Source: Flavobacteriaceae bacterium (GTDB lineage: Bacteria; Bacteroidota; Bacteroidia; Flavobacteriales; Flavobacteriaceae). From it: a stretch of DNA of 37,974 bases. The stretch covers positions 1 to 37,974 of the forward strand of contig NZIQ01000008.1 of assembly GCA_002691685.1 (NCBI GenBank). Reading direction: 5' to 3'. A program made the translations under genes and the position numbers. Shown here piece by piece: positions 1 to 37,974 of this stretch (the first letter of the stretch is position 1; each line of letters begins with the position of its first letter). The notes under the pieces were generated by a model that worked only from the letters and a program-made list of their open reading frames with translations, did not search any database and had not been told where the DNA came from.

Positions 1-1134
1 ACCACCCTGGTCTGTATACACGTCGTTAGCATCTGAATTAAGAAGTACAGTATTTGATTGTGATTCCTCATCGAACCATTGGTACGTTTGAACAGTATTG
101 TCATCAGATCCTGCTAAAACAGTTAATGCACTTGATCTAAGTGAAGAATCTTGCCACGACAGAATAGCGTTACCGTCTGATCCGCCTGCTAATACAGTGT
201 TGTCAGACCCTCTTGAAAAATCACTATAATTATCTACAAAATTTCCGTCAGAATTCACTAATGCTGTTACCTGTGAAGTATTTCTAGACTCCCATGCAGT
301 TTGATATACATTATTATTATCAGACCCATATACTCCAATAAATGAAGATGTTCTGTAAGAATCATAAATTGGAAAAACGCCAAATGCTAACCAACCTTGC
401 TCTTGCTCGATAGTATTAAAATCTGATCCAGCTAAGTCAATCACGCTCTCATTTCTGTTTCCAATTTGAGTTTGATTGATAGAATTAACATCAGAGTCAT
501 AAAGACTTAAACTATTGAAGTTTCTATTTCCGAATTGGTTTGCATAAGAAACGTTATCATCAGACATGTAATAACCTGTTAGTGTAATATTTCTATTACC
601 GAAGGAATCTGCGCCGATAACTATATTTCCATTTGATCTCCACATTTCGATAGCATTGATATTACGATTACCAACTTGCCACTGAGAAACGTAATTGTCA
701 TCAGATCTAGTCATACTTTGTAACCCTAGGTTCAAATTACCAACTTGTAATGCTTCATTGAAATTACCATCTGATCCTCTACGCACAACAATACCTGAAG
801 CATTTGCTGAACCAACTTGTTCTACGTCTACTCCATTAGCATCAGAGCTTCTTGCTACTCTAACACCTGAAGCATTAAATAGTCCGTCTTGAGAAACAAC
901 TACTTCGTTATCATCAGAACGAGCATGAATTCTTACCCCTGAAAGGTTGAATCCACCAAGTTGAGAAACAGATACGTCATTATTATCAGATCTTCTTGTT
1001 AACAAAACCGCAGAACCGTTTGCTCCGCCATCTTGATTCACTGTTACCTCATTATCGTCAGAGCTCAAAAATGCTCCTACATATGAACCGTTAAATAGGC
1101 CCAATTGGTCGACGCTAACAATATTTCCGTCAGA
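1..1134 (-). repeat. Tandem SD-x-N protein repeats, 23-24 residues
   Basis: In the translated protein the unit-start serines fall at residues 51, 75, 99, 123, 147, 171, 194, 217 (SN instead of SD), 240, 264, 287, 321, 345, 369, 393 and 417. All steps are 23-24 residues except one of 34 (287 to 321), where an aromatic-rich stretch interrupts the array. At DNA level the units have drifted, so only a short ATCAGA-like word recurs about every 70 bases on the plus strand. Confidence 0.85.
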
Positions 1135-1284
1135 AACAATGTCAGCGATTGATGTGTTTGAATTTCCAGATTGCATTACATCAACCTCATTGTCATTACC
1201 GACAATGTCTACATCAGAATCATTGTTCTGTGCAACGGCAAAAGCTGCCATAAACACAAAAGCAAATGTCATTAGATTTTTCAT
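1..1284 (-). CDS. Secreted curlin-like repeat protein, 3' end beyond window
   Basis: The reading frame is open for 428 codons from the ATG at 1284 to the left edge of the window, so the C-terminus is missing. Residues 1-18 form a signal peptide with likely cleavage after AVA (residues 16-18). From residue 51 the protein is built of 23-24 residue units that begin SD-x-N. In the first half these continue x5-Q-x-G-x2-N-x-[SA]-x-[VI]. The part N-x5-Q-x-G-x2-N resembles the curlin repeat of CsgA/CsgB-type amyloid subunits (S-x5-Q-x-G-x2-N). After about residue 290 the Q-G-N positions decay but SD-x-N persists. I infer an extracellular beta-solenoid or amyloid fibre subunit, or an adhesin. No other curli gene (csgE, F or G) lies in the window, so the assignment rests on the repeat alone. 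Another beta-helical surface protein is possible. Confidence 0.75.
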   Translation of the reverse strand, partial: MKNLMTFAFVFMAAFAVAQNNDSDVDIVGNDNEVDVMQSGNSNTSIADIVSDGNIVSVDQLGLFNGSYVGAFLSSDDNEVTVNQDGGANGSAVLLTRRSDNNDVSVSQLGGFNLSGVRIHARSDDNEVVVSQDGLFNASGVRVARSSDANGVDVEQVGSANASGIVVRRGSDGNFNEALQVGNLNLGLQSMTRSDDNYVSQWQVGNRNINAIEMWRSNGNIVIGADSFGNRNITLTGYYMSDDNVSYANQFGNRNFNSLSLYDSDVNSINQTQIGNRNESVIDLAGSDFNTIEQEQGWLAFGVFPIYDSYRTSSFIGVYGSDNNNVYQTAWESRNTSQVTALVNSDGNFVDNYSDFSRGSDNTVLAGGSDGNAILSWQDSSLRSSALTVLAGSDDNTVQTYQWFDEESQSNTVLLNSDANDVYTDQGG

Positions 1285-1653
1285 ATTTAAGTTTTAATTA
1301 AAGGTTTAAAGCTCCAATAAACAAACAATTAGTATGAGCAGAAAAGCATTTAACTGCTGTTTCAAAATATTTTATTCACCGCATGTTTATAAAATGCTTA
1401 CACAACCAGTATTTACAAGGGTTTTTAAGTGAAACTATAAATCTAATAATTGTTAATAATGGTAAAATTCAAGAAAAAATTCTTACGCGATTATGTAAGA
1501 TAATTGATTCGTTTATTATGAAATACACCTTTTATCGATGAATGACAAAACTGTGTTTGGAGGAGAAGTTTGCGCTTCCAGATCAAACCAATTGGTATAA
1601 AAATATAGAATGGTCCATTTATTCTTTACAGATAAATACCTTTTGGTATAAAA
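1285..1653. other. Gene-free region upstream of the repeat protein
   Basis: This AT-rich stretch separates two minus-strand units and should hold the promoter and leader of the repeat-protein gene that starts at 1284. I found no clear TAnnTTTG element on the minus strand and no credible small gene. A 12-base direct repeat, TTGGTATAAAAA, lies at 1592-1603 and 1643-1654; its meaning is unknown. Confidence 0.5.
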
Positions 1654-1681
1654 AAACCCGAATCATTGATGATTCGGGTTT
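1651..1681 (-). terminator. Intrinsic terminator of the GMC operon
   Basis: Bases 1654-1665 (AAACCCGAATCA) pair with 1670-1681 around a four-base loop. Read on the minus strand, the hairpin runs into a T-tract (A run at 1651-1656 on the plus strand). It lies 21 bases after the stop codon of the gene at 1702-2352. Confidence 0.9.
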
Positions 1682-1701
1682 ATAATTGAAATACTTTCTT
1701 T

Positions 1702-2352
1702 CTACAATGACCAAGCTCGGCCTTGAGTCAATTCTTGAACATCTGCACAGCCTACGTAAGGACCTGGTACTGGCAGATATGCCAATACTTCTTCACCTAT
1801 ATATTCTGTGTTTTTATAAGCGCTGATCGCAAGGTTTCGAATTTCATTAGCAAAGCTTCGAGCTGCAACCGCTTCTTCCAAAGAAGCCGCTTCACCATTC
1901 ATCTTTGCCATTTGATAAGTCTTTGAAGCTTCAGCATGCTTTTGAGCGGTTTCTTCATCTAACTCCCCGTAGAAGGAAGTCAAGGCATTAGCAATCATTT
2001 CATTATTCAAGTCATTTGCGCTGTCAACCTCAGACATAGATAATGTCTGATTCATGCACGCATTAAGTAACATTTGGACATCTGCCTTTCGGTCATCGTC
2101 AAAAGTGGCATTGGCCAACTCATCAATAAAAACATGTACATTAAGTTCTGTGGCGCTAGGTGTATCTGTCTTTGGTAACAAGACATCTAACATTCTGCCG
2201 ACAAACTCTCCCTGATCTTGAGTAAAGAATTTGGGTGTCCAATCTGCAAACTGGCTGTTTTGACAACTTTCGAGAATACCTAAGAAAGTTGGAGTAGCCA
2301 CGGCAAAGCCAAAAACTTTACCCATATTTTTAAGTGCGGTTCTTCTTTCCAT
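1702..2352 (-). CDS. Gluconate 2-dehydrogenase subunit 3 family protein (Tat small subunit)
   Basis: The 216-residue protein fits the small-subunit family that partners membrane or periplasmic GMC dehydrogenases (gluconate 2-dehydrogenase subunit 3, FAD-glucose dehydrogenase gamma subunit). Arg3-Arg4 followed by a hydrophobic stretch to about residue 27 looks like a twin-arginine signal. A DVLLPKTDTPSA segment (residues 56-67) matches the conserved 'P-x-T-D-T-P' region of the family. In known complexes this subunit carries the folded flavoprotein through the Tat pathway. The gene follows the GMC gene with a 2-base gap and ends the operon before a terminator. The GMC partner has no signal peptide of its own, which supports a carrier role. 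Confidence 0.85.
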   Translation of the reverse strand: MERRTALKNMGKVFGFAVATPTFLGILESCQNSQFADWTPKFFTQDQGEFVGRMLDVLLPKTDTPSATELNVHVFIDELANATFDDDRKADVQMLLNACMNQTLSMSEVDSANDLNNEMIANALTSFYGELDEETAQKHAEASKTYQMAKMNGEAASLEEAVAARSFANEIRNLAISAYKNTEYIGEEVLAYLPVPGPYVGCADVQELTQGRAWSL

Positions 2353-2354
2353 AA

Positions 2355-4079
2355 TTATATGTTTCCTTTTTTAAGTTCATTGACGGCATGATCAGCAGCT
2401 CTTGCTGTAAATGCCATATAGGTTAGTGAAGGGTTAACACATGCTCCTGAAGTCATAAATGCTCCGTCTGTTACATATACGTTTTTAACAGCATGTATTT
2501 GATTGTGTCCATTGACAACTGATGTTTTGGCATCTCTGCCCATACGAGCAGTACCCATTTCATGAATTCCGTTTCCGAATCCGTAATGCGCATCATAACC
2601 CATCACATCCTTGGCTCCGGCTTTTTTCAGCATTTCAACACCTTGATCTTGCATGTCTTTTCGCATGGCAAGTTCATTTTCTCTAATTTCAGCGTCAAAG
2701 GTTACTGTAGGAAGTCCCCATTGATCTAGAAGATCATAGTCTAACATCATTTTGTTCTCGTGATAAGGCAAAATCTCACCAAAAGCCGTCATTCCGATAT
2801 TCCATTGTCCTGGTTGGAAAATAGCATCTTTCAATTCTGCTCCAAAGCCTTTTGTTTCAGCAATTAATTCAGTGAAATTACCTCTACTCCCACCACCTTG
2901 ATAACCATAGCCTCTTTTAAACTCTTTCATATCAGTGCCGCCACCAATGTTTCTAAAACGAGGAATGTATAGTCCTGTCGGTCTTCGACCTTTGTAATAT
3001 TTATCTGCAAAACCATCAAAGCGACCCATGGCGCCTGCTTTAAAGTGGTGATCCATAATGTTGTGTCCTAATTCGCCAGAATCATTACCCATTCCATTGG
3101 GAAAACGATCTGATTTTGATTGCATTAAAATCGCAGTCGAGGCCACGGTTGATGCACACAAGAAAACGACCTTAGCCTTGAATTCAAAGGTCTCTTTAGT
3201 TTCTCTATCGATCACTTTTACACCTGTTGCTTTTTGAGTATCGGCGTCATACATGATTTCGTGTACAATAGAATCTGGTCGCAATGTCATGTTTCCTGTA
3301 GCTTCTGCTGCAGGCAATGTTGAACTATTACTACTAAAATAGGCTCCAAAAGGACATCCTCTTATACAACGGCTACGAGATTGACACCGAATACGCCCGT
3401 CTCCCTCAAATTTCTTATCACTATTGATGTGCGCTGTACGACCCATGGTCACTACTCGACCATCATCAAATCCTGATTCCACTTTTTTCCGAAAAACCTC
3501 TTCAACACAGTTATATTCAAAGGCGGGCTCAAAAACACCATCAGGTAATTGCTTTAATCCACGGTTTTCACCAGAAACTCCAATGTAAGCTTCTACTTTA
3601 TCGTACCAAGGCTTGATATCCTTGTATCTAATAGGCCAATCAACAGCGACACCTTCTCTTTTATTTGCAGTGAAATCGATATCACTATGCCTATAGGATT
3701 GTCTACCCCACATAATTGAACGACCACCTACATGATAACCCCGCATCCAATCGAATTGTTTGATTTCGTTGTATGGATGGTCGATATCATCTACAAACCA
3801 ATGCGCAGAAGACATTCTAGTGGTATATCCGGTGCGCGACTGTTTGGGTTGCCTTTTGAGCATTTCCTGGGAAGGGGTCTCTCCATTTGGATAGTCCCAA
3901 GGATCATTATTGGCAGTTGGATAATCTTCTCTGTGTTTTACCATCGGCCCTCTTTCAAGCACCAAGGTTTTTAATCCTTTCTCGCAGAGCTCTTTAGCGG
4001 CCCATCCACCACTGATTCCAGTTCCGACTACAATGGCGTCGTACGAGTCACGAGGATCGTTGTAATAAAATTTATTCAT
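2355..4079 (-). CDS. GMC family FAD oxidoreductase, probable glycoside 3-dehydrogenase
   Basis: The 574-residue flavoprotein has the FAD-binding GTGISGG motif at 19-25 with a following acidic residue (Glu42), a GGRSIMWGR stretch near 118-126, and the C-terminal GMC catalytic pair His506 (HEMGTARMG) and Asn549 (NPSLTYMA). Three cysteines (232, 238, 242; C-x5-C-x3-C) lie where related dehydrogenases with a small subunit hold an iron-sulfur cluster; this role is inferred. The family oxidises sugars and passes electrons to cytochromes or quinones. The DUF1080 and TIM-barrel genes across the divergent promoter suggest oxidation at C3 of a glucoside, like D-glucoside 3-dehydrogenase, rather than gluconate oxidation. 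There is no N-terminal signal; export probably depends on the Tat subunit encoded next. The substrate is unknown. Confidence 0.85.
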   Translation of the reverse strand: MNKFYYNDPRDSYDAIVVGTGISGGWAAKELCEKGLKTLVLERGPMVKHREDYPTANNDPWDYPNGETPSQEMLKRQPKQSRTGYTTRMSSAHWFVDDIDHPYNEIKQFDWMRGYHVGGRSIMWGRQSYRHSDIDFTANKREGVAVDWPIRYKDIKPWYDKVEAYIGVSGENRGLKQLPDGVFEPAFEYNCVEEVFRKKVESGFDDGRVVTMGRTAHINSDKKFEGDGRIRCQSRSRCIRGCPFGAYFSSNSSTLPAAEATGNMTLRPDSIVHEIMYDADTQKATGVKVIDRETKETFEFKAKVVFLCASTVASTAILMQSKSDRFPNGMGNDSGELGHNIMDHHFKAGAMGRFDGFADKYYKGRRPTGLYIPRFRNIGGGTDMKEFKRGYGYQGGGSRGNFTELIAETKGFGAELKDAIFQPGQWNIGMTAFGEILPYHENKMMLDYDLLDQWGLPTVTFDAEIRENELAMRKDMQDQGVEMLKKAGAKDVMGYDAHYGFGNGIHEMGTARMGRDAKTSVVNGHNQIHAVKNVYVTDGAFMTSGACVNPSLTYMAFTARAADHAVNELKKGNI

Positions 4080-4230
4080 ACTGTAAGTCTTCGGTTTAGA
4101 TTATTAAATGTATTAATTCTTAGTTAAATTTTCTACATTTATTTGAAAATCTGTTAGTTCGAATGAAAATCTTCTAATTTTCAAGTATGATTGTAGAATT
4201 ATCAACTGTAAAAATCAACAACTTAAACCG
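4080..4230. promoter_or_regulatory. Divergent promoter region of the sugar-oxidation cluster
   Basis: These 151 bases must carry the promoters of both the GMC operon (-) and the plus-strand operon. They hold a perfect inverted repeat, TGAAAAT (4164-4170) and ATTTTCA (4177-4183) with six bases between. The half-site core GAAAATCT recurs at 4145-4152, exactly 20 bases upstream of 4165-4172. The word TAAACCGA lies just upstream of both genes: 4224-4231 on the plus strand and, as its complement, 4091-4098. I found no textbook TAnnTTTG box in either direction. Confidence 0.5.
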
Positions 4231-5193
4231 ATGCTAAAATTTAATCTCACTTTTAAAAGCCTGCTGCTAGCAGCATTCATTAGTTTTACTTCTTGTAAAC
4301 AAAAAGAAACAACGGCCTCATCTGAAAAGACAACTCCAAAATATCAACTGTCTCTTGCGCAGTGGTCGATGAATAAACAAATCCGAAACGGAAGTATGGA
4401 TCCCTTTGACTTTGCCAAAAGGGCTAGTGAAATGGGTTTTGAGGGTATTGAATATGTCAATCAACTCTACCGACTACATTTTGAAGAGGCAGAAAGCCCT
4501 GAAGCAGGTATGCAATCTTTCATAGAAAAATCACTTGCAGAAAGTCAGGCTCACAATGTTCGCAATGTATTAATCATGATTGATGGAGAGGGTAACCTTT
4601 CAGCAGAAGATGAGACGGAACGCAATGAGGCTGTTGAAAACCACAAAAGATGGGTTGATGCTGCTGCAGCTCTTGAATGTCATTCTATTCGTGTCAATTT
4701 ACACGGAAGTTCCGATCCGGAAACCTGGATAAAAAATTCGGTGCTTGGTATGAAAGCACTTGGATCTTATGCCCTAGAAAAAAATATCAATATCATCGTA
4801 GAAAATCACGGTGGACTTTCTTCAAATGGGGCAAAACTCTCAGAAGTCTTAAAAGCCGTGGATATGCCCAATTGTGGCTCACTTCCTGATTTTGGAAACT
4901 TTTGTATGGCCTCAGAATACGGGAGTACAGGCGAGCGCACTTGTACAGATGAATACGACAAATACCTTGGTGTACAAGAATTAATGCCTTTTGCTAAAGC
5001 TGTAAGTGCCAAAACATACACCTTTGACGAGCAAGGTAACGAACGTAATATCGATTATGCCAAAATGATGGAAATTGTCAAAAATTCAGGCTACCAAGGT
5101 TTCATCGGTGTTGAATTTGAAGGTGATGAATTATCAGAAGAGGAAGGTATTATGGCAAGCAAAGCTCTTATTGAAAAATCACTTCTTCAATGA
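4231..5193 (+). CDS. Lipoprotein sugar phosphate isomerase/epimerase-like TIM barrel
   Basis: The 320-residue protein starts with a lipoprotein signal ending in FTSC (lipid cysteine 22), so it should act in the periplasm or at the cell surface. The rest fits the AP-endonuclease-2/xylose-isomerase-like TIM-barrel family. Expected metal ligands are visible as Glu191 (VENHGG), Asp220 (PDFGNF) and Glu295 (VEFEG). The usual histidine of the fourth position is not obvious; the matching strand reads SAKTYTF. In 3-keto-glycoside and C-glycoside pathways, barrels of this family act on the oxidised sugar by isomerisation, beta-elimination or hydration. It is first in an operon of six genes, and the next gene overlaps its stop (ATGA). 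The exact reaction is unknown. Confidence 0.8.
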   Translation: MLKFNLTFKSLLLAAFISFTSCKQKETTASSEKTTPKYQLSLAQWSMNKQIRNGSMDPFDFAKRASEMGFEGIEYVNQLYRLHFEEAESPEAGMQSFIEKSLAESQAHNVRNVLIMIDGEGNLSAEDETERNEAVENHKRWVDAAAALECHSIRVNLHGSSDPETWIKNSVLGMKALGSYALEKNINIIVENHGGLSSNGAKLSEVLKAVDMPNCGSLPDFGNFCMASEYGSTGERTCTDEYDKYLGVQELMPFAKAVSAKTYTFDEQGNERNIDYAKMMEIVKNSGYQGFIGVEFEGDELSEEEGIMASKALIEKSLLQ

Positions 5194-6413
5194 AAAATAG
5201 CACTCGATTACAATTATCCCTAATGATGTTTTTAGAATTTTTCATTTGGGGTGGATGGTTTGTAACCTTTGGTATTTTTCTCAGTGAAAATTTGGGTGCT
5301 AGTGGAGCAGAAGCCTCCAAGGCTTTTTCTACACAATCTTGGGGTGCCATTCTAGCTCCTTTTATTATTGGGCTCATTGCTGATCGATTTTTTAACGCCG
5401 AACGCATTTTGGGCATACTTCACTTAATAGGGGCTTTTTTGATGTATCAAATGTCACAAATAACCTCTTTTGAAGTGTTTTACCCTTATGTTCTCGGTTA
5501 TATGATTGCCTATATGCCTACTCTGGCCTTGGTAAATTCGATTTCATTTAATCAAATGAGTGACACCGCCAAAGAATTTTCGAGTATAAGAGTTTTTGGA
5601 ACTGTCGGTTGGATTTTGTCTGGAATGGCTATTTCGTATCTATTTCAGTGGGATAATCAAGAAGCTATCGCAGAAGGTGCAATGAAAAACACTTTTTTAA
5701 TGACAGCTGCCGCCTCAGCTGTTTTAGGTATTTTTAGTTTTACTCTTCCCAAAACTCCACCTTCTACACAGAAAGAAAATGTCAGTTTGGTCAAAATACT
5801 AGGATTAGATGCCTTGAGTTTATTGAAAGAGCGCAACTTTTTAATCTTTTTTATTGCCTCTGTTTTGATATGTATCCCGCTGGCATTTTACTATCAAAAC
5901 GCAGCTCCTTTTTTAAGTGAAATTGGCATGGCTAATCCCGCAGCTAAAATGTCAATAGGTCAAATTTCAGAAGCCTTATTCATACTAGCGCTACCCGTTT
6001 TTTTCAAACGATTTGGTTTCAAAAAAACCATTTTGATTGGAATGCTTGCTTGGGGAATTCGTTACATGCTTTTTGCCTACGGAGATGTTGATGAAAAAGC
6101 CTTTATGCTGCTTATTGGTATTGCACTGCACGGTATTTGTTATGATTTCTTTTTTGTTTCCGGACAAATTTATACCGATGCCAAGGCAAGTGAAGAAAAC
6201 AAAAGTGCTGCTCAAGGTCTTATAACCCTAGCTACTTACGGAGTAGGAATGCTTATAGGATTTGAGATAGCTGGAGGTATAGCTGATTACTATCTGGTCG
6301 ATGAATTACACGATTGGAAAAGTATATGGAAGGCACCTGCACTATTTGCAGTTTTGGTATTTGTCTTATTCAGCCTTACTTTTAAAAATGAAAAAATAGA
6401 CTACAACTCTTAA
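5190..6413 (+). CDS. MFS transporter of the nucleoside:H+ symporter (NupG-like) type
   Basis: The 407-residue protein is hydrophobic, with about twelve predicted membrane segments. Its start, with FFIWGGWFVTFG at about residues 12-23, resembles the first helix of NupG/XapB-type nucleoside:proton symporters. A basic loop and a DRFFNAER segment follow the second helix. The gene overlaps the upstream lipoprotein gene by four bases and lies ten bases before the oxidoreductase gene. No nucleoside gene is nearby, so I infer that it brings the oxidised sugar or its cleavage product from periplasm to cytoplasm. The nucleoside label often given to this family would then be misleading here. Confidence 0.8.
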   Translation: MKNSTRLQLSLMMFLEFFIWGGWFVTFGIFLSENLGASGAEASKAFSTQSWGAILAPFIIGLIADRFFNAERILGILHLIGAFLMYQMSQITSFEVFYPYVLGYMIAYMPTLALVNSISFNQMSDTAKEFSSIRVFGTVGWILSGMAISYLFQWDNQEAIAEGAMKNTFLMTAAASAVLGIFSFTLPKTPPSTQKENVSLVKILGLDALSLLKERNFLIFFIASVLICIPLAFYYQNAAPFLSEIGMANPAAKMSIGQISEALFILALPVFFKRFGFKKTILIGMLAWGIRYMLFAYGDVDEKAFMLLIGIALHGICYDFFFVSGQIYTDAKASEENKSAAQGLITLATYGVGMLIGFEIAGGIADYYLVDELHDWKSIWKAPALFAVLVFVLFSLTFKNEKIDYNS

Positions 6414-6423
6414 TAAACTAAAA

Positions 6424-7563
6424 ATGCCTAAAAGAATAAAATTAGGAATACTTGGAGGCGGTGGCGACTCTCTAATCGGAATCGTTCATCGAATAGCCGC
6501 TTATATGCACGATGATTACGAAATCATCGGAGGTGTTTTTAATCCAGATAAAGCCATCAGTCTTGAATTTGCAGAAGAGATTGATATTCCAACGAATCGC
6601 ATCTATGCCACTGTAGAAGAGCTTGTAGAAGAAGAATTAAAACTACCCGAAGGAGAGCGCGTTGAAGTGGTCAGTATTTTAACGCCTAACTTTCTACACT
6701 TTCCGATGGCTAAAACCCTTATGCAAGCGGGAATAAACGTAATTTGTGAAAAGCCGATGACCACGACACACGAAGAGGCCAAAGAGCTGTTAGCAATTCA
6801 GCAAGAAAAAAATGTCCTTTTTGCTCTAACTCATACCTACACAGGATATCCGATGGTTAGGCAAATGAGACAAATGATCAAAGCTGGTCTTATCGGCAAG
6901 GTGCAAAAACTAGATGCGCAATACTATCAAGGGTGGATCAATCCTATTATTCACGATGAAGAAAAACGCAAGGCAACTTGGAGACTAGACCCAAAAAAAT
7001 CGGGTATAAGCTGCTGTATTGGTGATATTGGAACTCATGCCTTTCAGATGCTCGAATACACCTCTGGCCTTAAGATAAAAAGCATTTTAGCTGACTTTAA
7101 CCATGTATATGGTGACAATGAAATGGATGTAGACGGAACCGTACTTATACGTGTTGAAGATCATGTAAAAGGGGTTATTCGTGCTTCTCAAATTGCAACC
7201 GCCGAAGAAAACAACTTTACTGTGGCCATTTACGGTAAAACAGGAGCTTTAAAATGGGAACAAGAAAATCCCAACTACCTCTACTTCTTTCAAGAAGGCA
7301 AACCTTTACAATTACTCAAACCCGGTCATCAGTATAATTTTGAGCAATCCTTAGAAGCGTCTAAAATCCCTCCTGGACATCCAGAAGGTATTTTTGATGC
7401 CATGGGTAATATATACCGAGGAATGGCCAAAGCTATCAGAGGCGAAGAAGTAGACTCAGGGGCTTATCCCGGTATTCATGACGGTGTACGTGGATTGAAT
7501 TTTATAGAAGCTACCGTTGCATCGCATGGCCAAGGAAATGTTTGGATTAAACTAGACGACTAA
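6424..7563 (+). CDS. Gfo/Idh/MocA family NAD(P)-dependent oxidoreductase
   Basis: The 379-residue protein has an N-terminal Rossmann fold with a glycine-rich loop (GILGGGGDS, residues 8-16). It has the family motif EKP with catalytic Lys110 and the GDIGTHAFQ segment giving Asp201 and His205. The C-terminal half is the mixed sheet domain that binds the sugar. Members oxidise or reduce cyclic sugars and inositols, including interconversion of glucosides with 3-keto forms. With the GMC enzyme doing the first oxidation outside, this enzyme probably reduces the 3-keto sugar in the cytoplasm. A second oxidation step is also possible. There is no signal peptide. Confidence 0.85.
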   Translation: MPKRIKLGILGGGGDSLIGIVHRIAAYMHDDYEIIGGVFNPDKAISLEFAEEIDIPTNRIYATVEELVEEELKLPEGERVEVVSILTPNFLHFPMAKTLMQAGINVICEKPMTTTHEEAKELLAIQQEKNVLFALTHTYTGYPMVRQMRQMIKAGLIGKVQKLDAQYYQGWINPIIHDEEKRKATWRLDPKKSGISCCIGDIGTHAFQMLEYTSGLKIKSILADFNHVYGDNEMDVDGTVLIRVEDHVKGVIRASQIATAEENNFTVAIYGKTGALKWEQENPNYLYFFQEGKPLQLLKPGHQYNFEQSLEASKIPPGHPEGIFDAMGNIYRGMAKAIRGEEVDSGAYPGIHDGVRGLNFIEATVASHGQGNVWIKLDD

Positions 7564-7572
7564 ATATAAACT

Positions 7573-8625
7573 ATGAAAACAATTAAAGGACCTGCAGTCT
7601 TTCTGGCTCAGTTTGTGGACAGTAAAGCGCCCTTTAACACCTTGGACGGAATGTGCAAGTGGGCTGCAGATTTAGGCTATAAAGGAATTCAAATCCCAAC
7701 ATGGGAGCACTTTTTAATCGATTTAGATTTGGCTGCCGAAAGTCAAACCTATTGCGACGATTTAAAAGGAAAAGTCAATTCTTACGGACTTGAAATCACA
7801 GAACTTTCTACACACCTTCAGGGGCAATTGGTTGCGGTGCATCCAGCTTATGACATTATGTTTGATAATTTTGCGCCTGATGCGGTAAAAAACAATCCTA
7901 AGGCGAGAACTGAATGGGCTATTCAAACTGTTAAAAAAGCAGCAACAGCCTCTCGAAGATTGGGTATAAAAGCACACGCTACCTTCTCTGGAGCGTTGTT
8001 GTGGCATACCGCACACCCTTGGCCGCAACGACCACCTGGTTTAGTAGAAACGGGATTTGCGGAACTAGCTAAAAGGTGGATGCCTATTTTGAATCATTTC
8101 GATGAAGAGGGTGTAGATGTGTGTTATGAAGTTCACCCAGGTGAAGATATCCACGACGGAGACACTTTTGAGCGTTTCTTAGAAGCTACAGGGAATCACA
8201 AAAGGGTAAATATTCTCTATGACCCAAGCCATTTTATACTCCAACAATTGGACTACATCACCTATATCGACCATTATCACGAGTTTATCAAATCTTTTCA
8301 CGTGAAAGATTCAGAGTTCAATCCTACTGGGAAAAAAGGAGCATTTGGAGGTTATAACGACTGGCAAGATCGAGCCGGACGTTACCGTTCTCTAGGTGAT
8401 GGTCAAATAGATTTTGCGACTATCTTTTCGAAACTGACCCAATACGGATGTGATGTTTGGGCGGTTATGGAATGGGAGTGTTGTATTAAAAGTCCTGAAC
8501 AAGGAGCCCGTGAAGGCGCACAATTTATCGCAAAACACATTATAGAAGCCACAGAAAAAACGTTCGACGATTTTGCTGGTGGCGATTTAGATCAACAAAA
8601 ACTCAACAATATTTTAGGAATATGA
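7573..8625 (+). CDS. Cytoplasmic sugar phosphate isomerase/epimerase-like TIM barrel
   Basis: The 350-residue protein has no signal peptide. Four metal ligands typical of the AP-endonuclease-2/xylose-isomerase-like family are visible: Glu186 (YEVHPG), Asp217 (YDPSHF), His243 (FHVKD) and Glu300 (VMEWE). It is a different subfamily from the lipoprotein barrel at 4231-5193 and keeps the histidine that the latter seems to lack. The gene lies nine bases after the Gfo/Idh/MocA gene and overlaps the following lipoprotein gene by four bases. A role in isomerising, dehydrating or cleaving a 3-keto sugar in the cytoplasm is inferred from context. Confidence 0.82.
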   Translation: MKTIKGPAVFLAQFVDSKAPFNTLDGMCKWAADLGYKGIQIPTWEHFLIDLDLAAESQTYCDDLKGKVNSYGLEITELSTHLQGQLVAVHPAYDIMFDNFAPDAVKNNPKARTEWAIQTVKKAATASRRLGIKAHATFSGALLWHTAHPWPQRPPGLVETGFAELAKRWMPILNHFDEEGVDVCYEVHPGEDIHDGDTFERFLEATGNHKRVNILYDPSHFILQQLDYITYIDHYHEFIKSFHVKDSEFNPTGKKGAFGGYNDWQDRAGRYRSLGDGQIDFATIFSKLTQYGCDVWAVMEWECCIKSPEQGAREGAQFIAKHIIEATEKTFDDFAGGDLDQQKLNNILGI

Positions 8626-9365
8626 AAACAATAGTATTGAGCACATTAGCCGCTTTAGTAATGCTAGGATGCAAGAACAACGCAAAACAAACAGAAGAAA
8701 AAACATCAATGGCTACTAATAAAGAAACAACCTCTTTAGAATGGGAAACCTTGTTTGACGGAACTTCATTTGACAACTGGAAAGTATACAATGGAGGCGA
8801 GGTGGTTGAACCATGGAGTATCGAAGAAGGTGCAATGGTATTTAATCCTCCTACTGAACGACCAGAAGGTGCAACCTATAACTTGATTTCTAAAAACAAG
8901 TATACCAATTTCGTGCTATCAATGGAATGGAGGATTGCAGAAGGAGGGAATAGTGGAATATTTTGGGGCATTCACGAATCTAAAGACTTCTTTGCGCCCT
9001 ATCAAACCGGTCCTGAAATTCAAGTCCTCGACAATGAGAGACATCCAGATTCAAAAAATGGCCTCAATAGACATGCAGGAGCCCTTTACGACATGGTAGA
9101 ACCAAGTGAAGATGTCACTAAACCTGTCGGTGAATGGAACAGTTGCACCATAAAAATTGACCACGTAAATAACATTGGTGAGGTTACTCTAAACGGAACT
9201 GTAATTGTAAGTTTCGCTGTTGACGGAAGTGCGTGGGACGATATGGTCGCCAATTCAAAATTCGCAACTTGGGAAGACTTTGGCGCATATCCTGATGGAC
9301 ACATCGGTGTACAAGATCACGGAGATGGCGTAGCTTACAGAAACATTAAAATCGCGAAATTATAA
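8622..9365 (+). CDS. DUF1080 (3-keto-disaccharide hydrolase family) lipoprotein
   Basis: The 247-residue protein has a lipoprotein signal with cysteine 17 (VMLGC). It then shows a full set of DUF1080 landmarks: LFDGTSFDNWK, LSMEWRIAEGGNSGIFW, PEIQVLDN, GEWNSCTIKI and HIGVQDHGDGVAYRNIKI. This concanavalin-like fold family includes enzymes that hydrolyse or eliminate 3-keto-glycosides. Its place beside a GMC dehydrogenase supports that reaction on the periplasmic or outer face. It overlaps the upstream gene (ATGA) and the next one by one base (TAATG), so all are probably translated together. Confidence 0.85.
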   Translation: MKTIVLSTLAALVMLGCKNNAKQTEEKTSMATNKETTSLEWETLFDGTSFDNWKVYNGGEVVEPWSIEEGAMVFNPPTERPEGATYNLISKNKYTNFVLSMEWRIAEGGNSGIFWGIHESKDFFAPYQTGPEIQVLDNERHPDSKNGLNRHAGALYDMVEPSEDVTKPVGEWNSCTIKIDHVNNIGEVTLNGTVIVSFAVDGSAWDDMVANSKFATWEDFGAYPDGHIGVQDHGDGVAYRNIKIAKL

Positions 9366-10180
9366 TGAAAAAAGGATTCGTATTGTTAAGCTTAGTCTTA
9401 GGTTTATTTTTCACCTCATGTGGAACAGCACAAGACGAAGAAGCAATAAGTAATGTCAATACCTCAAACCCTTTTGGATTGTTCGAAGGTGAAGAACCTA
9501 CGACTCCTAATAAAACGGAGTTTTATGAGCCTGTACCTCCTAGAGTTCGTCCCGGAGAATCGGGACTTCCTCCATCAGATGCCATCGTTTTATTTGACGG
9601 AAGTGATTTAGAACAGTGGCGGAGTTCAGTGACTCAAGGGCCAGCTCAATGGATGCTTAACGACGACGGCAGTATGACAGTAAAAGACAAGTCGGGTGAT
9701 ATCGAGACTAAAGAACACTTTGGGAGTATTCAATTACATCTTGAATGGAGGTCACCCAGTGAAATACAAGGCTCTAATCAATCCAGAGGAAACAGCGGTG
9801 TTTTTCTTCAAGGCCTCTATGAAGTTCAGGTTCTTGACAACAACGATAACCCTACATATGTGAATGGTCAAGTGGCTTCAGTCTATAAACAGTCTGTACC
9901 TCTTGCCATGGCTTCCGTGCCTTCTGGTGAGTGGAATTCCTATGATATTATTTATCATAAGCCAGAGTTTAATGCTCAAGGCGACAAAACGAAATCGGCA
10001 ACGATAACCGTACTTCACAATGGAATCTTAGTTCAAGATCATTTTAAAATATTAGGTACTACCCAATACATTGGATGGCCAAAAAACAACCCGCATGGGG
10101 ATGGTCCGCTAATTTTACAAGACCATGCAGATGAGTCGCGAGTTAGCTATAGAAACATTTGGATTAGGCCTTTAGATTGA
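9365..10180 (+). CDS. Second DUF1080 (3-keto-disaccharide hydrolase family) lipoprotein
   Basis: The 271-residue protein has a signal ending in FTSC (cysteine 19) and a proline-rich linker of about 55 residues. The DUF1080 domain carries LFDGSDLEQWR, LHLEWRSP, RGNSGVFLQG, YEVQVLDN, GEWNSYDI and LQDHADESRVSYRNIW. It differs clearly from the copy just upstream: it has inserts after LDN and in the C-terminal half, so the two may act on different linkages or steps. It is the last gene of the operon. No terminator is visible; the next promoter begins inside its stop codon. Confidence 0.85.
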   Translation: MKKGFVLLSLVLGLFFTSCGTAQDEEAISNVNTSNPFGLFEGEEPTTPNKTEFYEPVPPRVRPGESGLPPSDAIVLFDGSDLEQWRSSVTQGPAQWMLNDDGSMTVKDKSGDIETKEHFGSIQLHLEWRSPSEIQGSNQSRGNSGVFLQGLYEVQVLDNNDNPTYVNGQVASVYKQSVPLAMASVPSGEWNSYDIIYHKPEFNAQGDKTKSATITVLHNGILVQDHFKILGTTQYIGWPKNNPHGDGPLILQDHADESRVSYRNIWIRPLD

Positions 10181-10206
10181 AGAGTTTGGTTTAATCCTTA
10201 ATTTTG
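10177..10206 (+). promoter_or_regulatory. Promoter of the yicC-gmk-nadD-dgt operon
   Basis: A -33 TTG (10177-10179) and a -7 element TAATTTTG (10199-10206) are separated by 19 bases, the spacing usual for Bacteroidota housekeeping promoters. The start codon of yicC follows 15 bases later. The TTG overlaps the stop codon of the preceding gene. Confidence 0.65.
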
Positions 10207-10221
10207 CCTTCAAATTAGTGT

Positions 10222-11079
10222 ATGATACATTCCATGACCGGCTATGGAAAATTCCAGGGCCAAATCGAACACAAGAAAATCAGCATTGAGATAAAGGCAC
10301 TTAATGGCAAGAATCTAGATTTGATTATTCGCCATCCTCAGGTCTATAAGGAAATTGAGTTAGACATGAGAAAGATGTTGTCTACTGAGCTCAATAGAGG
10401 CAAAGTCGAAGTCTTTATTCACGTTGAAAACAATTCAGATCAAAATGCAACGAATATTAACAAGGCTTTAGTTAAGAGCTATATGGAACAGTTAGCCGAT
10501 ATTGTTTCCGCTGACGAGCAGAGCACTCTTCAAATTGCAATGCGACTCCCTGATGTCATGCAAAGTAGTAGAGAAGAAATTGAGGAGGCTGAAAAAAACT
10601 TTGTTTTAGAGGGTCTTAAGAAGGCAGCTAAACACCTCAACGAATTTAGAGTGCAAGAAGGACAAGCCTTGGCAACAGATCTTATTTTTCGTATCGAAGC
10701 TATTTCAATATCCCTTGACGAAGTCGAAAAAATTGATGTGGTTCGCAAAGAAGAAATTCGTTCACGACTGGAAAAGGCGGTAGCTGAAATCAAAGAATCA
10801 GTAGATGAAAATCGATTTGAACAAGAACTCATTTACTACCTCGAGAAATACGATATTACTGAAGAAAAAGTAAGGCTTCGCAATCACTTGTCTTATTTTG
10901 TAGAGACCTTGAACAACAAACAGTCTTCGGGAAAAAAGCTTGGCTTTATTGCTCAAGAAATCGGACGAGAAGTCAACACTATAGGTTCTAAATCGTATCA
11001 CGTGGCTCTGCAAAAAATAGTGGTGATCATGAAAGACGATTTAGAGAAAATCAAAGAACAATTGTTAAATGTCCTTTAA
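10222..11079 (+). CDS. yicC: YicC family endoribonuclease
   Basis: The 285-residue length and the start MIHSMTGYGKFQG are typical of YicC. It has the N-terminal YicC domain, a charged helical middle and the C-terminal DUF1732 region (EIGREVNTIGSKS, about residues 245-257). YicC-type proteins are RNA-cleaving enzymes linked to small-RNA turnover and stationary phase. The gene is first of four genes with an upstream promoter and overlaps gmk by 11 bases. The yicC-gmk neighbourhood is common in Bacteroidota. Confidence 0.92.
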   Translation: MIHSMTGYGKFQGQIEHKKISIEIKALNGKNLDLIIRHPQVYKEIELDMRKMLSTELNRGKVEVFIHVENNSDQNATNINKALVKSYMEQLADIVSADEQSTLQIAMRLPDVMQSSREEIEEAEKNFVLEGLKKAAKHLNEFRVQEGQALATDLIFRIEAISISLDEVEKIDVVRKEEIRSRLEKAVAEIKESVDENRFEQELIYYLEKYDITEEKVRLRNHLSYFVETLNNKQSSGKKLGFIAQEIGREVNTIGSKSYHVALQKIVVIMKDDLEKIKEQLLNVL

Positions 11080-11647
11080 CACTGATAAACTTATTATTTT
11101 CTCAGCCCCATCGGGAAGTGGCAAAAGTACTATTGTCAATCATTTGTTGTCTAAAACAGATTTGCCTTTGGCATTTTCAATTTCAGCGACCACACGATTG
11201 CCTAGGGATCTCGAAAACGATGGTGTCCACTATTATTTTTTGAACAGTATAAACTTTAAAGAAGACATTGAGGCGGATAAATTTATAGAATACGAAGAGG
11301 TTTATCCCGATTTATTTTACGGTACATATAAAAGTGAAATCAAGCGGATTTGGGATTCCAAACAAGCCGTTGTCTTTGATATTGATGTTGCCGGAGGTAT
11401 CGCATTGAAATCTAAATTTCCAAAGGAGAGTCTTTCAGTATTTATTCAACCGCCTTCTATCGCAGAACTCGAGCGAAGACTTCGCATGCGTAATACTGAC
11501 CAAGAAGAGATCATACAAATGCGCGTTGCAAAAGCCAAAGAAGAATTACTAACGGCTTCAAAATTTGATGTGATTTTAAAAAACGATGATTTACCTACGG
11601 CATTGAAAGAAGCCGAAGATTTGGTCTCTCAATTTTTAAAGGCTTAA
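11069..11647 (+). CDS. gmk: Guanylate kinase
   Basis: This 192-residue enzyme phosphorylates GMP to GDP with ATP. The P-loop SAPSGSGKST lies at residues 12-21, and the GMP-binding SATTRLPRD and GVHYYF segments follow. The start inside yicC keeps the usual six or so residues before the first strand (LIIFSAP). It lies two bases before nadD, so the genes are probably co-translated. Confidence 0.95.
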   Translation: MSFNTDKLIIFSAPSGSGKSTIVNHLLSKTDLPLAFSISATTRLPRDLENDGVHYYFLNSINFKEDIEADKFIEYEEVYPDLFYGTYKSEIKRIWDSKQAVVFDIDVAGGIALKSKFPKESLSVFIQPPSIAELERRLRMRNTDQEEIIQMRVAKAKEELLTASKFDVILKNDDLPTALKEAEDLVSQFLKA

Positions 11648-11649
11648 GC

Positions 11650-12234
11650 ATGAAAAAGGTTGGACTGTTTTTTGGCACCTTTAACCCCATTCATCAGGCG
11701 CATCTAATTTTAGCGAATCATCTGGTAGAAAATTCATTAATCCATGAACTTTGGTTTATCATCAGTCCAAGAAGTCCTTTTAAATTAAAGCAACAAATGC
11801 TTTCGAATAACGACAGGTATCAAATGGTTTACGAGGCTATTGCCGAATATCCCAAATTCAAGGTGAATACGATTGAATTCGACCTGCCCCAACCAAATTA
11901 TACCGTTGACACCCTGGTTCGACTTGAAGAAAAATATTCAAATCTTGAATTTTATCTCATTATGGGCGAAGATAACTTGGCGCATTTTCACAAATGGAAA
12001 AATGCTGACACTATTTTAGCGCTTTACCATATTATGGTTTATCCAAGGGTTCAAAAGACAGAAATTCAAGAAAAATACATCGACCATCCCAAAATCATTT
12101 GGACAGATGGACCTCTTTTAGAATTGTCTTCATCTTATGTGCGCAAACAAATCAAAGAATCAAAAGAATACCGCTCATTAGTGCCGCCTGAAGTATTTAA
12201 ATACATAGACGAAATGAATTTCTATCGCAAATGA
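11650..12234 (+). CDS. nadD: Nicotinate-nucleotide adenylyltransferase
   Basis: This 194-residue enzyme makes deamido-NAD from nicotinate mononucleotide and ATP. The nucleotidyltransferase motif GLFFGTFNPIHQAH places the catalytic histidines at 15 and 18. The C-terminal ELSSSYVRKQI segment is the ISSTxIR-like motif. The length is normal. The last four bases overlap dgt. Confidence 0.95.
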   Translation: MKKVGLFFGTFNPIHQAHLILANHLVENSLIHELWFIISPRSPFKLKQQMLSNNDRYQMVYEAIAEYPKFKVNTIEFDLPQPNYTVDTLVRLEEKYSNLEFYLIMGEDNLAHFHKWKNADTILALYHIMVYPRVQKTEIQEKYIDHPKIIWTDGPLLELSSSYVRKQIKESKEYRSLVPPEVFKYIDEMNFYRK

Positions 12235-13583
12235 ATTGGTCTACACTATTATCTTTAAGACGATTTGGTGATCAGTCCATTCGACTGCGAAGTAAACAAG
12301 ATGAAACACGTTTGGGCTTTGAAGTAGATTACGATAGAATTATATTCTCAAAATACTTCAGATCCCTTCAAGACAAAACTCAGGTCATGCCACTTGTGGT
12401 AAGCGGAACACACCATAAATCATTCGCACATACTCGTCTCACCCACTCCTTAGAGGTTTCGGTTGTAGCCAGAAGTCTAGGTCGTTCGGTTGGAGAGGTT
12501 ATTTTACAACGACATCCGGATTTACAAAAACAAGGGTATCGCTTTAATGATTTTGGAGCTATTGTGGCAGCATCAGCCTTAGCTCACGATATCGGAAATC
12601 CTCCGTTTGGGCACAGTGGTGAAAAGGCCATTGGTCATTTTTTTCTTGAAGAAGAAGGCCGCCAATATCAATCCAAACTCAGCGAAGTCCAGTACAACGA
12701 CCTCACTCGATTCGAGGGTAATGCCAATGGGTTTAAATTACTGAGCGCTTCACGATTGGGAGTCCCGGGCTCACTTAGATTGAGTTATGCCACATTAGGG
12801 GCGTTTATCAAATATCCTAAAGCCAGTATCCCACATCAACCTAGTGCGCATATCACAGACAAGAAATTTGGATACTTTCAATCTGAAAAAGACTTTTTTC
12901 TCGAGTTGGCTAAAGAATTAGAATTACCACCAAACCCTTCTTCAGCGGATAGTTTTTACAGACACCCCTTGGTGTATTTGGTAGAGGCTGCAGATGATAT
13001 CTGCTATACACTAATCGACTTTGAAGACGCGGTAAATTTGGGCTTTATAGCGGAGTCTGTAGCGCAAGAAATTCTTCTATCTGTAACCGAAAAAGTGGTG
13101 GATTACAGTAAATTTAAACTACTACCTTCGACTGCAGATCGCATGAGCTATCTGAGAGCATTAGGTATTAACGTGCTTCTTCAGGAGGTTAAGAAGTTGT
13201 TTTTAGATGCAGAGAACGCCATTTTATCTGGAACACAGCCAAACGACTTGATTAGTGCTTCAGTCTTCACCAAGCAATTAAACGATATCAGTGGATTAAG
13301 TGTTAATCATTTTTATAAGGCACCCGAAGTAATTGATAAAGAAATTGCTGGATACCAGATGCTCAGCGATATCTTAAAAGCAAGTAGTGATGCCTTGGTT
13401 CATCTTTTTGAAGGCTGCTGCAGCATTTACGACAAGCTTTTACTTACCCAAATTCCAGAGGAATACAAGAGCAATATCGATTCTGTTTACGATGCACTAA
13501 TGGCGTCTAGTTCCTTTACTGCGAGTTTAAGCGATTCTCAGGCTATTGCTCTAAGCAAAACGCTAAGAGGATTAATCCACTAA
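12231..13583 (+). CDS. dgt: Deoxyguanosinetriphosphate triphosphohydrolase
   Basis: The 450-residue HD-domain enzyme splits dGTP into deoxyguanosine and triphosphate. Metal ligands are visible in HTRLTHSLE (His72) and in ALAHDIGNPPFGHSGE (His119-Asp120), with a later acidic segment VEAADDICY. It is last in the operon with gmk and nadD, so the unit gathers nucleotide enzymes with an RNase. Its 3' end overlaps the 3' end of dxs, on the other strand, by 12 bases. Confidence 0.93.
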   Translation: MNWSTLLSLRRFGDQSIRLRSKQDETRLGFEVDYDRIIFSKYFRSLQDKTQVMPLVVSGTHHKSFAHTRLTHSLEVSVVARSLGRSVGEVILQRHPDLQKQGYRFNDFGAIVAASALAHDIGNPPFGHSGEKAIGHFFLEEEGRQYQSKLSEVQYNDLTRFEGNANGFKLLSASRLGVPGSLRLSYATLGAFIKYPKASIPHQPSAHITDKKFGYFQSEKDFFLELAKELELPPNPSSADSFYRHPLVYLVEAADDICYTLIDFEDAVNLGFIAESVAQEILLSVTEKVVDYSKFKLLPSTADRMSYLRALGINVLLQEVKKLFLDAENAILSGTQPNDLISASVFTKQLNDISGLSVNHFYKAPEVIDKEIAGYQMLSDILKASSDALVHLFEGCCSIYDKLLLTQIPEEYKSNIDSVYDALMASSSFTASLSDSQAIALSKTLRGLIH

Positions 13584-15323
13584 AACGTTAAGCGCATCTA
13601 CACTAATATTTTGATTTTTAAATAAAATTGACGTTGTCCCGTGCGGAACAAAATCATCTTCGATTCCTTTGCAGTAAATCTTTCCTTGGTAAGCCTGATC
13701 AAAGGCAAGTTGTTTGATGCTTTGGCCTATTCCTCCTTTTAGTACACCATCTTCTAGGGTAATCACTGTTTGATGAGCCTTTAAAAAAGTGATGATTTCA
13801 TCGCTGTGCAGTGGCTTTAAAACCCTTAAATTAAATACAGAAAACCGCTCATTGTCTGAGCGTTGTGCAATGAACTCATCAACGATTTTATGCATACTTC
13901 CCGAGGCAATAATTCCGACACTTTCGCCCTTTTTCAACCATTCATTTTGGCGCATGCTCTTTATTTTCACATGACCTTCGAGATTCTTTAACTCAGAATA
14001 ACCTCTAGGGTAACGAAGGGCAACAGGATGATTCAATAAACCCTGCTCGTGTGCCGCCTTTAATTCAAAGAGTAAATGTTGCAATTCTTGACCATTTGCC
14101 GGACTTAAGATTTCAATATTTGGAATACAACTCAAATAAGCGATGTCAAAAACCCCATGATGTGTTGGGCCATCATTGCCTACCAAACCCGCGCGATCTA
14201 TACAAAATACAACGGGCAATTTTTGAATAGCGACATCGTGAATAATTTGATCATAGGCCCTTTGTAAGAAGGTGGAATAAATCACACAACAAACAAAATC
14301 ACCTTGTGTCGCAAGGCCTGCAGACAAGGTAACGGCGTGCTGTTCTGCAATTCCAACGTCAAAACACTGTTGAGGAAATTCAATTAATACTTTGCTTAGG
14401 CCACTTCCAGTGGACATTGCAGGTGTGATAACCTTTACATTTGAAGCCTTGTTACAAAGTTCAAATAGGGTCTCACCGATGATTTCCTGATATTTTAAAA
14501 AAGATTTTTTAATCTCGAAACGCTGACCCGTTTGCGGTTGAAATTTACCTGGAGCGTGATAGGTTACCTGATCTTTTTCTGCAGCATATAGTCCCTTGCC
14601 TTTAATGGTTTTGAGATGCAAGAGTCGTGGACCCTTAAGCGATTTAAGAGCTTTTAAAGATTCTAGCAGTAAAGAGAGGTCATGGCCATCAATGGGTCCA
14701 GAATATTCAATTTTAAAAGATTCAAAAAAGGATTGAATCGAACTTGAACCCTTAGAAAAATGATCTTTAAGCGCTCCTACACTCGGATCAATTCCCATGG
14801 CGTTGTCGTTGAGAATTACCAGCACATCGGCTTTAGAATCTCCAAGGTGGTTTAAGGCCTCAAAGGCCATACCACTAACGATTGAAGCGTCACCTATAAT
14901 AGCGACAGCCTGAGCTCCGTTGTTTTTGAACTTTTGAGAGAGTGCCATCCCCATTGCAGCGGATATCGATGTGCTACTATGGCCTGCACCGAAGGAATCG
15001 TATTTGGATTCTGCACGACTCAGAAATCCACTTAAACCATCGAAATCACGTATACTTTCAAAATCTTGAGCGCGCCCTGTGAGGAGTTTATGGCCATAGG
15101 CCTGATGACCAACGTCCCAAACGAGCTGATCAATTTCGGTATCAAATACATGATGTAGGGCTACACTCAGCTCCACAGTACCAAGACTTGCGCCGAGATG
15201 TCCTCCTTTTTTGGCTATAGTTTCAATGATGCGCTCACGAACAAGCACAACCAATTGCGCTAAAGCCTCAATGTTATAGGTCGAAATCGCCTTGGGAAGA
15301 TCTTGCTCGTTTAAATTCTTCAT
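13572..15323 (-). CDS. dxs: 1-deoxy-D-xylulose-5-phosphate synthase
   Basis: The enzyme condenses pyruvate and glyceraldehyde 3-phosphate, the entry step of the MEP isoprenoid pathway. From the chosen start it has 583 residues. Visible parts are the GHSSTS segment, the thiamine diphosphate motif (GDAS near 144 to ILNDN near 172), VGIAEQHAVTLSAG and the pyrimidine-binding region. An in-frame ATG at 15374 would add 17 residues, but it lies beyond a TACCTTTG promoter element and over the tadA promoter, so 15323 is preferred. Its product feeds the prenyl synthase and lycopene cyclase further right. Confidence 0.95.
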   Translation of the reverse strand: MKNLNEQDLPKAISTYNIEALAQLVVLVRERIIETIAKKGGHLGASLGTVELSVALHHVFDTEIDQLVWDVGHQAYGHKLLTGRAQDFESIRDFDGLSGFLSRAESKYDSFGAGHSSTSISAAMGMALSQKFKNNGAQAVAIIGDASIVSGMAFEALNHLGDSKADVLVILNDNAMGIDPSVGALKDHFSKGSSSIQSFFESFKIEYSGPIDGHDLSLLLESLKALKSLKGPRLLHLKTIKGKGLYAAEKDQVTYHAPGKFQPQTGQRFEIKKSFLKYQEIIGETLFELCNKASNVKVITPAMSTGSGLSKVLIEFPQQCFDVGIAEQHAVTLSAGLATQGDFVCCVIYSTFLQRAYDQIIHDVAIQKLPVVFCIDRAGLVGNDGPTHHGVFDIAYLSCIPNIEILSPANGQELQHLLFELKAAHEQGLLNHPVALRYPRGYSELKNLEGHVKIKSMRQNEWLKKGESVGIIASGSMHKIVDEFIAQRSDNERFSVFNLRVLKPLHSDEIITFLKAHQTVITLEDGVLKGGIGQSIKQLAFDQAYQGKIYCKGIEDDFVPHGTTSILFKNQNISVDALNVLVD

Positions 15324-15327
15324 AAAA

Positions 15328-15335
15328 CAAAGGTA
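15328..15335 (-). promoter_or_regulatory. -7 element of dxs, leaderless arrangement
   Basis: TACCTTTG on the minus strand fits TAnnTTTG. Only four bases separate it from the ATG at 15323, which would place the transcription start at or next to the start codon. No good -33 element is seen. Confidence 0.55.
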
Positions 15336-15355
15336 CGATACCCTATAATTTGATT

Positions 15356-15363
15356 TACTTTTG
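15356..15363 (+). promoter_or_regulatory. -7 element of tadA
   Basis: TACTTTTG on the plus strand fits TAnnTTTG and lies 25 bases before the tadA ATG. It is back to back with the dxs promoter. The -33 element is weak. Confidence 0.4.
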
Positions 15364-15388
15364 AAAACAGACAAATTAAGCCCCGTTT

Positions 15389-15832
15389 ATGGAAAGTCCT
15401 TTTGACGATTACTATTATATGAAAAAAGCAATGGCCGAGGCAAAACTCGCATTTGAAAAAGATGAAGTGCCTGTTGGAGCCCTAATTGTCAGTAAGCAAC
15501 AGATCATTGCCAAATCTCATAATCTCACAGAGTTACTTTGTGACGTAACTGCACATGCCGAGATGCAAGCTATAACGGCAGCCGCAAATTATCTCGGGGC
15601 TAAATACCTCAGGTCATGCACACTATACGTAACCCTAGAACCATGTCAAATGTGCGCAGGTGCACTGTATTGGAGCCAAATCGGCAAAGTAGTATATGCC
15701 GCAGAAGACCCCAAGCGAGGCTATAGAGCTATGGGCGCGCGTTTACATCCTAGAACACAAGTAGATTTTGGTATTCTAGGCAAGGAAAGTCGCAAGTTAT
15801 TGAGGGAATTTTTTGATCGTAAACGGCTTTAA
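15389..15832 (+). CDS. tadA: tRNA adenosine(34) deaminase / nucleoside deaminase
   Basis: The 147-residue zinc deaminase has the HAE motif (His56, Glu58) and PCQMC (Cys86, Cys89) of the cytidine-deaminase fold. Its size and the region around PVGALIV match TadA, which turns adenosine 34 of tRNA-Arg into inosine. A free-nucleobase deaminase of the same family cannot be ruled out from motifs alone. It is a single gene divergent from dxs. Confidence 0.88.
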   Translation: MESPFDDYYYMKKAMAEAKLAFEKDEVPVGALIVSKQQIIAKSHNLTELLCDVTAHAEMQAITAAANYLGAKYLRSCTLYVTLEPCQMCAGALYWSQIGKVVYAAEDPKRGYRAMGARLHPRTQVDFGILGKESRKLLREFFDRKRL

Positions 15833-15861
15833 AAGCTTAAGATCAACAATAATTGGTTTGT

Positions 15862-16053
15862 TTATACAAGCTGCACATCAGCAGCAACCATTCCTTTTTT
15901 TCCTTCAACTTCGGAATATGTAACCTTATCGCCTTCTTTAATTTCTAAACCATTCAAAGATGAAATATGAACGAAAATTTCTTGTCCCGTTTCGTCATTA
16001 GTAATAAATCCAAAACCTTTGGATTCAATAAAAAATTTAACTGTACCAGTCAT
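15862..16053 (-). CDS. Cold-shock domain protein
   Basis: The 63-residue single-domain RNA-binding protein has RNP1 KGFGFI (12-17) and RNP2 IFVHI (26-30). The length is normal for the CspA family. Such proteins melt RNA structure and often act at all temperatures in flavobacteria. It has its own promoter element 20 bases upstream and converges with tadA; no clear terminator lies between them. Confidence 0.93.
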   Translation of the reverse strand: MTGTVKFFIESKGFGFITNDETGQEIFVHISSLNGLEIKEGDKVTYSEVEGKKGMVAADVQLV

Positions 16054-16073
16054 TAAAATAAAATTTGATGCGT

Positions 16074-16081
16074 CAAAGGTA
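16074..16081 (-). promoter_or_regulatory. -7 element of the cold-shock gene
   Basis: TACCTTTG on the minus strand fits TAnnTTTG and lies 20 bases before the ATG at 16053. It is identical to the elements of dxs and the SCO gene. The -33 element is not evident. Confidence 0.5.
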
Positions 16082-16111
16082 CATTATTTATATGTGCTTA
16101 GTCCTAAAAGC

Positions 16112-16390
16112 TTAATTTTTTAAGCTTTTCTTTTTTTTTGGCTCTTTTTTTTGCATCTTCTCAATATTATCAGTAGTAAGTAAATAGTCTTTCATCTCTT
16201 TACCCCTACTCTCTACAAATAGAAAAACAGGCATAGCCACAAAAAATAAACCGACAGTCCCAAATCCAATAAACTGATGTGCAAATGAGTTTGGGATATT
16301 TAAATGGTATAGTCCATAAGCAATGCTACCTAAACAGCTCAATACAAAGAGCAATAATATGTTCCGTAGCAGGCGCCGTTTATGACTCAT
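16112..16390 (-). CDS. Small two-helix membrane protein of unknown function
   Basis: I do not recognise a family. The 92 residues comprise a basic N-terminus (SHKRRLLRN), two membrane segments at about 9-27 and 39-58, and a C-terminal tail ending in a lysine-rich stretch ([12 protein letters not shown]). Positive residues at both ends suggest that both termini face the cytoplasm. The start overlaps the 3' end of aspS by 11 bases, so it is probably expressed from the aspS transcript. Confidence 0.7.
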
Positions 16391-18146
16391 CTGCAGATAT
16401 GTTGGTGATGTTTAGCCCTAATTCTTCTAACTGAGCGGCGTCTACGGCAGCTGGGGCATCAATCATGACATCTCTACCCGCATTGTTTTTTGGAAAGGCA
16501 ATGAAATCACGAATACTTTCTTGACCCCCAAGAATGGCTACTAATCTGTCTAATCCAAAGGCAATTCCTCCGTGGGGGGGTGCACCATACTCGAATGCGT
16601 TCATCAAAAATCCAAACTGCTCCTGCGCCTCTTGTTCGGTAAAACCTAAATGTTTAAACATGGTTTTTTGAACTTCCTTATCGTGAATACGTATAGAACC
16701 ACCACCGATTTCATTTCCGTTCAATACTAAATCGTAGGCATTCGCTCTGACTGATGCAGGATCTTTATCGAGCAATTCCATTTGACCTTCTTTTGGAGAG
16801 GTAAATGGGTGATGCATCGCGTGATATACGCCTGTTTCTTCATCCAACTCCAAAAGTGGAAAATCAACCACCCATAGGGGTGCAAATTCATCTGCCTTGC
16901 GCAGATTGAGCTGTTCAGCCAATTCCATTCTTAGAGCAGACATTTGAGTTCTGGTTGATTTTTGGTCTCCGGAGAGCACACAAATAAGATCTCCTTGTTG
17001 AGCTCCACAGGCTTCTGCCCAAGCAGCCAAATCTTCTTGAGTATAGAATTTATCCACAGAGGATTTATAACTTCCGTCTTCATTGCATTTGACATAGACC
17101 ATTCCCTTTGCTCCAACTTGAGGTCTTTTCACCCAGTCGATCAAAGCGTCTATTTGTTTTCGGGTATATTCTACCGCTCCAGGAACAGCGATAGCTACGA
17201 CCAATTCAGCACTATTAAATACGCCAAAGTCTCTGTGTTGAGCTGAGCTATTCAATTCAGCGAATTCCATTCCAAAGCGAATATCAGGTTTGTCGTTTCC
17301 GTAACGCTTCATGGCCTCATCATAGGTCATACGTGGAAATGCTCCGGTCGTAACACCGTGAATTTCTTTGATGAGATAGGATGTCAATCCCTCAAAAACT
17401 TGAAGGATGTCGTCTTGAGTAACGAAGGACATCTCACAGTCTATTTGAGTGAATTCAGGCTGTCGATCCGCTCTTAAATCTTCATCTCTAAAGCACTTAA
17501 CAATTTGAAAATAGCGGTCTAAACCTCCAACCATGAGTAATTGTTTAAAGGTTTGAGGCGACTGCGGAAGCGCATAAAACTGACCTTGATTCATACGAGA
17601 AGGCACTACAAAATCACGAGCTCCTTCTGGGGTTGACTTAATCAAATAAGGCGTTTCAACTTCCACAAAATCCTGCTCAGACAAATAATTGCGAACCATC
17701 ATGCTGACCTGATGTCTAAACATCAATGCCTTTTTTACTGGATTTCGTCTGATGTCTAGATATCGGTATTTCATTCGAAGCTCCTCTCCTCCATCGGTTT
17801 GATCTTCAATCGTAAAAGGAGGAAGTTTGGCCTGATTTAAAACCTCTACTGTTTCTACCACAATTTCGATATCTCCAGTAGGGATGTTTTGGTTTTTAGC
17901 AGAACGCTCGACCACTTCACCTTCAACTTGAATTACAGTCTCACGGCCGAGTTCTCTCAGTTTTTCTATGAGTTCAGCACTACTCCTTTCACTATCTAAA
18001 ATAAGTTGGGTAATACCATATCGGTCTCTAAGGTCAATCCAAATCATAAAACCTTTGTCTCTCGATTTCTGAATCCAACCTGAGAGTTTGACCTTTTGAC
18101 CACAGTTTGAAACTCTTAATTCTCCGCAATTATGAGATCTATACAT
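16380..18146 (-). CDS. aspS: Aspartyl-tRNA synthetase
   Basis: The 588-residue class II synthetase has an N-terminal OB-fold anticodon domain, the YALPQSPQ segment, motif 2 ([14 protein letters not shown]), a bacterial insertion domain and motif 3 ([13 protein letters not shown]). It charges tRNA with aspartate. A longer frame begins at 18188, but a TAnnTTTG box at 18166-18173 lies inside that extension. [11 protein letters not shown] is also the usual start of the family, so 18146 is chosen. Whether it also charges tRNA-Asn is not decided here. Confidence 0.95.
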
Positions 18147-18165
18147 GCTTCTTTTTAATTTGAAG

Positions 18166-18173
18166 CAAAAATA
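18166..18173 (-). promoter_or_regulatory. -7 element of aspS
   Basis: TATTTTTG on the minus strand fits TAnnTTTG and lies 19 bases before the ATG at 18146. It decides the start in favour of 18146 over the upstream ATG at 18188. Confidence 0.5.
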
Positions 18174-18255
18174 GTCAGTCCTAATCATTCTGCTTAAACA
18201 TTTTTTAAAATGTTCTTTAATGTTAAATTAATGTAAATTATTTGTAAATTATTTG

Positions 18256-18263
18256 TATATTTG
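18256..18263 (+). promoter_or_regulatory. -7 element of the MORN-type gene
   Basis: TATATTTG on the plus strand fits TAnnTTTG, 23 bases before the ATG at 18287. The upstream sequence is rich in TTTG words, but none has the ideal 19-base spacing. Confidence 0.4.
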
Positions 18264-18286
18264 AATGGAATTTAAAGGAAAGCCTT

Positions 18287-18685
18287 ATGAAAAGAATGAT
18301 AATTAGCATGATTATAGTACTGTCTATACAGTTGAGCTATGCACAAGAAAGCAGCACAGAAACTAAGGAAATTACTACTACACTTAAGGTGTATAAGCAA
18401 CAAGCTAAAAAGAAAGACCTCCAAGGTTTAACAGAGGTCACCTATTTTCACTCCAATGGAGAAGTTGCACAAACTGGGTTTTTAAAAGAAGACAAACCTC
18501 ACGGTGAGTGGACGCAGTATGACCCTAAAGGACTTAAAATTGCAAGTGGTAGTTATAAGAATGGAAAGCGCCAAGGCAAATGGTTGTTTTGGAATTACGA
18601 TACCCTTGACGAAGTTACCTTCAACAACAACAAAGTTGAACGCATTACTAAATGGAACAATACCAGCGTAGTGAGCAAGAATTAA
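18287..18685 (+). CDS. Secreted MORN/YwqK-like repeat protein
   Basis: The 132-residue protein has a signal peptide with cleavage near SYAQ (residues 17-20). It has three or so MORN-like units of the YwqK type: YFHSNGEVAQTGFLKEDKPHG, EWTQYDPKGLKIASGSYKNG and KRQGKWLFWNYD. Such repeats are common in exported proteins of Bacteroidota and have no settled function. It is a single gene with its own promoter box and a shared bidirectional terminator. Confidence 0.75.
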   Translation: MKRMIISMIIVLSIQLSYAQESSTETKEITTTLKVYKQQAKKKDLQGLTEVTYFHSNGEVAQTGFLKEDKPHGEWTQYDPKGLKIASGSYKNGKRQGKWLFWNYDTLDEVTFNNNKVERITKWNNTSVVSKN

Positions 18686-18722
18686 AACAAAAAAGGTCCG
18701 AAACAATTCGGACCTTTTTTTT
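18686..18722. terminator. Bidirectional terminator
   Basis: Bases 18689-18702 pair with 18707-18720 around loop ACAA; the core is GGTCCGAA/TTCGGACC. An A run on one side and a T run on the other let it act for the MORN-type gene (+) and for the RND operon (-), whose last stop codon touches it. Confidence 0.92.
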
Positions 18723-21700
18723 ATGAAGCCATAACTGTTTGTTGTGGCTTTTTTAGTACTCTTAATTTGAGGCGATAACTGATGTGAAATAAGACTGGCA
18801 CAATAATTAATGTGAGGAAGGTTGCGATGACCAAACCAAAAATCACTGTCCAAGCCAAGGGCCCCCAGAATATAACGTTGTCTCCACCTACATAAATTTT
18901 AGGATCAAAATCAGCCATTAGACTGATGAAGTTGATGTTTAAACCGATAGCTAAAGGAATCAGTCCCAGTACTGTTGTAACCGCTGTGAGGATTACCGGT
19001 CTTAAACGTGCCTTACCCGCCTGAATAACACAATGGGTAAATTCAGTAATCCCCAAATAATCTTTAGCTCCACAACCCAATTCCTCTTTTTTTCGCTGAA
19101 TTAAGATATCGGCATAATCCAAAAGCACGACCCCGTTATTCACCACGATTCCAGCTAGAGCGATGATACCCATCATGGTCATCATAATGACAAAGGGCCA
19201 ACCTGTAAGCATCAATCCTCCGAAAACACCTATAAGGCTAAAGAAGATAGCAATCATTATAATAATGGGCTTTGAAAGACCCTTAAATTGGAAAATCAAA
19301 ATCAACATGATTAGGCCAAGGCCTGTAAAAAATGCGCCTATCAAAAAGTCTTGTTGTTTATTCTGCTCTTCGATTTGTCCTGTGTAATCGATGGAAACTC
19401 CTCTCGGAAAAGCTTCAAATCCTTTCATGTGCTCTTGAATTTCAGCAACAATTTCAACGGCATTTCCTCCTGGTTTTAATCCAGAATAAAGGCTTACTAC
19501 TCGTTCACCGTCTTTGTGTTTAATCGCACTAAAGGTCGAGGTGTTTTTACTCGAAGCCAAAGCAGAAATGGGAATCTCTTTAATTTGACCATCAGCCATA
19601 TCTCTAAAGATGACGCGCTGATCAAAAAGTGCAGAATTGTTATAGCGCTGTTCTTGATTAAATCTGACGTTGATGTCATAGTCTTCTCCTTCTTTCTTGT
19701 ACACCCCAGCTTTGTCTCCAAATAATGACCTGCGAAGCTGCATTCCAATTTGGCCCACAGCGACATTTAGTTCTCCGGCCTTTTGACGATTCACCTGGAC
19801 CTCCATTGAAGGTTTGTCTTTGTTGACATCTACTTTGAGACCTTCCATTCCGGCCACATTTTTCTTATTGATAAATACACTGATGCGTTCGGCAATGCTA
19901 ATCAGCGTATCGTAATTCTCACCCTCTAATTCAATATTTACAGGATAGCCTGAAGGTGGTTCAACCAAGTCTTTCTCGACTGAAATCGTAACCCCTGGAT
20001 AGATTCCAGCGAGTTCTTCTTGAATCTGTTTTCTCAGAGTCTCAGAATTTAATCCCTTCCTAAATTTAAACTCTTTCATACCTAAGGTAATTTTTCCTCG
20101 GTGTGGCATATCAGAAATTAAACCTGTTTCTGTAAATGGATTTTCAGCACCTCGACCGACTTGGGCAATATTGTATTCGACGAGTTCATTTTCATTTTCT
20201 ACGATATAAGCATCGTCCTTGACGATTTTAGCCACACGCTTTTCAATTGCTTTGGTAATCGCATTGGTTTTTTCTATTGCGGTACCCTGTGGGTATTCGA
20301 TATAGACGAAAATTTGATTGGGAATGTTATCTGGAAAAAACTCAATCTTCGTTCTACCACTGCCCACAGAAGCTCCAAAACTCATAAAGGCCGCGATGAG
20401 TAACATCAAGGTGGTTGCAAAAAAGAAATAGACGTTTCTTCCTCTGAGTGCAAATTTCAATTGTTTCTCGTAAAAGTTTTCGAAACGCACCAAGATAATG
20501 GTCTGAAATTTATACGCCCAACCACGAATCCCGTAACGGTATATCCAAAACATGGCTGAAACAACGATCATTAGGGTTCCAAGACCTCTAAGTGGCCCTC
20601 CAATTAAAATGATAAACAGGCCAAAACCTCCAAAAATCGAAGTCATTCTCACTAGTGTTTTAAAAGGGATAACAGTATCTCCAACAGTCATAAACTTTGA
20701 AACCAACATCGAATTGATAAATATGGCCACAAAAAGTGAAGAACCTAATACCACTGAGAGCGTAATAGGGAAAAAGATCATGAATTGCCCCATAACCCCT
20801 GGCCATAGACCTAAGGGAACAAAAGCTGCCACCGTAGTCGCTGTAGAAATAATAATAGGTACTGCAATTTCGCCGATTCCCTGTTTCGCAGCTTGAATGC
20901 GACTCATTCCCTCTTGTTCCATCAAACGATAGACATTTTCAACCACCACTACTCCGTTGTCTACCAACATTCCTAAGCCCATAATTAACCCGAATAAAAT
21001 CATGGTGTTCAGCGTATAGCCCAAAGCACTGAGAATCATAAAAGACATAAACATCGACATCGGAATAGCGAAACCGACAAAAATGGCGTTTTTGAATCCT
21101 AAAAAGAACATCAAAACACCTACCACAAGTATAATTCCAAAAATGATATTGTTAACCAAATCATCTACTTGACTCAAGGTTCTTTCACTGGAATCGTTAG
21201 TAATACTCAGATCGAGATTAGGTGGAAAATAATTAACTCTTGCCTCTTCTACAATGGCTCTAATTTTTTCAGAAGCTTTGATGGCATTTGCTCCAGAACG
21301 CTTTTTGATATCGAGCATTACCACACTTTGGCCTTTCTCTCGGGCATAAGTAGTTGTCTCTTTTGGCTTGAATTTCACCTCTGCGATATCTTTCAAATAA
21401 ACAGCTCCGCGTTCAGATTTCACCACAAACTCTTCGAGCTCTACAGGCTTTTGAATCTCTCCCAAAACCCGTATGGTTCGACGTTGTCCGCTGTTGACTA
21501 AATTACCTGCAGAGAGTGTCATATTTCCGTTGCGAATACTATTGATGACATCGTCAAAACTTACCTGTGCAGACATCATTTTATAAATGTCTACGCCGAC
21601 CTCCACTTCTTTGTCTTGAACACCCCTGAGATCTACGCCCTTAACCTCTTCTACTTTTTCAATATCGTCTTCTAGATATTCTGCAAAGGCCTTGAGTTGT

Positions 21701-22203
21701 TCTACACGATAATCTCCACTCAGATTTACATTTAATAGCGGTAGAGCTTCTGATATGTTAAGATCGAATACACTTGGTTCGACCTTAGCTCCATTGAAGA
21801 CGGGCCAATCTTCTGAGGCTTTTTCTGCATCAACCTCGTCTTTTACCCGTTGCTCGGCTTCAGGAATCGAAAGCTCTTGATCAAATTCAACAGTTATAAT
21901 CGCATAATCTTCTTGAGAAGTAGAAACTACTTCAACCACATCTGAGATGTTTTTCAATCGATCTTCTAGGGGATCGGTTATAAGACGTTCCATGTCTTCT
22001 GCCGTATTTCCTGGATAGATCGTACTGATGAAAATCTTAGTCTCTTTTACTTCGGGGAATTCCTCTCTTGGCATAGAGAGGTATGAAGAAACCCCGATAA
22101 ACAAAAAGATTGAAATCATGACATAGATTACCGATGGATTATCTATGGCCCATGAAGAAGGCTTAAATTCTTTTATTTTGTGTTTTAAATTATCCATTTT
22201 CAT
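18721..22203 (-). CDS. RND efflux transporter, inner-membrane permease
   Basis: The 1160-residue proton-driven pump has the first membrane helix at about 24-44, a large periplasmic loop, a helix bundle holding GLIMGLGMLVDNGVVVVEN (the proton-relay Asp motif, about residues 400-420), and a repeat of this plan in the second half. It belongs to the AcrB/CzcA superfamily; the substrate cannot be told from sequence. The extra length over AcrB comes mainly from additional membrane and loop sequence near residues 520-600. It is last in the operon and overlaps the adaptor gene by one base. Confidence 0.92.
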   Translation of the reverse strand: MKMDNLKHKIKEFKPSSWAIDNPSVIYVMISIFLFIGVSSYLSMPREEFPEVKETKIFISTIYPGNTAEDMERLITDPLEDRLKNISDVVEVVSTSQEDYAIITVEFDQELSIPEAEQRVKDEVDAEKASEDWPVFNGAKVEPSVFDLNISEALPLLNVNLSGDYRVEQLKAFAEYLEDDIEKVEEVKGVDLRGVQDKEVEVGVDIYKMMSAQVSFDDVINSIRNGNMTLSAGNLVNSGQRRTIRVLGEIQKPVELEEFVVKSERGAVYLKDIAEVKFKPKETTTYAREKGQSVVMLDIKKRSGANAIKASEKIRAIVEEARVNYFPPNLDLSITNDSSERTLSQVDDLVNNIIFGIILVVGVLMFFLGFKNAIFVGFAIPMSMFMSFMILSALGYTLNTMILFGLIMGLGMLVDNGVVVVENVYRLMEQEGMSRIQAAKQGIGEIAVPIIISTATTVAAFVPLGLWPGVMGQFMIFFPITLSVVLGSSLFVAIFINSMLVSKFMTVGDTVIPFKTLVRMTSIFGGFGLFIILIGGPLRGLGTLMIVVSAMFWIYRYGIRGWAYKFQTIILVRFENFYEKQLKFALRGRNVYFFFATTLMLLIAAFMSFGASVGSGRTKIEFFPDNIPNQIFVYIEYPQGTAIEKTNAITKAIEKRVAKIVKDDAYIVENENELVEYNIAQVGRGAENPFTETGLISDMPHRGKITLGMKEFKFRKGLNSETLRKQIQEELAGIYPGVTISVEKDLVEPPSGYPVNIELEGENYDTLISIAERISVFINKKNVAGMEGLKVDVNKDKPSMEVQVNRQKAGELNVAVGQIGMQLRRSLFGDKAGVYKKEGEDYDINVRFNQEQRYNNSALFDQRVIFRDMADGQIKEIPISALASSKNTSTFSAIKHKDGERVVSLYSGLKPGGNAVEIVAEIQEHMKGFEAFPRGVSIDYTGQIEEQNKQQDFLIGAFFTGLGLIMLILIFQFKGLSKPIIIMIAIFFSLIGVFGGLMLTGWPFVIMMTMMGIIALAGIVVNNGVVLLDYADILIQRKKEELGCGAKDYLGITEFTHCVIQAGKARLRPVILTAVTTVLGLIPLAIGLNINFISLMADFDPKIYVGGDNVIFWGPLAWTVIFGLVIATFLTLIIVPVLFHISYRLKLRVLKKPQQTVMAS

Positions 22204-23369
22204 TAGTCTAGGCTACTTACAATTTCAACTTCTTGATTGTCTCTGACTCTACGTGCTCCCTCTGCGACTAAACGATCGCCAACCGCTATTCCCGAAATCA
22301 CTTCCATAAGGTCGCCTTGGGATTTTCCGGTCTCAACGATACGTCTTTGCACAATGCTTTTGTTATTCTCGTTTTCGATCACGTATACAAATTGATTACC
22401 CTCGGCATTTTCTGAGAGTAAACTTTGAGGAATCAATACGGCATTTTCATTGAAGTAATCACGAATCTGAACCTTGGCTGTTAGATTCGGCTTGATGTCT
22501 TTATTTTCGTTATTGAGCTTCACTTGGGCTTTGAAAGATCTATTACCTGGATTGACAAAACTTCCCGTATGGTGGATAGCTGTTTCAACTGTTCTATTCA
22601 AAACAGGAATAAATACCTTGGTTTTTGTACCGTTCACTACAGTAGCCACATAGGCTTCTGGCACATCGACCTCAAGGTACATTTCAGTGAGGTTGACTAC
22701 CCGAAAAAGTGCAGAGCCAGCGCCGGGTGCAACCACTGCCCCTTCTTCAAAAAATACCTTGTCTATTCTACCTGTAAAAGGAGCGTAAGCCTTTGATTTT
22801 TTCAGTTGCTGTTCTAAGGATGCTTTGGCTTGAACACTCGCTTCATAAGCAGTCTTTGCCTGCAAAAACTGAATTTCAGAACCAATTTTTTGATTCCATA
22901 AACGTTCTTGTCGCTCAAAAGTAGTCTTGGCCAATGCGAGTTGAGCTTCGAGTTGGGTCAATTGGCTTGACATTCCCCCATCGTCTACACTTGCAATTAA
23001 CTGTCCTTTTCGGACAGTCTGTCCTTCCTTGACGTAAACCTTTTTTAAAGTTCCGGGCATTTGAGGATAGACCAATAAGTTTTGCTTGGTTTGAACACTC
23101 CCTTGTAATTCAATATAATGTTCGAAAGGTTGATTCGTTACTTCAAAAACACTGACTAGCGCAAGTGAACCCTTTTCGCCCATGTTGGAGATGGCGTCAT
23201 CTAGCAATTCAATCTGTTTTTCAATTATAAGTTTTTCTTCTGTAAGCATTGCTCTTGTTCCTCTAAGCTCAACAAGGTTTCTGTCTTCAATGAGTTGCTC
23301 AACCGATTTTTGTTTATCGGCACATGCCGCAAATAACAATAGTGCAAATAATGTTTTGATGTGTTTCAT
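22203..23369 (-). CDS. RND efflux adaptor (HlyD/AcrA family), lipoprotein
   Basis: The 388-residue membrane-fusion protein has a lipoprotein signal with cysteine 16 (LFAAC). A helical hairpin of about 80 residues lies between the two lipoyl half-motifs (VYVKEGQTVRKGQLIASVD and KAYAPFTGRIDKVFFEEG), followed by beta-barrel and membrane-proximal domains. It links the pump to the TolC-like channel. It lies 16 bases downstream of the tolC-like gene. Confidence 0.92.
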   Translation of the reverse strand: MKHIKTLFALLLFAACADKQKSVEQLIEDRNLVELRGTRAMLTEEKLIIEKQIELLDDAISNMGEKGSLALVSVFEVTNQPFEHYIELQGSVQTKQNLLVYPQMPGTLKKVYVKEGQTVRKGQLIASVDDGGMSSQLTQLEAQLALAKTTFERQERLWNQKIGSEIQFLQAKTAYEASVQAKASLEQQLKKSKAYAPFTGRIDKVFFEEGAVVAPGAGSALFRVVNLTEMYLEVDVPEAYVATVVNGTKTKVFIPVLNRTVETAIHHTGSFVNPGNRSFKAQVKLNNENKDIKPNLTAKVQIRDYFNENAVLIPQSLLSENAEGNQFVYVIENENNKSIVQRRIVETGKSQGDLMEVISGIAVGDRLVAEGARRVRDNQEVEIVSSLD

Positions 23370-23385
23370 ATTTTTTGATTGATTA

Positions 23386-24726
23386 TTAAAGTGATGTATT
23401 CATTAAATTTTCGAGTTCGACTCTGGAAGTAATAAGATTTTGCATCGCCATTAAATACTCTTTCTGACTCTCGTACAGTTGAAGCTGCGCCTGTCTCAAA
23501 TCAAAACTGCTGCTGATTCCCTCTTTAAATTTGATTTCATTTTTTTGAGCGATACGCTCGGCGAGTTTTAAATTTTGACGACTGTTATTGTACAAATCGA
23601 TGGCCAGTTCATAGGCACTGCTTTTGTTAGCGTAATCAAGCTCGAGAAGAGATATGGTTTCTTCTTTCTGCGTTTTAGCCTGTTCGTAAGCAATTTTAGC
23701 ACGCTGTGTTTGAGCTGTTCTCAAAAGAGAACTGAAAATGGGAATTTCAAGATTGACACCAACAACGGAAGACTGAAACCACTGATTGTCTTCACCCAAG
23801 AAATTAAAAGAATCTGAAAAACTATTTTGACCATAAGACCAAAAAGCAGATAGGGTTGGTAAGGCTTTACTCTTAGCCAATTTCAGCTCTAAAGAACGTT
23901 GACTATTTAAGTTTGACACCATTTTAAAATCTATATTTTGGTCTAACTCAAAACTTCTTTCTGAGAGTGCTCCGATAGCGTCTTTAGCAATGATATCATC
24001 GATACTTTCGCTAAGTTGAAGCTCGGCTGAAATCGGTCTTCCCATGACAAGGTTCAACATCTGTTGACTAATTTCAACAAGACGCTTGCTGTTTTTCAAC
24101 TTACTTTCTATGTTGAAGCTTGTAATTTTTAATTGCTCTAGTGCTTCTTCTTCGATGAGTCCATTTTCCATAAGAGCAGTCACCTCTCTTATACTTTGAT
24201 CTAGGTTGCCCTTATTCATTGACAACAAGGCTGTACCTGCCTCGGCAATAAGTACATTGGTGTAGGATTTAACTGTTTGTGTACGCACTTCTAACTGCGT
24301 TTTTTCGAATACGTTTTTACTGTAATCCAAGAAGGTTTTTGTGGCTTGTACGCCTACGATATAACTTCCATCAAAGAGTAATTGATTCCATTGTACATTT
24401 GCATTCATCGATTGGGGTTGTCCAAAAACTACTGTGGTGTAGGTGCCTGGGGCTCCTCCAAAAAATTCGGCGGGTATCTGGGCAACAGGCTGTTTTAACT
24501 GATTTTGATACTGCACAGACCCAGCAATTTGAGGCAAGCCTGAGGCAATAGTCATCCACTTTTGAGCTTCAGCGTCTTTTAAATCTCGATTGGCATTTTT
24601 CAAATTTCGATTGAAATCTAGAGCGTAATCTATGGCTTCATTCACACTAAAACGCGTGCGTTGATTTTCTTGAGCACCGATTGCTGCACTGTATAGTACA
24701 AGCATGGTGAGCAACACTTTTTTCAT
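23386..24726 (-). CDS. TolC-like outer-membrane efflux channel
   Basis: The 446-residue protein has a signal peptide (cleavage near IGAQ) and two repeats of the outer-membrane efflux protein family, with long heptad-rich helices, for example around residues 30-60 and 330-440. It forms the outer-membrane tunnel of the tripartite pump encoded with it. It lies six bases after the tetR-type gene. Confidence 0.92.
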   Translation of the reverse strand: MKKVLLTMLVLYSAAIGAQENQRTRFSVNEAIDYALDFNRNLKNANRDLKDAEAQKWMTIASGLPQIAGSVQYQNQLKQPVAQIPAEFFGGAPGTYTTVVFGQPQSMNANVQWNQLLFDGSYIVGVQATKTFLDYSKNVFEKTQLEVRTQTVKSYTNVLIAEAGTALLSMNKGNLDQSIREVTALMENGLIEEEALEQLKITSFNIESKLKNSKRLVEISQQMLNLVMGRPISAELQLSESIDDIIAKDAIGALSERSFELDQNIDFKMVSNLNSQRSLELKLAKSKALPTLSAFWSYGQNSFSDSFNFLGEDNQWFQSSVVGVNLEIPIFSSLLRTAQTQRAKIAYEQAKTQKEETISLLELDYANKSSAYELAIDLYNNSRQNLKLAERIAQKNEIKFKEGISSSFDLRQAQLQLYESQKEYLMAMQNLITSRVELENLMNTSL

Positions 24727-24732
24727 TCTGAT

Positions 24733-25329
24733 TTATTTTGATTGATATTGATTTAAGTAAGCTAATCCTTGATTAGATGCGATTCCTCGAACGTGATAAT
24801 CCAAGAAGGCTAATGTGATTTTATTGTATTCAAAGAGACGATCTGGATATACTTTTTTATCTGCAAAAGACATATAGTTAACAAAGTGTATTCGAGCCGT
24901 AAACTCCAAATCAAGTTCGGGGCGATAGCAACCTACTTCAATTCCTCTTTTGAGATTTTGGGTCAAAATGCCGTGCATCATTTCAAATTTGCCCTGGCGT
25001 TGGCTCTCATAGAGCTTAGGGAAATACTTTTGCAATTGATACTGTGGTGAGCTCTTTTCATTTTTTAAATGCTTGCGCACAATCTGTCTAATCTCGTAAA
25101 GTTCTTCAATGGGATGTAAAAGCTTTTGCTGAATTTCTGCGATCTCAGTATAGATTACCTCTGACAACTTTTCCGTACAGCACTTGACCAGCTGGGTCTT
25201 ATTTTCAAAGATTGAATAAATGGTTTTTTTGGAAATGGCCATTTCTTTAGCGAGATCATCCATAGTCACGCTTTTGAAGCCCAATTCTAAAAACAGCGAA
25301 GTCGCCACTTCTATAATTTTCTTTTTCAT
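24733..25329 (-). CDS. TetR/AcrR family regulator of the efflux operon
   Basis: The 198-residue protein has an N-terminal helix-turn-helix: the family pattern LFLELGFKSVTMDDLAKEM leads into the recognition helix region ISKKTIYSIFENK (about 33-45). A helical ligand-binding domain follows. It is the first gene of the four-gene pump operon, and an inverted repeat covers its own promoter, so autoregulation that also controls the pump is likely. The inducer is unknown. Confidence 0.92.
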   Translation of the reverse strand: MKKKIIEVATSLFLELGFKSVTMDDLAKEMAISKKTIYSIFENKTQLVKCCTEKLSEVIYTEIAEIQQKLLHPIEELYEIRQIVRKHLKNEKSSPQYQLQKYFPKLYESQRQGKFEMMHGILTQNLKRGIEVGCYRPELDLEFTARIHFVNYMSFADKKVYPDRLFEYNKITLAFLDYHVRGIASNQGLAYLNQYQSK

Positions 25330-25336
25330 AGCAGTA

Positions 25337-25367
25337 CAAAATTACCTCTGGAAACTTTAAGAACAAA
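25337..25367 (-). promoter_or_regulatory. Promoter of the tetR-tolC-hlyD-RND operon
   Basis: On the minus strand the -33 TTTG (25364-25367) and the -7 TAATTTTG (25337-25344) are 19 bases apart, an exact fit to the Bacteroidota pattern. The transcript would start about four bases before the ATG at 25329, so the mRNA is nearly leaderless. Confidence 0.75.
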
Positions 25368-25381
25368 AAAAGTTTCTAGAG
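25346..25381. promoter_or_regulatory. Inverted-repeat operator for the TetR-type regulator
   Basis: CTCTGGAAACTTT (25346-25358) and AAAGTTTCTAGAG (25369-25381) form a 13-base inverted repeat with one mismatch and a ten-base spacer. One arm lies between the -7 and -33 elements and the other just upstream of -33, so binding would block the promoter. Confidence 0.75.
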
Positions 25382-25417
25382 TTTACAAAAATTTAACAAT
25401 GCCTTTCTTTTAAGTCT

Positions 25418-25425
25418 TAACTTTG
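25418..25425 (+). promoter_or_regulatory. -7 element of the prenyl synthase gene
   Basis: TAACTTTG on the plus strand fits TAnnTTTG and lies 12 bases before the ATG at 25438. It overlaps the in-frame TTG at 25423, which argues against that TTG as the start codon. Confidence 0.5.
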
Positions 25426-25437
25426 ACACAGAAAAAA

Positions 25438-26412
25438 ATGAAAGCATTTAGTCCTTATATCGCACTTTTAGAAGACTTTTTTCAATCCAATTTAAAGTCT
25501 GAACCTCCTCATGGATTATACGACCCCATAACCTACATTATGGGTCTTGGAGGAAAAAGACTACGTCCTGCCCTACTCATGGCTTCAGGAGAATTATTTG
25601 GCGCCAAAAAAGAAGATTTAATTCAAGCGGCAGCGGCTATAGAATTGTTTCACAATTTTACCTTGGTACACGACGACATTATGGATGAAGCTCCACTGCG
25701 AAGGGGGCAAGAAACCATTCATCAAAAATGGGATCTTAATACCGGTATTCTATCTGGAGATGCTATGCTCATAAAGTCTTATCAGCTCTTTGAATCTTAT
25801 CCGGCCGAAGTACAGGTGCAATTGGTTCAACTTTTTTCAAAAACAGCACTAGAGGTTTGTGAAGGGCAGCAGTACGATGTTGAGTTTGAAAATCAGGAGA
25901 ATGTCGAATTAGCGAATTACATTAAAATGATTTCGTATAAGACTGCCGTACTTATTGCGGCTGCACTTAAAATGGGTGCAATTATTGCAAATGCATCTGA
26001 AAAAGAACAAGATCAACTCTACGATTTTGGATTGAATTTAGGAATTGCTTTTCAAATACAAGACGATTATTTAGACGCCTTTGCCGATCCTGAGAAGTTT
26101 GGCAAGCAAGTTGGTGGAGATATTGTCGAGAATAAAAAAACCATTCTAGTCATCAAAGCCCTTGAATTTGCATCTGAAAATCAGGAAGAAAAACTTCGTG
26201 ATTTACTCGCTACACAATCTGTAGACCAGAACCAAAAAGTAGAAACCGTAAAGCAACTTTTTGTAGACACAGGTTCTGCTGCATTTACAAAAGCTGAAGT
26301 AGAACGCTTCACCAAAATAGCATTTGCTTCTCTGGCTGAATTACACATCGCAAACGAAAAAAAGAAATTACTTTTTGACTTTGCGCAAGAATTGATGGTC
26401 AGAGATCTCTAA
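25438..26412 (+). CDS. Polyprenyl (probably geranylgeranyl) diphosphate synthase
   Basis: The 325-residue trans-prenyltransferase has GGKRLRP, the first aspartate-rich motif DDIMD (79-83) followed by LRRG, and the second motif QDDYLD near residue 212. The residue five places before the first motif is Phe74, and the motif has no two-residue insertion. In archaeal-type (type I) synthases this pattern gives C20 product. Together with the lycopene cyclase next door I infer GGPP for carotenoids, but farnesyl diphosphate remains possible. The ATG at 25438 is chosen over a TTG at 25423. The gene ends one base before the cyclase gene on the opposite strand. Confidence 0.88.
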   Translation: MKAFSPYIALLEDFFQSNLKSEPPHGLYDPITYIMGLGGKRLRPALLMASGELFGAKKEDLIQAAAAIELFHNFTLVHDDIMDEAPLRRGQETIHQKWDLNTGILSGDAMLIKSYQLFESYPAEVQVQLVQLFSKTALEVCEGQQYDVEFENQENVELANYIKMISYKTAVLIAAALKMGAIIANASEKEQDQLYDFGLNLGIAFQIQDDYLDAFADPEKFGKQVGGDIVENKKTILVIKALEFASENQEEKLRDLLATQSVDQNQKVETVKQLFVDTGSAAFTKAEVERFTKIAFASLAELHIANEKKKLLFDFAQELMVRDL

Positions 26413-27567
26413 CTAAAATCCTTTAACAACCCTACACAACAAAGCTTTTATAAAAGGCCATGGTTTTGGTGCTGCCATTACCATGACATCTTCGGTAAAT
26501 GAAGTTTTTTCTTCTAAGAATTTTAAAATAAGAGGCGCCTTTCTTCTCTTGAACAACGAGGTGAAAATAGCTGCGCCTTTTTCGTTCGATCGGTATAAAA
26601 TATCCAATAGAAGCATGTCATAAATCCAAAATTTTCCAGCAGAGTAAAAGTCTTTTAAATCTTTTTCTCTGCTTAAAAACAAGGCCAATGCTTTTGATTT
26701 TTCTTGAGAAGACTTAAATGTATATCCCGTACTAGCTTTAGTCCAACCCCCTGCCATACCAATAGGCATGATTTTAGAAGTAGTCTTTTTCCAAAGGGGG
26801 TAGCAACACATAGGTATATTACCGCTTTCTATCTGAATAACCTTGTAAGGTTTAAATGTCATCTCTTTGAGATAGCTGACTATTTCATCTTCGTACTCCT
26901 TTTTTGCAAGGGGTTCTGCAGAGAACAAGGTGTACTCTACTAGCGCTTTATTTTTCGAAAATGGGAGTACGTACATGAAGCGTGTGTTGCCTCTTTGTTC
27001 GACCGTAAAATCCATAAATTTTGGGGTGAGCTCATCAAAAACATCCTCTTCAGTCTCAACAAACCAGCCGATAAAATGCTGCTGTAAAACGGGATATTTT
27101 GTTTGATTTTTTAATTCTGGATAATTAAATCTTGAATCAAATACGAGCTTAGTTTGATAGGTGTTTTGCGATTGACACTGAATCGTAACCCCCTGGTCAG
27201 TCTCTACACAGTCTTGCACCTCCTCATGACGTATGAGAATGTTTTTGTGTTTGAGAAATTCAGCGTCAAAATGATGATGAAAAGCCGTGCCTTCAATCGT
27301 TTTGTAACGATAAGGATGCATTCGATGCAAGTAACTCTTTTGTTTATAGGCCACCTCAAATTGAGACCATTCATGCAGTAACAAATGATCGAGTTCACCT
27401 TCACCTCTTTCCCAATAACTCCAAGTTCGATCAAGTCTTTGGTCGTCACCACGATCTATAATCAGAATTCGCTTTTGACTAAAAAAAGGAATTTTGGTCA
27501 TTTCATAGGCTAAAAGAGTACCTGCCGCACCTGCACCTATAATTGTATAATCGAATTGTTCTTGCAC
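26413..27567 (-). CDS. crtY: Lycopene cyclase family protein
   Basis: The 384-residue flavoprotein-like enzyme has an N-terminal dinucleotide-binding motif (YTIIGAGAAGTLLAYEM), the segment RTWSYWER typical of CrtY/CrtL cyclases, and a conserved GMAGGWTKASTGYTF near residues 270-285. It closes the rings of lycopene to form beta-carotene, the precursor of zeaxanthin in many yellow flavobacteria. No ATG lies near the motif; GTG at 27567 gives the start MQEQFDYTIIG, and TTG at 27585 is the alternative. Phytoene synthase and desaturase genes are not in this window. Confidence 0.85.
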   Translation of the reverse strand: MQEQFDYTIIGAGAAGTLLAYEMTKIPFFSQKRILIIDRGDDQRLDRTWSYWERGEGELDHLLLHEWSQFEVAYKQKSYLHRMHPYRYKTIEGTAFHHHFDAEFLKHKNILIRHEEVQDCVETDQGVTIQCQSQNTYQTKLVFDSRFNYPELKNQTKYPVLQQHFIGWFVETEEDVFDELTPKFMDFTVEQRGNTRFMYVLPFSKNKALVEYTLFSAEPLAKKEYEDEIVSYLKEMTFKPYKVIQIESGNIPMCCYPLWKKTTSKIMPIGMAGGWTKASTGYTFKSSQEKSKALALFLSREKDLKDFYSAGKFWIYDMLLLDILYRSNEKGAAIFTSLFKRRKAPLILKFLEEKTSFTEDVMVMAAPKPWPFIKALLCRVVKGF

Positions 27568-27615
27568 TGTTGTAAATATACACAAAGGACTATTGATTAT
27601 TTTGAAATATCATTT

Positions 27616-27631
27616 TTTAGATTCATCTAAA
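27616..27631. promoter_or_regulatory. Inverted-repeat operator upstream of the DtxR-type gene
   Basis: TTTAGAT and ATCTAAA flank two bases (TC) to form a 7-2-7 inverted repeat, similar in form to MntR/DtxR boxes such as TTTAGGT-N2-ACCTAAA. It ends five bases before a TATTTTTG -7 candidate (27636-27643), so a bound repressor would cover the promoter. Autoregulation of the regulator and the ZIP transporter is likely. Confidence 0.65.
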
Positions 27632-27656
27632 TTTATATTTTTGTTAAAAAAAATAA

Positions 27657-28313
27657 ATGCTTAGTCGTAGCGAAGAAAATTACCTCAAAGCAATATTTCA
27701 TTTGAGAATAGAAAAAAACAGTGCCGTATCGACTACTGAATTGGCAGAACACCTCAATACCAAACCCTCTTCTGTCACCGATATGCTGCAAAGACTCAAT
27801 AGCAACAAATGGGTGGACTATCGCAAATACAGAGGGGTTATTCTAAGTCGAAATGGTGAACAAGCTGCACTAAAAATAATTCGTAAACACCGTTTGTGGG
27901 AAGTTTTTTTGGTAGAGCACCTAAACTTTAGTTGGGATGAAGTTCACGAAGTAGCTGAGCAACTAGAACACATTCAAAGTGAACAACTCACTTCTTCCTT
28001 AGATCAGTTTTTAAATTTCCCCAAATACGATCCTCACGGAGATCCCATTCCTGACGCAACACTTCAGCTCTCGAGAAGAACTAAAAAACTCTTGAGCAAT
28101 TTTAAACGAAAAGAATGTGGGGTTTGTATTGGCGTTAAGGACAGTTCCGCTGATTTCCTTAAGGTTCTCGACCGTCTATCGATTTCTTTAGGCAGTGAAA
28201 TCCAAATTATTGATATTGAAGAATTCGACCAAAGCATGAGGATTGCTGTCGATGGTCAACAAAAATACATCTCTACAAAAATCGCTTCTAACCTTTATTT
28301 AAATCCAATATGA
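27657..28313 (+). CDS. DtxR/MntR family metal-dependent regulator
   Basis: The 218-residue protein has an N-terminal winged helix (SEENYLKAIFHL, TTELAEHLNTKPSSVTDMLQRL) and the metal-binding and dimerisation domain with HRLWEVFLVEHL and EVHEVAEQLEHI. A C-terminal FeoA-like SH3 domain lies at about 150-218. Family members sense Mn(II) or Fe(II). The four-base overlap with a ZIP transporter gene suggests control of Mn, Zn or Fe import. An inverted repeat at its promoter is the probable binding site. Confidence 0.92.
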   Translation: MLSRSEENYLKAIFHLRIEKNSAVSTTELAEHLNTKPSSVTDMLQRLNSNKWVDYRKYRGVILSRNGEQAALKIIRKHRLWEVFLVEHLNFSWDEVHEVAEQLEHIQSEQLTSSLDQFLNFPKYDPHGDPIPDATLQLSRRTKKLLSNFKRKECGVCIGVKDSSADFLKVLDRLSISLGSEIQIIDIEEFDQSMRIAVDGQQKYISTKIASNLYLNPI

Positions 28314-29134
28314 TGAATGAAATAATAACTTATTTTGAATCTCTCAATCCTGTTTATGCGGCATTTTTAGCCACCTTATTCACTTGGGGATTAACTGCAG
28401 CTGGCGCTGCCTTAGTTTTTCTTTTTAAGAGTATGAATCGTGCAGTATTGGATGGAATGCTTGGGTTTACTGGAGGTGTAATGGTCGCTGCGAGTTTTTG
28501 GTCATTACTCGCGCCCGGAATTGAAATGAGTGAAGGAGAAGGATTTGTGAAAGTCATACCCGCTGCTGTTGGATTTTTGTTGGGCGCCATCTTTATTTTT
28601 TTACTCGATAAAGTACTTCCTCATTTACATATCAACTTCAAAGAATCTGAAAAGGAAGGTATTAAAACACCGTGGCATCGCACTACATTATTGACACTTG
28701 CTATTACTTTACACAACATTCCTGAAGGGCTTGCTGTAGGAGTTTTATTTGGGGGGGTGGCCGCAGGTTTTGAAGGAGCCTCAATAGGCGCGGCTGTGGC
28801 ACTTGCTCTCGGCATAGGATTACAAAATTTTCCTGAAGGATTAGCAGTCGCTATGCCACTGCGAAGAAGTGGTCTTTCACGCACCAAAAGCTTTTTATAC
28901 GGACAATCTTCTGCGATAGTTGAACCTATAGCTGCTGTACTAGGAGCTTGGGCAGTTCTGACTTTTGAACCTATTTTACCCTATGCCTTAAGTTTTGCTG
29001 CAGGCGCAATGATTTTTGTGGTTGTTGAAGAAGTCATTCCTGAAACCCAGCGTGACAAATACACCGATATAGCCTCTATGGGGTTTATCGGAGGGTTTAT
29101 AGCAATGATGTGTTTAGACGTAGCTTTAGGCTAG
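28310..29134 (+). CDS. ZIP family metal transporter (GufA/ZupT-like)
   Basis: The 274-residue protein has about eight membrane helices. The ZIP metal-site motifs are LHNIPEGLAVG in helix IV and LQNFPEGLAVAMP in helix V. It imports divalent metals such as Zn(II), Mn(II) or Fe(II). Translation is coupled to the DtxR-type regulator by ATGATG at the overlap. Its stop codon lies in the sequence CTAG shared with the stop of the gene on the opposite strand. Confidence 0.92.
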   Translation: MMNEIITYFESLNPVYAAFLATLFTWGLTAAGAALVFLFKSMNRAVLDGMLGFTGGVMVAASFWSLLAPGIEMSEGEGFVKVIPAAVGFLLGAIFIFLLDKVLPHLHINFKESEKEGIKTPWHRTTLLTLAITLHNIPEGLAVGVLFGGVAAGFEGASIGAAVALALGIGLQNFPEGLAVAMPLRRSGLSRTKSFLYGQSSAIVEPIAAVLGAWAVLTFEPILPYALSFAAGAMIFVVVEEVIPETQRDKYTDIASMGFIGGFIAMMCLDVALG

Positions 29135-29622
29135 AGACTTTGCGGTATTCGCTGCATGAGCTCTTCGAGTTCAAGTTTGTATTCATATTGCAAATCTTCA
29201 TGCAACTTTAGAATACTTTTTTCAGCGAGTAGAAGTTGTCTAAAGGCTATTTTTTGAATGACCCTGTCATTGATATAAGTTTCGAAATCCGCTGCAATAG
29301 AAACATAAGCCAAGAGCAAGCGTACTTCGACTTCTTTGTCGGCTGCGTATTTGATGTATTTTTTGAGCACGCGCAGTATCCGTCTACATCCCTTTCTTTT
29401 GTAGTAGGCCGTTTTTAATCGGTAATTTTCAAATTCTTCCTTAATTTCTAGGGTGATTTCATAAACATAAGTATCTAAATCATCTACTTCAAAAAGCAAA
29501 AAAGTCAATAGTTCTTTGTTTTCTTTTTTGAACTTGACCATTCGAAGTAAAAGTCCTATAAGCTCTTCTCTACCGAGTGTGCTTAACGTGTCTTTGAGTT
29601 GTTTTATCGAGGCTGTATCCAT
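29131..29622 (-). CDS. Conserved-looking helical protein of unknown function
   Basis: I do not recognise the family. The 163 residues are strongly charged and should be almost wholly helical (for example LKDTLSTLGREELIGLLLRM and KLELEELMQRIPQSL), with no signal peptide or membrane segment and a single cysteine. It stands alone on the minus strand and shares its stop region (four bases) with the ZIP gene. The regular heptads and even codon use argue that it is real, not a shadow. It may be a scaffold or a regulatory protein, but this is a guess. Confidence 0.7.
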   Translation of the reverse strand: MDTASIKQLKDTLSTLGREELIGLLLRMVKFKKENKELLTFLLFEVDDLDTYVYEITLEIKEEFENYRLKTAYYKRKGCRRILRVLKKYIKYAADKEVEVRLLLAYVSIAADFETYINDRVIQKIAFRQLLLAEKSILKLHEDLQYEYKLELEELMQRIPQSL

Positions 29623-29713
29623 TTTGTTTAAGGATGCTGTGAATTTATCGTGAATTTATGCCGTCAAACGATACCGTCATTATTTTGTAAGAATAATACT
29701 TAATTTTCATCTC

Positions 29714-29721
29714 TATATTTG
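29714..29721 (+). promoter_or_regulatory. -7 element of the S9 peptidase gene
   Basis: TATATTTG on the plus strand fits TAnnTTTG, 16 bases before the ATG at 29738. The nearest TTG is too far (26 bases) for an ideal -33 element. Confidence 0.4.
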
Positions 29722-29737
29722 AATAAACCCAAAAATC

Positions 29738-31765
29738 ATGACAAATAAGGTTCTTACTCTACTCCTTGTAACATTGCAGTTCACCTATGGTTTTCAAAAA
29801 GAATCACTACAACTCGATGATATTTTTGAACTGCAATACGCAAGTGATCCACAAATTTCTCCAGATGGAAGATACGTAGTCTATCGCAAAATGGGCCACG
29901 ATAAAATGAAAGATAGGGCAACAGGATCACTTTGGATTATGAAATCTGACGGTAGTGACCATCACAAACTCACTTCACGAGAAAAGAGCGAGTCTATTGC
30001 ACGCTGGTCACCCTCGGGAGATCGCATCGCTTTTGTAAGCAGCGCAGGTGAGGGCAGTGAGGTTTTTATATATTGGATGAAAAGCCAACAAAGTGCTAAA
30101 ATTTCTCAACTTGATCAAGGCCCGTCGAGTCTAACCTGGACTCCCGATGGTAAACATCTTGCTTTTAGCATGTTTATACCAAGTCCAGCTCCTGTCATCG
30201 CAAAGATTCCAGCAAAACCAAAAGGTGCTAAATGGGCTGCAAAACCCAGAGTAACTGACCGCTTAAAACACGAGTCCGACGGAAGAGGATATATGAAACC
30301 AGGATTTTCACACCTCTTTATTATGTCTGCCGAAGGCGGAGCAATGCGCCAATTGACAAGTGGAGATTACAATCATCGAGGGCAACTTAGTTTTTCTGCT
30401 GATGCCAAACGCCTTTACTTCTCTGCCAATCGAAATGAAAACTGGGAATACGATTTTAGAAACTCTGAAATCTACAGCCTAAACATGGATAATTTAGCCG
30501 TTACAGCGATTACGGACCGACAAGGACCAGACCGCATGCCCAAGGTTTCTCCTGACTGTCAATACATCGCTTATTTAAGCTTTGAAGATAAAGTTCAAGC
30601 GCACCAAAGCATGAAATTGCAATTGATGAAGCTAGATGGATCTGAAAAAATGGTACTTACCGATGAGCTCGATTTAGATATTAAAAATATGTATTGGGAT
30701 GCTAATGCCGGAGGTTTGTACCTCAGCTACGATGAAAACGGTAATGGAAAAATCGGATATATCGATTTGAAGAAAAAATTTAGACCTCTCGCATCGAATG
30801 TAGGAGGAACAACTATAGGCAGACCATACGCAAGTGGATCTATGAGTGTTTCAAACCAAGGAACTGTAGTTTACACGCACAGCACTCCGGAGCGCCCTTC
30901 GGATTTAGCTATAAAGCGTAAAAATAACAAAGCGCCTTACCTTATAACGCAACTCAACGAAGACCTTTTTGCAAATCGAACCTTGGGTCAAGTTGAAGAA
31001 ATATGGTACAGCTCAAGTTTTGATCAAAGACCAATTCAAGGTTGGATTGTTTATCCACCGAATTACGATGCCTCAAAAAAATATCCTTTCATGGTCGAAA
31101 ACCATGGAGGACCTATTTCAAATTACGGTGATCGTTTTTCATTTGAAATGCAATTGTATGCGGCTTCGGGATACATCGTGTTTTATCCAAACCCAAGAGG
31201 AAGTACAAGTTATGGAGAAGAGTTTGCGAATTTATTATATCACAATTATCCCGGTGAGGATTATATCGATGTTATGGACGGGGTTGACGCTTGTATCGCC
31301 AAAGGAATTGCTCATGAAGACCAACTCTTTGTAGCAGGTGGTAGTGCAGGTGGTATCATGTCAGCTTGGATGATAGGAAAAAATGATCGTTTCGAAGCGG
31401 CTGTTGTAGTTAAGCCCGTTGTAAATTGGATATCAAAAACCTTAGTGGCAGATAACTATTACGGTTATGCTAATACTAGATTTCCAGGTCAACCTTGGGA
31501 GAATTTCGAGGCTTATTGGAATTTCTCTCCGCTATCATTAGTAGAGAATATCCAAACCCCCACTATGGTAATGGTGGGCATGAATGATCTCAGAACACCT
31601 CCTAGTGAATCTAAGCAACTGTATCACGCTTTGAAACTCAGAAAAGTTGAAACGGTTTTGGTAGAAATTCCTGAGGCGAGTCATGGCATTGCGAATCGCC
31701 CGAGTAATCTTATGACCAAGATTGCGCATACTTTAGCATGGTTTAATCGATATACCACTTTATGA
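29738..31765 (+). CDS. Secreted S9 family (prolyl oligopeptidase-type) peptidase
   Basis: The 675-residue serine peptidase has a signal peptide (about 1-18) and a beta-propeller domain with TolB/WD40-like blades (repeats of 'SPDGRYVVY' and 'WSPSGDRIAF' type). A C-terminal alpha/beta-hydrolase domain follows. The catalytic triad is Ser536 (GGSAGG), Asp617 (GMNDLRTPP) and His649 (EASHGI). Such enzymes cut short peptides in the periplasm, often after proline or alanine. A DUF2141 gene overlaps its stop by four bases. Confidence 0.92.
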   Translation: MTNKVLTLLLVTLQFTYGFQKESLQLDDIFELQYASDPQISPDGRYVVYRKMGHDKMKDRATGSLWIMKSDGSDHHKLTSREKSESIARWSPSGDRIAFVSSAGEGSEVFIYWMKSQQSAKISQLDQGPSSLTWTPDGKHLAFSMFIPSPAPVIAKIPAKPKGAKWAAKPRVTDRLKHESDGRGYMKPGFSHLFIMSAEGGAMRQLTSGDYNHRGQLSFSADAKRLYFSANRNENWEYDFRNSEIYSLNMDNLAVTAITDRQGPDRMPKVSPDCQYIAYLSFEDKVQAHQSMKLQLMKLDGSEKMVLTDELDLDIKNMYWDANAGGLYLSYDENGNGKIGYIDLKKKFRPLASNVGGTTIGRPYASGSMSVSNQGTVVYTHSTPERPSDLAIKRKNNKAPYLITQLNEDLFANRTLGQVEEIWYSSSFDQRPIQGWIVYPPNYDASKKYPFMVENHGGPISNYGDRFSFEMQLYAASGYIVFYPNPRGSTSYGEEFANLLYHNYPGEDYIDVMDGVDACIAKGIAHEDQLFVAGGSAGGIMSAWMIGKNDRFEAAVVVKPVVNWISKTLVADNYYGYANTRFPGQPWENFEAYWNFSPLSLVENIQTPTMVMVGMNDLRTPPSESKQLYHALKLRKVETVLVEIPEASHGIANRPSNLMTKIAHTLAWFNRYTTL

Positions 31766-32187
31766 TCAGACGAGTACTCCCTCTAATTGCCTTTTTTACC
31801 TTTAGTTTTTCATCTTACGCTCAGCACACCCTTCGTGTTGAAATAAGTGGAGCTAGGGACCTTATTGGTGAGATGAGTGTAGCGATATACAATCAAAAGG
31901 ATGCTTTTTTAGATTTTAAAAAAGTCTATAAAGCCAAAACTCAAAAGGTATATAACGCTACAAATCTTTTGAGTTTTACCAATTTAGAACCAGGCGAGTA
32001 TGCTATTGCCGTTTTTCACGACGCCAATGTGAATCAAAAATTAGACAAGAATTTTTTAGGCATTCCCAAAGAGGCGCTTGGATTTTCTATTGGAAAAATG
32101 AAAGCTTTTGGACCTCCTACTTTTGAGGAGTGCAAATTTGTATTAGATGAAAATAAAACAATAAAAATTGAGCTTAGTAAGTGGTGA
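31762..32187 (+). CDS. DUF2141 family secreted protein
   Basis: The 141-residue protein has a signal peptide (cleavage near SYAQ) and one beta-sandwich domain with the DUF2141 landmarks LRVEISGARDLIGEMSVAIY, LEPGEYAIAVFHDAN, NFLGIPKEALGFS and GPPTFEECKF. The function of the family is unknown. Translation is coupled to the S9 peptidase (ATGA). Its 3' end overlaps that of the plug-like lipoprotein gene on the other strand by 14 bases. Confidence 0.85.
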   Translation: MIRRVLPLIAFFTFSFSSYAQHTLRVEISGARDLIGEMSVAIYNQKDAFLDFKKVYKAKTQKVYNATNLLSFTNLEPGEYAIAVFHDANVNQKLDKNFLGIPKEALGFSIGKMKAFGPPTFEECKFVLDENKTIKIELSKW

Positions 32188-32572
32188 TTTCTATGGCTCC
32201 GTTTCCACCTCTGGAACCATATTTTGAAGCCTCCGCTACTTTTACAACCTTAATAGATTTTACAGAGTTTGGGTCGATGAGTACACGTAAATCTCTAAAA
32301 GAATTTCCCACAATAAATCCATTGACAACGTAAAGAGGTTCGAAACTTTTTTCGCCATTAAACGAATTGGCTGCAGCCATTAAGACAGGAACTCCTCTTG
32401 ACATGAAAATTCCCGGTTTTTGACGCAAAAGATCCATCAGTGTCATAGAAGTTCTATTGCGATTATTAAGCTCATCCCTCAATTCACTAGCTCCTATTGT
32501 TGATGCCGATTTTGAACTCCCACAAGAGGCAATCAATAGCATTAGAAAAATGATTAAATAATTTTGTTTCAT
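32174..32572 (-). CDS. Stand-alone TonB-receptor plug-like lipoprotein
   Basis: The 132-residue protein has a lipoprotein signal (cysteine 17, LIASC) and a domain that matches the plug of TonB-dependent receptors. It has DLLRQKPGIF, a 'PLYVVNGFIVG' strand, 'IDPNSVKSIKVVK' and the closing YGSRGGNGAIEITTY. There is no beta-barrel. The start at 32572 is chosen because it forms an ATGA overlap with the small Cys-rich gene; an upstream ATG at 32584 is less likely. It is last in the feo operon, which suggests an envelope role in iron handling, but its action without a barrel is unknown. Confidence 0.82.
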   Translation of the reverse strand: MKQNYLIIFLMLLIASCGSSKSASTIGASELRDELNNRNRTSMTLMDLLRQKPGIFMSRGVPVLMAAANSFNGEKSFEPLYVVNGFIVGNSFRDLRVLIDPNSVKSIKVVKVAEASKYGSRGGNGAIEITTY

Positions 32573-32727
32573 TTGGAACCGCATTTACAATTTGATGATA
32601 CGCATGTGTGTTTGGATGACTTGTTTGTCTTATTCAATGGTAATAAAGAATACTTTAATACTCCAAAATGCTTTAACAAATAAGCCAAAGAAATGAATAA
32701 ACTGATTCCAACTAAAACATATTGCAT
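32569..32727 (-). CDS. FeoB-associated small Cys-rich membrane protein
   Basis: This frame of 52 codons starts at 32727, three bases after the feoB stop. It encodes one membrane helix (about residues 3-18), a basic segment and a C-terminal tail with three cysteines (42, 47, 49; TCVSSNCKCGSK). Small proteins of this plan are a known companion family of FeoB. The stop overlaps the next gene as ATGA, so the two are translationally coupled. It may dock on FeoB or pass on iron; this is inferred. Confidence 0.85.
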   Translation of the reverse strand: MQYVLVGISLFISLAYLLKHFGVLKYSLLPLNKTNKSSKHTCVSSNCKCGSK

Positions 32728-32730
32728 AGC

Positions 32731-34848
32731 TTAAATATAGGGAATAATTAATTGATAACTACCTACTGCACATATGTAAGCTATAAGCGTCATGGCGCCA
32801 AACTGCAGCATAGGCCATTTCCAGCTGTTGGTTTCTTTTTTTACAATGGCAAGGGTGCTCATACATTGCATGGCAAAGGCGTAAAAGAGGAGTATAGCAA
32901 TTCCAGAGGCCAAGTTAAAACGTTTCAATCCACTTGAGGTGCGTTCGGAATCCATTTTTTCTCGAATGGTTTGTTGATCTTCTTCATCAACGCTATAAAT
33001 CGTAGCTAAGGTTCCAACAAACACTTCTCTTGCTGCAAAAGAGGTGATAAGTGCTATTCCTATTTTCCAATCTAGGCCCATGGGTTTCACCATAGGTTCG
33101 ATTGCTTTACCCATATATCCAATGAATGAATGTTCTAATTTGTAGTTGGAGATTTCCTGCTCAACAGCTTCTTTAGTCCAATTCATTTTCGATGCTTCAA
33201 CCTTACTAGTCACTATTTGTTCGGCATTTTTAAAATCCTTTCCTATTCCATTAGAACCTAAAAACCAAATAATTACCGAAAGTGCTAAAATCAAACGTCC
33301 AGCCTCAGTTAAAAAACTTTTAGTCTTTTCATATACGGTGATTCCCACATTTTTAAATTGGGGTCTGCGTAACGGAGGCATCTCTACCATGAAGAAGTCG
33401 GTCTTTGGAATTTTTAACACCCCATTAAGCACGGCAGCTGCTAATAAAGCCATAGCAAAACCTAAAAAATAAAGCAGGGTCAGTACTAAAGGTTGTAATC
33501 CGAGTCCTAGAAAACGCTCATTTGGAATGACGAGTGAAATGATGATTAAATAGACGGGGAGCCGAGCCGAACAAGTGGTAAAAGGCACTACTAAAATAGT
33601 AATCAAACGGTCTTTCCAATTCTCGATATTTCTCGTGGCCATAACAGCAGGAATCGCACAAGCCGTCCCAGTCATCAAAGGTACAATACTCTTACCGCTC
33701 AATCCGAAAGGTCGCATGAGACGATCCACCATAAATACCACTCGTGACATATAACCGCTCTCCTCGAGTAAAGCAATGAAGAAACTCAAAAAAGCGATTT
33801 GGGGGATAAAGATGACCACCCCTCCTATTCCAGCTATAAGCCCATCAGACAGCAAATCGGCAAAAACTCCAGCTGGCAAGCTGTTTTGAACGACTTGAGC
33901 TAGGCCTGCAAAAAGCTCGTCAATGGCATCCATGGGAATACTACTAAAGTCAAAAATAACTTGAAAAATTGTAAGGAGAATTGCTCCAAAAATGATAAAG
34001 CCTAGGAATTTATTGGTCAGTACTCGATCGAGATGACCCTCCCACCCATCTGCTTTTAGCCTGTTTTTGATATAAGCTTTGCTTATTGCTGCATTTATGA
34101 ATTTATAACGCAGTACAGTTTCTTTATGTTGTAATTTTTTTAACTCCGCTTTTGTTTTGGTACTAGTCAAGTCTTCCTTTTGGAGTGGGGGGTTTTTCTC
34201 TATGGGCATGAAATTCACATCCTGGGTAATGAGCAACCAAAGTTTATAGGGGTCAAAACTTGAAAAGATCGATTTTAATTGTTCAAAATAGACCTGATCT
34301 ATAGCGGTAATATCAGTACATGTATCAGTATTTAGTTCTTGGTGATTTACGAGCTGGGTTTTAAGCTCATCAATTCCTAATTCACTTCGAGTACTGATCA
34401 AAATGACTTTAGTGTTTAGTTCTTTTTCTAGTGTTTCTACATCGATTTCAATCCCTTTTTTGGCCATTCGATCAGCCATATTAATGACTAACAGGGTTGG
34501 TATTTTCAAATCTTTAATCTGTGTAAAAAGCAAAAGATTTCGCTTGAGATTTTCTACCTCAGCTACGACAACAATCACCTCTGGGTGATCTGTATTCTTT
34601 TTATTAAGTAATATTTCGACTACTACACTCTCATCTAAAGAAGTTGTATTCAAACTATAAGTACCTGGTAAATCAATGATGTCTGCAGTGGTAGATTCAT
34701 TCAAACTACAGCGCCCTGTTTTTTTCTCAACCGTGATACCGGGGTAATTTCCAACCTTTTGACGCAATCCTGTAAGGGCATTGAACACAGAGGTTTTTCC
34801 CGTATTAGGGTTACCAACAAGAGCAACTTTAAGGGAATTTGAACTCAT
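32731..34848 (-). CDS. feoB: Ferrous iron transporter FeoB
   Basis: The 705-residue inner-membrane Fe(II) transporter has an N-terminal G domain: G1 GNPNTGKT (12-19), DLPGTYSL, and NMADR for base recognition. A helical spacer follows, then a membrane domain with two Gate regions (for example MTGTACAIPAVMATRN). The length is typical of the unfused type. It lies 17 bases after feoA and three bases before the small Cys-rich gene. Confidence 0.95.
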   Translation of the reverse strand: MSSNSLKVALVGNPNTGKTSVFNALTGLRQKVGNYPGITVEKKTGRCSLNESTTADIIDLPGTYSLNTTSLDESVVVEILLNKKNTDHPEVIVVVAEVENLKRNLLLFTQIKDLKIPTLLVINMADRMAKKGIEIDVETLEKELNTKVILISTRSELGIDELKTQLVNHQELNTDTCTDITAIDQVYFEQLKSIFSSFDPYKLWLLITQDVNFMPIEKNPPLQKEDLTSTKTKAELKKLQHKETVLRYKFINAAISKAYIKNRLKADGWEGHLDRVLTNKFLGFIIFGAILLTIFQVIFDFSSIPMDAIDELFAGLAQVVQNSLPAGVFADLLSDGLIAGIGGVVIFIPQIAFLSFFIALLEESGYMSRVVFMVDRLMRPFGLSGKSIVPLMTGTACAIPAVMATRNIENWKDRLITILVVPFTTCSARLPVYLIIISLVIPNERFLGLGLQPLVLTLLYFLGFAMALLAAAVLNGVLKIPKTDFFMVEMPPLRRPQFKNVGITVYEKTKSFLTEAGRLILALSVIIWFLGSNGIGKDFKNAEQIVTSKVEASKMNWTKEAVEQEISNYKLEHSFIGYMGKAIEPMVKPMGLDWKIGIALITSFAAREVFVGTLATIYSVDEEDQQTIREKMDSERTSSGLKRFNLASGIAILLFYAFAMQCMSTLAIVKKETNSWKWPMLQFGAMTLIAYICAVGSYQLIIPYI

Positions 34849-34865
34849 GGTTAGGCTCTTTGCAT

Positions 34866-35090
34866 TTAGACCGTTTCAACAAAAATTCTAACGGCAGTTT
34901 CTCTTCGAATAGCAATTTGTGATCCTTCGAGTTCCACACAAATGGGGTCTTTTAAAGGGGCTATACTGTGAAGCACAATTTGATTGCCTGGAAGACACCC
35001 TAATTCTAATAATTTCACTGGCACGGCATCCTCTTCAAATGAGGCTATTGTGGCCCTCTCTCCTACCTTGAGTTGTGACAGCTTCTTCAC
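34866..35090 (-). CDS. feoA: Ferrous iron transport protein A
   Basis: The 74-residue SH3-like protein with LLELGCLPGNQIVL and a closing IAIRRETAVRIFVE is typical FeoA. It is a cytoplasmic partner needed for FeoB function. It is first in the feoA-feoB-small protein-plug lipoprotein set, with its own promoter candidate and a possible metal-regulator box upstream. Confidence 0.93.
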   Translation of the reverse strand: MKKLSQLKVGERATIASFEEDAVPVKLLELGCLPGNQIVLHSIAPLKDPICVELEGSQIAIRRETAVRIFVETV

Positions 35091-35098
35091 TTTTCTTA

Positions 35099-35127
35099 TT
35101 TAGAATTATTTTAAGTAGTCAAAAATA
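35099..35127 (-). promoter_or_regulatory. feoA promoter candidate with DtxR-like box
   Basis: A TATTTTTG -7 candidate lies at 35120-35127. Just downstream, on the plus strand, TTTAGAATTATTTTAA (35099-35114) is an imperfect palindrome. It matches the operator of the DtxR-type gene (27616-27631) at 12 of 16 positions, with one half-site (TTTAGA) identical. A link between that regulator and feo is suggested, not shown. Confidence 0.4.
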
Positions 35128-35145
35128 ATGAAAATATTGAAGGAA

Positions 35146-35820
35146 TTAATTGGAGTAGGTACTTTTTAAAATCGCAATGTCTCGAATCAACTTCTCAACC
35201 TCTTCTTTATTTGTGCCATCGTAGTAACCCCTTATGCGACGTTCTTTATCAATGAGCATAAAATTCTCAGTATGAATCATATCGTAGGCTCCGCCATCGC
35301 CGTCTTCCATTACCGCCATGTATGATTTTCTGGCTAATTCATAAATCTGTTTTTTATTACCGGTAACCAAGTTCCACTTTAAATCGACAACCCCTTTTTC
35401 TATCGCGTATTTCTTTAATTGCGCGACAGAGTCAATTTCTGGGGTAACCGAGTGAGACAAAAGCAACACCTCATTATCGTTTTTAAATTCATTTTGAACC
35501 TCAGCTAAATTGGCAGTCATTACCGGACAGATCGAGGGACATGTCGTAAAGAAAAAATCTGCTACGTAAATTTTATCTGCATAGGTGTCTTGGGTAATCG
35601 TATCTCCATTTTGATTGACCAATTTAAAGTCTGCAATTGTATGGTATTTTCTTACGTATTGCATGCTGCTGTCTACTAGTGTTGCACTCACCATATTCGG
35701 CTGATAAATCGGCAGGCGCTCTTTGGGCTTTAAGGCGTTGTAAAACAAGAATACAATGATTACAGAAAGTATTCCTAAGACTGCAAAAAAGAATTTAAAT
35801 CTAGAAAAGAAGTTAATCAT
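35146..35820 (-). CDS. SCO1/SenC family copper chaperone
   Basis: The 224-residue membrane-anchored thioredoxin-fold protein has one N-terminal helix (about 9-28). The copper-binding pair Cys94 and Cys98 (TTCPSICP) and His183 (IHTENF) are present. SCO proteins load copper into cytochrome c oxidase. The gene is 55 bases upstream of feoA on the same strand; feoA has its own promoter candidate, so co-transcription is uncertain. Confidence 0.93.
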   Translation of the reverse strand: MINFFSRFKFFFAVLGILSVIIVFLFYNALKPKERLPIYQPNMVSATLVDSSMQYVRKYHTIADFKLVNQNGDTITQDTYADKIYVADFFFTTCPSICPVMTANLAEVQNEFKNDNEVLLLSHSVTPEIDSVAQLKKYAIEKGVVDLKWNLVTGNKKQIYELARKSYMAVMEDGDGGAYDMIHTENFMLIDKERRIRGYYDGTNKEEVEKLIRDIAILKSTYSN

Positions 35821-35824
35821 TTCA

Positions 35825-35832
35825 CAAAGGTA
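35825..35832 (-). promoter_or_regulatory. -7 element of the SCO gene, leaderless arrangement
   Basis: TACCTTTG on the minus strand lies four bases before the ATG at 35820, the same sequence and spacing as at dxs. Transcription would begin at or beside the start codon. Confidence 0.5.
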
Positions 35833-35864
35833 GTTTCTACGCTTTTATTTTAAACATATTAAGG

Positions 35865-35872
35865 TAACTTTG
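35865..35872 (+). promoter_or_regulatory. -7 element of rseP
   Basis: TAACTTTG on the plus strand fits TAnnTTTG, 18 bases before the rseP start. No clear -33 element is seen. Confidence 0.4.
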
Positions 35873-35890
35873 CAGCCATAATTTTAAGCT

Positions 35891-37237
35891 ATGGCCATTC
35901 AAATTGTACAATTTTTTATAAGCCTTTCTATTTTAATTATTCTTCACGAGTTGGGGCATTTCATCCCTGCCAAACTATTTAAGACTCGTGTAGAAAAATT
36001 TTATTTGTTTTTTGATATAAAATATTCGCTCTTCAAGAAAAAAATTGGAGAAACAGAATACGGTATAGGGTGGCTTCCACTCGGTGGCTATGTAAAAATC
36101 TCTGGCATGATAGATGAGTCTATGGACAAGGAACAAATGAACCAGCCAGTTCAAGACTATGAATTTAGAGCTAAACCTGCATGGCAGAGACTCATCATAA
36201 TGGTCGGTGGAGTTACAGTTAACTTTATTTTGGCAGTAATCATTTACATCGGTTTGGCATGGGCTTATGGTGACCAGTACATCCCCATGGATAGCCTCAA
36301 AGGTGGAGTTTGGGTCGTAGAAGAAGAAATTGGAGATGCTGCAGGATTAAAAACTGGAGATAAGATTCTGGCCATAGACGGAACAGCAATTGAATCGTTT
36401 CGTTCGGTCTTCTTAGAATTGGTCAATGGCGAAGAGGTCACACTTATTAGAGATGGAAAAACACAAACAAAAGATATTCCCGTAGGCTTCATCTCGAAAC
36501 TTATTGATGACGATGAGAAAGCCCGCTTTTTAGCTTATCGCATTCCATTTATGATTGGAGGGATTCCTGAAGACTCGCACAATGCTAATGCAGGGCTTGA
36601 AGTTGAAGATCAGATTCTTAGTTTAGGTGACGATAAGGTCGAGTTTTATGATGAAGTCAAATCGATCTTAGAAAAATATAAGGGTCAAGAAATTAGCGCA
36701 GAAGTTAAAAGAGTAAGCGGCGCTGTGGAATCGGTTAACCTTATGGTTAGTGACTCAGCCACCATAGGTGTTTTAAGCGGAATTCCTCCCATTAAAACTC
36801 TAGAAGATTTAAATTACTTAGGGGTAACTCAAGTAGACTACAATTTTTTTCAAGCATTTCCGGCTGGAATTGACAAAGGAGTTAGTACACTTGGATCTTA
36901 TGTAAAGCAATTAAAGAAAATATTTAATCCTGCTACTGGAGCCTACAAAGGAGTTGGAGGATTCGCTGCCATTGGAAGTTTATTTCCAGATACATGGAGC
37001 TGGGCTGATTTTTGGTCAACTACCGCTCTTATTTCGATTATTTTGGCCTTTATGAATATTTTGCCTATACCCGCACTAGATGGCGGTCATGTCATGTTTT
37101 TACTGTATGAAATGGTCTCTGGCAGAAAGCCAAGCGATAAGTTTATGGAGGCTGCGCAAATGGTCGGATTCTTTCTACTGATTGCCCTACTTTTATTTGC
37201 AAACGGTAACGATTTGTATAAGTTTATTTTCAAATAA
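35891..37237 (+). CDS. rseP: Site-2 metalloprotease RseP (M50 family)
   Basis: The 448-residue intramembrane zinc protease has HELGH at residues 19-23 in the first helix and a PDZ-like pair in the middle (for example GDKILAIDGTAIESF and VEDQILSLGDDKVEFY). The third ligand motif NILPIPALDGGH lies near the C-terminus. It cuts membrane-bound substrates such as anti-sigma factors after a first cut by another protease. It is a single gene. Confidence 0.95.
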   Translation: MAIQIVQFFISLSILIILHELGHFIPAKLFKTRVEKFYLFFDIKYSLFKKKIGETEYGIGWLPLGGYVKISGMIDESMDKEQMNQPVQDYEFRAKPAWQRLIIMVGGVTVNFILAVIIYIGLAWAYGDQYIPMDSLKGGVWVVEEEIGDAAGLKTGDKILAIDGTAIESFRSVFLELVNGEEVTLIRDGKTQTKDIPVGFISKLIDDDEKARFLAYRIPFMIGGIPEDSHNANAGLEVEDQILSLGDDKVEFYDEVKSILEKYKGQEISAEVKRVSGAVESVNLMVSDSATIGVLSGIPPIKTLEDLNYLGVTQVDYNFFQAFPAGIDKGVSTLGSYVKQLKKIFNPATGAYKGVGGFAAIGSLFPDTWSWADFWSTTALISIILAFMNILPIPALDGGHVMFLLYEMVSGRKPSDKFMEAAQMVGFFLLIALLLFANGNDLYKFIFK

Positions 37238-37277
37238 TAACGTCATAAATAATATTCGCACAAAGCTTTCGTTATTA

Positions 37278-37308
37278 TTTGTGCAGATTGAGATAAACAT
37301 TATATTTG
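37278..37308 (+). promoter_or_regulatory. Promoter of tRNA-Asn
   Basis: The -33 TTTG (37278-37281) and the -7 TATATTTG (37301-37308) are separated by exactly 19 bases. A 7-base inverted repeat, GCACAAA (37258-37264) and TTTGTGC (37278-37284), covers the -33 element. Confidence 0.8.
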
Positions 37309-37329
37309 CACCCGCTTATTAAGCCAAAT

Positions 37330-37403
37330 TCCTCCTTAGCTCAGTTGGTTAGAGCATCTGACTGTTAATCAGAGGGTCCAAGGTTCGAGTCCTTGAGGGG
37401 GAG
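37330..37403 (+). tRNA. tRNA-Asn (anticodon GTT)
   Basis: All four arms fold. The acceptor is TCCTCCT with AGGGGGA (one G-T pair), the anticodon stem is TCTGA/TCAGA with loop CTGTTAA, and the T arm is CAAGG-TTCGAGT-CCTTG. The anticodon at 37364-37366 is GTT. The CCA end is not encoded. It is a single gene between a promoter and a terminator. Confidence 0.97.
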
Positions 37404-37409
37404 CAACAG

Positions 37410-37434
37410 CCCATCAGAGATGATGGGTTTTTTT
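37410..37434 (+). terminator. Intrinsic terminator after tRNA-Asn
   Basis: CCCATCA (37410-37416) pairs with TGATGGG (37421-37427) around GAGA and is followed by seven T residues. Confidence 0.92.
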
Positions 37435-37756
37435 ATGCCTTGTATTTACTGGGCTCGCATCAAGTCAACACCTTCACAATTTCAAGATGTTAAGGCTATT
37501 AAAGATACGAAATAAGCTTGGCAGTTTCCACTAAATTTGGCTAAAACTGCCAGATTTTGGCACTTATTTGGCAGTAAATTATAGAATAAATAGTGGCTTT
37601 TTGAATTGATGTAAAATGAATAATTCCGAGTTGGAGTATTCCACTTTTATGAATTCATTAATTGAACATTACCATTATAAAAGTTAGAGGATATCCCATA
37701 ACGATCCCTTTATTTTTATTCTTTATTATGTAAATTGAAAGTTTAAATCAAGCATA
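37435..37756. other. Gene-free region after tRNA-Asn with repeated TGGCAGT arms
   Basis: No convincing gene is present; a 26-codon frame at 37435-37515 is too short and lacks support. At 37517-37575 there is a cluster of TTTGGC-like words. TGGCAGTTT (37519-37527), AAACTGCCA (37544-37552) and TGGCAGT (37569-37575) begin exactly 25 bases apart. The middle arm can pair with either outer arm. Confidence 0.6.
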
Positions 37757-37974
37757 ATGAAAAATTTGATAACAATTTGTTTTTTTCTTTATACTCATAT
37801 GACTTACAGTCAAATTGGTAAAAATAACATTGAAGATATTGCAAATGATTTTATAAGCTCACTTACTCCAGATTTAAGAGAGAAAACACTTTATGAATTA
37901 AATAGCTCTGAAAGGACAAAGTTTTATTTTATTCCAATTGAACGAAGAGGTGTGAGCTTGAATAACTTAAATAA
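37757..37974 (+). CDS. DUF3500 family secreted protein, N-terminal part
   Basis: The frame is open from ATG 37757 to the right edge (72 codons). A signal peptide (cleavage near TYSQ, about residue 19) is followed by FISSLTPDLREKTLYELNSS, ERTKFYFIPIERRGVSL. This fits the N-terminus of DUF3500 proteins, which start with a 'fl-sL-peqR-kal-pfd-eeR-wh-fiPreRkGl' pattern. The function of the family is not established. Most of the protein lies outside the window. Confidence 0.7.
   Translation, partial: MKNLITICFFLYTHMTYSQIGKNNIEDIANDFISSLTPDLREKTLYELNSSERTKFYFIPIERRGVSLNNLN

Follow-up and report, generated by a model that had tools for sequence, protein, structure and literature searches.

Putative two-compartment route for oxidation, elimination, hydration and reduction of glycosides encoded in a flavobacterial gene cluster

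Introduction

The locus at positions 1702–10180 of contig NZIQ01000008.1 from a Flavobacteriaceae bacterium, analysed as part of a stretch of 37,974 nucleotides (the window), raises the question of how a glycoside might be taken apart by a gene set in which regulator, SusCD and classical glycosidase genes are all missing between these positions, an absence already pointed out in an earlier note on this DNA. That note had proposed oxidation at C3 and cleavage by DUF1080 proteins outside the cytoplasmic membrane, followed by import and reduction of the keto sugar. Our analysis suggests that the cluster probably encodes a two-compartment oxidise-eliminate-hydrate-reduce route for glycosides, supported at the sequence level by family membership and export signals, by the match of one TIM barrel (TIM2) to a hydratase, and by genes that stay linked and co-occur. 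From these we infer the order of the steps, the direction of the reaction of the Gfo/Idh/MocA protein (GFO), the role of the second TIM barrel (TIM1) as an eliminase, the imported species and the substrate.

Materials and Methods

Loci were chosen by similarity to TIM2 as the best 80 of at least 594 candidates, so that each count presupposes TIM2 and a close relationship. From 81 loci (these 80 and the window) 22 were left out for short flanks, and 8 of the remaining 59 had no gene for the GMC dehydrogenase, which left 51 GMC-bearing loci. L027 extends L026; L142, which had no annotation, was left out, and L139 (Pantoea) was used as a gene table only; L025–L044 overlap partly with counted loci (e.g., L025 and L051) and were kept out of the counts. 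Export signals were called by a simple home-made rule or by eye, not with SignalP. GMC genes were scored as present in a genome at ≥45% identity. For OGE-family genes, BLASTP was used (cut-off 1e-6, taking the best hit of each ORF) against a library containing the Rhizobium OGE homologue and further OGE-like proteins.

Gene organization and conservation

The eight genes, of the families and at the place given by the earlier note, were all intact ORFs (Table 1), with every Pfam match in the locus above its gathering cut-off (26.8 bits for PF06439); the HMM check returned each of PF06439, PF13618, PF01261, PF01408 and GMC. They form two divergent units, as described before, separated by 151 bases. 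Overlaps of 1–4 bases, previously ascribed to the units in general, were present at three of the six same-strand junctions (4, 4 and 1 bases), whereas the other three had gaps of 2, 10 and 9 bases.

Table 1. Coordinates and assignments of the features of the locus.
Feature	Position	Strand	Assignment or remark
Hairpin resembling an intrinsic terminator, 12 bp stem followed by T run	1654..1681	-	just downstream of TatS gene; consensus match only
TatS, gluconate 2-dehydrogenase subunit 3-like Tat subunit, 216 aa	1702..2352	-	Gluconate_2-dh3 PF13618, 61 bits
GMC flavoprotein dehydrogenase, 574 aa, FAD motif	2355..4079	-	GMC_oxred_C PF05199, 70 bits; GMC_oxred_N PF00732, 53 bits
Divergent intergenic region	4080..4230	.	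between GMC and TIM1 genes
TIM1, predicted exported lipoprotein TIM barrel, 320 aa	4231..5193	+	AP_endonuc_2 PF01261, 89 bits
MFS permease, PF03825 (nucleoside H+ symporter family), 407 aa	5190..6413	+	Nuc_H_symport, 398 bits
GFO, predicted cytoplasmic Gfo/Idh/MocA oxidoreductase, 379 aa	6424..7563	+	GFO_IDH_MocA PF01408, 77 bits; PF22725
TIM2, predicted cytoplasmic TIM barrel, 350 aa	7573..8625	+	AP_endonuc_2, 132 bits; 8ro4 match
DUFa, DUF1080 lipoprotein, 247 aa, QDH motif H233	8622..9365	+	3keto-disac_hyd/PF06439, 154 bits
DUFb, DUF1080 lipoprotein of second subfamily, 271 aa, QDH motif H254	9365..10180	+	PF06439, 128 bits

The hairpin downstream of the TatS gene had the longest stem among 12 terminator-like sites (7.4 expected), and the sigma-70 promoter scan did not rise above background (24 sites, with 21.8 expected). 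An AraC-type regulator gene, the type being assigned by a Pfam run on one such regulator, was located in or near the TIM1-GMC gap in 10 of the 51 GMC-bearing loci (from the best 80 of at least 594), the window having none.

Linkage and co-occurrence place the grouping of these genes beyond chance. Among the 51 GMC-bearing loci, the window included (from the best 80 of at least 594), Gfo was present in 51, the Tat subunit in 50, the lipoprotein TIM barrel in 48 and DUF1080 in 47, while GMC and TIM2 shared one stretch in 59 of the 80 loci found by TIM2 alone (best 80 of at least 594). In 60 genomes of the family, including that of the window, 26 had both GMC and TIM2, 3 only GMC, 1 only TIM2 and 30 neither (Fisher p 2e-12). 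TIM2 was the most conserved gene, with a median identity of 84% compared to 52% for the neighbouring YicC (59 loci with GMC and TIM2 from the best 80 of at least 594, window excluded), and both TIM2 and GMC exceeded YicC in 39/39 pairs. Relatives whose gene order agrees with that of the window apart from DUFb include Zunongwangia mangrovi (L093) and Christiangramia sediminis (L101).

Predicted cytoplasmic hydratase and proposed reductase

The most secure point is TIM2, which is very likely a 2-hydroxy-3-keto-glucal hydratase. It matched PDB entry 8ro4, deposited as "2-hydroxy-3-keto-glucal hydratase", over residues 1–349, i.e., in full length (546 bits, E 3.3e-163), is 64–67% identical to four plasmid-encoded homologues and carries E186-x-H188, D217, H243 and E302. 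An export signal was absent from 78 of 79 TIM2 proteins by the simple rule, and from that of the window as well. The full-length match and the missing signal make the pathway look like oxidation, elimination, hydration and reduction divided by the membrane; if TIM2 hydrates the unsaturated product of an elimination, cleavage would proceed at least partly by beta-elimination. The earlier note had described both TIM barrels as isomerase-like; here TIM2 is a hydratase match and TIM1 a predicted exported lipoprotein related to 3-keto-C-glycoside eliminases.

GFO was 34–42% identical to 11 of the 12 plasmid Gfo proteins clustered with a hydratase homologue and 26% identical to the twelfth, from Xanthomonas. 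Export signals were absent in 73 of 74 GFO proteins (simple rule). In 56 of 59 GMC-carrying loci (from the best 80 of at least 594) the gene preceded TIM2 on the same strand, at a distance of no more than three ORFs. GFO is proposed to be a 3-keto-glucose reductase acting beside the hydratase.

Two other assignments were weighed against these proteins. The GMC, Gfo and TIM genes could oxidise a cyclitol or a free sugar in an inositol-like, IolE/IolG-like pathway with no glycoside cleavage, and TIM2 and GFO do show weak similarity to the IolE and IolG models (62 of 290 and 52 of 355 bits, respectively); these scores are, however, far below the cut-offs, TIM2 matches the glucal hydratase vastly better, and two DUF1080 genes share the same-strand run with TIM2 and GFO, so that the inositol pathway was rejected as very improbable. 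Equally improbable is a system of the BT2156–BT2160 type, with a periplasmic Gfo/Idh/MocA dehydrogenase and DUF1080, which the earlier note had suggested for comparison. DUF1080 is common to both, and the window genome does have Gfo genes beside DUF1080 on contigs C23 and C63 (268 and 157 of 750 bits for BT_2158_fam), but the GFO of the locus fell far under both family cut-offs (30.6/750 bits for BT_2158_fam and 18.7/650 for BT_2159_fam) and has no export signal, and the likely dehydrogenase here is the GMC protein. This identity was therefore rejected, and BT2156–BT2160 is not the closest parallel.

Proposed oxidation outside the membrane

Family, signal and gene order supported the earlier proposal that a glycoside is oxidised at C3 outside the membrane by the GMC protein with its Tat subunit. 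The best solved relatives of GMC are the large subunits of fructose and glucose dehydrogenases. It carries C232-x5-C238-x3-C242, which we take to be the 3Fe-4S ligand pattern of FDH/GDH, together with H506 and N549, presumably catalytic-type residues; the latter two were kept in 73/73 sequences and the three cysteines in 72, 72 and 73 of 73, the misses being X. The N-terminus of TatS carries ERRTALK, and 55 of its 57 cluster homologues had a Tat-like RR, 52 of them with a lipobox-like Cys, the TatS of the window scoring as Tat without a lipobox by the same home-made rule. By families and residues, GMC and TatS form a putative glycoside 3-dehydrogenase with a Tat partner.

The set, described before as complete-looking, is not quite complete, since a gene for a c-type cytochrome like LacC, which we assume to be the cytochrome c subunit of the lacABC system, is absent from the locus, and no CxxCH protein was found in the cluster of the window. 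A gene for a cytochrome c of about 160 aa was present in the cluster or within one gene of it in 9 of the 80 loci (best 80 of at least 594), in three arrangements, and also in clusters of Hymenobacter, Sphingomonas and Xanthomonas; the window genome encodes a related cytochrome on contig C87, 44–58% identical to the nine cluster-linked ones. One of these nine copies was read as 94 aa, and in a tenth locus, L129, a cytochrome-like ORF followed TIM2. A specific partnership of the cytochrome with GMC found no support: 20 of the 29 genomes that have a close GMC and 21 of the 31 lacking it contained a close match (E<1e-20), i.e., it was as frequent without as with, giving no association.

Proposed cleavage outside the membrane

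A lipoprotein signal was scored in 49 of 55 TIM1 proteins (simple home-made rule). Profile searches with TIM1 hit 4ovx, Art22 and seven C-glycoside-deglycosidase entries, which made up seven of the nine PDB matches at E<1e-6; one is named as such in the profile result, the others were recognised by entry titles and PDB codes. By profile, the closest characterised relatives of TIM1 are 3-keto-C-glycoside eliminases. The predicted structure (model pLDDT 91.6) gave VIA Z values of 41.4 to 4ovx and 24.4–27.2 to CGE (DgpC/CGD) entries, the latter at 16–22% identity, in a fold search where sugar epimerases scored in the same range as the CGE entries (3wqo at Z 26.9, further ones near 25); AtOGE 8bvk was absent among the 50 fold matches listed. 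TIM1 residues E191-N-H193, D220, K261, E295 and E297 were invariant in 36 sequences. E191-x-H193 fits the CGE catalytic pattern of a Glu ligand plus a catalytic His (PMC10628242), the motif being unspecific and present in TIM2 too, while the His serving as the third metal ligand in AtOGE is replaced by a K-S-Y consensus.

TIM1 thus shares the TIM fold, profile similarity and E-x-H with the C-glycoside eliminases/deglycosidases (PuCGE = DgpB/DgpC, CGD), from which it differs in being exported as a lipoprotein and in lacking the beta subunit, PF19906. The latter gave no match in the window genome (82.5% complete), with 3 matches in the positive control, and TIM1 was not classed as a CGE. We put it forward tentatively, as one of the least secure points, as a candidate periplasmic 3-keto-glycoside beta-eliminase. 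No description of the flavobacterial TIM1 variant was found in the literature searched, in which subscription journals were mostly missing.

DUFa and DUFb are predicted exported members of PF06439, the 3-keto-disaccharide hydrolase family. Lipoprotein signals were scored in 42 of 50 and 24 of 36 homologues, respectively (simple home-made rule), and the QDH-type motif was kept in 48 of 50 and 35 of 36. DUFa matched 3h3l, 8rr2 and 8tda, and DUFb matched 4qhz at E 2e-79. A report on a Bacteroides thetaiotaomicron lyase describes its variant H275N as 'deficient in hydration activity' (PMC13273386), implying that the wild-type lyase both eliminates and hydrates. H275 would fall on the QDH His of DUFa and DUFb, provided that the lyase is BT2157 (a DUF1080 protein of 290 aa) and that 3osd (265 aa) corresponds to residues 27–290. 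As this His is kept, net hydrolysis may be finished outside by DUFa and DUFb, with a smaller share for TIM2.

An alternative follows the earlier note: net hydrolysis outside falls to the DUF1080 proteins, and what is imported and reduced is the free 3-keto-sugar; TIM1 and TIM2 would then be ordinary sugar epimerases/isomerases. Price et al. (2022, PMC9007349) read lacABC + DUF1080 in this way and have BT2157 as a 3-ketotrehalose hydrolase, and a lyase that eliminates and hydrates (PMC13273386) is in line with it. Such a scheme would need no TIM2, yet TIM2 is a full-length hydratase match which co-occurs strongly with GMC; furthermore, according to Price et al., none of 10 DUF1080 genes of Pedobacter had a lactose phenotype, while its putative lactose dehydrogenase had one, a lack for which the authors suggest redundancy. 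Overall we regard this alternative as improbable, although less so than the two rejected above.

For the elimination route, the earlier assignment of outside cleavage to DUF1080 stood in so far as these lipoproteins take part, but cleavage would be partly beta-elimination, with TIM1 as a second candidate cleaver. TIM2 was kept in 3 GMC-bearing loci without TIM1 and in 4 without DUF1080 in the stretch (51 loci, from the best 80 of at least 594), so neither alone accounts for it. Hydratase homologues were also found beside Gfo and ABC genes in Pseudosulfitobacter, Azospirillum and Paracoccus, and beside an MFS gene without Gfo in Pantoea, in all cases with no GMC, DUF1080 or recognised eliminase within about 7 kb.

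Import and the proposed route

A homologue of the PF03825 permease was present in 35 of the 51 GMC-bearing loci, another MFS gene in 15 and either in 46 (from the best 80 of at least 594), and homologues in similar clusters of Hymenobacter and Xanthomonas were 57% and 51% identical. The permease is put forward as the carrier that brings the cleavage product in. Both this import and the reduction in the cytoplasm by a Gfo/Idh/MocA protein agree with the earlier note; with TIM2 as a hydratase, however, the imported species may be 2-hydroxy-3-keto-glucal and not only the keto sugar. That the glucal is its cargo has somewhat less than an even chance and is also among the least secure points.

In the proposed route, GMC and TatS, exported together, would act outside the cytoplasmic membrane and oxidise a glucosyl or similar residue at C3, the electrons probably going to a c-type cytochrome encoded elsewhere. 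TIM1 would then catalyse metal-assisted beta-elimination of the 3-keto-glycoside to 2-hydroxy-3-keto-glucal and aglycone, while DUFa/DUFb may also eliminate the 3-keto-glycoside outside and probably then hydrate the product. The permease would import the released glucal and/or 3-keto-sugar. In the cytoplasm, TIM2 would convert the glucal by hydration into 3-keto-glucose, which GFO would reduce to glucose with NAD(P)H.

A wider reading, rather unlikely as a whole, is that many Flavobacteriaceae beta-eliminate glycosides outside the inner membrane via an anchored CGE-related TIM1, a PF03825 glucal carrier and a cytoplasmic hydratase/reductase yielding glucose, with the aglycone, toxic or not, staying outside. 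If true, the PF03825 'nucleoside permease' would be a carrier of a reactive unsaturated sugar, 2-hydroxy-3-keto-glucal. The proposed route itself, whose two marker genes GMC and hydratase co-occur in 26 of the 60 genomes, predicts a way to glucose which needs no glycosidase and would be missed by glycoside hydrolase searches, together with an unusual transported intermediate. It also gives testable functions to four kinds of genes with poor annotation: lipoprotein TIM barrels, 'sugar phosphate isomerase/epimerase' proteins of the 8ro4 kind, Gfo-adjacent PF03825 permeases and paired DUF1080 lipoproteins.

Relation to known systems

The Agrobacterium pathway and the LacABC + DUF1080 cluster are already published; the flavobacterial cluster would be a new arrangement of such a pathway, not a system of a new kind. 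In A. tumefaciens, the purified eliminase releases 2-hydroxy-3-keto-D-glucal, and HYD (on 'preliminary evidence') and then Gfo lead on to glucose (Bitter et al., 2023, PMC10628242). This GlycDH-OGE-HYD-Gfo system (AtOGE structure 8bvk) has in common with the flavobacterial cluster a GMC dehydrogenase with a Tat protein, a hydratase orthologue and a Gfo reductase, and the same four chemical steps are proposed for both. In contrast, the flavobacterial locus has no OGE and instead contains a CGE-like lipoprotein TIM barrel, two DUF1080 lipoproteins and the PF03825 permease.

Price et al. (2022, PMC9007349) describe a lacABC + DUF1080 cluster in Caulobacter and similar ones in Halomonas, Algoriphagus and Indibacter; for Pedobacter they report a putative lactose dehydrogenase. 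Their proposal for lacABC + DUF1080 is close to the supported part of the earlier note, with C3 oxidation and cleavage outside, import, and reduction inside. A dehydrogenase, a DUF1080 protein with a signal peptide, a transporter, two 'epimerases' and a reductase share one cluster in both. The differences are that LacC is not encoded in the flavobacterial locus and that Price et al. give no definite fate for 3-ketogalactose, whereas here one 'epimerase' is a predicted hydratase and the other an exported eliminase candidate; TIM1 and TIM2 would correspond to the two Caulobacter epimerases.

No OGE-family gene was found in the window locus or in any of the 51 GMC-bearing loci (from the best 80 of at least 594), but 6 of 8 GMC-bearing plasmid loci had OGE homologues (Pseudoalteromonas, Hymenobacter, Sphingomonas, Ketogulonicigenium, Xanthomonas and Palleronia), and all seven OGE-homologue proteins of these six loci started with Sec- or Tat-like signals by eye. 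Those of two ABC-transporter loci without GMC, in Rhizobium and Phaeobacter, had no such signals (by eye). Against AtOGE 8bvk, the Ketogulonicigenium homologue gave E 1.5e-94 and that of Rhizobium E 7.5e-35. Mutual exclusion of DUF1080 and OGE held for the two ABC-type OGE loci (Rhizobium, Phaeobacter) but was rejected, both being present in Xanthomonas, Palleronia, Sphingomonas, Hymenobacter and Pseudoalteromonas. Nor could the loci be divided neatly into a GMC group with MFS and an ABC group lacking GMC: Ketogulonicigenium and Palleronia have GMC together with an ABC transporter.

Organization and conservation of the gene cluster

An earlier note had claimed a 3-keto-glycoside cluster in this DNA, and ORF calls and Pfam confirmed its eight genes as intact members of the families named. 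The window is the entire contig C40 of a 2.1 Mb assembly (82.5% complete). The 285-codon gene next to the cluster presumably encodes YicC. At positions 1-1284 (minus strand), a frame exiting the left contig end carried a curlin-associated repeat (PF07012, 44 bits); its product is apparently a subunit of a curli-like fibre. Further along the minus strand (18721-25329), there was a run of four ORFs (1160, 388, 446 and 198 aa); in the fetched locus L032 the cluster was adjoined by a similarly sized run (1157, 387, 454 and 202 aa), whose longest ORF, judged by eye, resembled an RND efflux pump.

Features of the cluster and its borders
Feature	Position	Remark
GMC and Tat-subunit (TatS) genes	4079-1702	leftward unit
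TIM1, MFS, GFO, TIM2, DUFa and DUFb genes	4231-10180	rightward unit
Terminator-like hairpin, 12-bp stem	1681-1654	3' of leftward unit
285-codon gene	10222	next after rightward unit

Relatives, taken as the best 80 of 594 candidate loci by similarity to the TIM barrel TIM2, belonged to Maribacter, Zobellia, Cellulophaga, Aquimarina, Polaribacter and others, with some Saprospiraceae, Cytophagales and Balneolaceae. The GMC gene was found in 51 of the 59 stretches with sufficient flank (window included, loci picked by TIM2), accompanied by the Gfo/Idh/MocA gene (GFO) in all 51, TatS in 50, TIM1 in 48 and any DUF1080 gene in 47; a homologue of the window MFS was present in 35, another MFS in 15 and either in 46. 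In a sample independent of the TIM2 choice (60 genomes including the window's, presumed Flavobacteriaceae; GMC at 45% identity or more), both genes were present in 26 genomes, GMC only in three (G013, G025, G047), TIM2 only in one (G036) and neither in 30. Median identity to the window (n 29-59) was highest for TIM2 (84%), followed by GMC and MFS (both 69%), GFO (64%), DUFb (61%), YicC (52%), DUFa and TIM1 (both 51%) and TatS (35%). A slowly changing hydratase with faster cleaving enzymes would be expected if many aglycones feed one intermediate, a pattern that is suggestive only.

An AraC-type regulator was encoded in 10 of the 51 GMC-bearing loci. In the relatives L044 (10835-11884), L034, L041 and L042 one occupied the divergent gap; the L044 protein, the sole one searched against Pfam, was AraC-type with a cupin match below cut-off. 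It is likely a regulator absent from the window's copy.

TIM2 as a probable hydratase

TIM2 (7573-8625) aligned end to end with PDB 8ro4 (546 bits, E 3.3e-163), deposited as '2-hydroxy-3-keto-glucal hydratase' and likely, we assume, AtHYD of Agrobacterium tumefaciens itself. It was 64-67% identical to plasmid homologues of Rhizobium, Croceicoccus, Pseudoalteromonas and Hymenobacter, all sharing invariant E-x-H, Asp, His and Glu positions. The A. tumefaciens operon, as excerpted from PMC10628242, comprises GlycDH, a Gfo enzyme and two 'isomerases', and the route runs from C3 oxidation through beta-elimination and hydration to reduction to glucose; AtOGE is the characterised beta-elimination enzyme and hydration by AtHYD is credited with 'preliminary evidence'. 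The match to 8ro4, the invariant residues and this pathway together point to TIM2 as, most probably, a hydratase acting on an elimination product. Counting against the overall scheme of oxidation, elimination, hydration and reduction are hydratase homologues in Pseudosulfitobacter, Azospirillum, Paracoccus and Pantoea with neither GMC nor a recognised eliminase within ~7 kb, and GMC-bearing loci that kept TIM2 without TIM1 (L072, L076, L084) or without DUF1080 (L077, L110, L112, L115) in the stretch.

Oxidation and electron acceptor

The solved structures nearest to the GMC protein were large subunits of fructose and glucose dehydrogenases, and its residues C232/C238/C242 and H506/N549 were conserved in 72-73 of 73 homologues. 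The cysteines we take for the 3Fe-4S ligand pattern of those dehydrogenases. The protein fits a dehydrogenase handing electrons on, rather than an oxidase. In contrast to the Caulobacter lacABC system, the expected cytochrome gene was missing from the window's cluster. Among the best 80 relatives, nine had a short cytochrome c gene inside the cluster or at most one gene away from it: upstream of GMC in the same direction (L069), as the last gene of the DUF1080 unit (L082), convergent with TatS (L070-L072, L077, L078, L080) or one gene more distant (L068). Contig C87 of the window genome encodes a homologue (PF00034). In the 60 genomes this family showed no association with GMC (20 of 29 with, 21 of 31 without) and, since it is equally common without GMC, the C87-type cytochrome is a candidate acceptor only.

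The window genome had a second GMC gene, 61% identical (L021; contig C3, 11144-12826), with no homologue of the hydratase or of DUF1080 in the 19.9 kb analysed.

Candidate cleaving enzymes

Two exported enzyme classes were encoded in the cluster, DUF1080 lipoproteins and a lipoprotein TIM barrel (TIM1). DUFa and DUFb represented two DUF1080 subfamilies (best PDB matches 3h3l and 4qhz, respectively), both with a C-terminal QDH motif kept in 48/50 and 35/36 homologues. The earlier note proposed that DUF1080 cleaves outside and the keto sugar is imported and reduced. A Bacteroides thetaiotaomicron 3-keto-O-glycoside lyase eliminates and also hydrates (excerpt of PMC13273386); if, as we presume, it is the DUF1080 protein, DUF1080 might free 3-keto-glucose by itself, and this simpler scheme would be valid for part of the flux. 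We regard this scheme as unlikely and favor elimination followed by TIM2-catalyzed hydration.

The nearest fold to TIM1, among matches listed, was the uncharacterised 4ovx (Z 41.4, rmsd 1.4, 267 aligned), followed by Art22 (Z 29.3) and 3-keto-C-glycoside-cleaving entries (7exz, Z 27.2, rmsd 2.8, 258 aligned; the rest down to 24.4). Among the latter ranked the epimerase-like 3wqo (Z 26.9) and, at Z ~25, numerous sugar epimerases, so the predicted fold alone does not settle its function. In the sequence profile, C-glycoside-deglycosidase entries made up 7 of 9 PDB matches below 1e-6. The E191-N-H193 motif, invariant across 36 sequences, matches the Glu ligand and catalytic His described for C-glycoside eliminases (CGEs; PMC10628242, in part). 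Counting against TIM1 as a CGE, E-x-H is common to TIM2 too; the third metal ligand, unlike that of AtOGE, also counts against. The CGE beta subunit (PF19906) was not found in the window genome (82.5% complete), the positive control being detected. TIM1 is best described as a candidate exported eliminase, not classed as a CGE, with O-glycosides the likelier substrates.

A Tat-exported TIM barrel, absent from the window, was encoded beside TatS in L025 (11491-12405) and 14 of the 51 GMC-bearing loci; it was hydroxypyruvate-isomerase-like (below cut-off) with 42% homologues in Sphingomonas and Catenovulum clusters.

Compartments and transport

By a simple lipobox/Tat rule applied to fetched relatives and the window, TIM1 (49/55), DUFa (42/50) and DUFb (24/36) were exported, TatS was Tat-like (55/57), and TIM2 (78/79) and GFO (73/74) were signal-free. 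O-glycoside eliminase (OGE) homologues occurred in 6 of 8 fetched GMC-bearing plasmid loci, all seven proteins with export signals, and those of two ABC-type loci without GMC had none (both by eye); the AtOGE His-x-His was present in all nine. Of the remaining two GMC loci, that of Catenovulum had neither OGE homologue nor hydratase in the stretch, and that of Croceicoccus encoded, besides GMC and the hydratase, an unsignalled TIM barrel adjoining a PF19906 subunit. This distribution suggests that hydration and reduction remain inside and that cleavage mostly shifts to the dehydrogenase's compartment. In the simplest reading, the cleavage product would enter through the PF03825 permease, homologues of which were found in Hymenobacter (57%) and Xanthomonas (51%) clusters.

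In this Croceicoccus plasmid record (L046), the unsignalled barrel and its CGDB (PF19906) neighbour (3978-5392), sharing a stretch with hydratase and GMC, apparently form a cytoplasmic C-glycoside route; the record had three PF19906 genes.

Comparison with known systems

The excerpt of PMC9007349 describes a Caulobacter cluster in which lacABC and DUF1080 are joined by genes for a transporter, a reductase and two epimerases. It reports clusters resembling this one from Halomonas, Algoriphagus and Indibacter, as well as a Pedobacter lactose dehydrogenase with phenotypes. Beyond that part of the paper, our analysis adds that one 'epimerase' is most probably the glucal hydratase and the other an exported eliminase candidate, as well as the membrane split, the breadth within the family, an untied candidate cytochrome and the AraC-type regulator of relatives. 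Unlike the Agrobacterium pathway, the window locus has no OGE-family gene. Passages of PMC11501099, PMC11003636 and PMC9765024 were also considered. BT2158 is given as a periplasmic glycoside 3-dehydrogenase in the excerpt of PMC11300592. Two more DUF1080 loci were present in the window genome (L022, 8763-11489, contig C23; L023, 8098-10828, contig C63), each beside a gene for a Gfo/Idh/MocA protein that has a signal-like N-terminus and is related to BT_2158_fam, scoring 268 and 157 of the 750 bits required; a Bacteroides-type route may coexist there with the GMC-type route.
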